Source: Tritrichomonas musculus (Eukaryota > Parabasalia > Tritrichomonadida > Tritrichomonadidae). Taken from it: a stretch of 64,000 nucleotides of DNA. The DNA lies in NCBI GenBank assembly GCA_039105265.1, contig JAPFFF010000044.1, positions 1-64,000 of the forward strand, read 5' to 3'. Positions 1 to 64,000 of the stretch are shown here, piece by piece. The notes below the pieces were generated by a model. It had not been told where the DNA came from, searched no databases, and saw only the letters and a program-made list of their open reading frames with translations. Position 1 is the first letter of the stretch; the number at the start of each line of letters is the position of its first letter. Position numbers and translations under genes: made by a program.

Positions 1-3
1 ATA

Positions 4-921
4 ATGTTTGCATTAAATAAAGCTTATTTAGTAATAATCAATGTAAACACCAAATACCTAATTGTTGAACCAATTGATTACAAGTCTGAGTATTATGTAA
101 TCAAAGTAATTGATAAACTAGTCAATAAAAGAAATATCAGAATTGAAACAATTAAATGTGATGGTGAAAAGGCTTTTATATCAAATGCATTCAAAAGTTA
201 TTGCAACGGTGAAGAGCAAAGATATCAATTAGACAAACACACAATTAAATTCAAAGCACCAAACAAAATAAAGTTAATCATTGATGATTCACCTTTCACG
301 AATGCACATAAATGTGTCGATGCAGTAATCAGAACATTACGAAATGCTTTCGGTCAATCACAACAACGAATGACAAACAATGTATTGATACAACAAACGG
401 TTGAATGGTACAATAACACGCCTCATGCATCTCTTCGTTTATTGAATCCTTTATACACATCATTTGACGAAGAAACTGATGAATACCTTGACAAACGACA
501 ATCAAAATACATTTATCTAACACCTCAACAGATGCAAGATGACCGCGACCTTGAATGGCAGTACATAAGAGCCAAATCAATGCAATTGAAAGAGATTCAA
601 CAAAAACAACGATTTAAAGGTCTTCTGTCATATAAACCCAAAAATATAATACTCATTCACACCGATTACGGAAAAACAGAAAAGAAACATGAAAAGCGAA
701 GAAGAGTATTCAATGAACTTGCTGAATTCATTTGTTATGAATCAGGAAACGTTAAATGTAAACTATTAAATCCTTTGCGTCAAACTAACAAAACACTGAA
801 GAACAAAACAATAATAACAGTTCCAATCATGTACACAAAATATGTTTGTTCATCAATAGATGCTTTGAATGATGATTATAAAGTATTCTTTTTGACTTAT
901 AAAACGCAAAATGAAAGCTAA
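4..921 (+). CDS. Maverick retroviral-type integrase (5' end probably outside window)
   Basis: This is a DDE/D recombinase that would insert the Maverick into the genome. The segment around KCDGEKAF (second acidic residue near D53), followed by DAVIRTLRNAFGQ (third position near 106, D where many integrases have E) and VEWYNNTPHASL (about 133-144), is the layout of retroviral/Maverick integrase cores. The first catalytic Asp is expected near or before residue 13, where INVNT is seen, so the ATG at position 4 may be internal and the gene truncated by the window edge. The C-terminal third is basic and ends in a beta-rich stretch that could be a chromodomain-like or DNA-binding module. The stop overlaps the next ORF by 11 nt in another frame, typical of compact viral-like gene packing. 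Confidence 0.85.
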   Translation: MFALNKAYLVIINVNTKYLIVEPIDYKSEYYVIKVIDKLVNKRNIRIETIKCDGEKAFISNAFKSYCNGEEQRYQLDKHTIKFKAPNKIKLIIDDSPFTNAHKCVDAVIRTLRNAFGQSQQRMTNNVLIQQTVEWYNNTPHASLRLLNPLYTSFDEETDEYLDKRQSKYIYLTPQQMQDDRDLEWQYIRAKSMQLKEIQQKQRFKGLLSYKPKNIILIHTDYGKTEKKHEKRRRVFNELAEFICYESGNVKCKLLNPLRQTNKTLKNKTIITVPIMYTKYVCSSIDALNDDYKVFFLTYKTQNES

Positions 922-1261
922 ACAACCAATCACAAAACGATACTATCACACACAATCAAAAGATTTTAATCTTCCTGATGATTTCGTTTATAGTCGCAAC
1001 AAGAAGTACATTGTTGTTCAGTATTGTGGGGCTGTTGTCAATCAACATATTGTCGGTGATTTGATGGTTCATTCAGATATAGTTGAATTCATGCCTTTCT
1101 GTGACCATTTCATTATGCTTGCTAACAGACGACAAACCAAATACAGAAAATATGAGTGTCTGAACAACACAAAAAAAGAATATCATTTATGGTTCACAGA
1201 TATGAAAGGAAACGTTATTGAACCTGAATCATTTATATTCAGTTGTCTTTTGATTTATTAA
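911..1261 (+). CDS. small beta-rich Maverick protein, possible single-jelly-roll virion protein
   Basis: The protein has 116 residues and no recognised family. It starts within the integrase 3' end and is followed 12 nt later by the next gene on the same strand, so the three probably act as one transcription block. Alternating hydrophobic residues suggest about seven beta strands. The pattern VGDLMVHSDIVEF followed by a C-terminal FTDMKGNVIEPESFIFSCL recalls the closing strands of small capsid/penton-type beta sandwiches in virus-like elements, where a turn with D-x-x-G precedes the last strand. That comparison is by eye only and the assignment as a minor capsid protein is a weak inference. 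No transmembrane segment or signal peptide is visible. Confidence 0.6.
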   Translation: MKAKQPITKRYYHTQSKDFNLPDDFVYSRNKKYIVVQYCGAVVNQHIVGDLMVHSDIVEFMPFCDHFIMLANRRQTKYRKYECLNNTKKEYHLWFTDMKGNVIEPESFIFSCLLIY

Positions 1262-1273
1262 TGACTATTCAAA

Positions 1274-2386
1274 ATGGATTCTCATGTATTTTATTTAAAT
1301 CCGAATCAATTGGCTGATATGAGTAATTATAAAATTAATGGTGTAGCACCGATTGCATTTGCTATGATTACGACTACTGAATCAAGGTCAATTTATATTT
1401 TTCCATCAACTTTTACATTTCCGAGGCAAGTTCAAAGTATTTATAAAGGTACAACATTAACGACTAGACCTGCATGGATGTTATATTTAATTGGTGATGG
1501 AATTTATAGTCCGTCATACATATTTATACGAAAGATACTACCAGGATTTCAAGAACCTGTATTTGTATTATTAAATGATAACACACCTAAAGATATAACA
1601 AATTATTATGTAGAATATGATGGTGAAGCTTATTTTAATAGAGTAAATTTCGCTTTTACTTATGAGGTATTCATGAATGCATTTAATAATATAATTACTG
1701 CAGCTGATACAGGTTATAATCCTAATGCAAATAAAACATATATATCATTCACCGTTTATGATAATCCAAACTTAATACCGATAATTGATTTCTATGATAA
1801 CACAGAACCAGGTTCTGACACCAATGATATTAGAATACAAACAATGAACGATTTAAATCAAAATACGAATTATAAACCGAAGAAACCTGCACATTTAGGT
1901 TTTCGAAATGATACTATATTCACTGAATATCCTATATTCAAACCAAATATAAAACCCGATAACGAAACAACAGCAAATGAAACAACAGAAAATATTAAAT
2001 CATTAACTCCCAATCCACCAAGAAAGCATAAATCAAAAGAAAATGATAACAAAGTTCATTTTTCAGCATCAGCCATAAGTACAAAACCAAATTATCCAAC
2101 AAGCTATGAACCTATGGAAATTGAAGACGATTGGCATGTAAGAAATCAAAATCAATCACAAGGCTTTTATTTTGAAACACCAAATCCTAATAAGACATCA
2201 AATTATTCTGAACGACAACAAAACATAAATAATGATACTTTTGAAGACTTGTCAACTTCACTTGATAATCAGCAAGACCAGAAGAAACAACCACAATCAA
2301 CAAAACGTTATAGTTTTAGAATCGTTTCAGACCCAAATGACAAAAAAATAATAATAATAATAACAATAATGGAGGTTTTGATTTAA
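1274..2386 (+). CDS. Maverick-encoded protein of unknown function, disordered C-terminus
   Basis: The protein has 370 residues and I do not recognise it. Residues 1 to about 190 are beta-rich and aromatic, with many Y, F and I residues alternating with polar ones, consistent with a beta-sandwich structural domain. Residues from about 200 to the end are rich in N, Q, P, K and T and look disordered. The gene lies 12 nt after the 116-residue ORF and converges on the minus-strand 764-residue ORF with only a few bases between stops. Position and composition suggest a virion structural or assembly protein, but nothing in the sequence proves it. The extreme 3' end runs into an AT-only (ATA/ATAA) stretch encoding III residues, possibly a slipped extension. 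Confidence 0.6.
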   Translation: MDSHVFYLNPNQLADMSNYKINGVAPIAFAMITTTESRSIYIFPSTFTFPRQVQSIYKGTTLTTRPAWMLYLIGDGIYSPSYIFIRKILPGFQEPVFVLLNDNTPKDITNYYVEYDGEAYFNRVNFAFTYEVFMNAFNNIITAADTGYNPNANKTYISFTVYDNPNLIPIIDFYDNTEPGSDTNDIRIQTMNDLNQNTNYKPKKPAHLGFRNDTIFTEYPIFKPNIKPDNETTANETTENIKSLTPNPPRKHKSKENDNKVHFSASAISTKPNYPTSYEPMEIEDDWHVRNQNQSQGFYFETPNPNKTSNYSERQQNINNDTFEDLSTSLDNQQDQKKQPQSTKRYSFRIVSDPNDKKIIIIITIMEVLI

Positions 2387-2391
2387 ATTAA

Positions 2392-4686
2392 TTATTCATT
2401 ATTCATTCTTTGATGTAATGGTTTAAGATTAACAGCAAAATTATCATATTTATTTTTGTTCTGCAATTTGCTTTCTTTGAGTTGTGCTTTGAATGCTGTG
2501 TATCCACAATTTGGATATATATCTCTTTCTATTGCTGCAGAGATTCGTTTAATGAAATTATCTTTAACGTTCTTAATATCTTCTGGCGTTGCTTCTTTAA
2601 TTCCTTCTGCATTTCGTTTCAACCTGTTATATCCTTCTTGCTTACTTACATCAACATTGAAACCAACACCAAAGACAACATAATCAATGTAATGCATTAA
2701 TTCAGTAAATTGTTTACCCCATTGACTTGGTTCAGCCTTTAATTCTCCTGATGTGATATCAATAGCTTTATCAATAATCTTCTCAACATATGATTGAACA
2801 TTCTTTCCTAATACTGAAACATATTCTTTATTGTTCTGTTGTTTCCAATATGTCCATTGTTCATATGTTAATATCTTTCCATTGAACTTATTGTCTTGAA
2901 TGATTTCTTTGAAAGGAGCATCAAAGAGATAAGCAAATAACATATTTGATACAGCAAGGTAATTGATGAGTTTCTTCAAAGGAGATAATACAAAGAATTG
3001 TTCGTCATTCCAATACACTTTCCAGACTTTAGAAAAGATTGATGACCAATAAGAACTTGGTGTAATACGTTTGCTGACTCTTGCTTTTCCCAGACCCATA
3101 GGACCGTAATAATTTTCTAGCTCTTGCATTTCTTTTCCCTTTGTTAATTTGTATTGACCAGCATCCCAATCAATTTTCTTGATATCTTTATCAAATAATG
3201 ATTGAATCCATTTATTGAACGGCATTTCTTTTCTTTCTTGTTTTGTTTTAATAACAGATTTCCAAACTTTCTTGTAAGGAGAAGCAAATACAAGCTTGTA
3301 TCCGTTAATGATTGAAGGATTACCGTTCCTATCAATTAAAACAACATCATCAACTTTATCACCGTTCAAGTCTGTTATTGAGTTTCCTAACGGGTCTTTG
3401 GCATTTTCTGGTAATAAACGATATCTTGGTTTACCGTCTTTATCAACTGAATTCTTACAGTATTCAATAGCTGTATCACGACAAGCTGCATTCGGAATGT
3501 ATTTGATTCTGAAGTTTCCGTTAATAATCATATCAATAAATTTATCTCTGTAATAGGATATATTACCACCAACCCGAGGTATTTCAAGCTTGTCAAATGA
3601 ATCCTTTAATGTTGAGTTAACAAGAGGCATATCTTTTTTATCACGACGTCCGCGAGTATTCTTTGAGGGTTGCTTTGCATTTCTTATTAATTCATCAAGT
3701 ATTTCAGCATCTGCTTTGTTATCTTCTGCATATCCTTTGTATTTCCTTGCAAAAGGTGATTTAATTTCTTGTGCTTCTTCTTCATTATCAACATATCTGT
3801 ATGGTTGTTTTGCAGGTGTTTTTGTATATCTGTATGCTTCGGTTGCTGCTTCATCATCATCATGCCAATCATCTAATTCATCATCATATAATGATTGAAG
3901 AGGTCCGTTATTATTGTTGTTGTCGTCTGCCATTTTATTAGTTGAAAAATTATTTTTATTGTGTTCCTTTGATGGTTCAATAAAAGAATCAGATAAATCA
4001 TCGTTTTTCAATATTAATGACTCAGAATCTGATTCGCTTAATGTTATATTAATTAATGAATCTTCACTGTCTTTAGGCAATTGTATTGTCGAGTCATTTT
4101 CATCAGAATCACTCGGAGTTATGCGTTTTCTTCTTGGTGTTCTTCGTTTATTAGTATCAAGTGTTGGTTCATGTATGCTTGTTCTCTTTCTTCTTCCTTT
4201 GTTGGTTTGTGGTGTTTGACTCTTTCTCGGTGGTTTGATGGGTGATGAACGAAAACCGTCAGAGCTATAATTTAAATCATCATTGACAACAATATTAAAG
4301 TAATTGATAATGATATCAAGACTTTTTTTATCTGTTGTGTACTCTTTTAAACTAAGGAATTGATTGCCTTTACTTTTAATACCAGCATTGATTTTGTTCA
4401 TCAATGAAACAAATCGACGAAACTTGACTTTCATTTCACGAATCTTTCCCACACTTCTTCCTGTATATTCATTGTTTTGTATTTGATACAACAAATTAAT
4501 TAAATCATTGGGGTGTTCTAGTTTGTATGTACTGAGAAACGTGTTCTTAAAATAATCTATCGGGTCCTCTAGTTCTTCATCATCATCAGGTTTAGATACC
4601 TCACTATCAAATATAGTTTCATCATCAATATTACTTAAATCTAATTCAAAGCTATCAGATGAATTATTTTTATCTTGTTTTGACAT
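2392..4686 (-). CDS. large Maverick protein with Ca-loop-like DxNxD motif, candidate virion protein
   Basis: The protein has 764 residues. The N-terminal 340 or so are charged, low in complexity and S/D/E/K/R-rich (KPPRKSQTP, RRKRTS and several acidic runs), likely disordered. A folded part follows. Near residues 433-458 sits DLNGDKVDDVVLIDRNGNP followed by an INGY segment. This resembles a calcium-binding DxNxDxxDD loop and resembles, from memory only, motifs in structural proteins of large DNA viruses. A W/Y-rich helical part follows (about 540-700). The gene diverges from the fibre-like gene with only 22 nt between the two ATGs, so the promoters must be shared or overlap. It is a candidate for a capsid-associated or other virion protein, but no family was identified. 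Confidence 0.65.
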   Translation of the reverse strand: MSKQDKNNSSDSFELDLSNIDDETIFDSEVSKPDDDEELEDPIDYFKNTFLSTYKLEHPNDLINLLYQIQNNEYTGRSVGKIREMKVKFRRFVSLMNKINAGIKSKGNQFLSLKEYTTDKKSLDIIINYFNIVVNDDLNYSSDGFRSSPIKPPRKSQTPQTNKGRRKRTSIHEPTLDTNKRRTPRRKRITPSDSDENDSTIQLPKDSEDSLINITLSESDSESLILKNDDLSDSFIEPSKEHNKNNFSTNKMADDNNNNNGPLQSLYDDELDDWHDDDEAATEAYRYTKTPAKQPYRYVDNEEEAQEIKSPFARKYKGYAEDNKADAEILDELIRNAKQPSKNTRGRRDKKDMPLVNSTLKDSFDKLEIPRVGGNISYYRDKFIDMIINGNFRIKYIPNAACRDTAIEYCKNSVDKDGKPRYRLLPENAKDPLGNSITDLNGDKVDDVVLIDRNGNPSIINGYKLVFASPYKKVWKSVIKTKQERKEMPFNKWIQSLFDKDIKKIDWDAGQYKLTKGKEMQELENYYGPMGLGKARVSKRITPSSYWSSIFSKVWKVYWNDEQFFVLSPLKKLINYLAVSNMLFAYLFDAPFKEIIQDNKFNGKILTYEQWTYWKQQNNKEYVSVLGKNVQSYVEKIIDKAIDITSGELKAEPSQWGKQFTELMHYIDYVVFGVGFNVDVSKQEGYNRLKRNAEGIKEATPEDIKNVKDNFIKRISAAIERDIYPNCGYTAFKAQLKESKLQNKNKYDNFAVNLKPLHQRMNNE

Positions 4687-4708
4687 TGTTTAGTTTCTAA
4701 TAAATTGA

Positions 4709-7700
4709 ATGTTTACGATTGAGCAGAGCGGACACATAACAAAAACAAATACTATTGACGGATTGATTAACGAATACATTAAAAGATATGTCGATAATTA
4801 TGTTATCAAAGGTGATACATCGAACGGAAACGTAGGGATTTCAAACGGAAATGGAATCACTAAGGAACAATTGAATGAAGCAGTTAACGGATTGCGTGAT
4901 TATGTTATCAACAATTATGCTTTATCAACTGATATACCTGAACCAATTGATATAACGAATTATGCATTGAAGACGGATATACCAGAAGTACTCAAAAATA
5001 GTGAGTTGCAATTGAACATAAAAGAACTATTACCCGACGAAATGTTTCAGAAATTGATGGCTGAAGATGATAAACCATTATCAGCTCAAGCATCAATGTG
5101 TTTAACAAGTATAGCAGTTAATGAAGGTTTTCAATCGGCTTTGGATGATTGTGCCGAACGATATGTTCCAAAAGATGATTTGAAGAATTACATCACGAGA
5201 GATAATTTGACTGTATCAACTGAATACACAATTGAAATCAAGACATATATGTTTCCTAATATAGGTCCAGTACCAGAAGAATATGAAGAAAACGGAATGG
5301 ATACATCTCACGTTTTACCGTTCAAAGAAGGAACACATTTGGTTGGTTATAAATTAGACAATAGTGGTAATATATTCCATTTTGATATCAGATTTAAGAC
5401 AAATGAATTATATGCTGATGATGAATATAACGTTAAACAACATGAAGCTGAAGGATTTGAAAGTGAAGGGGAGTATTTTGAATTAGTGTGGGATGAATTT
5501 ACTGGAGCAATTTATGATAGATATCAATACCTTCCAATAACAATAACATTAGCAGAAACAAATGATGAATTAGCATTGAAGAGTGATATACCTGAACCTG
5601 TTGATTTGACACCGTATTATACTAGTGCACAAGCTGATGAGAAGTTCGTCGATGAGGATGAATTGGCTTATGAATTAGATAAGTATGAAACGAAAACAGT
5701 TGCAGAAGGAAAATATGCAATGAAGAGTGAAATCCCAGAAATTATTGAGGGTCAAACAACAATTCAATTCGAAATCGTCAATAATACAATTCCTGATTTG
5801 GATTACAACACATATCATGAAATGATTGAGCAATACGGGTTGGATATTGTTTCATCAAACAGTTTTTATACGGGTCATTATGTTCATGTAGACTATTCGT
5901 ACAATGACGATGATGACGAACAACCCTCTCAGATAATGCGTATCGAAGGAAGTGATTCAAGTATTTGGTTTTTGTATGACAGCCATGAATTAATCAATCC
6001 AGGAACTGGCGATACACCAGAAGTTTTATCGTGTTCAATTACCAAAACTATCGAACCAACAGACAGAAACGCTTATTCAGCTAGATATGTGTCGAATACT
6101 TATGCATTGAAGACGGATATACCAGAACCAGTTGACTTGACACCGTATTATACTAGTGCACAAGCTGATGAGAAGTTTGTTGATGAAGATGAATTAGCTT
6201 ATGAATTAGATAAGTATGCATTGAAAACAGATATACCAACAATTCCAACTGATTTGGTTAATGAATCTGCATTGAATACTGCATTATACGGAACTGAATT
6301 GAATATTGAATATCCGAATCCCGTTCGTGATTATATATTTGTAAAACCATACTTACCAGAAACCGATATACATGTGATATTTGATGTTAATTGGGGTTCT
6401 AACAAGGATTACATTAACAATATTCAACATTTTGATTTGATATTCAAGCCTTATGAAAAATATATGAGAGGGTATAGAATGATGTTAGATAATGGATTAT
6501 CTATTGTATGGTATGACCGTGGCGAATTTATGTTGTGTAATTCAAGTGGCAATACTCAATGGTTAATCAACGTCATTAAAGCACAAATCGAATCACCATT
6601 TATTAAAACTGCAAATGTTGTTGATGAAAATCCAGAACAAATCACAATTCAATGTACACAGAATGAAAGTGGTTGTGTAGTTCCTGATGATGATATAAGA
6701 AGAGTATTCACAACCAAAAATATTATCGTCAAATTCAAACGAAATGCTGATGATGCATCATATGAAGAAGTTGAATACGAATACAGTTTATATAAAAGTT
6801 TGAATATGATTTACAAATCAACAAGCAATGAATTAATAAATATTAATTATAATACCCATATCGTTTCATTGAGAGCTGAGGACGATACACTGACTAATAT
6901 TTATGATGCATCTATCACATTAATCAGCATCCGACCTGTGAATGATGATATGATTACTTCGGTGAAATATGTGAATGATAACTTTGCACTGAAGTCAAAC
7001 GTCATAACAGAAGAACAACTAATAAAAAAATGTGCTATTGATTGCGGACCGATTACAGAGGGCGGTGAAATATCAATTCATTATCTAAAACTTGAAGATA
7101 AGGTAATTAAACTGGAATATATAGTAGGTGATTATGCGCTATGTTTGGAAATAAGAATATTATTCTATGATACAACTGGAAATCCTCATAACATTGTTCT
7201 TGTATTACATCAAAGAACTGTGTATTTCGACAATTTCAAATTCCCATTCTATTATGAAGACACTGTTGATATAACATCAGGAAGACCCCTGACATATAAT
7301 TTCCCGATAGGCGGATATTCTTGGACAACTACTCAGGAATTATTAGATGCTAAACAAATATATTCAAGATGCATCATGTCCCGAGGTTATTTAGCAAAAT
7401 ATAAGGCTGCTATTTACGGTGCACAATCAAACACAACAATCACACATTACTCGCCGATTGAATCATCAATGAACTCTGTTAGTGATTTCGTTGTTGGTTC
7501 TCCAGTGTATATGACAGGTAAGGTTTACAAACATGTTGGTGATGAATGGAAACCATCAACAGCAGATGATACAACTGATTGTATTTGTAGTGTCAAGACA
7601 TCAGGAACATGGAAGGAGTATGTCGGTATATGTGTGAGAATCGATGACAAAAATAAATGTATCACATTTAGTTCACATGGTGATTATATGGTTCACGTTA

Positions 7701-7870
7701 ATGATTCATCATGTTATTCAATCGGTGATGAGGTGTTTATCGATAATGAAGACAATAAGCTGAAAGTTCTTTCAGGAGAGACAGCAATAACATCAAAAAT
7801 AAAACGTATGACTGTTGGAATCATTACAAGTATCATTGATGAAAGAACATTAGCTGTATTCAAAGAGTAA
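4709..7870 (+). CDS. fibre-like Maverick protein with YALKTDIP repeats
   Basis: The protein has 1053 residues and resembles phage tail or head fibres in architecture. Short modules containing NYALKTDIPEP or NYALSTDIPEP recur near residues 70-95, 285, 470 and 510, separated by beta-rich domains of 100-200 residues. Such YALKSDIP-type repeats are common in trimeric phage fibres. One block of about 30 residues, PVDLTPYYTSAQADEKFVDE plus its continuation, occurs twice 177 residues apart. The C-terminal 130 residues (SPVYMTGKVYKHVGDEWK onward) form a compact beta-rich head ending in VFKE. The role is inferred to be attachment or decoration of a virion. The gene is divergent from the 764-residue ORF and ends six bases before the convergent HNH gene. 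Confidence 0.75.
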   Translation: MFTIEQSGHITKTNTIDGLINEYIKRYVDNYVIKGDTSNGNVGISNGNGITKEQLNEAVNGLRDYVINNYALSTDIPEPIDITNYALKTDIPEVLKNSELQLNIKELLPDEMFQKLMAEDDKPLSAQASMCLTSIAVNEGFQSALDDCAERYVPKDDLKNYITRDNLTVSTEYTIEIKTYMFPNIGPVPEEYEENGMDTSHVLPFKEGTHLVGYKLDNSGNIFHFDIRFKTNELYADDEYNVKQHEAEGFESEGEYFELVWDEFTGAIYDRYQYLPITITLAETNDELALKSDIPEPVDLTPYYTSAQADEKFVDEDELAYELDKYETKTVAEGKYAMKSEIPEIIEGQTTIQFEIVNNTIPDLDYNTYHEMIEQYGLDIVSSNSFYTGHYVHVDYSYNDDDDEQPSQIMRIEGSDSSIWFLYDSHELINPGTGDTPEVLSCSITKTIEPTDRNAYSARYVSNTYALKTDIPEPVDLTPYYTSAQADEKFVDEDELAYELDKYALKTDIPTIPTDLVNESALNTALYGTELNIEYPNPVRDYIFVKPYLPETDIHVIFDVNWGSNKDYINNIQHFDLIFKPYEKYMRGYRMMLDNGLSIVWYDRGEFMLCNSSGNTQWLINVIKAQIESPFIKTANVVDENPEQITIQCTQNESGCVVPDDDIRRVFTTKNIIVKFKRNADDASYEEVEYEYSLYKSLNMIYKSTSNELININYNTHIVSLRAEDDTLTNIYDASITLISIRPVNDDMITSVKYVNDNFALKSNVITEEQLIKKCAIDCGPITEGGEISIHYLKLEDKVIKLEYIVGDYALCLEIRILFYDTTGNPHNIVLVLHQRTVYFDNFKFPFYYEDTVDITSGRPLTYNFPIGGYSWTTTQELLDAKQIYSRCIMSRGYLAKYKAAIYGAQSNTTITHYSPIESSMNSVSDFVVGSPVYMTGKVYKHVGDEWKPSTADDTTDCICSVKTSGTWKEYVGICVRIDDKNKCITFSSHGDYMVHVNDSSCYSIGDEVFIDNEDNKLKVLSGETAITSKIKRMTVGIITSIIDERTLAVFKE

Positions 7871-7876
7871 ATCAAA

Positions 7877-8515
7877 TCAAATCAAATCATGTTGATGTTT
7901 GAATCTATTAATATATACGCTAACTTTTTGATTATTTATATCGTTCATTGAAATAAATTCATTGCCTGATTTATTTGTATTGATATGAAGAATTTTATAA
8001 ATACTATCAGTAATCTTTGCATAAAAAATGTCTTCATTATTAGTATCATCATGGTAATAATAATACGTGTTTTCTTCAAATTCTTTCCTTTCTGTCTTTG
8101 TTTCATAGAAATCAATAACAATTGCATCATCAGGTATGTCATCAATGAATTCATATTGAATACCTTTATAATTTGATTTATTTTTATTATTCTCTGAACT
8201 TGATACAAATCGTAAATTATCAAGATGATAATCAGTTTTGATTCTATTCTTATGGTCGACTTGTGGTAGATTATTAGGGTTTTCAATAAATTGCTTTGCT
8301 ACAAGAATATGTTTATAATATATTTTGTTATTTAGGTTTACACACGGATAAACATTTTGTCTGTATTCACCTTCAGCTATTATTTTTCCTGTTTTCTTAT
8401 TCTTGATGTTATAAGGGAAAGTTGTTTGAATTTCATAATCACTTTCAAAACCTTTCAAAGGTTCAAATTCAGCTTCAGCATTTTCAATTTGTGTTTGTTC
8501 AGTTGGTTGACTCAT
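7877..8515 (-). CDS. NUMOD4/HNH-type homing-like endonuclease
   Basis: The protein has 212 residues. Residues 20-115 show the order typical of NUMOD4-HNH endonucleases: a YEIQTTFPYNIKNKKTG strand region, then YKHILVAKQFIENPNN (His 69), QVDHKNRIKTDYHLDNLRFV (Asp 87, His 88) and SSSENNKNKSNYKG. These residues form the His-Asn-His metal site. The C-terminal 90 residues are not recognisable. Such genes usually spread as free-standing homing endonucleases that cut intron- or insert-free alleles. Here the gene lies between the fibre-like gene and the polymerase gene, in the same orientation as the polymerase, about 55 nt downstream of it. It is probably intact. Whether it serves the Maverick or parasitises it is unknown. 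Confidence 0.8.
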   Translation of the reverse strand: MSQPTEQTQIENAEAEFEPLKGFESDYEIQTTFPYNIKNKKTGKIIAEGEYRQNVYPCVNLNNKIYYKHILVAKQFIENPNNLPQVDHKNRIKTDYHLDNLRFVSSSENNKNKSNYKGIQYEFIDDIPDDAIVIDFYETKTERKEFEENTYYYYHDDTNNEDIFYAKITDSIYKILHINTNKSGNEFISMNDINNQKVSVYINRFKHQHDLI

Positions 8516-8570
8516 TTATAACAAAAATAAAAAAATTGATTTTTTAAAATAAAATCATTAAATTAATTGT

Positions 8571-11500
8571 TTAATGATTCTCAATGAAATAATCCTTTGC
8601 AGTGAAACCATTGACATAAGGACAACAACAATGATTTGATAATACCAACATTTTTGAATGTGCTGCTGTTAAAGCATTTTTGATTACAGTTATTTTACTC
8701 ATCAGTTGTGAATTCATTTGAAGGTTTATATTTTTGCCTTTCATTATTGATTGCTTATCAATGACATTTTTGTAATCACTTGATTTGATGTTGTTCTTCT
8801 TCAATGAAACACCTTTGAGCTTTAATGAAATTGTTTTGTCATCTGACCAAATCGTATAACATTTAGCACACAAAGCAACTTGATTTGCTCCAAACTTTTC
8901 TACACAGCATCCGAGTATCTTTTTCTCATCATATACATCATTGATTGCAGGGTTTGGCATAAAGCTATAAATGTGTTTATCATAAAATGATTTGTCTTTG
9001 ATGACGTAATCAAACAACTGGTCAATCGGTTTATTCATATCACCAGCTATAGACATGTAAAGGCTGTCTGTATCGACCGAGTTGAAATGAATTTTATTCA
9101 TGTCAATGCATTTGTAAAGAAAGTCATAAAGGAAAGTCAAATACCAATATTTCGCATTGTCTAATGTCCAAAATGATTCCTGAAGACATGTAGTGCATTT
9201 GAATGAATGAGGTTGTGATTGTATCAAATAACAATCATTTGACAATTTACATCCATTGCGATAAGTATCGGATGCAATCAATTGAAAGGCTTTATTTTTA
9301 TCAACAATTCTGACTTTGTTGAAGTTCTCTGAATTCATACCGTCATATCCGTAAGATCCGTTCATACTAATCTTGTAAAACTTTTCGTTCCCGTGTGCCT
9401 TTCCTGACAATATATCTTGACGCTTCTTCATAAACTCACAAACAAATTGATTGAATCCGTCATGAGCTTCATATAAACTTAAGCTCTTAATGTCATCAAC
9501 AATAAGTCCGTGGTCGATTAAAAACCATAAAAGGTAATTCGAGAACGTCATAAATGTTCCGCATGTATCAAGCAACATTGTCAGCTTTCTTGTTTCTTTA
9601 TCGGCTGAATTCAGTTTATTGTCTTTCATATATTTGTACATATAGCTTCCAATCGTTTGCTCATCATTCATTATATTGATATTTCTAAACACAGGAGGGA
9701 AATTAATCAAATCGTTGATTTTATTCTTTGGACATCTCAATTTGACTTCAGCTTTGAATATAAACTCAGGGTTTGCATCAAATCGCTTCTTTGATTGAAT
9801 GATATTCATTGCAGTATTAAGAACCTTTTCATTCTTGTTTCCTTGTTCATCATAAACATCAAATCGTTTTATAAATGAACCAGGCATGTACATGATTCCT
9901 CCGTGATAAGGATTGAATGAATGTTTTACTGAACTGAATGATGAGGGATACAATGAATTGAAATCAATACCAGCAACGTGTGAAACTATGTTTGAAGTGT
10001 CATAGCTAATGATTCTGTCATTAACGGCATCATATTTGAGTTTATTGATTAATGTTTGACCTCTAATGTTCACTCGATGAAGTACATTTGATAATCCTCC
10101 CGTTATGTTCTCTCTCAAATTGTAGTATTCTTTTTCATCAGTTATGAGTGTTGGCAGGTGATGGAGCTTGCAGAATTTCTTCAATTGTATTTTGGTTCTT
10201 GTTATCTTGTCATCATCACGTTGTCTCAAACGATTACATTCAGCACAAGCAAGTAAACAGTTATCAATCTGATGTCCTTTGTTGTTATCTATTCTGTCAA
10301 GTGTCGGTTTGTTGTTGTAAGTAAAGTGTTCACCACATAAATGACATTTACCTGTTTCATTTGATTCATACAATTTCATGAATGCTTCGAAATCCTTTTC
10401 ACTAACACATTTTGAAATATCTCGTTGATTTTGGTTCGTTTGAAGCGATGAATCGCCTTTTTGTGAGCAAAAATTATGTTTCATGTCTTGCTTTCGATAA
10501 TTATCACATTTATTTAACCACCATTTCATTGTTGGTTTGAATGTATTTGATTTGTTGATGATTTCATAGTCGTTCTTCGGGTTGAAATCTTTGTAAGCAA
10601 GAGCATATTTGATACATGAAGCATTCTTTGATAACGAAAGATTGCTAATCAAATCAACTTTATATTCAGCATTCATTTGAATAAGGTTGTCAATAGGATT
10701 AATCATCATTTCAACATCATTGTCATTGTATGATAACAAGTAATCCCAACGTGTTGCAAACCTCTTTGAATCAATCAAATACTCTTCATAATCAGCTTTT
10801 GTTAATGGATTCTTTTGATTGAGATAACTGTAAAAGTCTTCATATTTGAATGGTTCACTCTTTGATAACACTTCATTATAATTTTCATTGTTGATTGCTT
10901 CATAAGGAAATACACCTTTCGAACTGTTAGATATACCGCCAAAATCGATTCCAAACTGTTTGAGTGTTCCTCCAGCAACAAATGCTTGTGCGTCAATGAA
11001 TCGTAATCGAATAGGATACTTTGATGATTTCAATATAAATTGTTTCAATGATGTAGCTGTTCCAATCATTCCGCTATCGATAGACCAATGATTTTTAATC
11101 AATTGCTCTTTGAATAAGTTTGAATCAAATCGTGATGAATTAAAACCGAATACTGTTATTGTTTTCAATGATGTATCTATTTTATTGAGTTCATCTTCTG
11201 ATTTATCTTTAATGAATGATTTTAAATGATTCAATTTATCAACATACACATCACAGCCAACAACAAATAACCAGTCAATCCATTTGGCAATGAATTCATT
11301 TGTTCTTATATCAAAGTTCTTTGTTATCAAACCTTTATCAAGTTTCACACATGATGAAACACTCAAAGGAATCAATCGAGAATTGATAACTGATTTATCA
11401 CTAACTTTCTTTTCAATCTTTTGCTCCATTGTTTCAAAATCATAAGTGATATAATGAATTGTTGGCTTCCATTCAAGTTCATATGAAAGACAATACAAAT

Positions 11501-13133
11501 AAACAGGATTGTTTAAAATGTGTGGACAATATGGCAAAGCTTCTCGTGAAGGTATGAAATCCTTTTTGAATTTGCCATCACATTTATCTACATGTCTGTT
11601 GAATCTGTCAATATTGTTATTTCCTTTGTGAATGTATGAACCACAATGAGGACATATATGAATGTTTGTTAATGCTTCAGCATCAATGATGTACATGATA
11701 TGAAGTATCTTATCTTTTGAATACAACAGAGCTGAAAATGTTTTGTTTGATTCATCAGTGTTGTGCCATTGGTCTTGAATATCATAAATATGTTTCTCTT
11801 TGTCATATTCATAGATGTTGACATTGATGTTATGATTCTTGGCTGATTCTTTCATTTCTTCAATCGTGATTCCTTTGAATGTGTTGATGAATTGATTTGC
11901 TGCTTTTGAAGGTTTTGTTGAATAAGTTATTCCGTGTTCTTCACATAATATTTTCTTTGCTGCTGCTGTTCTGTTGGAGATTTTAAATGTTCGTGTTTCA
12001 ATAAGTTGCTTATTCAAACAGCAAGCAAGGAAACGATACCAACATAAACAATCATCAACGTTATCCATAATGATATATTTATTTTTAATGAACTCTTCTG
12101 GTAATCCATCAATCTTACCTGTTATCTTAACGACACGAGAGATTGTAAATGAAACAGACCAAACGATACACAATTTGATGTTTGAAGCAGTGGTTTCATA
12201 TTCATGAATCTTTGATTCAATATACAGTTTAACTTTATCAATATCTTTATTCTCTCTAACGATTATCGGTACTGATGATTTATAATTCTTCCATTTGATT
12301 TCACTTGCTTCATATGTATATCTTTCGTTTTCATTCTTTGGTGGTATCTCAAATATACCAGTCAATTGAAAATATATTTTGAACGGTTTCACTTCTTGTT
12401 TAAATACTGTTTCAGTCAAATATTCATTGATGTCTTCAATTGATGAAACTCCGTTCTTGTAATATATTTTTATCGGTTCTTTACTGTTTTCATCTAATCG
12501 TTCAACCTTTTCATTATCATTTGGGAATTGGTCAATGAAATGACTGCATGCTTCAACTGCTTCATCAAAGTTCTCAGGTTCATTGATTATGAAATATGAG
12601 TCATGTTTTGAATGAACACCTTTATAGCCAAACTTTTTGAGGTATTCAATTAATTCAGCATTTTCATTGTTGAATCGAATGTCTTCATATCGTTGAGGTT
12701 GTTTGTTTGTCTTTGGCGGTAATGGTCTCAATAATATATTTTCAGATTTAATTAATTGAAGGGCTTTGTTGAGTGCATCATGAGCTATTTTAATGTTGTT
12801 CTCGATTTGTTTTTGTTTTAGTTGTTGTTCATCATTTTGTTCTTCTTCTTCAAATTGTTCCTCTTCCTCCTCTTCTTCTTGTTCTTCTGCTTCTCTTTTC
12901 ATTCTATTGACGAAAGCTAATATTGTTGTATCATTGATTCTATTACCTTCATGTTCTCTAAAACCGAATGAAGTTAGATAATTTTCTAAAATGTTTTTGA
13001 AATGTTTAACATCATAATCAGAAGGTTTAGATGTTGATAAGCGAGGTTTTAATTGAAGTTCATTATTGATATACCTGATTTGTTCAATAACAAATGATTT
13101 GGTATCTTTTTGATAGTAATAACGCGAACTCAT
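8571..13133 (-). CDS. protein-primed DNA polymerase B (Maverick pPolB) with internal HNH domain
   Basis: The protein has 1520 residues and is the replicative polymerase that copies the element by protein priming. An acidic run of E residues lies near 90. A Cys-rich segment near 354 (DDCLCWYRFLACCL) and a C2HC-like finger near 490 (ICPHCGSYI to RHVDKC) precede the catalytic part. Proofreading exonuclease motifs are visible: YDFETME (about 562), FNSSRFDSNLF (about 662) and YNDNDVE (about 802). Polymerase motifs follow: A, DFNSLYPSS (about 1056); B, KISMNGSYGYDG (about 1250); C, VDTDSLYMS (about 1353); then LKLKGVSLKK. Between Exo III and motif A lies an extra domain, CHLCGEHF to CAECNR (about 925-965), with an LDRID/H/N centre: a zinc-containing HNH nuclease fold. 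All catalytic residues seen are intact, so the gene is probably functional. Confidence 0.93.
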   Translation of the reverse strand: MSSRYYYQKDTKSFVIEQIRYINNELQLKPRLSTSKPSDYDVKHFKNILENYLTSFGFREHEGNRINDTTILAFVNRMKREAEEQEEEEEEEQFEEEEQNDEQQLKQKQIENNIKIAHDALNKALQLIKSENILLRPLPPKTNKQPQRYEDIRFNNENAELIEYLKKFGYKGVHSKHDSYFIINEPENFDEAVEACSHFIDQFPNDNEKVERLDENSKEPIKIYYKNGVSSIEDINEYLTETVFKQEVKPFKIYFQLTGIFEIPPKNENERYTYEASEIKWKNYKSSVPIIVRENKDIDKVKLYIESKIHEYETTASNIKLCIVWSVSFTISRVVKITGKIDGLPEEFIKNKYIIMDNVDDCLCWYRFLACCLNKQLIETRTFKISNRTAAAKKILCEEHGITYSTKPSKAANQFINTFKGITIEEMKESAKNHNINVNIYEYDKEKHIYDIQDQWHNTDESNKTFSALLYSKDKILHIMYIIDAEALTNIHICPHCGSYIHKGNNNIDRFNRHVDKCDGKFKKDFIPSREALPYCPHILNNPVYLYCLSYELEWKPTIHYITYDFETMEQKIEKKVSDKSVINSRLIPLSVSSCVKLDKGLITKNFDIRTNEFIAKWIDWLFVVGCDVYVDKLNHLKSFIKDKSEDELNKIDTSLKTITVFGFNSSRFDSNLFKEQLIKNHWSIDSGMIGTATSLKQFILKSSKYPIRLRFIDAQAFVAGGTLKQFGIDFGGISNSSKGVFPYEAINNENYNEVLSKSEPFKYEDFYSYLNQKNPLTKADYEEYLIDSKRFATRWDYLLSYNDNDVEMMINPIDNLIQMNAEYKVDLISNLSLSKNASCIKYALAYKDFNPKNDYEIINKSNTFKPTMKWWLNKCDNYRKQDMKHNFCSQKGDSSLQTNQNQRDISKCVSEKDFEAFMKLYESNETGKCHLCGEHFTYNNKPTLDRIDNNKGHQIDNCLLACAECNRLRQRDDDKITRTKIQLKKFCKLHHLPTLITDEKEYYNLRENITGGLSNVLHRVNIRGQTLINKLKYDAVNDRIISYDTSNIVSHVAGIDFNSLYPSSFSSVKHSFNPYHGGIMYMPGSFIKRFDVYDEQGNKNEKVLNTAMNIIQSKKRFDANPEFIFKAEVKLRCPKNKINDLINFPPVFRNINIMNDEQTIGSYMYKYMKDNKLNSADKETRKLTMLLDTCGTFMTFSNYLLWFLIDHGLIVDDIKSLSLYEAHDGFNQFVCEFMKKRQDILSGKAHGNEKFYKISMNGSYGYDGMNSENFNKVRIVDKNKAFQLIASDTYRNGCKLSNDCYLIQSQPHSFKCTTCLQESFWTLDNAKYWYLTFLYDFLYKCIDMNKIHFNSVDTDSLYMSIAGDMNKPIDQLFDYVIKDKSFYDKHIYSFMPNPAINDVYDEKKILGCCVEKFGANQVALCAKCYTIWSDDKTISLKLKGVSLKKNNIKSSDYKNVIDKQSIMKGKNINLQMNSQLMSKITVIKNALTAAHSKMLVLSNHCCCPYVNGFTAKDYFIENH

Positions 13134-13225
13134 TTATGATATTATTAAAAAATCAAATTATTTGAAATTTGAAAAAATGTTAAATCAAAAAATAAAAAAT
13201 ATTTCGAGTTTTTTATTTCATTGAA

Positions 13226-13576
13226 ATGTCTGAGTTAAGAGAAATAATAAAACACATTGAAGAAATACATAAATTACTTTTGATATTAGAATCAAAACAA
13301 GAAGTAAGTGAAGAAGAAGAAACAAATGAAGAAGCAAATACAGAAGCAAACCATAAAAGAACGCGTTCAATATTCAATTCATCAAAGTTCTTGAACAAGG
13401 ATGAACGTGAAAAAGTTATACAATTTTTGGATGATAAAGTAATGAATGATATAAATAAGTTGCCAGGACATAAAAGGTGTTCATATACACAAAACTTATT
13501 GAAGGAAAAATTGAAGTTAAATGTATCATCATATATGATTAATAGATTATTGGCATTTAAGAACAACAAAGAATAA
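13226..13576 (+). CDS. small Maverick protein, helical, possible DNA-binding
   Basis: The protein has 116 residues and no recognised family. A predicted coiled N-terminal helix (ELREIIKHIEEIHKLL) is followed by an acidic linker rich in E and N. The C-terminal 55 residues are helical and basic (DEREKVIQFLDDKV, YTQNLLKEKLKLNVSSYMIN), which could be a small helix-turn-helix. The ATG follows a TCATTG initiator-like sequence by about five bases. The gene diverges from the polymerase across 92 bp, so it may be an early regulatory gene, but this is inference. Confidence 0.6.
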   Translation: MSELREIIKHIEEIHKLLLILESKQEVSEEEETNEEANTEANHKRTRSIFNSSKFLNKDEREKVIQFLDDKVMNDINKLPGHKRCSYTQNLLKEKLKLNVSSYMINRLLAFKNNKE

Positions 13577-13614
13577 AAATATCATTTAATTAATTTGTTT
13601 ATTTTTGGTTTAAA

Positions 13615-13860
13615 ATGAATAGTGCAATTAAAGGTTTGAGTTGTGATACATCAGCTTTACACGCTCAGTTTCGAATAGTTAAAGACAAGATATTCAATGA
13701 ATGTATGAATTCTGAAGATGATGCATTAAACGGAAAGTTTGATAAGATGATTCACATATTGTCGATATATAAACAACTATTTAATGATATTGAATCGATT
13801 AAAATACAATTAAGAGCTATTGATGAACGTATCAAATCAGCTGAACAAATGACTTTGTAA
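13615..13860 (+). CDS. small helical Maverick protein, unknown function
   Basis: The protein has 81 residues, nearly all predicted helix with heptad-like spacing of L, I and F (FDKMIHILSIYKQLFNDIESIKIQLRAIDERIKSAE read in pieces). It has no membrane segment and no known family. It lies 38 nt after the previous small ORF on the same strand and 54 nt before the next, in a run of small genes ahead of the ATPase. It may be a small oligomerising or scaffold protein. Codon composition matches its neighbours, which supports real coding. Confidence 0.55.
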   Translation: MNSAIKGLSCDTSALHAQFRIVKDKIFNECMNSEDDALNGKFDKMIHILSIYKQLFNDIESIKIQLRAIDERIKSAEQMTL

Positions 13861-13914
13861 ATGAATCATTGAATGACTCATCATTAATGTTGTTTTATTT
13901 TTATTCAAACATTC

Positions 13915-14490
13915 ATGGCATTATCAAAAGCTCGTATATTAAGTAGCGAGAACGATGCATCTGTCAAAGCAGAGCAGAACACAAACATTAATATAAACAT
14001 CAAACCAAAGCAACCACAACCAGTTGAATATCCATCAGTTCAACCATTACCACAATCATCTCAAGCCACAAATTTTACTATACCTCAGATGAGTGGAGTA
14101 TATCAATCACAGCATCCAACAAACAACGTTTCCCTAGAAAGAGGTATCAGTGATATTGGAGCTGATATAACAGAACTTGAAACCAAAAACAAATTCCTTG
14201 AGATATTATTATCCATCTATGAAACCAATCCAATAAAAGTCAATGATTTATTGATTTGTCATTCAAATACATTAATGGAACTCATCAAATTACTAACACA
14301 AGCAGATAAAGTTGAATTGATTGTCAATGATGATTGTGCGTGTAATGGTTGCGTTTCTCGTTCCAAATATCTTTTAATTGATAGGATATTGGTGTACAAA
14401 AATAATGAATCAAATGACTTGAAATACAAATATAATAGCATTTATACCGAACTCATTAGACACAACATTTCATTAAAAACATGTATTTAA
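13915..14490 (+). CDS. Maverick protein of unknown function with Pro/Gln-rich N-terminus
   Basis: The protein has 191 residues. Residues 1-80 are rich in N, P, Q and S and probably disordered. Residues 85-191 are helical, with a DDCACNGC segment near 140-147 that holds three cysteines in eight residues and could bind a metal. No family is recognised. The gene lies in a same-strand series leading to the packaging ATPase with short gaps, so co-expression is likely. Coding status is supported by length, by codon use like its neighbours and by the lack of a longer competing ORF. Confidence 0.6.
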   Translation: MALSKARILSSENDASVKAEQNTNININIKPKQPQPVEYPSVQPLPQSSQATNFTIPQMSGVYQSQHPTNNVSLERGISDIGADITELETKNKFLEILLSIYETNPIKVNDLLICHSNTLMELIKLLTQADKVELIVNDDCACNGCVSRSKYLLIDRILVYKNNESNDLKYKYNSIYTELIRHNISLKTCI

Positions 14491-14500
14491 AAACTAATAA

Positions 14501-14632
14501 ATGATATATGAAATATTAGTTGTTTCATTATTAACAGGTTTATTTTTAGTGAAGATTGTTGAAGTATCTTTAATGATGCCTGACAAAGAACCAGAACTCA
14601 GTGAAGAGATAAGAACAAAAATGTATTCATGA
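14501..14632 (+). CDS. 43-residue single-span membrane miniprotein
   Basis: This short ORF lies between the 191-residue ORF and the ATPase. It begins MIYEILVVSLLTGLFLVKIV, one continuous hydrophobic stretch of about 20 residues that would span a membrane. A polar, acidic tail follows (MMPDKEPELSEEI). It starts 11 nt after the preceding stop and ends 24 nt before the ATPase ATG on the same strand, a spacing like that of the other genes here. Short hydrophobic proteins are common in membrane-containing viruses of related lineages. It is a candidate only, because an ORF of this size can arise by chance. Confidence 0.45.
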   Translation: MIYEILVVSLLTGLFLVKIVEVSLMMPDKEPELSEEIRTKMYS

Positions 14633-14656
14633 AGAGCTTTAACGAAAACTAAAGAA

Positions 14657-15601
14657 ATGAAAGGTTTCATGAAACCCACTCAGTTTAATTACAAAGAGAT
14701 TTTATTCTCTAGTGGTTCTGATTATGATGATGACCAAATGAGTTTTGCATTTGAATATGAATCATTCAAGCCAACTGTTAATGAAACAACATTTAATATT
14801 GATGATGAGATGAATAAAGCATATCAACGCAATGAATCAAAAATAAAGAATGAATCAATCAGACCAATCGCAAACGGTATTTATTCATATTACAATTCAT
14901 TGAACATACTCGTTGGTCAGCAAGGTAAAGGAAAGAGTCATATAATGCTACGAGATGTTATTCAAATGTCTCGAATGAAGAACGCTGGCTTTCATTTAAT
15001 TGTTTATGTATCACGAAACGGAACAATCAATGATGCAACATTCGAAAGCCAACGCGAATTGATACAGCTACCAATAAAAACTGTTGCTGACAGCAATGCT
15101 GAAGAATATCTTAAACAGCTTGATTTATATAAAGAATTGTATAACAAATATTCATCAACACCAAAAATAGTAATCGAAGGGACGGAGTCCCCTTTTGCGA
15201 AGCAAAATGAAAAGAAGTTAAACGATATGTTTGAGTTTCTTCATATCAATAAACTAGGTCAACCAAATAAACCACTAAATACTATCATTCTTTGTGAAGA
15301 CTTCTTGAAATCGAAACTAATTAAATCATCCTATTTTATCAATACCATCAGTCAGCTTCGACATAAGAATCTAATCATATTCGTTAACATCCAGTTCTTC
15401 AAAGCTTTAACAACAGAATGGAAAAATAATGCAACATCATTCTTCATCTTTAGTGGTTATTCACGACAGAAACTCGGCTACATATATCAACAAGTTCCAT
15501 TTCCAATAGATTTCGAAGAGCTATGGAATCGATACAGAACAATGAAAGCACATCAATTCGTTTTAATCAATGTTCGAACTAATAACCTTTCATTCATCTA
15601 A
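14657..15601 (+). CDS. Maverick genome-packaging ATPase (A32/FtsK-HerA type)
   Basis: The protein has 314 residues. A Walker A loop GQQGKGKS (87-94) follows the strand SLNILV. Walker B is TIILCED (about 209-215) preceded by hydrophobic residues. A sensor-like segment LIIFVNIQFF and an Arg-containing region (GYSRQKLGY) follow. This order and the size match the HerA/FtsK-superfamily ATPases that pump DNA into capsids in Mavericks, virophages and poxvirus-like lineages. The first 70 residues are acidic and family-specific. Three of its last codons overlap the convergent 154-residue ORF. Presence of this gene implies the element encodes or once encoded particles, although the capsid gene itself was not identified. 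Confidence 0.88.
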   Translation: MKGFMKPTQFNYKEILFSSGSDYDDDQMSFAFEYESFKPTVNETTFNIDDEMNKAYQRNESKIKNESIRPIANGIYSYYNSLNILVGQQGKGKSHIMLRDVIQMSRMKNAGFHLIVYVSRNGTINDATFESQRELIQLPIKTVADSNAEEYLKQLDLYKELYNKYSSTPKIVIEGTESPFAKQNEKKLNDMFEFLHINKLGQPNKPLNTIILCEDFLKSKLIKSSYFINTISQLRHKNLIIFVNIQFFKALTTEWKNNATSFFIFSGYSRQKLGYIYQQVPFPIDFEELWNRYRTMKAHQFVLINVRTNNLSFI

Positions 15602-16054
15602 TACAATTTGTTGTTGAACACCAACAAACAGCTGTGGTGTATTGATATTATATTTTTGTCTCATTTGTTCAATCAATTCCTTTGTTTTCTTATCTGTTGC
15701 TTTCCTTATGCTGTAATTATAATACTTATATTCTTTGAATGATTGTTCTTCACTTGAACCTTCAACGAAGAATTCAATGGATGTTGTTGATATTCTTCTT
15801 CTAACATTTGATGTAAGTGTTATGTATTCAAGACCGAGTTCAACAATCTTATCATGATAGAATCGTTTGAATTCATTCTCTTTGTTCTTCAATGATATGT
15901 ACATCACTTTAGCTTTATATGTAGCCTTTCCACTTGGTATTGGATATCTATCACACAATATTGAGAAATCACATTGTTTAAACTTCTCTGTTTCATCCAG
16001 CATATCAATCAATGAATTGATGTAATCATAAACCTTTGGTGTTGACATTTTCAT
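15590..16054 (-). CDS. Maverick-encoded protein of unknown function
   Basis: The protein has 154 residues, of mixed alpha/beta composition, with an RRRISTTSIEFF segment near the middle and a K/E-rich helical C-terminus. No family is recognised. It is the last gene before the terminal minisatellites and is transcribed inward from the element end. Its 3' end overlaps the ATPase 3' end by 12 nt in the opposite direction. The start could be either of two Met codons two residues apart (MKMSTPK); the downstream one is equally plausible. Confidence 0.6.
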   Translation of the reverse strand: MKMSTPKVYDYINSLIDMLDETEKFKQCDFSILCDRYPIPSGKATYKAKVMYISLKNKENEFKRFYHDKIVELGLEYITLTSNVRRRISTTSIEFFVEGSSEEQSFKEYKYYNYSIRKATDKKTKELIEQMRQKYNINTPQLFVGVQQQIVLDE

Positions 16055-16097
16055 TTAATTAAAAATAAAAATAAATTTAATGATATGTATCATATGA

Positions 16098-16325
16098 AAC
16101 AATTAGTATCACATGAGGAAATAGGTATCACATGAGATAAAAGGTATCACATGAGGAAAAAGGTCTTATGAGGAAAAAGGTAGCTTATGAGGAAAAAGGT
16201 AGCTTATGAGGAAAAAGGTAGCTTATGAGGAAAAAGGTAGCTTATGAGGAAAAAGGTAGCTTATGAGGAAAAAGGTAGCTTATGAGGAAAAAGGTATCAC
16301 ACTAAATAAAAGGTATCACATGAGT
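16098..16325 (+). repeat. 19-bp minisatellite, Maverick terminal region, part 1
   Basis: Tandem copies of a unit of the type AGGTAGCTTATGAGGAAAA run with a 19-bp period. The central six copies (about 16,180-16,295) are perfect or nearly so. The flanking copies are degenerate and read GGTATCACATGAGGAAA. The array lies directly inside the element end, where long terminal inverted repeats are expected in Mavericks; trichomonad Mavericks are known to carry repeats in these ends. Recent slippage is implied by the homogeneous centre. Confidence 0.85.
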
Positions 16326-16912
16326 CATCAACAAGATATTCAACAATAACAACAAGATTTTCAACAACAACATGGTTCTTCAACAACAAGATTTTTCAAC
16401 AACAACATGGTTCTTCAACAACAAGATTTTTCAACAACAACATGGTTCTTCAACAACAAGATTTTTCAACAACAACATGGTTCTTCAACAACAACAAGAT
16501 TTTTCAACAACAACAACAAGATTTTTCAACAACAACAACAAGGTTTTTCAACAACAACAAGGTTCTTCAACAACAACAACAAGATTTTTCAACAACAACA
16601 TGGTTCTTCAACAACAACAAGGTTCAACAACAACAAGATTTTTCAACAACAACAAGGTTTTTCAACAACAACATGGTTCTTCAACAACAACATGGTTCTT
16701 CAACAACAACATGGTTCTTCAACAACAAGATTTTTCAACAACAACATGGTTCTTCAACAACAACATGGTTCTTCAACAACAACAAGGTTTTTCAACAACA
16801 ACAAGGTTCTTCAACAACAACATGGTTCTTCAACAACAACAAGGTTTTTCAACAACAACATTTTTCAACAACAACATGGTTCTTCAACAACAACATGGTT
16901 CTTTATAAATAA
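16326..16912 (+). repeat. TTCAACAACAACA minisatellite, Maverick terminal region, part 2
   Basis: About 590 bp consist of about 30 interspersed units of two types, one ATGGTTCTTCAACAACAAC and one AAGATTTTTCAACAACAAC, with variable numbers of CAA triplets (roughly 17-22 bp per unit). Long open frames exist in all three plus-strand frames because the array has almost no stop triplets. They are not genes. The array ends abruptly at an AT-rich stretch near 16,912, which I take as the right end of the element. Confidence 0.85.
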
Positions 16913-17357
16913 AATTTTTTTTCCTAACCAGCTAGCTTTTCAGGCGTTCGACAACGTTTCTGATGACCTTTAGCATTCTCATTGACTACCAGAACTGGCT
17001 ACGTTCCAGCTTGTCTCGATGTCGTTTCGGTCTCGCCCCGATTTCAGAATTAAATAATAATAATATTTTTTATCTTTGCTATATACAAATATTTTTTAAA
17101 AATAATTTTTTATTTTCGCAAATTCTAAAAACAATATAAAACAAGTATAAATATATTAGGAATAATAAATAAACACAAACTGCATCAGCTTGAGAATGAA
17201 TTAAATGAACTGTCTAATAAATGAACATCAATTGATGGTAATCATTAAATGAGTTCATATTATTTTTGTTCATTAGTCGTGTTGACGGCGGGCTTTAGCC
17301 TGACGGAAACCGACTGATATATACTACTAAAACAAGTTCAAAGATGTAAATTCTAAA
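16913..17357. other. intergenic, with two GC-rich islets
   Basis: Most of this stretch is AT-rich and featureless. About 16,928-17,045 and about 17,278-17,322 are strikingly GC-rich compared with surroundings (for example GTTGACGGCGGGCTTTAGCC). Neither contains a convincing ORF or tRNA-like fold by eye. They may be remnants of older inserted DNA at the Maverick insertion site. Confidence 0.5.
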
Positions 17358-18260
17358 ATGAAGATTCAAAAGTGGCGACCGTCAATCTCAATTTTATCTC
17401 ACCCCACCAAATCAACACCCTTACTCTCTTACCCTTGGGAAAAAATAGAAAATGAGAAAGATAAAAAAGAATTAAGTGACATTCTCCGTAAAGTCGGGCT
17501 TGCATTTATTAAAAATAAAATTGAAATTTTTGACCAATCAAGATGGAGTCAATGCTCAATGTTAGAAAGGATTAAATATAAGATGCCTAGTTGCACCAAT
17601 AACATTGAAAGCATGCACGGGCATCTCAACGCCAAAATACCACGACGAAATGAATTTTTTCATTCAATTAAACGGTTAATTGATCAGATTCATTCAAAAA
17701 GTCACTCCTTTAATGATCGTTTTAATAAAAACTACGCAAGACATAAAAAGAAGATAAATGATATTTTAAAGAGCATTCCACCTGAAATTGAAGAATCTCA
17801 AAGTGCTTATTATGAAACTAATTTAGACAACCAAACTTGCACTTGTGGTGAATCAGCATTAATATCAAGCATGCTTGAAGTCAAAATTCCTTGTACTCAC
17901 TTGGTTAAAATGAATGTACAGTTTCCAGAAATTCAGCCTCCTAAAATCCTTTTTGAGAATAGATTTCAAAAAGAACTTTTCTATGAGTATGAAATTCATG
18001 AGTCAAAAGAAGTCACTGTTGATTCAAATTATTATTCAAGAATAAGAAAATCTGTTATCAACACAATTAAAAGATTCAGTCACAGTGAATCTTCATCAGA
18101 AATCAGTGAGTATGTGAACAAAAATTTGCCATTCACAGAAACGCCCAAAGAGTTTGTTTTTGGTCTTCCAGCAGAAGTCTTCAACGTTATTGATAATGGA
18201 ATTAGAATTTTTTCAAAAGAAATAAAAAATGAAAAATTAAATGGCAATTTGGATCCATAA
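17358..18260 (+). pseudogene. MULE-family transposase, C-terminal remnant with SWIM zinc finger
   Basis: The open frame has 300 codons. The segment CTNNIESMHGHLN (79-91) is the late conserved block of MULE transposases (TNNxESxHxxL). A SWIM-type zinc finger follows: CTC at 161-163 and CTH at 179-181. A full MULE transposase would carry the DDE catalytic domain upstream, with the first two Asp residues, and usually exceeds 500 residues. Here the frame starts just ahead of the late block and only AT-rich DNA lies upstream. The protein could not catalyse transposition alone. It is probably a 5'-truncated copy, though domestication of the DNA-binding part cannot be excluded. Confidence 0.75.
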
Positions 18261-18951
18261 AAAAAAATAAACATTTCAAAAAGTTTCATTATGGAATGAA
18301 AATTTAAAAATTTAAAAAAAATAACTTTTTTTAATAATTTCAATTAAAAATAAACAAAATATTAATTTTAATTTCTTTTATCTCTTTTGGTTTATATTGA
18401 TATTAATAAAAACATATAAATTTGTAGAAAACAAAAGCACTTCACCAGATTGTATTTTTTACACCATTAAATTTTAAACGGACTGTAAAAATTACACCGA
18501 TACAGACCTACCTATATTTTAATGAAATATCAGATTTGCCATTAGCAAAAACTCATAGAATATTTTGAAAGATATTACAAAAAGTGGAAAAAAGTTGAGA
18601 AAAGCCAACTTTACCCTTAAAGTAGAAAAAAAAAAAATTGTGTGATCCGATTCTTTTTCAAACCATCCAATTTGATTAACCATCGGATAAAACTTATTAT
18701 GTATTGCGAAGGAAACAAACGCTTGGGCCAATTTCGAGTTATAATGTAATCTTTTTGCTTAATGATAAAAATGCTTATTTATAAAAATTAAAATTTATAA
18801 TATGAATTAAATATTATTATGAAATTATTATTATTTATATTTATATGATATTAATAAAGATACCGATGTTTTAAATTTTAATAAAGCCCGTTGAAAAAGT
18901 TTAATTCTATAGAAAATGAAATGTGATATGAAAGAGCTTTAAAAAAAAAAT
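18261..18951. other. AT-rich intergenic region
   Basis: No convincing gene is seen. A 70-codon open frame on the minus strand near 18,519-18,731 has an ordinary-looking first half but ends in AT-driven F/I/L residues and lacks neighbours that would support it. Confidence 0.5.
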
Positions 18952-20142
18952 ATGAATGCTCTTGACTTTATTGATAAAATGAAAAAAATTCAAAGTAATT
19001 TCTTAATATTTATTGAGAATGAAAAAGATTCTGAAGAAAAATTTCAAATATTTGATGATGATCAGATAAATCTATTCAATCAACATGAAATCAAGATGAT
19101 TTTAAAACTTATTTCCAGAATATCTAATAATCATTGCAGGCCAACAAACTTTTTCCCCAAAATTGAAAAAGTTCTTCAACAAATTTTTCACAAAAACAGA
19201 CAAAAATTTGAAAATGACGAAATTTTCACCATTTTTAAAGGAAACAAACGAATTCTTTTATTTTTATTTGAAGAGAAAATAATCACAATGAATGATTATA
19301 TCGCTTCCTTAATGAAAGAAGAAAAGTATTTAAAAAAACAATATCCTCCTTATTTTTTCAATGAAATTAAATCTTTCATTGATGACGAATTGAAAGAAGA
19401 AATAGCAAAACAACTTCCAGAAAACTATGAAGAAAAGAGAAAGAAAGGAGAAAATGATTCTCACATATGTGAACTGATTCGCGATGATATGATTGATGAA
19501 TTCATTTCATTTGTCAATCAAAACAATTTTGAATTGAATTCAATGATTGAAGATTCAATTTTTGAGACAAATTCATTGTTAATGAAGTATCAATCAGCTT
19601 TGATTGAATATTCAGCATTCTTTGGATCTACTCAAATATTCAAATACTTGTATATGAATGGAGTTAATTTGTCGCCATCTTTGTGGATTTATGCAATTCA
19701 CAGTGAAAATCCAGAATTAATCAATTTGTTGGAACAAAACAAAGTCATTCCATTTGACAATTCTTTGTTTTGTGAAGGTTATAATGAATGTTTGAAAGAG
19801 GCAATTAAATGTCATCATAATGATATGGCGAATTATTTACAAAACAATTATATTGAAAAAAATGAGTCAGATTTTGATGACAATATTATTTCCTATAGTT
19901 TTCATTATTGCAATTATTCTTACTTCCCTTCAGATATTGGCAATAACAAATTTATTTTTTATTATGCTTGTCAATTTGATTATTTAGAAATTGTTGAATT
20001 TTATATAAAAAACAAAAAAGTTAATCTAACAACAACAATAAAAATTCCAAAGTTTTTAATTTTGCATCGTGTTTTTATAAACATTTTTAAATGGTGTTTT
20101 AAAAACATACTTTTTTTTAAAATAATAAAGTTCAATTATTAA
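18952..20142 (+). pseudogene. ankyrin/DUF3447-like protein, N-terminal part of a broken gene
   Basis: The frame has 396 codons. The first 160 residues have the helical lead-in typical of trichomonad DUF3447-ankyrin proteins (DQINLFNQHEIKMI). Ankyrin-like repeats follow from about 165: IRDDMIDEFISFVNQNN, LIEYSAFFGSTQIFKYL, IHSENPELINLLEQN, then an ACQFDYLEIVEFYI unit near 340. After about residue 355 the frame changes into AT-driven residues (LHRVFINIFKWCFKNILFF), where homology should continue as another ankyrin repeat. That continuation appears about 160 bp downstream in another frame (TPLYLAADRNNQEIIQLL). I infer one original gene disrupted by an insertion or frameshift. No canonical trichomonad splice signals are visible in the gap. 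Confidence 0.7.
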
Positions 20143-20197
20143 AGGTTTTTTTAAATAAAGTTTTTTTATATAAATATTGAATAAAATTTAAAAATGA

Positions 20198-21334
20198 AAT
20201 CATTATTGTAATGTAACACCATTGTATTTGGCTGCTGACCGAAATAATCAAGAAATTATTCAACTTTTAATGTCAGAACAAAATATTAAAATAGGACCAA
20301 ATTGCTTCCATAATTGTTCAAAATTAAGAGAATTTAATATTCCTTCATATATAACATCGATAGGAAGATATGCATTTTTTGATTGCCAATCTTTGGTCCA
20401 AATTACGATTCCTTCATCTGTAAAAAAAATCAGATTTAATGCATTTAACAACTGCAAAGCATTGAAGCAAGTAACATTTGTTCATCCTTCATCAATAACA
20501 AAAATAGAGCAATTTACTTTCAGTAAATGTTTTTTGTTAGAAAAAATAACAATTCCATCTTCTGTTAAAGAAATTGAACAATATTCATTTGATGAATGTT
20601 TATCATTGGCAGAAGTTTCATTTGAAAAGCCATCATCTTTGTATTCAATTGGAGAACGAGCATTCCTGAAGTGCACTTCATTAACACGAATAACAATTCC
20701 ATCTTCTTTACATGAAATCAAAATATTAGCTTTTATGAGTTGTACATCGCTCGAAGAAGTGATATTTGATTCTCCTTCATCAATAAAAAAAATTGAAGCA
20801 TCTGTTTTTGCTAATTGTTCTTCTCTGAAGAAGATAGAAATTCCTGATTCGATTACTTCTCTTGATAGTGCTGTTTTTGATCTCTGCACATCGTTAACCA
20901 ACATTTTAATCCCTAATTCAATCAATTTGATTGAATATTATCTTTTTAGAAATTGCTCTTCTCTTGAAAAAATTGTCATTCCTGACTCAGTAACGGAAAT
21001 AAAAGGATCTTCATTTTTGGGTTGTTCATCACTTAAAGAAATAACAATTCCTGATTCTGTTAAATCAATTAGTGATAGTGTTTTCGATGGATGCACTTCA
21101 TTAAAAGAAATAATAATCCCTGATTCAGTCATTTTTATTGGTAGTTATTGTTTCAAAGAATGTCATGCATTAGAAAAAATAAAAATGTCATGTCATATTA
21201 GAAATATTAATTCATATGCGTTCATTGAATGTTCATCATTAAAAGAAATTACAATTCCTAATCCTATTTCAACCAAAATGTATATCGGAGTTGATGCATT
21301 TCCAGAGCACACTAAGGTTATTTATGAAAAATAA
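20198..21334 (+). pseudogene. ankyrin repeat followed by BspA-type LRR domain, C-terminal part of the broken gene
   Basis: The open frame begins without an ATG and reads CNVTPLYLAADRNNQEIIQ, the continuation of an ankyrin repeat. Its first in-frame ATG is internal (MSEQNIKIG). About 14 BspA/Treponema-pallidum-type leucine-rich repeats of about 23 residues follow, of the form CSSLKEITIPDSVKSISDSV. BspA-type LRRs are greatly expanded in trichomonads and often serve adhesion or protein binding. The chimeric order of ankyrin then LRR suggests that this is the second half of the gene upstream, now out of frame. It stays open for 370 codons, so the break may be recent, or this half may be expressed from the internal ATG. 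Confidence 0.75.
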
Positions 21335-21418
21335 TATTTTAAATATTTTAAATAATTTTTATTTTTTATTCTATAAATATATATTTCTAAAATTCTATTT
21401 TCTATTTTTCTAATATTT

Positions 21419-24400
21419 TTATAACTTTTGTTTTAATGTGTCATCATCAATGTAACCAATGTCAACTAAGGCCTTTCTGTATTTCTCGATATCTTGGCAA
21501 AGGTTGTTGTGATCAATTTCTGCATTTTGGATTGTTTCTAATAATTTGATGTTAAGTTTAGAAAGTTCAGTCTTTAAGCGTTCAACTTCAGCAACTAAGT
21601 TATCGTGATCATCTTTAGCCTTTTGTTTGGTGTCAGCTAATTCTTTCTGTAATGATTCGATCATCTTCTTCATGCTTTCGATTTCCTTGGTGAGAGCGTC
21701 GTGATCTTCTTTGGCCTTGTGCTGTGTGTCTGACAATGTTTGTGTTAATTCTCTGACGTGGTTTTCAGAATCGAGTAATAATTTCTTAAGGCGATCGATT
21801 TCTTGGCTGAGTCTGTCATGGTCGTCTTTAGCAGCACGTTGTGTTTCTGTCAAAACTTTGTTCAAACGTTCAATTTCACGTGTTAAGTTGTCGTGGTCTT
21901 CTTTAGCTTTACGTTGTGTATCAGACAAGGTTTGGTTCAAGTGTTGGATTTCGTTCTTCAAGTTCTGGATTTCACGTGATAAGTTGTCATGATCTTCCTT
22001 AGCTTTACGTTGTGTATCAGAAAGTTCCTTCTTAAGGCGATCGATTTCACCGCTGAGTTTGTCATGGTCTTGCTTAGCTTCGCGTTGTGTGTCAGATAAA
22101 ACTTTGTTAAGTCTTGAAATTTCGCCCTTCAATTGTTCAATTTCATGTGTGAGTTTGTCGTGATCATCTTTGGCATCTTTCTTAATTTTCTCGATTTCAC
22201 GTGTCAAGTTGTCGTGGTCTTCTTTGGCTTTACGTTGAGCTTCAGCTAATTGTCTCTTGAGGTTCTCGATTTCATGTGTCAATGATGAAATCTTGGAGTT
22301 CAAATTGGAATTGTCTGTTCTAAGCTTGTTGATTTCGTTTGTAAGGTTGTCGTGGTCTTGTCTGGCCTTGGCTTGTGCATCAGCAAGTTGCTTCTTGAGG
22401 TTGTCAATTTCGGATTGCATTAATGAAATCTTGGACTTCAAGTTTGAGATTTCAGTGTTGAGTCTTGTAACTTCGCTTGTGAGGTTGTCATGGTCTTGTT
22501 TAGCCTTGGCTTGTGTGTCAGCAAGTTCTCTCTTAAGGTTGTCGATTTCACCGTTCAACTTCTTGATTTCGGCAGTTAATTTGTCGTGTTCTTGTTGAGC
22601 TGCACGTTGAGCATCGGCGAGTTGCTTGTTGAGGCGATCGATCTCAGATTGCATGCTTTGGATCTTTGACTTCAAGTTTGAGATTTCGCTGTTTAATGTT
22701 GCGATTTGTGACTTCAAGTTGGCGACTTCGGTGCTCAATTTCTGGTTCTCAGCAGCTAATCTGTCGTGGTCTTCTTTAGCCTTGCGATTAGCTTCGGCTA
22801 ACGAATCGTTGAGGCGTTTGATTTCAGCAGTTAGCTTGTCGTGGTCTTGTTGAGCATCGCGTTTGGCATCAGCGATCTGTCTGTTGAGACGTTCGATTTC
22901 TGAATTCAAACTTGTGATCTGTGACTTCAAGTTTGTTATTTCGCTGTTCAATTTCTGGTTTTCAGCGGACAATTTATCGTGATCTTCCTTTGCTTTACGT
23001 TGTGTGTCAGAAAGTTCCTTCTTGAGGTTGGAGTTTTCAGTTGTTAAATTGTTGATCTTGGTTGTTAAGTTCTGGTTTTCACGAGTTAAGTTGTCGTGGT
23101 CTTGTTTGGCCTTACGTTGTGAATCTTGGATTGAGTTGTTCAAGTTTCTGATTTCATTCTTCATGTTGGATGATTCAGTTTGGTTCTTGTTTGATGACTC
23201 GTTGATGACGGTGTTCAATCTCTTGTTTTCTGTTGTCATTGTTGTGATCTTGTTGTTCAAGTTCTTGTTTTCACGAGTTAAGTTGTCGTGGTCTTGTTGA
23301 GCCTTACGTTGAGTGTCAGAAATTGTGCTGGTTAAGTTTCTGATTTCATTGGCTTGTTTGTCGTGATCTTCTCTTGCTTTGCGTGTTGTTTCAGAGAGGT
23401 TGTTGTTAAGGTTCTTGATTTCAGTTGTCATGTTTGTAACCTTTGTTGTCAAGTTGTTGTTTTCACGAGTTAAACTGTCGTGATCAAGTTGTGCTTTACG
23501 TTGTGTGTCTGAGATGACGTTGTTGAGTCTCTTGACTTCAGATGCATCGCTCAAGATCTTGTTGTTCAAGTTGTTGATTTCTGTTGTTTGTGTTGAAATC
23601 TTTGAGTTCAATGTTGAAATTTGGCTTGTCAAATTGTCATGATCTTGTTTGGCCTTGTTTTGTGTGTCAGTGATTACAGTGTTCAATCTCTTGTTCTCAT
23701 TTGTTAAGTTGGTGATCTTTGTGTTGAGTGATGAAACTTCGTTTGCCAACTTTCTGTCTTCGTTGGATAAGCAGTCACGTTCTTGTTGTGCCTTGCGTTG
23801 GTTCTCAGAGATTGTGTTGTTCAAGTTCTTGATTTCTGTTGTCATTGTTGTGATCTTTGAGTTGAGGTTGTTGATCTCTGACGTTTGTGAAGCAATCTTT
23901 GAGTTCAAGCTTGATATTTGGTTAGTTAAGTTGTCATGGTCTTGTTTAGCTTTACGTTCTGTTTCTGAAACGACGTTGTTAAGACGTGAAATTTCAGAAG
24001 TCATTGTTGAAATCTTTGAATTAAGGTTAGTGATTTCAGTTGACAATTTCTTGTTTTCAGCTGTTAATTTGTCATGATCTTCCTTGGCCTTACGTTGTGT
24101 CTCAGTGATGACGCTGTTGAGGCGAGTGATTTCGCTTGTCATTGTTGAGATCTTAGAGTTCAAGCTGTTGATTGTGTTGGTCAAGCTGTCATGTTCTTGC
24201 TGAGCCTTTCGTTGTGTTTCGGAAAGGGTTGACTTGAGAGTATTGATTTCAGTTGTCATTGTTGAAATCTTTTGGTTGAGGTTGGCAACTTCAGTTGTTA
24301 ATCTCTTGTTCTCAGCAACTAAACTGTCATGGTCTTGTCTTGCCTTTCTTTCATTTTCTGGGATTGTAGAATTGAGTCTATTGAGTTCAGAAGTTAATTG

Positions 24401-26722
24401 AGAAATCTTTGAGTTTAAGTTGTTGATTTCTGTTGTCATTGATGAAACCTTTGTTGTAAGTGTTGAGTTTTGGTTAGTTAATTTATCATGATCATCTTTG
24501 GCTCTTCTTTGTGTTTCAGACAATTCTCTCTTGACGCTTTCGAGTTGGCTTGTGAGTGAATCGTGGTCTTGTTTAGCCTTTCTTTCTGTTTCAGAAACAA
24601 CAGAGTTGAGTCTGCTTACTTCTGAAGTTAACTTGTCATGATCAGCTTGTGCGTTTCTCTTTGTTTCAGACAAAGTGTTATTAAGACGTTCAATTTCAGA
24701 TGTCAATGTTGTGATCTTTGATTTCAAGTTTGTGTTTTCACTTGTTAAGCTTGTGATCTTTGTGTTCAAGTTGTTGACTTGTGCTGATAAATGATCATGA
24801 TCAAGTTGAGCTTTACGTTGTGCTTCAGCCAAATCTCTCTTTAATTTTTCGATTTCTCCACTTAAGCTGTCGTGGTCGAGTTGTGCTTTACGTTGTGTAT
24901 CGGAAATGACTCCATTAAGACGAGAGACTTCAGCAGTAAGTTTGCTGTGGTCTTCTTGTGCTTTATGTTCTGTTTCAGAAAGCGTCTTGTTCAAACGTTC
25001 AATTTCGCCATTTAATTTAGTGATTTGCGCTGTTAAGTGAGTGTGGTCTTCTTGAGCGTTCTTTTGTGTTTCAGCCAATTCTTTGGTCAAACGAGCAATT
25101 TCACCAGATAAGTGATCGTGATCAATCTTAGCCTGTCGTTGTGTTTCAGCCAGTTGTGATTTGGCGTGTTCGTTTTCAGAAGTCAATGTGGTGATCTTTG
25201 TGTTCAATGTTGTGATTGTTTGTGACAACTTGTCATGATCTTCTTGTGCTTTATGCTGTGTTTCAGAAAGTTGTGTCTTGAGACGATCGATTTCTGAAGT
25301 CAATTTGTTGTGATCTTCAAGCGAATCTTTCTTCAATTTCTCAATTTCAGCTGTTAATTTGTTGTGATCTTCAGTTGCCTTTGTTTGTGTTGTTGTGAGT
25401 TCTTTCTTAAGACGTTCAATTTCAGCTGTCAACTTGTCTTGTTCTTGCTTGGCTGTTAACTTGAATTGTGAGAATTCTTGTTCAACTTTGGTTCTCTTTG
25501 TCTCTGATTCAGAGAGAGCTTTCTTGAGACGTTCAATTTCAGCTCTCAAGTTTTCATTGTCTTTTTGTGATTCAGCCAATTTTGTTGTGAGTGCTTTGTT
25601 GTTTGCTTCTGATTCGGCCAAAAGTTTCTTGAGACGTTCAATTTCAGCTAACAAACCGTCACGTTCTGATTTGGCTTTAGCTTCAGCTTCAGCGCGTTCT
25701 TTTGCAAGTTTGTCGGCTTCAGCACGAGCAGCAGCTTCAGCTTTTTCACGAGCTAATCTTTCAGCTTCTGCCTTTGCTTCAGCGTCAGCTTTTTCTTTGG
25801 CTAATCGGTCAGCTTCTGCTTTTTCACGTGCTAATTGTTCTTCCTCTTCTTTTTCATGTGCTAAACGATCGGCTTCTGCCTTTTCACGTGCTAAACGTTC
25901 TGCATCAGCGCGTGCTTCGGCATCGGCCTTTTCTTTAGCTAATCTTTCAGCTTCGGCTCTTTCTCTTGCCAATCTTTCTGCTTCTTCTCTTGCATGTGCA
26001 TCCTTGTCTTTGAGGTTTTCGAGGACAACTTTGGCAGCAGCGAGCTGTGTAAGGAGAGTTTTCTCATCAACTTGGTCGTTGCTGGCTGAGATATCTTCTG
26101 GTAATACGTAAACAGGGATTCCGAGTTCTTCCATGACTTTGCAGACGAGTTGGGAGTTCTTTTGAACATCGGCTGCGTTTAATGAATAGAAGTTGATCTT
26201 ATCTGGGACGTATGAATCGAGTAATGCGCACATTGCAATTGTATATGGAGTGAATTTGCTGACATTTGGATAATTTGATGTTCTTCCAATTGCCCATTCA
26301 AGAAGGGCATTTTTGGCTGGTGTTTTAGTTGCGTTGTTGTCTTTGCTTTGTGTAACAGATTTGGTAATTGAATAATGTAAAATAAGTGACCAAACATAAC
26401 CAAGAATAAGTTTTTCGTTGTTATCATTGACATCTTTACCTGAGATACCGACTAATTTGACACCATCTTTGGTGAACATGTCAATTGATAAATCACAGTT
26501 CATAACTTGATCAACATTTCGTTTTGGTGTTTTAGCCCATTTCATTGGTGCGTCTTTTTTAGTAAGGATTTGTGCGAGTTCAACAAGAGGAACTCCGTTT
26601 GAGAGATCTTTTGTAATTTCTCCAATCTCTGAACAATTGTTGGTTTTGAGTTGTCCGTTGACCCATCGTGTGAAAACTTTGATTTGGAGTGGGATCCAGT
26701 CATTTGCATTTGATGTAGACAT
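21419..26722 (-). CDS. double calponin-homology protein with very long coiled-coil rod
   Basis: The protein has 1767 residues. The N-terminus carries two calponin-homology domains (about 8-115, starting WIPLQIKVFTRWVNGQL, and about 134-235, NALLEWAIGRTSNYPNV), the actin-binding pair of alpha-actinin, fimbrin and related proteins. From about 240 to 1750 the chain is one near-continuous coiled coil. It starts with A/E/R-rich repeats (AEAERLAREKAEA), then dozens of units of the form SETQRKAKEDHDKLTAEI with an N/L-rich partner (NLNSKISTMTSEI). A single rod of this size would be about 220 nm long. It probably crosslinks or scaffolds actin. A TCATTTTT initiator lies 27 nt before the ATG. The next gene, on the same strand, is another giant coiled-coil protein. 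Confidence 0.85.
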   Translation of the reverse strand: MSTSNANDWIPLQIKVFTRWVNGQLKTNNCSEIGEITKDLSNGVPLVELAQILTKKDAPMKWAKTPKRNVDQVMNCDLSIDMFTKDGVKLVGISGKDVNDNNEKLILGYVWSLILHYSITKSVTQSKDNNATKTPAKNALLEWAIGRTSNYPNVSKFTPYTIAMCALLDSYVPDKINFYSLNAADVQKNSQLVCKVMEELGIPVYVLPEDISASNDQVDEKTLLTQLAAAKVVLENLKDKDAHAREEAERLARERAEAERLAKEKADAEARADAERLAREKAEADRLAHEKEEEEQLAREKAEADRLAKEKADAEAKAEAERLAREKAEAAARAEADKLAKERAEAEAKAKSERDGLLAEIERLKKLLAESEANNKALTTKLAESQKDNENLRAEIERLKKALSESETKRTKVEQEFSQFKLTAKQEQDKLTAEIERLKKELTTTQTKATEDHNKLTAEIEKLKKDSLEDHNKLTSEIDRLKTQLSETQHKAQEDHDKLSQTITTLNTKITTLTSENEHAKSQLAETQRQAKIDHDHLSGEIARLTKELAETQKNAQEDHTHLTAQITKLNGEIERLNKTLSETEHKAQEDHSKLTAEVSRLNGVISDTQRKAQLDHDSLSGEIEKLKRDLAEAQRKAQLDHDHLSAQVNNLNTKITSLTSENTNLKSKITTLTSEIERLNNTLSETKRNAQADHDKLTSEVSRLNSVVSETERKAKQDHDSLTSQLESVKRELSETQRRAKDDHDKLTNQNSTLTTKVSSMTTEINNLNSKISQLTSELNRLNSTIPENERKARQDHDSLVAENKRLTTEVANLNQKISTMTTEINTLKSTLSETQRKAQQEHDSLTNTINSLNSKISTMTSEITRLNSVITETQRKAKEDHDKLTAENKKLSTEITNLNSKISTMTSEISRLNNVVSETERKAKQDHDNLTNQISSLNSKIASQTSEINNLNSKITTMTTEIKNLNNTISENQRKAQQERDCLSNEDRKLANEVSSLNTKITNLTNENKRLNTVITDTQNKAKQDHDNLTSQISTLNSKISTQTTEINNLNNKILSDASEVKRLNNVISDTQRKAQLDHDSLTRENNNLTTKVTNMTTEIKNLNNNLSETTRKAREDHDKQANEIRNLTSTISDTQRKAQQDHDNLTRENKNLNNKITTMTTENKRLNTVINESSNKNQTESSNMKNEIRNLNNSIQDSQRKAKQDHDNLTRENQNLTTKINNLTTENSNLKKELSDTQRKAKEDHDKLSAENQKLNSEITNLKSQITSLNSEIERLNRQIADAKRDAQQDHDKLTAEIKRLNDSLAEANRKAKEDHDRLAAENQKLSTEVANLKSQIATLNSEISNLKSKIQSMQSEIDRLNKQLADAQRAAQQEHDKLTAEIKKLNGEIDNLKRELADTQAKAKQDHDNLTSEVTRLNTEISNLKSKISLMQSEIDNLKKQLADAQAKARQDHDNLTNEINKLRTDNSNLNSKISSLTHEIENLKRQLAEAQRKAKEDHDNLTREIEKIKKDAKDDHDKLTHEIEQLKGEISRLNKVLSDTQREAKQDHDKLSGEIDRLKKELSDTQRKAKEDHDNLSREIQNLKNEIQHLNQTLSDTQRKAKEDHDNLTREIERLNKVLTETQRAAKDDHDRLSQEIDRLKKLLLDSENHVRELTQTLSDTQHKAKEDHDALTKEIESMKKMIESLQKELADTKQKAKDDHDNLVAEVERLKTELSKLNIKLLETIQNAEIDHNNLCQDIEKYRKALVDIGYIDDDTLKQKL

Positions 26723-27357
26723 TTTTGTTGTTTGTTTTAAAAAAAAAATGAAATCATTATTTTTTCATTTAAAATTGAATTTTATTTTTGAATTTTTAAT
26801 ATAGTAATTAACTTATATAATGTTTAATAAAAATTATTTTAAATATTAAAATTATTATTTAAATAAAAATTTATAAATATAATAATAGTTTATAATAAAT
26901 TTAAATATATATACTTAAAGATATATAATAAATAAATATTTTCAATATATACATTTAATGAATAAAATAAAAAAAAGATCTATTCAATTATTTGTATTAA
27001 CAAACAATTTTGAATGATTTTATTTATTTTATTTTGATTATTTATAAAATTGAATGTTGATAAATCGCTATACTATTGAAAGCCAAAATAAACTAACGAT
27101 GTTGAAGTTATGCTTTTATAAAAAAAAAAGGGTTGCATATTTAACGCTTACTAATATTTTATGCAAAATATAATAAGAAATCAAAACTTTTTTGATTAAA
27201 AAGCTTTTCTTATAATCAATAAAATTATTTAATGTGACTCAATTTTCCAGAAATCATAAATTTGCTTCAAATTTTTCAGTTCATTGGGAAAAATATAAAA
27301 AAATTTGAATAGTATGAATTTTTTACTCTATAAAAAATCTAAATATATTTTTTTTTT
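26723..27357. other. AT-rich intergenic region upstream of the CH-rod gene
   Basis: About 630 bp lie between two minus-strand genes. The first 30 bases next to the CH-rod ATG hold its initiator element. The rest is AT-rich with long A and T runs and shows no ORF or RNA-like structure. Confidence 0.6.
26745..26751 (-). promoter_or_regulatory. initiator (Inr) of the CH-rod gene
   Basis: On the minus strand the sequence reads TTTCATTTTTT, matching the trichomonad initiator TCA(Y)T(W). The A, the usual start point of transcription, is 27 nt before the ATG. Confidence 0.6.
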
Positions 27358-30300
27358 TTAATTCAAGACAGCTTTTTCATTTCTCTTAGAATTTCCTTTT
27401 TCATCTTGTTTAGATGAATTCTCCTTTAGTTTTTTGACTTCGTATTTCATGCATTTCATATCTTCTTTCAATGATTCGTTATCTTTCTTTAATCTATCGA
27501 GTCTTTTAGCAGCATCGTCCAACTTCTTTTGTGCCTCGTCAGCCTTGATTTCAGCGTCTTTAGCATCTTCAGAAGCCTTTGTTGAATTAGATTCAACTTT
27601 GTCAATTCTCTCGACAAGATCGTCTGGAATTTCAGGTGCTGCTCTTTCTTGTGCAACAACAGGAGTATCCTTTAATTTCTTGACTTCGTATTTAATGCAT
27701 TTCATATCTTCATTCATTGTATCATGATCTTTCTTAAGTCTGTCGACTTTGAAGTTAGCTTCTTGAGCTTTGTTCTGAGCATCTTCAATGTCTTTAGTAG
27801 CCTTATTTGCTTGTTGAATAGCTTTGTCGGATTTGTCATTAGCTTCTTTAATTTGTTGAACAAATTCATCTGGAATTACAACAGGTTCAGCAGCACGTTC
27901 TTTGGCTGGCTCTTGTTGAGGAGTATCCTTTAGTTTCTTCACTTCGAATTTCATGCATTTAATATCGTCATTCATCTTCTTATTTTCAGCCTTTAATTTA
28001 TCATTATCGGCTTGAATTTGTTCAAGTTTGTTGCTCAGATCAGTGGCCTTTGAATCTGCATCTTTGGCAACTTTTGATGCATGATGTGATTGTTTGGAAG
28101 CTTTATCTACACGTTCAACAAGATCATCAGGAATTGCTGGTGTTACTGGTGCTGCACGTTCTTGTGCTGGTTCATTTTCAGGAGCATCTTTAAGCTTCTT
28201 AATTTCATATTTCATGCATTTCATATCTCTGTCAATTGCATTAATTTTCTCATTGATTTCGCCAGCTTTTTGGTCAAGTTGTCTGCAATGCTTTGAAGCA
28301 TGATGTGAACGTTTAGAAGCTTTGTTGATACGTGTAAGAAGTTCATCTGGAATTGTTGCTGGTGCTGGTGCTGCTTGCTCTTTAACTGGTTCTGGTTGTG
28401 GAGCATCTTTAAGTTTCTTAACTTCATATTTCATGCATTTCATGTCTTCTTTCAATGAATCATTTTCTTTCTTAAGCTTGTTGATTGTCTTTGTAGCATC
28501 ATCTAATTTCTTCTGTGTTTCGCCTGCTTTGTTGCCTGCATCTTCTGCGTCTTTGGATGCTTTATCAACACGTTCGACAAGATCTTGTGGAATTTCAGGA
28601 GCAGCTCTTTCTTGGACTGGTTCTGGCTGTGGTGTATCCTTGAGCTTCTTAACTTCGTATTTCATGCATTTCATGTCAGCCTTTAACGATTCATTTTCAT
28701 TCTTAAGAGTATCAATTCTCTTGTTGGCTTCATCAAGTTTCTTCTGTGTTTCATCAACGCCTTCATTGGCCTTTGTTGATTGTTGTTGTGCATTATCAAC
28801 ACGCTCAAGAAGATCATCTGGAATTGCAGGTGCTGCTCTTTCTTGGACTGGTTCTGGGGCTGGTGCCTCCTTGAGTTTCTTGACTTCATATTTCATGCAT
28901 TTCATGTCTTTGTGAATGTTTTCATTGTCTGCTCTGACTGCATCAATGTCTTTGACTGCCTTGTCAGACTTGGCATTTGCATCCTTGATTTGTTGGATGA
29001 ACTCGTCTGGAATGACAACTGGTTGTGGTGCTTGTTCAACTGGCTCTGGTGCTGGTGTATCCTTGAGCTTCTTAACTTCGTATTTCATGCATTTCATGTC
29101 AGCCTTTAATGATTCATTTTCGTTCTTAAGATCATCAATTCTCTTGTTGGCTGCTTCGAGTTTCTTCTGTGCATCATCAACGCCTTCATTGGCCTTTGTT
29201 GATTGTTGTTGTGCATTATCAACACGCTCAACAAGATCATCTGGAATTGCAGGTGCGGCGCGTTCTTGGACTGGTTCGGGAGCTGGTGCCTCCTTGAGTT
29301 TCTTGACTTCATATTTCATGCATTTCATGTCTGATCTTAGTGTTGCATTCTCCTTCTTAAGATCTTCAACTGCTTCGTTGGCTTTGGTTGATGTTTGTTG
29401 TGCATTGTCAACACGTTCGACAATGTCTTCTGGAAGTTCTGGAACTGCACGTTCTTCAACTGGTGCTGCCATCAGTGCTGGTGCGTTCTTAAGCCTCTTA
29501 ACTTCGTATTTAAGGCACTTGATGTCTGTCTTCATGTCTTCGTTTTCATTCTTGAGACCTTCAATTTGCTTATTAGCATCGTTGGCAGCATCATTGGCCT
29601 TTGTTGATGTTTGTTGTGCATTGTCAACACGCTCAACAAGATCGTCTGGGATCTCTGGAACAGCGCGTTCTTGGACTGGTTCTGGAGCTGGTGCTTCCTT
29701 GAGTTTCTTGACTTCGTATTTCATGCATTTCATGTCCGATCTTAATGTTGCATTCTCCTTCTTAAGATCTTCAATTTGCTGGTGAGCATCGTCGGCTTTC
29801 TGTCCTGCTGCAACAGCTGCATCATTAGCCTTGGTTGATGTTTGCTGTGCATTGTCAACACGCTCAACAAGATCATCTGGGATCTCTGGAATAGCGCGTT
29901 CTTCGACTGGAACTGGTGCCGGAGCTGGAGCATCCTTGAGTTTCTTGACTTCGTATTTCATGCAGCTTATATCGGATCTTAATTTTTCATTCTCCTTCTT
30001 GAGGTTTTCGATTTGCTGGTGAGCATCGTCAGCTTTCAGTCCAGCAGCGACGGCCACATCGTTAGCCTTTGTTGATTGTTGTTGTGCATTATCAACACGC
30101 TCAACAAGATCATCTGGAATGGCAGGTGCGGCTCGTTCTTGGACTGGTTCGGGAGCTGGTGCTTCCTTGAGTTTCTTGACTTCATATTTCATGCATTTCA
30201 TGTCTGATCTTAGTGTTGCATTCTCCTTCTTAAGATCTTCAACTGCTTCGTTGGCTTTGGTTGATGTTTGTTGTGCATTGTCAACACGTTCGACAATGTC

Positions 30301-32454
30301 TTCTGGAAGTTCTGGAACTGCACGTTCTTCAACTGGTGCTGCCATCAGTGCTGGTGCGTTCTTAAGCCTCTTAACTTCGTATTTAAGGCACTTGATGTCT
30401 GTCTTCATGTCTTCGTTTTCGTCCATTAGAGTATCAATTCTCTTGTTAGCTTCTTCGAGTTTCTTCTGTGCATCGTCAACGCCTTCATTGGCCCTTGCTG
30501 ATGTTTGCTGAGCATTGTCAACACGCTCAACGAGATCGTCTGGAATTGCAGGTGCTGCTCTCTCTTGGACTGGATCTGGCACTGGCGCCTCCTTAAGTTT
30601 CTTGACTTCGTATTTCACGCATCCCATGTCTGATCTTAATTTTTCGTTCTCTTTCTTAAGATCTTCAATTTGTTGGTGAGCATCGTCAGCTTTCAGTCCA
30701 GCAGCGACGGCCACATCGTTAGCCTTAGCTGAAGCTTGTTGAGCGTTATCAACACGTTCTTCAAGGTCATCAGGAATGGCAGGTGCAGCACGTTCTTGGA
30801 CTGGTTCAGGTTGAGGAGCGTCCTTAAGTTTCTTAACTTCATATTTAAGGCATTTCACATCGGACTTTAACTTTGAATTATCATTCTGAATGGCAACGAA
30901 TTGTTCATTAACTTTGCTAGTTGTTTCAGTGGACTGTTGTCTAAGTCCATCAATGTCTTGGCTGGCTTTATTGGCTTGTTCAACGGCTTTGTCTGACTTG
31001 TCATTGGCATCTTTGATTTGCTGGATGAATTCGTCAGGAATGACAATCGGTGCTGGCTCCGCTTGCTCAACTGGTGCTGCCTCTTGCACTGGTGCATCTT
31101 TAAGTTTCTTGACTTCGTATTTGAGGCATCTCATATCAGACTTTAATTGCTCATTTTCGGTCTTAAGAGCAACAATCTGTTGTTGGGCATTTGTAACGGC
31201 CTCGTTTGCCTTGGTTGATGTTTGTTGAGCATCATCAACTCTTTGAACAAGATCATCTGGAATAGATGGTGCTGAACGTTCTTCAACAACTGGTGTTGGT
31301 TCTGGTTGTGGGGCATCCTTTAGTTTCTTGACTTCGTATTTGAGGCATTTCATGTCATCAGTCATAGATTTGTGACCAGTTATGATTTCATTAACTTTGT
31401 TGGTTGTTTCTACATTTTGTTGCTTGAGACCATCAATATCTTGGCTTGCTTTGTCTGCTTTCTCGCATGCTTGGGCTGATTTGTCATTAGCATCTTTGAT
31501 CTGTTGGATGAATTCGTCTGGAATGACAACTGGGACTGGAGCTGCTTGTTCAACTGGGGATGATTCTGGTACTGGTGCATCTTTAAGTTTCTTGACTTCA
31601 TACTTAAGACATTTGACATCTGACTTTAATTCTTCGTTTTCGGATTTAAGTGCTGCAATTTGTTGTTGAGCATCAGTAGCTGTATCATTGGCCTTTGTTG
31701 ATGTTTCTTGTGCATTGTCAACTCTTTGGACAAGATCATCAGGAATTACTGGAACAGCACGTTCTTGAACAACTGGAGCAGGAGCTGGAACTGGAGTTTC
31801 CTTGAGTTTTTTGACTTCGAATTTGAGGCATTTGATAGCATTGTCCATTGAATCTATATCTTTTTGAAGTTTTTCAATATCTTCTGGATGAACTGAATTC
31901 TCTACAGGAGCAGCAGTTGGTATTGGAACAGCTTCTGGAGATGGAGTTTCCTTTAATTTTTTGACTTCAAATTTGAGGCATCTGATAGCATTGTCCATGG
32001 AGTCAATCTGTTTTTGGAGTTTTAATGTATCTTGCTCATTTTGAGTATTTTCAACTGGAATATCTCTTGATTGAACTTGGATGTTGTTATTGTTAGATTT
32101 TTTAAGTAATCTGACTTCGTATTTAAGGCATCTAATTTCTTTTTGGGTTTTTATGTTTGAATATGTTTGTTCTTTAAGTTCTTGTATTTCTTTTTTGATG
32201 TCATTTATATCTGAGTTTGTTATAAATTCATTTTGCAGTTTTAATTGCGCTTCTATTTTATCTAATCTTTCATGAATTTCATCAATCGATGCTGGACTCA
32301 TAACCTTTTGGAATGAAGCCATTTTTTTGTCAAGAGAATCTAAATGCTCATAAATTTTCATGATTTCATTATGTGTGTAATTGTTAAGATCGGTAATTCT
32401 AACTTCTTCATCACTTTCAGTGCTATCTATCGAATTAGATCTAGAATTTGTCAT
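27358..32454 (-). CDS. giant repeat coiled-coil protein with CMKYEVKKLK motif, 22 copies
   Basis: The protein has 1698 residues. The N-terminal 120 residues are helical and acidic. I count 22 occurrences of a motif like DMKCMKYEVKKLK, each about 60-85 residues apart. Each is followed by a Pro/Glu/Ala linker (DAPAPEPVQERAAP), then IPDDLVERVDNAQQTSTKAN and a helical spacer leading back to the motif. The pattern is alternating coiled-coil segments with Pro-rich hinges. The invariant Cys in each motif could crosslink or bind metal. No known family is recognised. The C-terminus is short and basic. A TCATTT initiator lies 19 nt before the ATG. Two blocks are nearly identical, 873 bp apart, so the array is still recombining. 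It is probably cytoskeletal or surface-scaffold, like its neighbour. Confidence 0.8.
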   Translation of the reverse strand: MTNSRSNSIDSTESDEEVRITDLNNYTHNEIMKIYEHLDSLDKKMASFQKVMSPASIDEIHERLDKIEAQLKLQNEFITNSDINDIKKEIQELKEQTYSNIKTQKEIRCLKYEVRLLKKSNNNNIQVQSRDIPVENTQNEQDTLKLQKQIDSMDNAIRCLKFEVKKLKETPSPEAVPIPTAAPVENSVHPEDIEKLQKDIDSMDNAIKCLKFEVKKLKETPVPAPAPVVQERAVPVIPDDLVQRVDNAQETSTKANDTATDAQQQIAALKSENEELKSDVKCLKYEVKKLKDAPVPESSPVEQAAPVPVVIPDEFIQQIKDANDKSAQACEKADKASQDIDGLKQQNVETTNKVNEIITGHKSMTDDMKCLKYEVKKLKDAPQPEPTPVVEERSAPSIPDDLVQRVDDAQQTSTKANEAVTNAQQQIVALKTENEQLKSDMRCLKYEVKKLKDAPVQEAAPVEQAEPAPIVIPDEFIQQIKDANDKSDKAVEQANKASQDIDGLRQQSTETTSKVNEQFVAIQNDNSKLKSDVKCLKYEVKKLKDAPQPEPVQERAAPAIPDDLEERVDNAQQASAKANDVAVAAGLKADDAHQQIEDLKKENEKLRSDMGCVKYEVKKLKEAPVPDPVQERAAPAIPDDLVERVDNAQQTSARANEGVDDAQKKLEEANKRIDTLMDENEDMKTDIKCLKYEVKRLKNAPALMAAPVEERAVPELPEDIVERVDNAQQTSTKANEAVEDLKKENATLRSDMKCMKYEVKKLKEAPAPEPVQERAAPAIPDDLVERVDNAQQQSTKANDVAVAAGLKADDAHQQIENLKKENEKLRSDISCMKYEVKKLKDAPAPAPVPVEERAIPEIPDDLVERVDNAQQTSTKANDAAVAAGQKADDAHQQIEDLKKENATLRSDMKCMKYEVKKLKEAPAPEPVQERAVPEIPDDLVERVDNAQQTSTKANDAANDANKQIEGLKNENEDMKTDIKCLKYEVKRLKNAPALMAAPVEERAVPELPEDIVERVDNAQQTSTKANEAVEDLKKENATLRSDMKCMKYEVKKLKEAPAPEPVQERAAPAIPDDLVERVDNAQQQSTKANEGVDDAQKKLEAANKRIDDLKNENESLKADMKCMKYEVKKLKDTPAPEPVEQAPQPVVIPDEFIQQIKDANAKSDKAVKDIDAVRADNENIHKDMKCMKYEVKKLKEAPAPEPVQERAAPAIPDDLLERVDNAQQQSTKANEGVDETQKKLDEANKRIDTLKNENESLKADMKCMKYEVKKLKDTPQPEPVQERAAPEIPQDLVERVDKASKDAEDAGNKAGETQKKLDDATKTINKLKKENDSLKEDMKCMKYEVKKLKDAPQPEPVKEQAAPAPATIPDELLTRINKASKRSHHASKHCRQLDQKAGEINEKINAIDRDMKCMKYEIKKLKDAPENEPAQERAAPVTPAIPDDLVERVDKASKQSHHASKVAKDADSKATDLSNKLEQIQADNDKLKAENKKMNDDIKCMKFEVKKLKDTPQQEPAKERAAEPVVIPDEFVQQIKEANDKSDKAIQQANKATKDIEDAQNKAQEANFKVDRLKKDHDTMNEDMKCIKYEVKKLKDTPVVAQERAAPEIPDDLVERIDKVESNSTKASEDAKDAEIKADEAQKKLDDAAKRLDRLKKDNESLKEDMKCMKYEVKKLKENSSKQDEKGNSKRNEKAVLN

Positions 32455-33055
32455 TATTTTTAAATAAAAAAATGAAGTAGAAAGAGATGCATTTAAAGGG
32501 TCATATTAACACAAATTTGAAAAGAAAATTTGATACTAAAGGATAGTTGTTTCAATTTTTGAATATACCAAAAATTTCAATTCCTATTGTATATAAAATG
32601 CTCTTAAAATTGAAAGATAAAAATTACGGTTCTCTCAAATCAGATATTCTTTAATTTTTTTCACCTTCCAAGAAAAAAAAAATTTACACAAATATACTTG
32701 ATTAAGCTGACGATGCATTTATATTTTTTTCAAAAATAATTTATTTTCTTCTTTTTTATGGCATTTATTGTATCAATATGAGTATAGGGCAAATTAAAAT
32801 ATAATAGAAAATATTGAATTTTATTTAAATAAAGATTATTATGAATTTCCTTATTATCAAATATGCTAAATCACTCTATGCTTATTTAATTAATTAGTTC
32901 GAAATATGAATTATAAATATTTTTTTGATAATTGTTTTTAATGACATCTATATAACTTAATGTTAAAAAATGGAGAAAAATGGATTAATTATGATATCTA
33001 ACCATTTTTTATTTAAAAAAAAAAAAATAAATACAAACATCTTTGTGCAACCATT
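32455..33055. other. AT-rich intergenic region
   Basis: No gene is seen. The end next to the repeat protein contains its initiator. The remainder is AT-rich with homopolymer runs. Confidence 0.6.
32469..32475 (-). promoter_or_regulatory. initiator (Inr) of the 22-repeat coiled-coil gene
   Basis: The minus strand reads CTTCATTTTTTT, matching TCA(Y)T(W). The A lies 19 nt before the ATG at 32,454. Confidence 0.6.
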
Positions 33056-33619
33056 TTAATAGCCATTGTCAATAAAAACAATATCATTGTTTTGAATTTG
33101 GTTTTCATTATTAATGGATTGAGTAATCTTTGAATTTTTTTGTCCATTTAATGATTTGCTTGTTTGATATTGAGTATTGTAATTTGCTATTGGAAAAGCA
33201 TCTTCTAAAGAAAATTGTATTTCCATTTGCCCAACAATTTTTCTGTTTGCTGATTTAAATTGATCTTTTCTATCATGTAACTTAGAAAGAGGTTCGTATA
33301 TAGCTAAATTTTTTAATTGTGTGTTAGTAGTGTCATCTTTTGATTTTGGAAATTCGTTTGAATGAATAATTGTTGAAGCAATGATTGGATCATTTTGAAA
33401 GAAACTCTTTTTTCTGAAAACAAAAATTATTCTCTCTGTTCGTTTTGATATGTTTATCGTAAAGAAATGATGAACATTATTCATTTTTTTCCCTTCAATA
33501 ATAAATGCTTGTTTGCTATCTTCAGGAATTGTTGTAATGCTAACACGAACTTTATCACTTGGTCCAATGAGGTTATAGTTTAAATGGAAAGATTGTAAAT
33601 GAATGTTTAAGCCAAACAT
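33056..33619 (-). CDS. small protein with C2-like beta-sandwich, unknown function
   Basis: The protein has 187 residues. Residues 1-150 alternate hydrophobic and polar positions as in a beta sandwich: MFGLNIHLQSFHLN, KVRVSITTIP, HHFFTINISK, ERIIFVFRKKSFF and KIVGQMEIQFSLEDAF. This resembles a C2 domain without obvious Ca-binding Asp clusters. The last 40 residues are Q/N-rich and probably disordered. A TCATTTTTA initiator lies 19 nt before the ATG, supporting expression. The assignment to a C2-like fold is by eye and tentative. A larger His-rich protein at 58,993-60,317 looks distantly similar in plan. Confidence 0.55.
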   Translation of the reverse strand: MFGLNIHLQSFHLNYNLIGPSDKVRVSITTIPEDSKQAFIIEGKKMNNVHHFFTINISKRTERIIFVFRKKSFFQNDPIIASTIIHSNEFPKSKDDTTNTQLKNLAIYEPLSKLHDRKDQFKSANRKIVGQMEIQFSLEDAFPIANYNTQYQTSKSLNGQKNSKITQSINNENQIQNNDIVFIDNGY

Positions 33620-33633
33620 ATTGTTTTAATATA

Positions 33634-33640
33634 AAAATGA
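33634..33640 (-). promoter_or_regulatory. initiator (Inr) of the small C2-like gene
   Basis: The minus strand reads TTTCATTTTTAT, a close match to the trichomonad initiator. The A lies 19 nt before the ATG at 33,619. Confidence 0.6.
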
Positions 33641-34390
33641 AATAAAAATTATTTTACGAAAAAAAAAATTCAATTAACTTTTTGTGAATTATTTATAAAA
33701 AATTTCAGAAGTTATTTTATTTATTTCTTCAAAATAATTTATTCGGATCAACTCAAATATATTTAGTCTTTTCTGAAGAACATTCAAAAAGTGGAAATCA
33801 TTCAGAAAAAATAATCAAATAAAAATAATAAAAAAATAATCTTTTTATGTTATAAAATTTTTACCGATTCTTACCTCCAGCCGCGGGGTCTTGACTCGGC
33901 TTCGCTTCGCTCAGCCTCGCTCGACACCCGCTAAGCGGTATGTAGTCTCGATAAAAATTATGTAAAAATATAAAAAGATTTTATTTTTTTTTTCGTTGAT
34001 CCTTATCGGCCAAAAAAACAATTATTTTTTGATCCAAAAAAAGCCCAAGTCGAGAATGTCCATTTGATCTTTTTCTTTCATAAGTGCATTCATAATAGTG
34101 TATTGTCTAATCAATATCCCTCATTGCTAAAATATTATTTAAATAAATAAAAACAAGATTTTTTAAAAAAATCTTAATGATTATAATTAGTAATAAGCAA
34201 GATATATGATTAAAAGCAATTATTTGCATGATTTTATATTTTTCAATTTAAATAATCATGAAATTAAAGTCAAACCCATATGATCTTAATTGAGAAATTG
34301 GCCTTTTTATTACAAATATATTTTGTCTGGGGAAGCTTCGATGAACGTTTCCTGAATAATTTAAAAATATTACAAAAAAAAAAATATTTT
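33641..34390. other. intergenic region with a GC-rich islet
   Basis: AT-rich DNA surrounds about 33,876-33,952, which is GC-rich and internally repetitive (TCGGCTTCGCTTCGCTC, then CAGCCTCGCTCGAC). No ORF spans it. It may be a small RNA or the remains of inserted DNA. Confidence 0.45.
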
Positions 34391-34461
34391 TCTCTTGGGA
34401 GGAATCGAACCTCCATCCCGGGATTCAAAGTCCCATATGATAACCACTACACCACAAGAGA
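34391..34461 (-). tRNA. tRNA-Gln (anticodon TTG)
   Basis: The minus strand folds as a tRNA of 71 nt. The acceptor stem is TCTCTTG with CAAGAGA. The D-arm contains GTGGTTA. The anticodon stem is TGGGA with TCCCG (one G-T pair) around the loop CTTTGAA, giving anticodon TTG for CAA codons. The T-arm is GGAGG, loop TTCGATT, CCTCC, with the conserved TTCGA of the B box. No intron is present and CCA is not encoded, as in eukaryotes. A T-run 3' of the gene on its own strand serves as a Pol III terminator candidate. Confidence 0.93.
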
Positions 34462-34612
34462 TTTATGTTAAACAAATCTTTAACAAATAATTAATAAAAA
34501 TAATTATATCAAAATATCATTAGTTATCTATACATTCAAAATCAGATAAAAAATATCTTATTTAAAAAAAAAAAAAAAAAATTCTACCTTATATAACTTT
34601 ATTTATATAATA

Positions 34613-37561
34613 TTAAGAAGAAGATATTTCTTTCAATTTCAACATTGCATTTTGATTGCCTTTCTTTGCTGCCATTTTCAAATATCTAATTGCAGTCTTC
34701 TTATTAGCAGGTGTAATTTCTCCCTTCATCAGTAATGATGCGTAATTCACCATTGCGTGTGTGTATCCCTTATCAGCTGCCAATTTGTAGTACTTTTCTG
34801 CCACTTTTCTGTCAGTCTGCACGTCCATTCCTCTTTCGTTTATCATGGCGAAATTGAACATTGCGTCGACCTGGCCCTTTTCCGCTGCCATCTTCAAGTA
34901 TCTCACTTTTTCAGAGCTATCGGTCTTGACGCCTTCGCCTTTATTCAATTTGAGGGCGTAATTGTACATTGCCTCTTCATTTCCAAGATCTGCTGCCATT
35001 TTGTAGTACTTTGCGGCGTCTTCTTTATTGACTGGAATTCCATCCCCGCTATCGGCCATCAAGGCGAAATTGTACATTGACTTCACATCACCACTATCGG
35101 CTGCCAATTTGAAATAAGAAGCTGACACTTTTTTGTCAGATTTATAAATTTCGGTTGCGTACAAGATCATTGCTTCAACTCTGCCTTTATCTGCTGCCAT
35201 TTTCATGTATTTGAGGCCTTCCACTTTTTCACCATTTTGAATTGACCTTAACGCTTTTGCAAATAAGGCTTTTGCGTCGCCTGTGTCGATCGCCATCTTG
35301 TAGTACTTGTCGGCCTCTTCTTTGTTCTGTGGGACGCCGTCGCCGATAGAGAGCATTGACGCATAATTCTGCATAGCATCGGGGTACCCCAATTTAATTG
35401 CCATCTTGTAATAACGGACTGCCTCTTCTTTGTCGGCTTGGCAGCCTTCTCCCTCTTTGAGCATGCACGCGTAGTTGTTCATCGCTGACACTTCGCCTTT
35501 ATCGGCGGCGGTTTTGAAGTAAACGGCCGCCTCTTTCAAATTCTGATCGACGCCGTCACCGGTGCGGAGCATCCACGCGTAGTTGTTCATCGCGCTGGCA
35601 TTGCCGCTATCGGCCGATAACTTGAAATAAGCGGCCGCTTCCTTCTTGTTGACGGCGACACCGTCGCCGCTAGCAAGCATGCACGCGTAGCTGTAAACAG
35701 CTTCGGGGTGTCCCTGATCAGCAGCTTTCTTCATGTAAACGGTCGCCTCAGAATCCGAGCCTCTACGTTTGCACATCAGCGAGTAGTTGTACATCGATGT
35801 AACATCGCCATTATCGGCCGCTTTCTTACAATATTTTTCAGCTTCTAAATGGTCGGCGGTTACTCCTTTGCCTGTCTCTGACAGGTACGCGTAGAGCTGC
35901 ATCCCTCGAACACTTCCTTTGTCCGCAGACAGCTTCAGAAATCGAGCTGCTGCTGCATCGTCACGGTCAACTTTTTCACCTTTCAAAAGCATCGAGCCAT
36001 AATCGCACATCGCATCAGCTAGGCCGCGCTCAGCAGCCATCCTGCAGTACTCAACAGATAGCTGCTCGTCTGCTTCAACGCCTTCTCCACGATCAAGCAT
36101 GAATGAATAGAAATACATGGCTTCGGGGCTTCCTTTATCAGCAGCTTTCTTGAAATAGAGGGCAGATCTTTCTTTATCAATTTTAACGTCTTTTCCCTGA
36201 AAAAGTTTGGTGGCATAACGATACATAGCTTCAACATTGCCCCTATCGGCTGCTTTCTGACAATAAAGGGCACTTTCGGGGCCGTTAACAGGGACTCCAA
36301 AACCGTTTGACAGCATAATTGAATAGGAGGACATGGCATCAACAACTCCTAGGTCAGCTGCTTTCTTACAATACTGTGCCGATAACTTATGGTCAATTGA
36401 AACACCATAACCTCTTCCAAGTTTGATTGAATAGATGTATATCGCTTCTGGATGGCCATGGTCAGCTGCTTCCTTGAAATATTTAACAGCTTCATCGGTA
36501 TTGGCTGGAATTCCATCCCCGTTGTCGCAAATAACAGCATAGCAAACCATTGAATTCAAATGTCCTTGATCCGCTGCTTCTTTGAAAACTTGTGCTGATT
36601 TTTCCTTGTCAGATGGAATAATATCTCCATTATATAAAAGACGGCCATAGTTGTAAATTGATTCTAAATGGCCTTTGTCAATATAATTAATATAATTTTG
36701 ATATTCGGTTTGATCAACTGTATCTGTAAGAAAATCTGGATTTGTTCTTAATTCTTTAACTATATCATCAAATATAGGACGGTTTGAAGGTTCTTGAGAC
36801 CAGCATTTTTCAATTAATAATTGGTATGACTTTGGAAGTGGAAAATTGAAGACTGGTCTAATGCCTTTATTTGATTTATCAACAATTTCTTCAAATGAGT
36901 TATTGTCAAATGGTCTTTCTTTTGATAAAATCTCGTAAGCGATCATTGCAAAGGCATATACATCACCTTCTTTTGAATAATTGCTGTTTGCTATAATTTC
37001 TGGTGATAGATAAATAGTAGTATTTTGTTCATTCGTCTGATGTGCAATTTTTGAAAGGCCAAAATCAGAAATTATTGGGTAAAAATCATTATTAAAAAGG
37101 ATGTTGTTTGGCTTTAAATCTCCATGGATAATCTGATGAGAATGTAGAAATGAAACTGCTGATGCTATTCCATAAAGTGTAATAAGCTTTCTGGTATCAT
37201 TCCATTTTGTATTTGGATGTCCTTCTCTCTCTGATTGAATAATATCAGCTAATGAACCATTTTCAATGAATTCGGTGGCTAATAAAGGATTGTTTTCTTT
37301 GTTAAAGTCAAAAGGACTGAAACCTTTAAAAGTAATTATAGAAGGATGGTTCAGTTCGGAAACGATTTCTGCTTTATGGACAAAATCTTTGATGGAAGAT
37401 TTCAAATTTTCATTATTAGCATTGGTGTTTAATAATTTTTTGGCAGCAAAAAATAATCCTGATTTCTTTTCTTTCATTTTGTAAGTCTCTCCAAATATTC
37501 CTTCGCCAATTTTATCTAAAAGCTGAAATTGATCAAGATCAATTGATTTAACTTGATTCAT
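34613..37561 (-). CDS. protein kinase (TKL-like) with 19 Sel1 repeats
   Basis: The protein has 982 residues. The kinase domain (about 11-285) is complete: glycine loop IGEGIFGETY (18-27), lysine in FFAAKKLL (41/42), HGDLKPNN with catalytic Asp 148, and DFG at 166-168. HGD instead of HRD is a common variation and leaves the catalytic Asp in place. From about 300 to 970 I count 19 Sel1-type repeats of about 36 residues, of the form GDGIPVNKEDAAKYYKMAADL, plus a partial one. Sel1 arrays form solenoids for protein binding, so the tail probably recruits substrates. The middle of the repeat array is distinctly richer in G+C than its flanks. No TCATTT initiator is seen upstream. Confidence 0.9.
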   Translation of the reverse strand: MNQVKSIDLDQFQLLDKIGEGIFGETYKMKEKKSGLFFAAKKLLNTNANNENLKSSIKDFVHKAEIVSELNHPSIITFKGFSPFDFNKENNPLLATEFIENGSLADIIQSEREGHPNTKWNDTRKLITLYGIASAVSFLHSHQIIHGDLKPNNILFNNDFYPIISDFGLSKIAHQTNEQNTTIYLSPEIIANSNYSKEGDVYAFAMIAYEILSKERPFDNNSFEEIVDKSNKGIRPVFNFPLPKSYQLLIEKCWSQEPSNRPIFDDIVKELRTNPDFLTDTVDQTEYQNYINYIDKGHLESIYNYGRLLYNGDIIPSDKEKSAQVFKEAADQGHLNSMVCYAVICDNGDGIPANTDEAVKYFKEAADHGHPEAIYIYSIKLGRGYGVSIDHKLSAQYCKKAADLGVVDAMSSYSIMLSNGFGVPVNGPESALYCQKAADRGNVEAMYRYATKLFQGKDVKIDKERSALYFKKAADKGSPEAMYFYSFMLDRGEGVEADEQLSVEYCRMAAERGLADAMCDYGSMLLKGEKVDRDDAAAARFLKLSADKGSVRGMQLYAYLSETGKGVTADHLEAEKYCKKAADNGDVTSMYNYSLMCKRRGSDSEATVYMKKAADQGHPEAVYSYACMLASGDGVAVNKKEAAAYFKLSADSGNASAMNNYAWMLRTGDGVDQNLKEAAVYFKTAADKGEVSAMNNYACMLKEGEGCQADKEEAVRYYKMAIKLGYPDAMQNYASMLSIGDGVPQNKEEADKYYKMAIDTGDAKALFAKALRSIQNGEKVEGLKYMKMAADKGRVEAMILYATEIYKSDKKVSASYFKLAADSGDVKSMYNFALMADSGDGIPVNKEDAAKYYKMAADLGNEEAMYNYALKLNKGEGVKTDSSEKVRYLKMAAEKGQVDAMFNFAMINERGMDVQTDRKVAEKYYKLAADKGYTHAMVNYASLLMKGEITPANKKTAIRYLKMAAKKGNQNAMLKLKEISSS

Positions 37562-37682
37562 TTGTTTAAAATTAGCTAAATCACATTCATTTCAAAAAGT
37601 TTGTTCAAAAAAAAAATTGATGTTTTTCAATTTTTATAATTTTATTAAATATTCTATACTAAAAAAGATGTATTAACATTTC

Positions 37683-38315
37683 TTATGCATTGTTAGCTGG
37701 CTTTGAATCTGATGATGTCATATATTTAGATTCAAAACCAAGATCCTTTCTTGCATTTGGTGTAGATTGTGGTACTTTGGCCTCTTCAAGAGGAATTTCT
37801 GGTGAAAGATCTGATTCGGTATTAAAAACTACTTTTTTAGGAACGTCAATGCTATCTTCATTATCTGACATAGATAGTGAAATATCTTCTGGAATATCAT
37901 CAGTATTAATTGAAGAAAATGAGAGTGAAATATCGTCTGGAATTTCACATGGATCAACTGAAACAATATCTGAATCATTAATATCGGGCAAATTATCTAT
38001 ATTGATACCTCTACCTGCTGCTTCATATTTAACAGTATGTTCTTCAACAACTACTTCTTCTGGAGTATTATCTTGGTTTTCAATTTTTTCGATTTTCTTT
38101 TCAATTTTGTTTATTTTCTCTTGGGTTTTCTTTGATCTTTTCTCTTCTTTCTTTTTTTCTTTCTTTTCTTTCTTTTCACTCTTCTTTTTTTCTTTGTTTT
38201 CACGATTTTCTTCTTTTCTTTCTTCTCGCATTTCGTGTTTTACTATTTTTCTTGGAACTTTCTGAAGTATTTCGGCTTGTGTATTATCTTTGATTTCGAC
38301 TTGATTATCAGACAT
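37683..38315 (-). CDS. highly charged protein of unknown function
   Basis: The protein has 210 residues from the ATG at 38,315 (MSDNQVEIKDNTQ). That start was chosen because a TCATTTTTT initiator lies 13 nt upstream; further upstream the frame opens only with TTG. Residues 30-85 are almost pure K/E/R and form a likely charged single helix (KEKKKSEKKEKKEKKKEEK). Residues 100-170 contain two similar segments, IPDDISLSFSSINTDD and IPEDISLSMSDNEDS, a short internal duplication. No family is recognised. It lies between two kinase-Sel1 genes on the same strand. Confidence 0.6.
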   Translation of the reverse strand: MSDNQVEIKDNTQAEILQKVPRKIVKHEMREERKEENRENKEKKKSEKKEKKEKKKEEKRSKKTQEKINKIEKKIEKIENQDNTPEEVVVEEHTVKYEAAGRGINIDNLPDINDSDIVSVDPCEIPDDISLSFSSINTDDIPEDISLSMSDNEDSIDVPKKVVFNTESDLSPEIPLEEAKVPQSTPNARKDLGFESKYMTSSDSKPANNA

Positions 38316-38323
38316 TAAAATAA

Positions 38324-38330
38324 AAAATGA
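38324..38330 (-). promoter_or_regulatory. initiator (Inr) of the charged-protein gene
   Basis: The minus strand reads TTTCATTTTTTA. The A of TCA lies 13 nt before the ATG at 38,315 and decides that start. Confidence 0.6.
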
Positions 38331-38645
38331 AATCAAGAATCATCAATAATAATTTTTATCTTCATTCAATTATTGAATGTTCATAAAAATTGAATGAATT
38401 ATTTAAAAATTCATTTCATATAAAAAAAATAAAAAAAAATTTCTATTCATTGTAATAAATTTATTTCAAAAAAAATAAAAGCAATAAATATACAATATAT
38501 AAATAAGTACTTATATTTTACAAAATATAAATCATTATTCATTACCGAAATATGATTTAAATATATTATTTATAGGTATATTAAAAAGCTATGTTAAAAA
38601 TAAATTCATGATTCTAATAAGAATATTAATAAAAAATACGAAAAC

Positions 38646-38702
<57 letters not shown>

Positions 38703-38733
38703 ACTTCATATGTAAAAGCATAAAAGAATTTAT
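38331..38733. other. AT-rich intergenic region with a poly-A tract
   Basis: No gene is visible. About 38,651-38,700 is an uninterrupted A run of about 50 bases, just beyond the 3' end of the kinase-UBR gene. A tract this long is prone to sequencing and assembly error. Confidence 0.7.
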
Positions 38734-41259
38734 TCAAATGCCATTACATCTGCAATATGGGTTAAGGATTCCGCAGCAACAATTTGTTTTCTGTATGCCA
38801 TAGTCAATGATCTCATGCTGATCATGGCAGCTTTCTATGCAGCACTTGCACATGAAATGCTGATCATCATATGGGAAGCAAGTAGCGCACTGGTAAGCAT
38901 GTTGGTAGACATTTTCATTGCCAAATACCTTTGATGTGCACACATCAGTGAGCCCCTTCTTTCCGCATTGGCATGCAAAGCAGTTGTCTGCCTGGATCAA
39001 TGTCGTATTGTGGTCTTTGTGGCAGCTCTTTGCGCATCCTTCGCATATATCAGCATTGCAATCAAAACAGTGATAAATATTGATGCATATTGGTGTTGTG
39101 AAGCCAATTTGGTCATGTGCGTGGCAAATAATCGATGCCCGTTGATAGTAATAATCAGATTTGCCATACTTTGGCTCTTCTTCGCATATGCTGCCTAATT
39201 CTAGTAATGCAAGAAGTGATCCTTTTTGTGCTGCTTCTCGGAGAAGATCAAAACTTTCTTTAATTTGTCCTTGGCGATGAAGATTCTGGCCTTTAACTGC
39301 TAATGCATCGAAATCTAATCTCGCATCGATGCAATTATTGAGTAATTCTTCAGCTGACTGCTCATCAAGTTCAGGAGTTTCAGAATTAACGTCCAAAACG
39401 TAATAAAAGAGCATGGCCGTTGAATGGCCGTTTTGGGCAGCTGACCTAAAGAAAAATTTCGCTTCTTCGCTGTCTTTATCAACATTAATTCCTTTGAGAA
39501 GATGCATTGCATAATCAAATTGAGCATCTACACAGCCGACTCTGGCAGCACCTTGTAATAGGTCCATTGCTGTTTCAACATCTTTTTCTACCCCACGACC
39601 AAATTCCAATTGAATCGACCATTTGTACATCATTTGTGGAATACCTTTGTCTGACCCAAATTTAAAGAACCTGTTAGCATTTTCTAGAGCAGGATGACCA
39701 AAGGTGCCAAGTTCGGACATCATTGAATATTTGATGACGGCATCTGGATATCCTGTTTTAGCTGCTATTTCGTAAAGGCCTTCCATCTCATTTTCTTTGT
39801 TGGGTATAACTTGGCCGTTAAAAATCATTTCAGCAAGAAGAAAGGAAGCTTCACCATTACCATGGTAAATGACTCTTTTAAGAAGGAAAGACCGCGCATC
39901 ATCGTATTTTTCAAGTTTAATTAAGCATTTTGCGTATTCATATTCTGCTTCATAGCTAAGCTCTTTATTCTTGCAGAGATTGGCAACCCTAATAAAGTTT
40001 TTCGAAGCTTCTTTGTAGTCTGGAGATCCAAAAGTGCCAGCAAAAAGGGCCTTTCCAAGTTCAAGTTGAGTTGCAAAGTTGCCTTTCGATGCTTCATCTT
40101 TTAATTTTTCGAGGGGAGATCTTTTGTCTTCTGCTGGGGATGACGCTGGTTTTTTAACATCTTTCGTGTGTTCTGATGGCTTTGGCTTTTCTTCTATCAT
40201 ATTGTTTGGTTCTACTGGCTGATCATTTGCTGATTTGGAAAGAGGAGTGGAAGATGGTAGTATAGGGTCGCTGAGTTTTTTTATTGGTGCTGATTCCACA
40301 AATGATGAAGCAGAGTTTTGTCTGAAAGGTTTTATTAGATCAATGTATTCTTGGAATAATGTTTGATCAATAGAATCATTATTAAACTTGTCCGATTCTA
40401 ATGTATTAGCAATTTCTGTGAAAGACGGCCGATGGGTAGGATTTTGATCCCAGCATCTTTCAATTAAGTCTTTCCAATAATCTGGAGTATAATCGGGAAT
40501 AGTTGGTCGTTTGCCTGCCATTACAAAACCAGCAACAGAAAGAGCTGGTATACCTTCAAATGGTGTGATTCCTGTTATAAGGTGATAGATTGTTATGCCA
40601 TATGAATAAACATCGATTTCTTTGGTTTGTTTTGCTGTGTCTGGATTCTCAAAAAATTCAGGAGCCATGATTATTTGCGTTGTTGCTGTTATGGATTGAT
40701 GGATTGATAACGAAGGGTTGACTTCCTTTGAAGTGTCAAAATCAGTAACAAAAGGTCGAAGATTTTCATCTATAAGGACATTTAATGGTTTGAGATCTCT
40801 GTGGATAACATTATGACTATGTAAATATTCAACTGCTGCAGCTACTCCATATGCTATGATCAATTTATGAGTATCATCCCAACGCGAATCCTTTTCATCA
40901 TCTTTGTTGTTTTTGACAATAACATCTCTCAAAGATCCATATTCCATAGCTTGAAGATAAATAAAGCCAGCATTTTTAGGTGTAATATAATAGCCAATGA
41001 ATGGAACAATTGCTGGGTGTTGGTATGTGGCTAATATTGATATTTCTCTATCAAATCGTGTTTTGGTATCACCGCCAAGTTTTTTGATAGACTTTTTAGC
41101 ACATTTTGTATTGTACCATTTATTATTCTTGTCTTTTGGTTTGTAAATCCAAAAAGTAACAACCCCACATCCGCCTTCTTTATTGGCAGTTTTTCTCTTC
41201 GGATCTTTCTCGAAATCTGATACATCAACAATCCATTTTTCGTGGTTAAATTTCTCCAT
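38734..41259 (-). CDS. protein kinase with Sel1 repeats and C-terminal UBR-box-like zinc fingers
   Basis: The protein has 841 residues from the ATG at 41,259; further upstream the frame opens only with TTG, and a CCATTTT initiator variant lies 16 nt before this ATG. The kinase domain (about 25-300) has a glycine-rich EGGCGVVTF loop, AKKSIKKL lysine, HRDLKPLN with catalytic Asp 155, and DFD (173-175) in place of DFG; an APEFF segment follows near 199. Asp 173 is kept, so activity is possible. About 390-700 holds degenerate Sel1 repeats (GVEKDVETAMDLLQGAARVG). The C-terminal 135 residues carry about 20 Cys and several His in CxxC-type spacings, for example YHCFDCNADICEGCAKSCH and ATCFPYDDQHFMCKCC, ending in a CCCG turn. 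This matches two UBR-box-like fingers, known in N-degron recognition. Confidence 0.85.
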   Translation of the reverse strand: MEKFNHEKWIVDVSDFEKDPKRKTANKEGGCGVVTFWIYKPKDKNNKWYNTKCAKKSIKKLGGDTKTRFDREISILATYQHPAIVPFIGYYITPKNAGFIYLQAMEYGSLRDVIVKNNKDDEKDSRWDDTHKLIIAYGVAAAVEYLHSHNVIHRDLKPLNVLIDENLRPFVTDFDTSKEVNPSLSIHQSITATTQIIMAPEFFENPDTAKQTKEIDVYSYGITIYHLITGITPFEGIPALSVAGFVMAGKRPTIPDYTPDYWKDLIERCWDQNPTHRPSFTEIANTLESDKFNNDSIDQTLFQEYIDLIKPFRQNSASSFVESAPIKKLSDPILPSSTPLSKSANDQPVEPNNMIEEKPKPSEHTKDVKKPASSPAEDKRSPLEKLKDEASKGNFATQLELGKALFAGTFGSPDYKEASKNFIRVANLCKNKELSYEAEYEYAKCLIKLEKYDDARSFLLKRVIYHGNGEASFLLAEMIFNGQVIPNKENEMEGLYEIAAKTGYPDAVIKYSMMSELGTFGHPALENANRFFKFGSDKGIPQMMYKWSIQLEFGRGVEKDVETAMDLLQGAARVGCVDAQFDYAMHLLKGINVDKDSEEAKFFFRSAAQNGHSTAMLFYYVLDVNSETPELDEQSAEELLNNCIDARLDFDALAVKGQNLHRQGQIKESFDLLREAAQKGSLLALLELGSICEEEPKYGKSDYYYQRASIICHAHDQIGFTTPICINIYHCFDCNADICEGCAKSCHKDHNTTLIQADNCFACQCGKKGLTDVCTSKVFGNENVYQHAYQCATCFPYDDQHFMCKCCIESCHDQHEIIDYGIQKTNCCCGILNPYCRCNGI

Positions 41260-43562
41260 TTTATTAAAATAAAATGGCAATTAAAATTTTCTTAATCTAA
41301 AACAAATCATATCTCAAAATAAAAAAAGATAAAGCATTGATTTTGATCCAAAATAAGATTAAAAAGAAATATTTTAAATTGTATTTAATAAGATTTAATA
41401 TATAAACTATCCCTTTCGGCCGTATGCCCTACTTGAAGAATTTTATATGTAAAGTATTCAAATAAACAGATTTCTGAGCTTATATAATAAAAGTTATAAC
41501 TTTTAGAAAAACTTTGTAAAATAAACTTTTCAAAGAAGCACCAAATAGCCATATAATACAAAACCGCCTAAAGGCTATACCTTTTATAAAAGTTTTTGCA
41601 AAATAAACTTTTCAAAAAAATTCTCTTTTATATGTGCTTAGGATCCTATTATATAAGCTCAGAAATCAGTTTATCATTTGTTATTATTGTCAAATCGCAA
41701 TAAAAAAAACTGAGTTAAAATATAAAAGAGAACTATTTTCCATGAATTTCTTCCTACGTGGTGAAAGTGGATAGGGTGATTCAAATGTTGTTATATCTTA
41801 TTTGTAATGATTTTTTAGAGGCATATCAACCAAAAAAAAGCTCTCAAAAAGTGAAAGTAGAAAATAAGATAAGTCCAATTATAAAAGATTAATATAAAAA
41901 AGAAGAATGTATTTATGATCTCTGGAATCCAATTATTTAGTTTGTACAATAAAAATTAATAGTTTTTAGGTAAAAAACATCAATTTTGATTTTTTATTTT
42001 ATCCACTCTATAGAAATATAAGATCCAAGATTCTTTACATTTATAACTTAATAATATTAACAAATTACTAATGGTTTTTATGATTACTCTATACGTTCTT
42101 TAAATATCTAAACATAAAACGTCTTATTTTCAAATAGTTGTGATACTAATAATATTTCATTTTTTAATCAAAATAAAACAGCCATTTTAATAATTATATT
42201 GGAATTTTCTTTTATACGTTTCAATATACACTAATATTATACTTTCAATTCAATTGATAGTTCATTGAAAAAATAAATTATTATTAGTGCTCAAAATATG
42301 ATTTTTAGAGGATTTATAGAACTTATGATAAATTCATTTCATTTTACTTTAAAATTATATAAAAAAAATTTTGAAATAAATCATTTTTTATTTTTACCGA
42401 TCGAACTTTTTCAAATAATTATATTTTAAATAAATATTTGAGAATATTAGAGCAGAGATTTATTTTGTTGATTAATAAAAATTATATACTTCTTTATTAA
42501 AATTCAAATAATGATTTTACCTACTTTATAAAATCAAAATAAAATATTTTAAAATATTTATTTTAAATTTTTTGTGATATGCAAATATAATTACTTTTAT
42601 AAATTTATAATTAATATCTAAGTATATTTATATCATAAAATAAATTTTTGATAATTCAGTTTCCAAGTTATAAGTAAAACTTATTTATTCTTCTCAAATT
42701 GAAAGAATATTCAATTAACCATCTCTCAAATTGAAAAGCTATTCAATAAAAATTCTCTCAAATTGAAATGGTATTCAATCTTGATCTTATCAAAAATGAA
42801 AGAGAATTCATTTTTCAATATATCAAATTTGAATATATCTACTTTTTGAATTGAAGATATTGAGTTAAAAATGATGATTTGAATGAAAACTAAAAACTGT
42901 ATAGAAGTTTTCGTTTGCTCAAGAGGAAAAGTTTTAATATACATCATTTAAATCTTATATTATCATTTTCAAAAAAATTTATCGAGTAGAATTTTGGTTG
43001 ACATGCCTCTGATTTTTTATAAGAATTGATCTTTGATGATTTGTTTTGATCTTCAATGCATGCAGCTGTTTATTAAGCTTGCGAACATACTATTCATTTT
43101 ATTTGATAGATAAATGATCAAAAGTTGGCATTCCTTTCCTTATTGATAATAACATTTTCTGTTCCAATTTTTGCAGCTGATTTAAACGAATCGTTGTTTA
43201 TTCTAATCGCTGTCTCATCATCATTAAAAACTTTAATCAATCCATATTTTGTGGCAACAAGGGAAAGCTGATTTAGGAAAATTTTTACATATTTTAGGTT
43301 TATTTTCCCTCTTCGGTAAAGACTGTAAGCATTCTTTTGAAAAATTTGCTAATCTAAATGTCAGAAAATTGCAGATGCAGCAAGTTGTACCCTTTTATAT
43401 AGGTCGTTCCAAAATATTGTTGCATCTCAGAACCTTTAATTGTTCTCAGCAAAATTATTTTGATATTAATAAATATGAATTGTATAATTTCTACTTTATT
43501 AATTATATTGTAGACATCCTAATTGTAATTAAAAAATAGATCTTTTTTTTTTTTTTTTTTCA
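41260..43562. other. long AT-rich intergenic region with repeats
   Basis: About 2.3 kb with no convincing intact gene. It contains a MITE-like inverted repeat (about 41,458-41,679) and a short tandem repeat near 42,694-42,770 (three copies of TCTCAAATTGAAA spaced about 30 bp). Near 43,190-43,450 there is a trace of possible decayed coding sequence (PSSVKTV and HSFEKFANL in adjacent frames), reminiscent of BspA-type repeats. Confidence 0.5.
41458..41679. mobile_element. MITE-like element with inverted ends
   Basis: The left end AATAAACAGATTTCTGAGCT is followed by TATATAA, and the right end TTATATAAGCTCAGAAATCA is its near-exact inverse, about 220 bp apart. Inside, a block AAAATAAACTTTTCAAA occurs twice in direct orientation. 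No ORF is inside. Size and structure fit a non-autonomous DNA transposon, but no second copy is in the window to prove mobility. Confidence 0.5.
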
Positions 43563-44410
43563 AAATGAATATTGATGTTCGCTCAATCGTGCTCTATCTT
43601 AACATGCAAAGAAAAGAACCAAATTAAAATAAAAAAATAACACATTCCATCAAAAGATAATAGGTTACTCAACTGTCACAAAATATATCAGAGAAGATTT
43701 TTTTGCTTCTCACAAAACTATCGATGAAAATGACCATGTAAATTTCGAACATTTGCATTTTCAAGAATTAATTCTAAAAGCGTTTAAGGATTATCCGTTT
43801 TACTCATCCAGAGAAATTCCTGTGATCACTAATATTCCGAAAACAACAGTATATCGTATACTTACGATTGAACTTCATTTTGTTTCTTCGTATTTATAAT
43901 GGGTCTCCCATTTTTTAAATGAGGCCCAAAAAATAACACGAGTGGAACTATCAAAAAGTTTATAATCGTCCATTGAAAAAGCTAAGCACCTAAGTTTTCA
44001 TTTATTCTTTACCGTAGATTTGTCATGTATTTATCTTTCTATTGATTATACAATTCGATGGATGCATGAGGGAGATAAACTATCAACAAGAGAGAAGAAG
44101 AAGATTGGGTCAAAAAGAATCATGCTTACAGTCTTTTGGAATGCTGAAGGTTTTCTTATTGCTGATTTGCTTCCAGAAGGAATGCGTTTTAATTCCGAAT
44201 ATTTTATCAATAACATACTAGAAAAGATTTTCAAAATAACCGCTGAGCGAGAGCTGAGTGTCATCGAAAAGTTACGCTTCATTTCGACAAAGCTCGGCCA
44301 CATACTACAAGAAAAGTGATTCAATATATGGACGTTCACCATATGAAGAGAACTCCACATCCTCCTTTCTCACCTGATATAGCTTCATCAGACTTTTTTC
44401 TTTTCGGAAC
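43563..44410 (+). pseudogene. mariner-family transposase, decayed
   Basis: Mariner transposase sequence can be followed in pieces: YSTVTKYIREDFF near 43,672, LKAFKDYPFYSSREI, TVYRILTIELHFVS, TVDLSCIYLSIDYTIRWMHE near 44,015, LHFDKARPHTTRK near 44,275 and PPFSPDIASSDFFLFG near 44,360. The D, D34D residues are all recognisable. The gene is inactivated by in-frame TAA codons (near 43,897 and 43,966), an early stop cluster near 43,620 and a frameshift between the second and third parts (near 44,276). After FLFG the similarity stops at the junction with the opposing acetyltransferase. Trichomonads are known to carry mariner families. Confidence 0.85.
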
Positions 44411-45144
44411 CGGGCGAGGAGACGGCAAAAGAAGTGAAACTCTCTTGCACAATTGACTGTTTCGTACACAACTGCCCTGCCAAGACCTTTCCTTCTATAC
44501 TCAGGAAATGTTGCAACAGGCTCTATATATGCTGTATTTCCGCCATTGTACCAAAACCCACAATGAGCGGCATATTCTTTGCCCTTAATTGCAAAAACCT
44601 TGCCGTCTCCTCGCCCCGGTTCCTGCGGAATCTCCTCATTATCAAAGCTATGATATATCACCAATCGCCACTGCCAGGCATCAATCTTTGAATCCGGGTC
44701 ATTCAAATGGAATCCTTCCTGAAATTGAAAAGAAAGATTATGCGATAAGTCTATTTCCAGAACACTTTGGGAATGCCGGATTTTAAAGCCTTCATTTTCA
44801 AGTAATTTGCACAGCATTATGTCGCTGAGATTTGCCTTTATGACTACCGTATTGATATCTGTTTTCATCACATAACCAATCATCTGTTCCAAAAGGTTTT
44901 CATCAGAAGTTGAGCGAAGGATATACCTCCTATCATCAAAACTTGTATCATACATTACCACGCCAACAGGCTCGCCGTTTTCCTTTCGAAACAGAGCATT
45001 TTGTGCCATGCCCCAATCCAAACGCCCCCAATAGAAATGCTCATTATAGCCGATATCTGCAATTTTCTGAAGTAACTTACTGATTTCTTCGTACGGTTTG
45101 TTAAATCGCATGTTACCTTTATAGTTCTCAATCGTTTTAAACAT
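44305..45144 (-). CDS. bacterial-type GNAT acetyltransferase, 3' truncated and fused into mariner
   Basis: The protein has 279 residues from the ATG at 45,144 (MFKTIENYKG); further upstream only TTG opens the frame. The acetyl-CoA-binding motif is EPVATFPEYRRKGLGRAVVY, the RxxGxG loop of GNAT enzymes. The sequence resembles bacterial, probably Firmicutes, acetyltransferases, and the region is visibly richer in G+C than its flanks, suggesting lateral transfer. After VNCARE the expected C-terminal strand and helix are missing. The remaining 50 or so residues read through the junction and the antisense of the mariner pseudogene until a chance stop. A TCATTTGG initiator-like element is 23 nt upstream of the ATG. 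The truncated protein may be inactive; its substrate is unknown. Confidence 0.75.
   Translation of the reverse strand: MFKTIENYKGNMRFNKPYEEISKLLQKIADIGYNEHFYWGRLDWGMAQNALFRKENGEPVGVVMYDTSFDDRRYILRSTSDENLLEQMIGYVMKTDINTVVIKANLSDIMLCKLLENEGFKIRHSQSVLEIDLSHNLSFQFQEGFHLNDPDSKIDAWQWRLVIYHSFDNEEIPQEPGRGDGKVFAIKGKEYAAHCGFWYNGGNTAYIEPVATFPEYRRKGLGRAVVYETVNCAREFHFFCRLLARFRKEKSLMKLYQVRKEDVEFSSYGERPYIESLFL
44406..44428 (+). repeat. short inverted copy at the mariner/GNAT junction (arm 1)
   Basis: GGAACCGGGCGAGGAGACGG with three further bases is the near-exact inverse of GNAT sequence at 44,600-44,624. It sits exactly where mariner similarity ends. One base differs (a lost C). Confidence 0.75.
44600..44624 (-). 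repeat. inverted partner within the GNAT gene (arm 2)
   Basis: This segment encodes the EPGRGDGK part of the acetyltransferase. Its inverse copy lies at the gene's broken 3' end, about 190 bp away. Confidence 0.75.
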
Positions 45145-45162
45145 AATTAAATCGGCGTAGAC

Positions 45163-45169
45163 CAAATGA
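45163..45169 (-). promoter_or_regulatory. initiator-like element of the acetyltransferase gene
   Basis: The minus strand reads TTTTCATTTGG. The A of TCA lies 23 nt before the ATG at 45,144. If used, the bacterial-type gene has a trichomonad core promoter. Confidence 0.45.
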
Positions 45170-45207
45170 AAAAGTAACTTTAATGTTTATGAATTTATAA
45201 AATAAAA

Positions 45208-45272
45208 AATCTCTTGAATGGTTCACTTTTTGAGGGAGAAAAACTCAAAAAGTGAAAGCTATTCAGAGATTT
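45208..45272. repeat. hairpin with TTCACTTTTTGAG stem
   Basis: TTCACTTTTTGAG at 45,222-45,234 pairs perfectly with CTCAAAAAGTGAA at 45,244-45,256 across a nine-base loop. The stem extends imperfectly outward (AATCTCTTGAATGG against GCTATTCAGAGATT). The hairpin lies between the acetyltransferase gene and the left end of the palindromic element. Confidence 0.7.
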
Positions 45273-45351
45273 ACGAATTTTCCTCCTCACTTTTTGTGAG
45301 CTATGCTCTCAAAAAGTTATTACGGAAAATTAAGAAATAAAAAACTTTATT

Positions 45352-45402
45352 ATATAGTCCTAGCACGAGAAAATTCTCATTTTTACACGAGAAAAAAAAG
45401 TT
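45352..45402 (+). repeat. left terminal inverted repeat of the palindromic element
   Basis: It reads ATATAGTCCTAGCACGAG, AAAATTCTCATTTTTACACG, then an AGA-rich A run. The same string in reverse complement ends the element at 57,501, with T in place of C in the TTCTC block. Confidence 0.8.
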
Positions 45403-45492
45403 TTTTTGATAATTATGATCAACTTTTTCAGAAGGGAAAAAATTTTGTTTGGAAAAAAATTTGATTTTTCAATAAAAATTTTTTGGAAAATC

Positions 45493-48400
45493 TTCACTTT
45501 TTCCCACTTTTTCAAAAAAAAAGTTGATTTTTTTCTGAAAACATTTTTTATTATGCATTTTTTTCAAAAAAAAAATAAAGTTATGCATTTTTTTTAATTT
45601 TTTAAAAAAATAGTTGAAAAATTTGGTTAGGCAATTTAGGTATTCATGGAGGAAAAATCCCCAAAAAATATATATTGATCACTGTATGATGAAAGTTATA
45701 ATGGCATAAATTTTATTCGAAAATTTCATTTCTACTCAAGATATCTAATTTGATTTCGATAAAGAGTTTCAATAAAAAGCTACAAAAGTATGCAAACAAT
45801 GCACAATCGTATTTCAATTCATTATTTATACTCTTATTAATCAATTCTTAAATTTGATAATTATCAATTTATTTCGAATATTCGATATTTTTATTACTCT
45901 GTTTAAGTAATCCACTTTTCCGTTATATATAAGATTTTTCATCATATTTTACATACAATAACTCCAGTAAATGCTATGAATTGCATTTTAAAATTTTTAT
46001 ATTTATCAATGATATCCAAAAATCCTCATAGATAGTATACATAAATTTGTATTAAATATATATTAAATTAAATGTATATTTATGTTATACTGCTTATACT
46101 TCTTTATTTTCTTTTTTCATCGAGGAAAAGCCGATAATTATTCATAAATATAAACGTATTATCAAACGCGCATTATGTAAAAAATCAAATATTTCTAAAA
46201 TATGATGAGGAAAATAATATTAATTTTATGAAAAATGTAATTATTAAGTTAAACTTTTCATTTTACGCAGAAAATAAACAGATTTAAATAAAAAAGTATA
46301 AATTAAAAATGATTTTTTAAAAAATGCTTTTTATTCATTATTTGCTCATTATGAATAAATTAATTATGATGATGACAATTGCAAAAAAGATGATAACTGA
46401 AGAGACGAAGAGGAAAAAAATGATGATGAAGATAGCGAAGAAAAAGAAGAAAAATAAGAAGAAGACGATGATGATTGCATTGAAGAAGAAGAAGACGATG
46501 ATGATTGCATTGAAGAAGAAGAAGACGATGATGATTGCATTGAAGAAGAAGAAGACGATGATGATTGCATTGAAGAAGAAGAAGACGATGATGATTGCAT
46601 TGAAGAAGAAGAATACGATGATGAAGATGAAGATGGAGAAGAAGAAGACGATGCTGATGATGAAGAATAAGACGATGCTGATGATGAAGATGGAGAAGAA
46701 GAAGACGATGAAGAAGATGATGATGATGAAGATGGAGAAGAAGACGATGATGATGAAGAAGAAGATGATGATGAAGATGGAGAAGAAGACGATGATGATG
46801 AAGATGGAGAAGATGACGATGAAGAAGACGATGATGATGAAGAAGAAGATGATGATGAAGATGGAGAAGAAGACGATGAAGATGGAGAAGAAGACGATGC
46901 TGATGATGAAGATGGAGATGGAGAAGAAGACGATGATGAAGAAGATGATGATGAAGATGGAGAAGAAAACAATGATGATGAAGATGATGATGATGATGAT
47001 GATGAAGATGATGATGATGAAGATGGAGAAGAAGACGATGATGATGAAGATAATGATGATGATGAAGATGGAGAAGATGACGATGAAGAAGACGATGATG
47101 ATGATGAAGATGATGAAGAAGACGATGATGATGAAGATGGAGAAGATGACGATGAAGAAGACGATGATGACGAAGATGGAGAAGAAGACGATGAAGAAGA
47201 CGATGATGATGAAGAAGAAGATGATGATGAAGATGGAGAAGATGACGATGATGATGAAGAAGAAGATGATGAAGAAGATGGAGAAGATGACGATGAAGAA
47301 GACGATGATGATGATGAAGATGTAGAAGAAGACGATGATGATGAAGATGATGATGATGAAGAAGATGGAGAAGATGACGATGAAGAAGACGATGATGATG
47401 ATGAAGATGGAGAAGAAGACGATGATGATGAAGAAGAAGATGATGAAGAAGATGGAGAAGATGACGATGAAGAAGACGATGATGATGATGAAGATGGAGA
47501 AGAAGATGATGATGATGAAGATGATGATGATGATGATGATGATGATGAAGATGGAGAAGAAGACGATGATGATGAAGATGATGATGATGATGAAGATGGA
47601 GAAGAAGACGATGATGAAGAAGAAGAAGATGATGATGAAGATGGAGAAGAAGACGATGATGATTAAGATGGAGAAGATGACGATGAAGAAGACGATGATG
47701 AAGATGAAGAAGAAGACGATGAAGAAGACGATGATGAAGATGAAGAAGAAGACGATGAAGAAGACGATGATGATGATGAAGAAGAAGACGATGAAGAAGA
47801 CGATGATGAAGATGAAGAAGAAGACGATGAAGAAGACGATGATGATGATGAAGACGATGATGATGATGAAGATGGAGAAGAAGACGATGAAGAAGACGAT
47901 GATGATGATGAAGATGATGAAGATGATGAAGATGATGAAGAAGACGATGATGATGATGATGAAGACGATGATGAAGATGAAGATGATGAAGATGATGAAG
48001 AAGACGATGATGAAGATGAATAAGAAGACGAAGAAGAAGACGATTCTGATGATGAAGATGGAGAAGAAAAAGAAGAAAAAAAAAGACGATGATGATGATG
48101 AAAACGATGAAGATGATGAAGAAGAAGACGATGATGATGATGAAGATGGAGAAGAAGACGATGATGATGAAGAAGAAGATGATGATGAAGATGGAGAAGA
48201 AGACGATGATGATGAAGAAGATGATGATGATGAAGATGGAGAAGAAGACGATGATGATGAAGATGATGATGATGATGAAGATGGAGAAGAAGACGATGAT
48301 GATGAAGATGGAGAAGATGACGATGAAGAAGACGATGATGATGGAGAAGATGACGATGAAGAAGACGATGATGATGAAGAAGAAGATGATGATGAAGATG

Positions 48401-49143
48401 GAGAAGAAGACGATGATGATGAAGAAGATGATGATGATGAAGATGGAGAAGAAGACGATGATGATGAAGAAGAAGAAGATGATGAAGATGATGATGATGA
48501 TGGAGAAGATGACGATGAAGAAGACGATGATGATGAAGATGAAGATGATGATGATGATGATGATGATGAAGATGGAGAAGAAGACGATGATGATGAAGAT
48601 GATGATGATGATGAAGATGGAGAAGAAGACGATGATGATGAAGAAGAAGAAGATGATGAAGATGATGATGATGATGGAGAAGATGACGATGAAGAAGACG
48701 ATGATGATGAAGATGATGATGATGATGATGATGATGATGAAGATGGAGAAGAAGACGATGATGATGAAGATGATGATGATGATGAAGATGGAGAAGAAGA
48801 GGATGATGATGATGAAGAAGATGATGATGAAGAAGAAGATGATGAAGAAGAAGATGATGATGAAGAAGATGATGATGAAGAAGAAGATGATGATGAAGAT
48901 GGAGAAGAAGACGATGATGATGAAGATGGAGAAGATGATGATGATGATGATGAAGAAGAAGATGATGATGAAGATGGAGAAGAAGACGATGATGATGATG
49001 AAGATGGAGAAGATGACGATGAAGAAGACGATGATGATGATGAAGATGGAGAAGAAGACGATGATGATGAAGAAGATGATGATGATGAAGATGATGATGA
49101 TGATGATGAAGATGGAAAAGAAGACGATGATGATGAAGATGAA

Positions 49144-49174
<31 letters not shown>

Positions 49175-50590
49175 AAGATGACGATGAAGAAGACGATGAT
49201 GATGAAGATGATGATGATGATGATGATGATGATGAAGATGGAGAAGAAGACGATGATGATGAAGATGATGATGATGATGAAGATGGAGAAAAAGACGATG
49301 ATGATGAAGAAGAAGATGATGATGAAGATGGAGAAGATGACGATGATGATGAAGATGGAGAAGATGACGATGAAGAAGACGATGATGATGAAGATGGAGA
49401 AGAAGACGATGATGATGAAGATGGAGAAGATGACGATGAAGAAGACGATGATGATGATGATGAAGATGGAGAAGAAGACGATGAAGAAGACGATGATGAT
49501 GAAGAAGAAGAAGACGATGATGATGAAGATGGAGAAAAAGACGATGATGATGAAGATGATGATGATGAAGATGGAGAAGATGAAGATGATGAAGAAGACG
49601 ATGATGAAGATGAAGATGATGAAGATGATGAAGAAGACGATGATGAAGATGAAGAAGAAGACGAAGAAGAAGACGATTCTGATGATGAAGATGGAGAAGA
49701 AAAAGAAGAAAAAAAAAGACGATGATGATGATGAAAACGATGAAGATGATGAAGAAGAAGACGATGATGATGATGAAGATGGAGAAGAAGACGATGATGA
49801 TGATATGGAGAAGAAGAAGAATAAGACAATGATGATGGTGGAGAAGGAAAAGAAGAAGAAGACGATAATGGTGATGATGATGAAGATGAAGAAGAAGAAG
49901 ATGATGGAGGAGAAAAAGAAGACGATAATAATGATGATGAAGAAAAATATGATGAAGATGATGGAGAAGAAGAAGAAGATGATAGTAGAGAAGAAGAAGA
50001 AGACGATAATGATTGCATTGAAGAAAATGATGATGATGATGAAGAGGAAGAAGAAGAAAAAAAAAAAAGGATCAGAGGAAGATGATTGAAATGAAAAAGA
50101 ATACGATGGCAAAAGAGGAGAAAGAAAGATAATGATGATGACTATACTGATAAAGAAGAAAATAAAGAAATTTGGCAATGATAATAACTATTTAAGTATT
50201 TTTATGGCACTTTGATTGTTATTATTAGCGCTTGAGATTGTTAACAGAGTTATTCAAGATATTAATCTGCAATTATGTATTTGCTTCAAAATATATATAG
50301 CATTTTTATGTGATAAATTGATTTAAATTATCTATTTTAAAATATTTAAGATGGTATTGTTATCAATATATAGAGCATTTTGATATAAAAATGGCAATAT
50401 CAAACTGGCTGAAATGTGAGATGAAAATATGATCGAAAATGTAAGGGCGAATGTTTGATTATCATATTTTAAATAAATATAATAATATATCATTATGCTA
50501 ATGTATATATACTTTACAATTATCCTATAAATGAATGAGATATCGATTCAAAACTGAATATAGATGCACAAAAATATTTTTATAAAAGCA
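45493..50590 (+). repeat. left arm of giant inverted repeat
   Basis: The 5.1-kb arm is the reverse complement of 52,046-55,232. Single-copy parts on both sides of the triplet array match almost perfectly (one T/C difference noticed near 46,096/54,630). The inner end matches TATAAAAGCA against TGCTTTTATA. The arm is about 1.9 kb longer than its partner because its triplet array is longer. Confidence 0.9.
46428..50090 (+). repeat. GAT/GAA/GAC triplet array, left arm (decayed acidic-repeat gene)
   Basis: About 3.6 kb of imperfect GAT, GAA and GAC triplets. In one frame this encodes Asp/Glu runs with a recurring DDDDEDGEEDD unit. The outer edge has five 30-bp units encoding DDDDCIEEEE and the inner edge has EEEDEEEDDSDDEDGEEKEEK blocks. 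Stops and frame changes interrupt that frame (for example TAA near 46,456, near 46,667 and near 47,665), so no continuous gene remains. Open frames in the other registers encode only Met/Lys or Ser/Ile/His strings and are by-products. The origin is probably a short acidic protein gene expanded by slippage. Confidence 0.85.
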
Positions 50591-51448
50591 GTCTAAGCTT
50601 TAGCACTTATATAAGACTATTTGATTTCATGTATCAATATATCATATTAAAATCTTAATTATTTTTTGATATAAAAATAAAACCTGCAAGATCCACTGAT
50701 ATTAATACCAAACTTCAGTATTTATATAGATTAAAGGAGAGATATATAATTTCTACAAGCAAATGAAGTCCTCAAAGATAGGACCCTAAATAAGATTCTC
50801 TTTGGCTTGTGTGGAAGATATATGTTTATCTCTGTGAGTCAGTATATTTACGAGATGCTATGATTTATAAACGATCATATTGAAGAAAACTCAAATGCAA
50901 ACGACGAAGAGATAGCAAAAATATTGAATACTTATCTCACTGTTGATGAAACAATGGGCTTTAGATATACTTAAAGGCAGAATTGAGACATTTGAGGCTG
51001 AGAATACGAGTTTAAAAACTACGATAGCCGTTTTTGAAGCCAGAATTGCTGCTCTCGAAGAGAAAAATGAACTTGTCAACCCAAATTTAATAGAATGTTG
51101 ATTTATCACAGGTTCGGTCAATGTTGGAAAGTTATAGTGTACATAATAAATTAATAAATATTATGCTAATTTATTCTATCCATATACTGAAACATATCAA
51201 AACAAAACTTCTGAAAAGAGAGTACATGTTTATGTTGAATGTGATGATGCTAAAAATCCTAAAATTATGTATACTATAACTTTCCTCAACAATTTATCTT
51301 AATAATGAGGCCTTTCTATTCACTAGTTCAAATACACAAAATAATGAAAACATAACTCATCTTACCATAGCAAGTGCCATGCTTGATAAAGGTATTGAAA
51401 TGGTTGATAATGAAGATAATGAGATTATTTATGATGACTAGAAAAGTT

Positions 51449-51485
<37 letters not shown>

Positions 51486-52045
51486 TTGAAAACACAGTGA
51501 TATCGTTGGTGCGGTTAGGTCTAGGTGGCAGTTTAGGAACAACAGCCTAACGTATACTACTTATTATACTTTTAGCAACAATGAAATTATAATAAATATT
51601 AAAAAAGATAAATATTTTTGTATTCTTCCAGGATAAATACTAACAAAATAGAGGTCTAATTGTGATTGTCTCGAATATTCATTAAATCTTTATATCATTA
51701 GTGATTGCATGAATAAAACTAAATACAAAGTATTTGATCAATAAAATAATTTATAATATAAGAAAGGAGATTTTTTAGGCTATTATAGGACATTAATTGA
51801 TGGTAACTCCCAATATAACAATTAAATATGAATATTTACTAATAATTAGTAAATTATCTATAGTAATTTAGTATTCTACCTATTATTTAACCTGACATAT
51901 TGTCAATGAAGTCAACTATGCTAAATATGTAGATATTGTGTGAATTTGGCACTGTTGCTATCAAATTCATTTGTATTAAAACATACCTGATATCATCTTA
52001 TCTGTTACTCATTTTTTTTCTCAATGGAAATGCAAAAGCCTAGAT
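50591..52045 (+). pseudogene. spacer of the palindrome with broken coding traces
   Basis: The 1455-bp centre contains separate readable pieces on the plus strand in different frames. They are DEEIAKILNTYLTVDETMG (near 50,910), LKGRIETFEAENTSLK plus VFEARIAALEEKNEL (near 50,970-51,080, a coiled-coil repeat), YQNKTSEKRVHVYVECDDAK (near 51,195) and NITHLTIASAMLDKGIEMV (near 51,345). They look like one former gene broken by frameshifts and stops. A poly-T run (about 51,451-51,484) and a GC-rich stretch (about 51,485-51,560) follow. No family is recognised. Confidence 0.5.
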
Positions 52046-55000
52046 TGCTTTTATAAAAATATTTTTGTGCATCTATATTCAGTTTTGAATCGATATCTCA
52101 TTCATTTATAGGATAATTGTAAAGTATATATACATTAGCATAATGATATATTATTATATTTATTTAAAATATGATAATCAAACATTCGCCCTTACATTTT
52201 CGATCATATTTTCATCTCACATTTCAGCCAGTTTGATATTGCCATTTTTATATCAAAATGCTCTATATATTGATAACAATACCATCTTAAATATTTTAAA
52301 ATAGATAATTTAAATCAATTTATCACATAAAAATGCTATATATATTTTGAAGCAAATACATAATTGCAGATTAATATCTTGAATAACTCTGTTAACAATC
52401 TCAAGCGCTAATAATAACAATCAAAGTGCCATAAAAATACTTAAATAGTTATTATCATTGCCAAATTTCTTTATTTTCTTCTTTATCAGTATAGTCATCA
52501 TCATTATCTTTCTTTCTCCTCTTTTGCCATCGTATTCTTTTTCATTTCAATCATCTTCCTCTGATCCTTTTTTTTTTTTTCTTCTTCTTCCTCTTCATCA
52601 TCATCATCATTTTCTTCAATGCAATCATTATCGTCTTCTTCTTCTTCTCTACTATCATCTTCTTCTTCTTCTCCATCATCTTCATCATATTTTTCTTCAT
52701 CATCATTATTATCGTCTTCTTTTTCTCCTCCATCATCTTCTTCTTCTTCATCTTCATCATCATCACCATTATCGTCTTCTTCTTCTTTTCCTTCTCCACC
52801 ATCATCATTGTCTTATTCTTCTTCTTCTCCATATCATCATCATCGTCTTCTTCTCCATCTTCATCATCATCATCGTCTTCTTCTTCATCATCTTCATCGT
52901 TTTCATCATCATCATCGTCTTTTTTTTTTCTTCTTTTTCTTCTCCATCTTCATCATCAGAATCGTCTTCTTCTTCGTCTTCTTCTTCATCTTCATCATCG
53001 TCTTCTTCATCATCTTCATCATCTTCATCTTCATCATCGTCTTCTTCATCGTCATCTTCTCCATCTTCATCATCATCATCTTCATCATCATCGTCTTTTT
53101 CTCCATCTTCATCATCATCGTCTTCTTCTTCTTCATCATCATCGTCTTCTTCATCGTCTTCTTCTCCATCTTCATCATCATCATCATCATCTTCATCATC
53201 ATCGTCTTCTTCATCGTCATCTTCTCCATCTTCATCATCATCATCATCATCATCATCATCTTTATCATCATCATCATCATCTTCATCATCATCGTCTTCT
53301 TCTCCATCTTCATCTTCATCATCATCGTCTTCTTCATCGTCTTCTTCTCCATCTTCATCATCATCATCGTCTTCTTCTTCATCATCTTCATCGTTTTCAT
53401 CATCATCATCGTCTTTTTTTTTCTTCTTTTTCTTCTCCATCTTCATCATCAGCATCGTCTTCTTCATCGTCTTCTTCTTCTTCATCATCATAGTCTTCTT
53501 CATCGTCATCTTCTCCATCTTCATCATCATCATCATCATCATCATCTTTATCATCATCATCATCATCTTCATCATCATCGTCTTCTTCTCCATCTTCATC
53601 TTCATCATCATCGTCTTCTTCATCGTCTTCTTCTCCATCTTCATCATCATCATCGTCTTCTTCTTCATCATCTTCATCGTTTTCATCATCATCATCGTCT
53701 TTTTTTTTCTTCTTTTTCTTCTCCATCTTCATCATCAGCATCGTCTTCTTCATCGTCTTCTTCTTCTTCATCATCATAGTCTTCTTCATCGTCATCTTCT
53801 CCATCTCCATCTTCATCATCAGCATCGTCTTCTTCTTCTCCATCTTCATCATCAGCATCGTCTTCTTCTCCATCTTCATGATCTTCATCGTCTTCTTCTC
53901 CATCTCCATCTTCATCATCTTCATCGTCTTCTTCTCTATCTTCATCATCTTCATCGTCTTCTTCTTCTCCATCTTCATCATCAGCATCGTCTTATTCTTC
54001 ATCATCAGCATCGTCTTCTTCTTCTCCATCTTCTTCTTCTTCTCCATCTTCATCATCAGCATCGTCTTATTCTTCATCATCAGCATCGTCTTCTTCTTCT
54101 CCATCTTCTTCTTCTTCTCCATCTTCATCTTCATCATCGTCTTCTTCTTCTTCAATGCAATCATCATCGTCTTCTTCTTCTTCAATGCAATCATCATCGT
54201 CTTCTTCTTCTTCAATGCAATCATCATCGTCTTCTTCTTCTTCAATGCAATCATCATCGTCTTCTTCTTATTTTTCTTCTTTTTCTTCGCTATCTTCATC
54301 ATCATTTTTTTCCTCTTCGTCTCTTCAGTTATCATCTTTTTTGCAATTGTCATCATCATAATTAATTTATTCATAATGAGCAAATAATGAATAAAAAGCA
54401 TTTTTTAAAAAATCATTTTTAATTTATACTTTTTTATTTAAATCTGTTTATTTTCTGCGTAAAATGAAAAGTTTAACTTAATAATTACATTTTTCATAAA
54501 ATTAATATTATTTTCCTCATCATATTTTAGAAATATTTGATTTTTTACATAATGCGCGTTTGATAATACGTTTATATTTATGAATAATTATCGGCTTTTC
54601 CTCGATGAAAAAAGAAAATAAAGAAGTGTAAGCAGTATAACATAAATATACATTTAATTTAATATATATTTAATACAAATTTATGTATACTATCTATGAG
54701 GATTTTTGGATATCATTGATAAATATAAAAATTTTAAAATGCAATTCATAGCATTTACTGGAGTTATTGTATGTAAAATATGATGAAAAATCTTATATAT
54801 AACGGAAAAGTGGATTACTTAAACAGAGTAATAAAAATATCGAATATTCGAAATAAATTGATAATTATCAAATTTAAGAATTGATTAATAAGAGTATAAA
54901 TAATGAATTGAAATACGATTGTGCATTGTTTGCATACTTTTGTAGCTTTTTATTGAAACTCTTTATCGAAATCAAATTAGATATCTTGAGTAGAAATGAA

Positions 55001-55232
55001 ATTTTCGAATAAAATTTATGCCATTATAACTTTCATCATACAGTGATCAATATATATTTTTTGGGGATTTTTCCTCCATGAATACCTAAATTGCCTAACC
55101 AAATTTTTCAACTATTTTTTTAAAAAATTAAAAAAAATGCATAACTTTATTTTTTTTTTGAAAAAAATGCATAATAAAAAATGTTTTCAGAAAAAAATCA
55201 ACTTTTTTTTTGAAAAAGTGGGAAAAAGTGAA
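52046..55232 (-). repeat. right arm of giant inverted repeat
   Basis: The 3.2-kb inverted copy of the left arm. The outer boundary is at a GGAAAAAGTGAA block that matches TTCACTTTTTCC at 45,493. Confidence 0.9.
52560..54330 (-). repeat. GAT/GAA/GAC triplet array, right arm
   Basis: The inverted, shorter counterpart (about 1.8 kb). It keeps four copies of the 30-bp DDDDCIEEEE unit at its outer edge. Within it a segment of about 290 bp (about 53,130-53,420 and 53,490-53,720) is nearly duplicated, including the EEKEEKKK block. Long open frames are by-products of the biased composition. Confidence 0.85.
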
Positions 55233-57452
55233 AAGCACCCAAATTTTTTACCCGAAGATAAAATTTCAAAATTTTAATAAAAAAATTTTTATTCCGAAAA
55301 CGGTTTTTAATGAAGAAAAAATAATGCACAAATAACGAAAAAATTGTATGTCAAAAAAACTAGAAATTTCATCAAAAAAATCAAAACAAAAAAACTTATT
55401 CTAAAAATATAATGACTAAAGAAAAATGATCTGAGCAAATTTTTTATAATTAAAATGATTTGTTAATCATACAAAATCTTTTTTTGGATTTAAAAAAAGG
55501 TATAACATTATGTTTCTGACTTTTAATAATAGAGATTGTGATATAAAATTGAAGAATTTTTTAATATAAATGATGATGGAGTATTTATTAATGTAATTGA
55601 TGATGGAGTATTTGTTAATGTAATTGATGATTAAATGTTTATTAATGTATTTGATAATTGAGTATTTATTAATGTATTTGATGATTAAGAATTTATTAAT
55701 ATAATTGATGATTGAGTTTTCATTAATGTATTTTATAATAAAACAGTTTTTGATATACTAGAAACTTGTTAAATTACTTTATATATAAATTATAATCCTG
55801 TTGAATTTAAGGAAAATGTTGATTTTATAGGATAATCTGACCGTTTATTTTTTAAAGAATTTTTTGATCATTTTGAACTCAGTGTAAAAAATATAAATAA
55901 ATTTAATACATAAAAATATTATAAATTCCATTATTAATATAATTATAAGAACAAAATCAACTTTTAACTAATTTTCAAGAGAATACTAAGATGATTATCG
56001 ATTTTATTAATTCTAATATTTTGTGTTAAGAACCAGACAATCTAATTGTAATATGAAAAAACAATGGTTTTTAGAGCTGATTTTCATATTAAAATCTTTA
56101 CAAATCAAATTCTTTACCTTTTTATATTTTGTGCGTTAAATTTTTTTTATATATATAAAGCACCAACAAGATCAATTCCAAATTCTAAATTATTTAATAC
56201 TCAAATTATTATAAACTAAATCAAATACAACCAGATTCTATATCATGTATGTAGCAGTAAGAGATAAGAATTTCAAGATAAGAGTTATTATCAGATTATT
56301 AAGAAGTTTCAAAAATCAAATAAAGCTCTTGCTAGCATTTCCTATCAATGCTTTTAAAGATGATAGAATATGATATAGACATTTTTTACAAATCAGTTTT
56401 GAATCAAAGTAATTCCATTCTTAGAAGTAATGCTTACAAATAATCGAAAATTCTGAAGTTTTAAAATAAATTTTCAATTGTTATCTGGTCTGAAATCTAT
56501 CAAAATATTATATCAAAAGCATCATTAAATTCATACAAAAGAAAAGCATTTGAAATAGATAATGCCAATGTATACATGTATATAAGCATTCTTTTAAAAA
56601 GAACGGGATTCCAATAATCAATCAAAACATTGCAATAAAAGAGCTCAAAATCATTGGCATTATCTATTTTTCAATGCATATATTTCACACCAAGTATTTA
56701 AATTTAATATTTGAAAAAAGAAATTTAGAAATGGTTTATTAAAAAATGAATATTCATAAATAAATCATCGAAATATTTTTGCATTCGTATTTGAAAAAAT
56801 TTGATTGAGTTTTTAATGAAAAAAAAGAGAAAATAAAGGCTTGAACCTATTTGGTAAAAAAAATCGCCCTTAAATCCATTTTATATCAAGAAACTAATTG
56901 TATTGGTTGGTTTTTAACACAAAATATTAAAATTAATAAAATCGATATTATCATATTTATTCTCTTGAAAATTAGTTTAAAAATTTATGGGTGTCATATT
57001 ATATATTCATTTCATAATATATATATATTACTTTTTTATGAAATCTACATATATATATGAATATATTTTATTAATTCTGAATATTTAAATTTAATGGAAA
57101 AACATTTATTACTCATGAGTAAAAGCCCATTTTCGCTTGTAAAATCAAGAATTTATTATAAATGAAATTTGATGTAAAAATGCTTTTTTTTTTGGCAAAA
57201 ATGATGAGATTAAAAAATCAAATACTTCCTGTTTTTGTTTTTTTGATTTTTATTTAAATATTTGTGCCTGAACTTTCATTTTTTTCTCTAAAACCGCTTT
57301 CGCCTCACACTTTAGTTAATTCGTAGCATCAAAAACCGTTTTCGTGAAAAATTTTTTTTCATAACATTTTGATTTTTTTTTCTGCGCGAAAAAATTTTTT
57401 CATGAATTTTTCTATATTTTTATTGAAAATTTGAATGGAAATAAAGAATTTT
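55233..57452. other. right-hand unique part of the palindromic element
   Basis: Apart from the 27-bp repeat this 2.2 kb is AT-rich and has no convincing gene. A 69-codon ORF near 56,851 is of AT-driven composition and is not supported. Confidence 0.5.
55571..55735 (+). repeat. 27-bp degenerate tandem repeat
   Basis: About six copies of a unit like ATGATGGAGTATTTATTAATGTAATTG follow one another with a 27-bp period. In one frame they encode VINVIDDGVF-like units interrupted by stops, so a repeat-containing ORF may have decayed here. Confidence 0.7.
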
Positions 57453-57501
57453 TATTTTTTTCTCGTGTAAAAATGAAAATTTTCTCGTGCTAGGACTATA
57501 T
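57453..57501 (-). repeat. right terminal inverted repeat of the palindromic element
   Basis: Read on the minus strand it begins ATATAGTCCTAGCACGAG, AAAATTTTCATTTTTACACG, matching the left end. Confidence 0.8.
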
Positions 57502-57704
57502 CTATATTTATTTATTAAAATTATTAAATATTTTTTTTATTGGTAGTTAATTAATATATTTCATAAAAATTATATTTAATTCGAATAATATTATTAATTT
57601 CATATAATATTGTTTAAATAATAAAAAAATAAACTTTTCATATATTATTGAATTATTGAGTAATTATTCAAAACAAAATTCAATGGTGATGTAATTATTT
57701 AATA

Positions 57705-58613
57705 ATGAATAAACATTATGGATTTAAAGATGAAATTTTCAATTATCATAATCCAAACAAATGCATAAAAGTTTCTACCGATCATGCAAAACCAAAGATT
57801 GCAAACGAGGTTCATATTAATTTTGATAACAACAATCAAGAAATTACTACTGATGAATCATATTTTGATGATCATGGTAATATAAATTGCTATAAATACA
57901 CAGAAAAACTCTATAATTCTTTTTAAAAAGCTTTTTCATATTTACCTATTTGTGCAATAATTAACAAAACTTCTCTTTGCGTTCATGGAGGTCTCTCACC
58001 ACTTTTAGACAAAGTAGAGAACATTCAACATCAAATAAAACGCCCAATATCAGATTTTGATGAGAATTTACTTTTAAGCGATATAATTTGGGGAGACCCT
58101 TCACAAGACCAGCGTCAAATGTATGAAGAAAATCAAAGAGGTCGTGGAAAATTATTTAGTGGACCAGTTGTTGTCAATTTTTTAACGAATAATAATTTGA
58201 AGAGACTCATACGTGGACATGAATGTGATAACAATGGAGTAGAAGAGCTGTTTAATCAAAAATGCATAACTGTCTTTTCAGCATCTTCATATAGCTGTGA
58301 TATAGGTAATTTTAGCGGATATCTGAAAATATTTAAGGAAGGAGATAGAATAGAACCAGTGATATTTGATCCACTTCCAAGATTGAAAAAAAAATATGAC
58401 ACAAATTATTATAAAGTACAAGCTTTCGATCAAAACAACCTTAAATTAACAAAACTCCAAACTGTCCAGAGTTACAAGAGTTGTGCTCTATTTTCTTTCT
58501 CACCAATTAATACTTCAAGTTCGGATAACATAAATTTTCACTATCACACTGCAAGAAGAAAACAAACTGGCAATCTTAATCATAAAGAAAACAACGAAAA
58601 GCAAAATTCATAA
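57705..58613 (+). pseudogene. PP1-like serine/threonine phosphatase, 5' truncated with internal stop
   Basis: The sequence begins near the point just after the RGNHE motif of PPP-family phosphatases (HYGFKDEI) and continues with LPICAIINKTSLCVHGGLSP, DIIWGDPSQD, RGRGKLFSG, LIRGHECDNNGVEE and ITVFSASSYS, all diagnostic of PP1-like enzymes. An in-frame TAA near 57,924-57,926 splits it, and both halves are in the same frame. The N-terminal third with GDxHG and GDxVDRG metal ligands is missing; about 200 bp upstream is the end of the palindromic element. The C-terminal extension of about 80 residues is non-catalytic. The gene cannot encode an active phosphatase as it stands. The SAPNYC-type motif reads SASSYS, another divergence. 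Confidence 0.85.
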
Positions 58614-58992
58614 ATGATGAGAATTCCTCAGTTTAAATCGAGAAACCAAAAAAGATTCAGCCATGTATTCAGTTCACCACCAATTCTTGTTCCTCAAATT
58701 TCTAAAATTGTGACTCAAGAATTATAATCAATAATAATCATGAAATATTATTGCTTTGTAATAAAACATATGATTATATCATGAACTTATTTACTTTTGA
58801 TTGCTTGTTCATTTTTGTTTATTATTATATTATATTGATAATAAGTCAACATGAAGAGATGAAACACATTTAAAAAATGTATAACTACTATATTTCATCT
58901 TTTTATTAAAATCTATATAGTTTCTAAAACTAATTAAATAATAATTATATTATTTTTTTTTTATTAAAAATAAGTAAGAACAATAACATACA
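58614..58992. other. AT-rich intergenic region
   Basis: The first 100 bp after the phosphatase stop still read like coding sequence with stops and may be its eroded 3' end. The rest holds nothing recognisable. Confidence 0.5.
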
Positions 58993-60317
58993 TTATTTAA
59001 CAAGAACATCTGTTAACAGACACTGAACAGGTATATCACTACATGATCCAACTTTTAATAACACATTTCTCTTTCTTTTATTATCAAATATTTTCAATTC
59101 ATTTTGATCGTCACTCAAATGATTTAGTTGCATCAGATTAATAATGTGATTTGACTTATTATGGTGATGATGTTTGTGATCATGATGATGACTGTGACCA
59201 GATGGAGTATGGTTTTTATGATGATGACTATGCTTGTGAGGACTCATTTTAATATTATCATCTTTCAAGACCAATTGATTTTCTTGTTCATTTATCTGTT
59301 TCTCTGGCTGATTTAAATCTGACATATTATCAATAAAAAGCGTTTCAACAACTTCGCTTGAGCTATCTTCATTGTTTTCACTATAATCTGTACTATTGCT
59401 GCTTAAGCTCACTTTTAAATTTGGGCTAGTTTGACTTATAGTAATCAAATCGCTATTTTCTTCATGCTTTGTTGTTGCTTTACCTGATAATTCACTTGCA
59501 AGGGAAGCACTTGCTGTTGGCTTAATTATATTATTTAATGATAATGATTTATTTTTTTCGTCTTTTTTACCACCAAAAGATTTGACCTTGATACGAGTTG
59601 CATCTTTGAGGTGCTTTAAAAGAGTTCCTTTTTGTGCATGAAATGGAAGCTGCCCGAAAGTTGATAAATGAATCATTAGAAATAATTTTATTTTTGTAAC
59701 ATTTTTTTTTGTTTTCGGATTTTTTGGTGTTGTCTGATCGAATATATCAAAATCTATCAAGTTATTTGTTTGGTTAAGAGAGGAACTGGAAGTTTGTTCT
59801 GAATTTTCATCAAATTTGTTAATCATTCTGAATTTTGAGCTTACCTTTTTATCAAATGGAATGATATTTAATGGTAATGGAAGCTCTGCAATAAGTTTGT
59901 TTGTTAAACTGTCAAACATTTTAATAAAAATTGTAGTTTTCTTTGGAATTAGATCTGGAAAAGTCATAGTTATTATTGAATTGTGTCTGCAGCGCTCATC
60001 ATAAAAACTTGAATTAGTATTATATACTTGTTTTGAAACTGGCTCTGAAAATTGTAAATAAATTTTCCTTTTTGGACTTTCATCAGATAATTTATTTTCA
60101 TTTGATCCAACCGATCCAATTAAATTAGGTCTTTTATGCACACCATTTAGGTCAATAATATTTTCACTATTAAGAATTTGGGCTTTTTCATTCTTCATTT
60201 CAATATTCTTATTTTGATCTTGATTTTGCTCATTGAACTGTAAACCGATTGGGCTTATACAATTCTTAATCTGGACGTCACTGAGATGAAAAGGCGGCAA
60301 ATTCTTAATCTGGACGT
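58993..60317 (-). CDS. His-rich protein with C2-like segments; start codon not found
   Basis: The open frame has about 435 codons from an upstream TTG. Reading further upstream (VQIKNLPPF and KVHLLVHHV) it stays open to a TAG without passing an ATG; the first in-frame ATG is near residue 37 (MKNEKAQ). Beta-rich segments, KIYLQFSEPVSKQVY, SIITMTFPDLIPKKTTIFIK and KLFLMIHLSTFGQLPF, suggest one or two C2-like domains separated by low-complexity linkers. A histidine-rich stretch (HKHSHHHKNH, then HSHHHDHKHHHHNKSNH) lies near residues 358-390 and could bind Zn or Ni. A 39-bp step repeats VQIKN at the 5' end. Either the gene is 5'-damaged or its start lies in an unrecognised upstream exon. Confidence 0.5.
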
Positions 60318-62046
60318 GATGAACAAGTAGATGAACTTTCGTCTGTAATAAAAATAAATTTAAAAATAACTAATTCAATTATTGAATCAGATTATTTGAA
60401 AGTTATTCTTAACTTTTGAATACATTTTTTCTGAACAATTCAATTTATTAGAATTTTGTAATAATCGGACTATCATTTTTTTTTTAAATGGTTAATTAAT
60501 TGAAAAATTAATTGAATTAAACGAGAATTTCATGTTTTAATCAAATTCATACTCCATACTTTCCTTTCTTTTATTTTTCTTTTGAATATCATTTTTTTTT
60601 TTTTTTTCGGTTTATTCAAATAAGAACAATGAAAAATTATTATCAAAAACTATCATTTTTTTGATATTATAAATCAAAATATTTCGGTTAATTATAGTTG
60701 CTATTAAATAATTTTTGAAAAATTAAACTAAATTATAAATTTAATACTCAATAAAGGCCAGTAAATATTTTTATCTTTTTTTATCATAAATATTTCATAT
60801 TATATTGATGATTAAAATTTGAAAAATGCAGAAAGAAAATACCTATTATAAATATAGAACGTTTTGAAAGAAAAAGGAAGATATAAAACTATTTTCTAGC
60901 TAATTAAAAAAAAAAATTAATGATAGTTTCAAATGAAAACCCTATTTAAAATGCTTGAAAAAACAAACCTGATCATTTCATAATTATTAACCAAATGGCC
61001 CATTCCAAAATTTATGAAGTATTTGATAGTTTTGAGTAGATCATTTATTGAACAAATACTAATTGAAAAAGTTCATAACCACCTCTTTGATTTCAAAAGC
61101 CAGACCTCTTTTTTTAAAATTTTAGGTCAAAGATAGGTCAAATCAATGTCAAAAAAAAAATCTGAGTTTTGAATTTCAGTTTATTTGCTTTTTTTCTAGG
61201 CTTTTGTATCCAGTGAACTGAGTGTCCATTTTCGACTTTTTGTATAAAGCTGTCACTTTTTGTGGACAAATTCTCTCAAAAAATAACGAACAAAAATGAG
61301 TATCCATTGGATACTTTTTGAATACAAACTCGTTTGGACACAAAAGCTTAGCTTTTTTTTTTTTAGCAAAACTTCTCAAAAAGTGAAAATAAAACTTAAT
61401 TTTCTTTTTTTATAAATGTTTTTGAATGTTTTTATTATTATTTTGTTATAAATGAATTCGTAATTATCATAAATATAAATATTATTTAATATATTATTAA
61501 AATTGCTTGAATATATCAATACAAAAAAGATATATGAATACTTTAACCATAATATTTGTTTCTCTGAGCTTCCTAATATTATTATACACTTTATAAAGGC
61601 ATACGTTTCATATTTTGACATGAGAGAGCCTTCAGTTTTTATTTGATATTTTGAGATAATTAATTTCACTATATTTACATAAATATCATGGGATAAATGT
61701 AAAAAATAAGATTTATATCAATATTCAATCTTAGTTTTTGTTTATATATCAAAAATCTTTTTATAGAAATTGATGGAAAAAGTTTATTTTATAAAACTTT
61801 TCTTTTAAATTTAACCTTCAACAATAACAAAAATGAATTCTTAAAATAAAAGGAGAAATATAGATTTTTTATTGGGAAATTTAGAAAAAGTCTAAATGTT
61901 TATATCTTGTATTCAAAAAGTGATTTTTTCAACTTTCTTTCTGAATTAATTCTAAATTGAAAAGAAATAATAAAATTTTTGTAAAATTGAAATAAAAATT
62001 TTTTTTCAAGTAAATTGAGAGAAAAATAATGGGCTGCAATTTGAAA
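60318..62046. other. long AT-rich intergenic region
   Basis: About 1.7 kb without a supported gene. AT-driven small open frames are present but show no conserved character. The word CTCAAAAAGTGAA and relatives appear near 61,375 and 61,919. Confidence 0.6.
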
Positions 62047-62052
62047 TCATTT
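62047..62052 (+). promoter_or_regulatory. initiator (Inr) of the BTB-F5/8C gene
   Basis: AAATCATTTCTA fits TCA(Y)T(W). The A at 62,049 lies 11 nt before the ATG at 62,060 and downstream of a competing ATG in another frame at 62,029, which supports the 62,060 start. Confidence 0.65.
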
Positions 62053-62059
62053 CTAATCA

Positions 62060-63412
62060 ATGAGCAAGATAAACAAAATCCAGTTAAAAACTTCATGCAT
62101 TTTGACGGTCCCACTTCAAAATTATCAAAAGGACTTTTCTTTTATTGTCAATGGAGAAGAATTTCAAACGAGTGTTCTTATCTCAGAACTTTTATCACCA
62201 AAAATCAGTGAAATTCACAAGATTGATCCCACGATTGACACATACGTTATAAACACAGACGAGAAAGGAGATTTTTCACATATTTTAAATCTTATTAATT
62301 TCAAAGAAACACTAATTCCAGCGAATGAGTTTCCATTTCTCACTGAAGTCATTGAAATTCTTGGTAATGAATCCATTGACATCGGTATCGGGGAAGGAAG
62401 CGATGGCATGAGTGTTGATAACATCATCGCACGCTTTAAATATCACTTACGGCACCGGAAAATCTATTCCACGAGTCTTGATAGAGAACTTGAATTCATC
62501 TGTAGCCACTTCAGCGACCTCATGAGCACACGATTTGAAGAACTGAAGGACCTTGGAGCCGAGCCCCTCTCTATGATTCTGAACGACGATCATCTTGAAT
62601 TGAAAGACGAAGACGAACTTCTGAAATTTATAAACGATCTTTACAAAGAAGACGAAAATTTTGGAATTTTGTATGGCAGCGTTTACTTCGTCAACGTCAG
62701 TGGGAACTCGATGCGAAGGTTCATTGAAATTTACGATGCGAGTGGAATTGACGGATGCACGTGGACTCGCCTGTCGGCGAGACTTTCATCCGAAATAAAA
62801 GAAGGAAACGAGAACGACGAAAGTGGAAGCGGAAGTGAGAGAGAAAGAATGAATAAACGATACAAAAAGAAAAACGAATGCAGAAAGAGAGGACTGAAAA
62901 TTGATAAGAAAGACAACGAAGACTTCTCAGGGATCGTCAGATACCTGCGCGACCAGTCATCAAACAAAATTGAGAATGAAATCACCTTCACTTCATCACC
63001 GGTAGTTAGAGGCGACTGCTATCAGCCAGTGAACGTTGCTTTATTTGATGACCGAAGCAAAATTTTTGAATCAGAAGACAGACCTGACAGCTGGATCTGC
63101 CTGGACTTCAAGTCGCATCGAGTGATTCCAACGGCCTACACAGTCAGGTCGTCAACCTGGGGAGGCAAAGCCTGGTGTCATCCGCGCAGCTGGGTTGTTG
63201 AAGGCTCTACAGACAACATTTCTTGGGTGACACTTGACACACAGAGGGAGTGCTCGCATCTGAATGGATCAGGCCTTGTTCACACATTCAAAGTTGATAA
63301 CGAGACATCGAAGGAATTCAAGTACATCAGAATGAAGTCCACAGGAAAGGACTGGTACAACTATAATTATCTTATCATTGACTCTTTTGAAATCTATGGA
63401 ACACTTATCTAG
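62060..63412 (+). CDS. BTB/BACK-like protein with C-terminal F5/8 type C (discoidin) domain
   Basis: The protein has 450 residues. Residues 25-110 (DFSFIVNGEEFQTSVLISEL, with SPKISEIHKIDPTIDTYVI following) fit a divergent BTB fold. Residues 110-255 are helical, BACK-like, with a YGSVYFVN region. A basic, S/E-rich linker follows (about 240-290). The C-terminal 150 residues are an F5/8 type C domain with the hallmark SSTWGGKAWCHPRSWVVEGS, NISWVTLDTQ and a closing FEIYGTLI strand. This combination is widespread in trichomonads and similar to BTBD9-type proteins. It is probably an intracellular adaptor; discoidin domains can bind lipids or glycans. The coding region is richer in G+C than the flanks, and it appears intact. 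Confidence 0.8.
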   Translation: MSKINKIQLKTSCILTVPLQNYQKDFSFIVNGEEFQTSVLISELLSPKISEIHKIDPTIDTYVINTDEKGDFSHILNLINFKETLIPANEFPFLTEVIEILGNESIDIGIGEGSDGMSVDNIIARFKYHLRHRKIYSTSLDRELEFICSHFSDLMSTRFEELKDLGAEPLSMILNDDHLELKDEDELLKFINDLYKEDENFGILYGSVYFVNVSGNSMRRFIEIYDASGIDGCTWTRLSARLSSEIKEGNENDESGSGSERERMNKRYKKKNECRKRGLKIDKKDNEDFSGIVRYLRDQSSNKIENEITFTSSPVVRGDCYQPVNVALFDDRSKIFESEDRPDSWICLDFKSHRVIPTAYTVRSSTWGGKAWCHPRSWVVEGSTDNISWVTLDTQRECSHLNGSGLVHTFKVDNETSKEFKYIRMKSTGKDWYNYNYLIIDSFEIYGTLI

Positions 63413-63797
63413 ATAAAAAATATTTTATTTTGATTATCTACACTTTTTTTTATAAAATTTTAAAATAATCACTTTTTTTTTAAAAATAAAGACAAAAATA
63501 ATAATATTATCAGAAAAACAAAATGGTTCATTTTAATTTTGATTACTCAACCAGATATTGGATGTTATTTCTCTTCAGTAAATTTAGAGAAGTTGAAGGA
63601 ATTACGATACAATAAATTATTGAATTTTTCAGAAAGATATTCAAAAGAAAAAATGCTCAGAATTTTGTACTTTGCTGATTTTAAAAGAAGATATAAAGAT
63701 TTATATAATTTTTTGGTTTAAAAACAGAAAATTTTTTTATTAAATTTCAACTTTTTGAATATATAGTTTAACCTCTTTTTTTTTTTTTTTTTTTGAT
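63413..63797. other. short intergenic region
   Basis: No supported gene. An open frame of about 60 codons near 63,539 starts from TTG and lacks other support. A T run of about 18 bases lies just before the next gene. Confidence 0.6.
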
Positions 63798-64000
63798 ATG
63801 TTTTTCTTTCTATTCCTTGCTTTCTTTTCAAAATCGGATTTCGAAATTGATGGATTTACATATCATATCCTCAGTGATGAAGACAAATCAGTACAAATAA
63901 TTAATTGCTCACTTACAACTGAAACGTTAATTTTTCCATCCAGTGTTACAAACGAAGGAACGAGCTACAAAGTCATATCAATTTCATCGGATACATTTTC
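63798..64000 (+). CDS. BspA-like LRR protein, N-terminal end (continues beyond the window)
   Basis: The open frame starts MFFFLFLAFFSKSDFEIDGF, a hydrophobic signal-peptide-like start, followed by FTYHILSDEDKSVQIINCSL and LIFPSSVTNEGTSYKVISIS. This is the usual opening of secreted or surface BspA-type leucine-rich repeat proteins in trichomonads. The frame is open to the window end (at least 67 codons). Such proteins often carry a C-terminal membrane anchor, which cannot be checked here. Confidence 0.75.
   Translation, partial: MFFFLFLAFFSKSDFEIDGFTYHILSDEDKSVQIINCSLTTETLIFPSSVTNEGTSYKVISISSDTF

What the first reader, a model, noticed from the sequence alone, without database searches (positions are those of the whole stretch)
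45352..57501. Giant palindromic element with terminal inverted repeats and acidic triplet arrays
Matching 49-bp ends enclose a 12.1-kb unit with inverted arms of 5.1 and 3.2 kb, nearly identical outside the arrays. No transposase was found. Palindromes of this size are unstable, so persistence or recent formation is notable. It may represent an undescribed class of foldback or Maverick-like elements.
Basis: partly seen in the sequence, partly recalled or inferred. Interest (0 to 1): 0.75.

Follow-up and report, generated by a model that had tools for sequence, protein, structure and literature searches.

The report
Giant foldback transposon with self-matching arms
In the mouse gut protist Tritrichomonas musculus, a family of unusually large palindromic jumping elements keeps its two mirror-image arms identical and sometimes flips the segment between them, which makes it a natural test bed for how cells tolerate very long palindromes.

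Summary
The palindrome is real, but the "12.1-kb unit" is two nested elements. The 49-bp CTAGCACGAG ends belong to a 2.4-kb TA-ended repeat A, found uninterrupted elsewhere in the genome. Inserted in A, with a 9-bp target duplication, is the true palindrome B (45485-55240, 9,756 bp). The host is Tritrichomonas musculus.

B is a multi-copy family. 63 tip sites occur genome-wide (control 0); 37 lie in 18 convergent pairs, and 18 of 18 pairs join one L tip to one R tip. 17 of 18 pairs have 8-10 bp target duplications. Outer arms are identical within a copy (mean 0.1 mismatch per 868 bp, ten copies) but not between copies (mean 13.7). The spacer lies in either orientation; the arm tree needs four changes, at least two well supported.

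So B moves as a DNA transposon with distinct ends, while its arms recombine with each other. The arrays look non-coding. No transposase of its own was found; a MULE-type enzyme in trans is inferred. Closest known: Tm1 of root-knot nematodes (Mutator/Foldback). B is far larger, with more uniform arms. It is not Maverick-like. Raw reads were not examined.

The parts
45347..57506 (+).
45476..45484 (+). left copy of the 9-bp target duplication AAATTTTTT of B
55241..55249 (+). right copy of the target duplication AAATTTTTT
45485..55240 (+). Element B, the giant palindromic foldback element (9,756 bp)
45485..45494 (+). L tip GGAAAATCTT
55231..55240 (-). R tip GGGTGCTTTT
45495..46360 (+). left outer arm; 1 mismatch in 866 to the right outer arm
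46364..50061 (+). left GAN-triplet tandem array (3,698 bp)
50062..50608 (+). left inner arm; differs from the right one only in its last 18 columns, next to the spacer
50609..52027 (+). central spacer (1,419 bp), found in both orientations among copies
52028..52574 (-). right inner arm
52575..54364 (-). right GAN-triplet tandem array (about 1.8 kb)
54365..55230 (-). right outer arm

Best explanation
B is a non-autonomous foldback DNA transposon family of Tritrichomonas musculus. SHOWN: it sits at many sites as a unit with two different tips (one L, one R) and an 8-10 bp, mostly 9-bp, target duplication; its long arms are identical within a copy and differ between copies; its spacer occurs in both orientations. 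INFERRED: a transposase supplied in trans, most likely MULE-type, pairs one L end with one R end and moves the element. Between jumps the arms recombine with each other: crossovers inside the arms flip the spacer, and conversion without crossover spreads new mutations from one arm to the other, so the palindrome stays near-perfect without being rebuilt at each jump. The arrays are fast-evolving, probably non-coding tandem repeats that are homogenised less completely than the arms.
For: 63 tip sites, control 0; 18 of 18 convergent pairs are L plus R. 17 of 18 pairs are flanked by 8-10 bp direct repeats (14 of 9 bp, 2 of 10, 1 of 8), against 3 of 306 mismatched flank pairings sharing 8 bp or more, two of which are the duplicate contigs C39/C197. 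The empty site is seen in other copies of A. Outer arms: 0 mismatches in 9 of 10 copies and 1 in the window copy, between-copy mean 13.7 of 868, 0 of 20,000 shuffles as low. Spacer direct in 10 copies and inverted in 5; four changes on the arm tree, at least two forced by well-supported branches. The differing bases at the spacer edge travel with the flipped spacer. Sister copies C28 and C43b, at different sites, keep the same unequal left and right arrays. At least 142 MULE transposase matches exist in the genome.
Against: No transposase with B-like tips was found; the only listed MULE match inside a B copy (1 of 18 pairs, C42) lies in a repeat that also occurs outside B. C42 has no target duplication, and those of C10 and C32 are A-rich runs that also match each other's flanks. 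Arrays are not fully homogenised: C6a and C43a, and C28 and C43b, share more of the same-side array with the sister copy than between their own two arms. Orientation is clustered on the tree more than shuffled labels (11 and 6 of 500 as low), so flips are not frequent. Arm identity and spacer orientation rest on an assembly whose raw reads I did not see; the paper reports a mean PacBio read of 8.9 kb and racon polishing, and polishing could hide a few arm differences.
Confidence: 0.75

Rival explanations
1. The palindrome is rebuilt at every transposition by hairpin or fold-back replication: one arm is copied to make the other, so each new copy starts as a fresh perfect palindrome.
For: Near-zero within-copy arm divergence. 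In C10 an R tip stretch of 78 bp is followed by a complete L-tipped arm, as if a whole arm had been copied in.
Against: C28 and C43b, at different target sites, have identical outer arms to each other yet share the same unequal arrays (1,468 bp left; 956 and 866 bp right), so a jump did not equalise the arms. 18 of 18 pairs keep L and R distinct. The spacer is found flipped.
Confidence: 0.12
2. Arms, flips or both are assembly artefacts (reads folded at palindromes, amplification chimeras, or polishing that copied one arm to the other).
For: Long palindromes are hard to assemble; the genome paper lists 'Whole genome amplification' as a keyword; no reads were inspected here.
Against: Different tips at the two ends in 18 of 18 pairs, target duplications in 17 of 18, unequal arrays, and an empty site in other copies of A are not what a folded read gives. 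The arms of most copies (roughly 2.3-5.1 kb) are shorter than the mean PacBio read of 8.9 kb.
Confidence: 0.06
3. B is a Maverick/Polinton or a remnant of one.
For: Large size; copies C6a, C43a and C62 share an insert whose protease part is Ulp1-like. That Mavericks carry a related protease, and are abundant in trichomonads, is recalled apart from the T. vaginalis abundance seen.
Against: 8-10 bp duplications (Mavericks 6 bp, recalled). No ORF of 80 aa or more outside the arrays in C28, C43b, C5, C39 and C44. The Ulp1-bearing stretch is a separate high-copy repeat (404 first-look candidates, 40 scored).
Confidence: 0.02
4. B is moved by an enzyme that is not MULE-type; its likeness to Mutator/Foldback elements is convergence.
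For: No MULE gene with B-like tips was found. Passages on T. vaginalis MULEs say they lack typical long TIRs (PMC2725143). Galileo, a P-superfamily element, also has long, internally repetitive TIRs (PMC3573991), so this shape arises more than once.
Against: 9-bp duplications, composite ends and asymmetric tips together match Tm1, whose transposase is MULE-type (PMC3169594). MULE genes abound in this genome.
Confidence: 0.25

Closest known systems
Tm1, Mutator/Foldback family of root-knot nematodes (PMC3169594; abstract and passages seen)
   Same: Asymmetric short motifs at the two outer ends outside the inverted repeat; tandem repeats of variable number in the TIRs; mostly 9-bp target duplications (8-10 bp in 45 of 53); non-autonomous members
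   Different: Tm1 elements seen in the passages are 0.9-2.6 kb, against 1.4-32 kb tip to tip here; Tm1 TIRs average 93.15% identity within an element, against 0-1 mismatch in 868 here; Tm1 has a known transposase, B does not; spacer flips were not among the passages I read; different host lineage and sequence
Drosophila Foldback (FB) elements (recalled; mentioned in the papers)
   Same: Long inverted arms made partly of tandem repeats around a central loop; 9-bp duplications (recalled)
   Different: Arms here reach 5.1 kb; no NOF-like gene was looked for
Galileo of Drosophila (PMC3573991; passages seen)
   Same: Foldback-like shape, TIR length variation by tandem repeats, recombination proposed between TIRs
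   Different: P superfamily with 7-bp duplications and TIRs of 18-1,250 bp
TvMULEs of Trichomonas vaginalis (PMC2725143; passages seen)
   Same: Parabasalid host, duplications of similar length (listed ones 10-14 bp)
   Different: Typical long TIRs were not identified in TvMULEs; they carry the transposase, B does not
Palindromes kept identical by gene conversion, such as those of sex chromosomes (a willow example seen as listing and abstract start only) and chloroplast inverted repeats (recalled)
   Same: Arms kept identical by recombination within the molecule; spacer inversion
   Different: Not mobile elements

Membership tests
Foldback-type DNA transposon (structural class) | long inverted arms containing tandem repeats around a central loop | tested here: met
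Foldback-type DNA transposon (structural class) | dispersed copies with target site duplications | tested here: met
   17 of 18 pairs, 8-10 bp
Tm1-like Mutator/Foldback | asymmetric motifs at the two outer ends, outside the inverted repeat | tested here: met
   18 of 18 pairs L plus R
Tm1-like Mutator/Foldback | shared sequence or Phantom-type MULE transposase in an autonomous member | tested here: inconclusive
   no autonomous member found; large copies not read through
MULE superfamily | 8-11 bp target duplication (range as given in PMC6446971) | tested here: met
MULE superfamily | MULE transposase encoded by, or shown to act on, the element | tested here: inconclusive
   1 of 18 pairs (C42) holds a listed MULE match, in a repeat that also occurs outside B
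Maverick/Polinton | 6-bp duplication (recalled) | tested here: not met
   8-10 bp
Maverick/Polinton | integrase and protein-primed DNA polymerase genes | tested here: not met
   no ORF of 80 aa or more outside the arrays in the five full copies without extra inserts; large copies not read
Galileo (P superfamily) | 7-bp duplications and a P-type transposase | tested here: not met
   for the duplication length; P-type transposase not searched

The most novel reading that the evidence does not exclude
A new group of giant foldback transposons whose kilobase-long arms are held identical by continuing arm-to-arm recombination that also flips the centre, while the need for one L and one R end preserves the asymmetric tips, moved by a transposase that is not a known MULE. 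The palindrome is then a maintained, dynamic state rather than a transient one.
Probability: 0.2. Interest if true: 0.7.

Novelty: new variant of a known kind. Interest (0 to 1): 0.52.

Why it matters
Near-perfect palindromes with arms of 2-5 kb are expected to be unstable in most cells (general knowledge), yet at least 17 paired insertions of this one family (18 pairs less one duplicate contig) are present in one genome, with identical arms wherever both were compared. Private mutations found in both arms, flipped spacers and unequal arrays are countable records of arm-to-arm conversion and crossover in a protist. It also shows Mutator/Foldback-like architecture in a parabasalid, at a scale well above the animal examples whose passages I read.

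Tried and rejected
Single 12.1-kb element: rejected by the empty site. Maverick: rejected by duplication length and the lack of genes in simple copies. Arrays as an acidic protein gene: not supported; the frame slips in 17 of 18 arrays, and the frame with fewest stops and the longest ORFs differ between copies; one array (C43a left) does keep a single phase over 1,753 bp. C42's 886-aa MULE ORF as B's own transposase: not accepted, since DNA beside it recurs at about ten other contigs. The HNH plus Ulp1 insert of C6a, C43a and C62 as B's own genes: not accepted, since its Ulp1 part is high-copy elsewhere (the HNH part was not searched). A 2.4-kb element at C44:767692 with one B-like tip as the autonomous partner: its longest ORF is 87 aa. 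Seven of the 26 tip sites outside pairs were sampled, 0.8 kb each, and only compared with B; they gave no transposase lead. C10 first looked like L plus L without a duplication; taken to its outer R tip it is R plus L with AAAAAAATA, an A-rich run. An apparent excess of differences in the inner arms proved to lie in the last 18-28 columns beside the spacer.

Dropped before counts: in the arm tests C6mini (short), C197 and C383 (same flanks as C39 and C43a, taken as duplicate contigs) and C10's extra tip; C197 is kept in the 18 pairs. Inner arms were compared in six copies and arrays in nine, the ones held in full; the arm test used the ten copies with both outer arms held. Mismatch counts leave gaps out: C39's two arms also differ by two single-run gaps in the outer arm. 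C42's orientation is from coordinates only and it is not on the tree; C4 and C40 are on the tree without an orientation.
Full report
Host. The window is the first 64 kb of a 1.28-Mb contig (C44) of a 193-Mb genome in 746 contigs. Among homologues of a window protein, those with an NCBI name are M9Y10_ proteins of Tritrichomonas musculus, and some lie on contigs of exactly the lengths of C44, C10, C39 and C8. The genome paper (PMC11978803; first of four parts read, passages) describes a mouse gut commensal, PacBio HiFi assembly with ONT scaffolding, mean PacBio read 8.9 kb, racon polishing. The words 'transpos', 'palindrom' and 'inverted' do not occur in its main text.

Two elements, not one. 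The 49-bp ends and the long palindrome are separate. Left 45352-45484 and right 55241-57501 are joined, with a 9-bp overlap, in other copies such as C2:5700907-5701038 and 5701030-5703290. This 2.4-kb repeat A ends in TATAGTCCTAGCACGAG on both sides in the window and in the five other copies whose two ends I compared, with unrelated flanks; that fits TA-targeting (Tc1/mariner-like) insertion, but no transposase was sought. Inside A the window holds element B, 45485-55240, flanked by the duplicated AAATTTTTT.

Anatomy of B. From the tip inwards: a 10-bp tip that differs between ends (L GGAAAATCTT, in C5 GGGAAATCTT; R GGGTGCTTTT, in C9 and C4 GGGTGTTTTT); an outer arm of about 870 bp; a GAN-triplet array of 0.9-3.7 kb; an inner arm of about 530-547 bp; a spacer of 1.4 kb; then the mirror image. 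Besides the window copy, eight long copies (6,605-10,869 bp) and one 1,369-bp mini copy were laid out in full. Some carry extra inserts: a Tc1/mariner-type gene in C9, a stretch with HNH and Ulp1-protease ORFs in C6a and C43a, unassigned ORFs in C10. C6a, C43a and C62 share the Ulp1 stretch and yet have different target duplications, so B appears to have moved while carrying cargo.

It moves as a unit. A 29-bp pattern covering both tips has 63 sites with up to 3 mismatches; the reversed pattern has none. 37 of the 63 lie in 18 convergent pairs, 1.4-32 kb long; all 18 pair one L with one R tip, taking C10's outermost tip. 26 sites are outside pairs. In 17 of 18 pairs the flanks repeat 8-10 bp (14 of 9 bp, 2 of 10, 1 of 8, allowing one base between tip and repeat in C2a, C2b, C6a and C39/C197); C42 has none. 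C197 repeats C39's flanks, so 17 pairs are independent. Of 306 mismatched flank pairings 276 share nothing of 5 bp or more and 3 share 8 or more: the C39/C197 cross-pairs and one A-rich pairing of C10 with C32.

The arms evolve together. In ten copies with both outer arms held, the two arms differ at 0 of 868 positions in nine and at 1 in the window copy (gaps left out); arms of different copies differ at a mean of 13.7 (180 comparisons, 0-22). No shuffle of 20,000 was as low. C39, for example, has ten or more differences from every other lineage, all present in both of its arms. The inner arms of six copies are identical within a copy except in the last 18-28 columns beside the spacer. The arrays are less uniform: 40-mer sharing between a copy's own arrays is 21-89%, against 0-24% between copies outside the two sister pairs; in the sister pairs C6a/C43a and C28/C43b the same-side arrays often share more with the sister than with the copy's other arm. 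Array lengths differ between arms in nine of nine copies. Where both were measured, sister pair aside, arms of different copies differ by 1.4-2.2% (outer) and spacers by 3.0-3.9%.

The spacer flips. Relative to the L tip the spacer is direct in C44, C28, C43b, C6a, C43a, C62, C12, C2a, C2b and C32 and inverted in C5, C9, C10, C39 and C42 (C62, C12, C2a, C2b, C32 and C42 from coordinates only). On the outer-arm tree, which leaves C42 out, this needs four changes, at least two forced by well-supported branches; shuffled labels need 6.3 on average, so orientation is partly inherited. C44 and C10 are supported neighbours with opposite orientation. The differing bases at the spacer edge travel with the spacer: the left edge of C9 equals the right edge of C44. 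That puts the crossover inside the arms.

How it most likely works. A transposase acting in trans joins one L with one R end and moves the element (inferred; MULE-type is the best guess from the 9-bp duplications, the likeness to Tm1 and the abundance of MULE genes). Arm-to-arm recombination then gives both the flips and the identity. Rebuilding by fold-back replication at each jump is less likely, because C28 and C43b, at different sites, inherited the same unequal arrays and the pairs keep L and R distinct. That L plus R is needed for movement is an inference from 18 of 18.

Coding. Five full copies (C28, C43b, C5, C39, C44) have no ORF of 80 aa or more outside the low-complexity arrays. GAN arrays are naturally poor in stops in two frames; the dominant phase switches in 17 of 18 arrays.

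What it resembles. Tm1 (PMC3169594; abstract and passages) has the same plan: asymmetric outer motifs, tandem repeats in the TIRs, 9-bp duplications, and a Phantom-type MULE transposase in its autonomous members. B differs in size, arm identity and lack of a found transposase, so I say B works like a Mutator/Foldback element and meets the structural foldback class, without filing it in the MULE superfamily. The MULE survey PMC6446971 (passages) gives TIRs of 14-500 bp for the elements it analysed; Galileo TIRs reach 1,250 bp (PMC3573991, passages). Searches for foldback with Trichomonas, Tritrichomonas with palindrom-, Tritrichomonas with transposable elements, T. musculus genome assembly and long inverted repeats with concerted evolution and flip-flop listed nothing that, by title or abstract start, describes such an element; most of those hits were seen as listings only, and the library lacks most subscription papers.

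Limits. Genome matches are lower bounds: only the best candidates are scored (MULE: 150 of 266 scored). No raw reads were seen.

Noticed in passing
L012, G000:C10:1037426-1037532: The R end of copy C10 has 78 bp of R-tipped arm followed at once by a complete L-tipped arm, as if a whole arm had been inserted or copied in behind the R tip.
   Followed up: partly
nine copies: The array on the L-tip side is longer than that on the R-tip side in 8 of 9 copies (C5 is the exception); copies are not independent and no cause is known.
   Followed up: no
copies C28, C5, C39, C44: Arms of different copies differ about half as much (1.4-2.2%, outer) as their spacers (3.0-3.9%), as if arm-to-arm conversion or constraint slows arm divergence.
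   Followed up: no
C62, C4, C34, C41, C42 (coordinates): In at least five ends the arm is interrupted by 1.5-7 kb of other DNA between about base 66 and 101 from the tip, an apparent insertion hot spot.
   Followed up: no
window 50873-51060 and 51475-51561: Two parts of the spacer match seven other genomic places at 86-88% and 77-78% in the same order: perhaps a captured piece of a host repeat or gene.
   Followed up: no
G000:C44:767692-770069 and C320: A 2.4-kb stretch with a B-like L tip at one end and a different tip (TTCAATTTTTCTCACTTTTTC) at the other; that second tip recurs at other sites.
   Followed up: partly
L070 (C42:259000-264500) and C58, C27, C29: A MULE gene family with Q-rich repeats sits beside long tandem repeats, at about a dozen places.
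   Followed up: no
window 4-921: An ORF with a weak integrase-core (rve) match, below Pfam's cut-off: probably another mobile element at the window edge.
   Followed up: no
window 21419-26722 and 27358-32454: Two very long minus-strand ORFs (1,767 and 1,698 aa) with internal tandem repeats, not identified.
   Followed up: no
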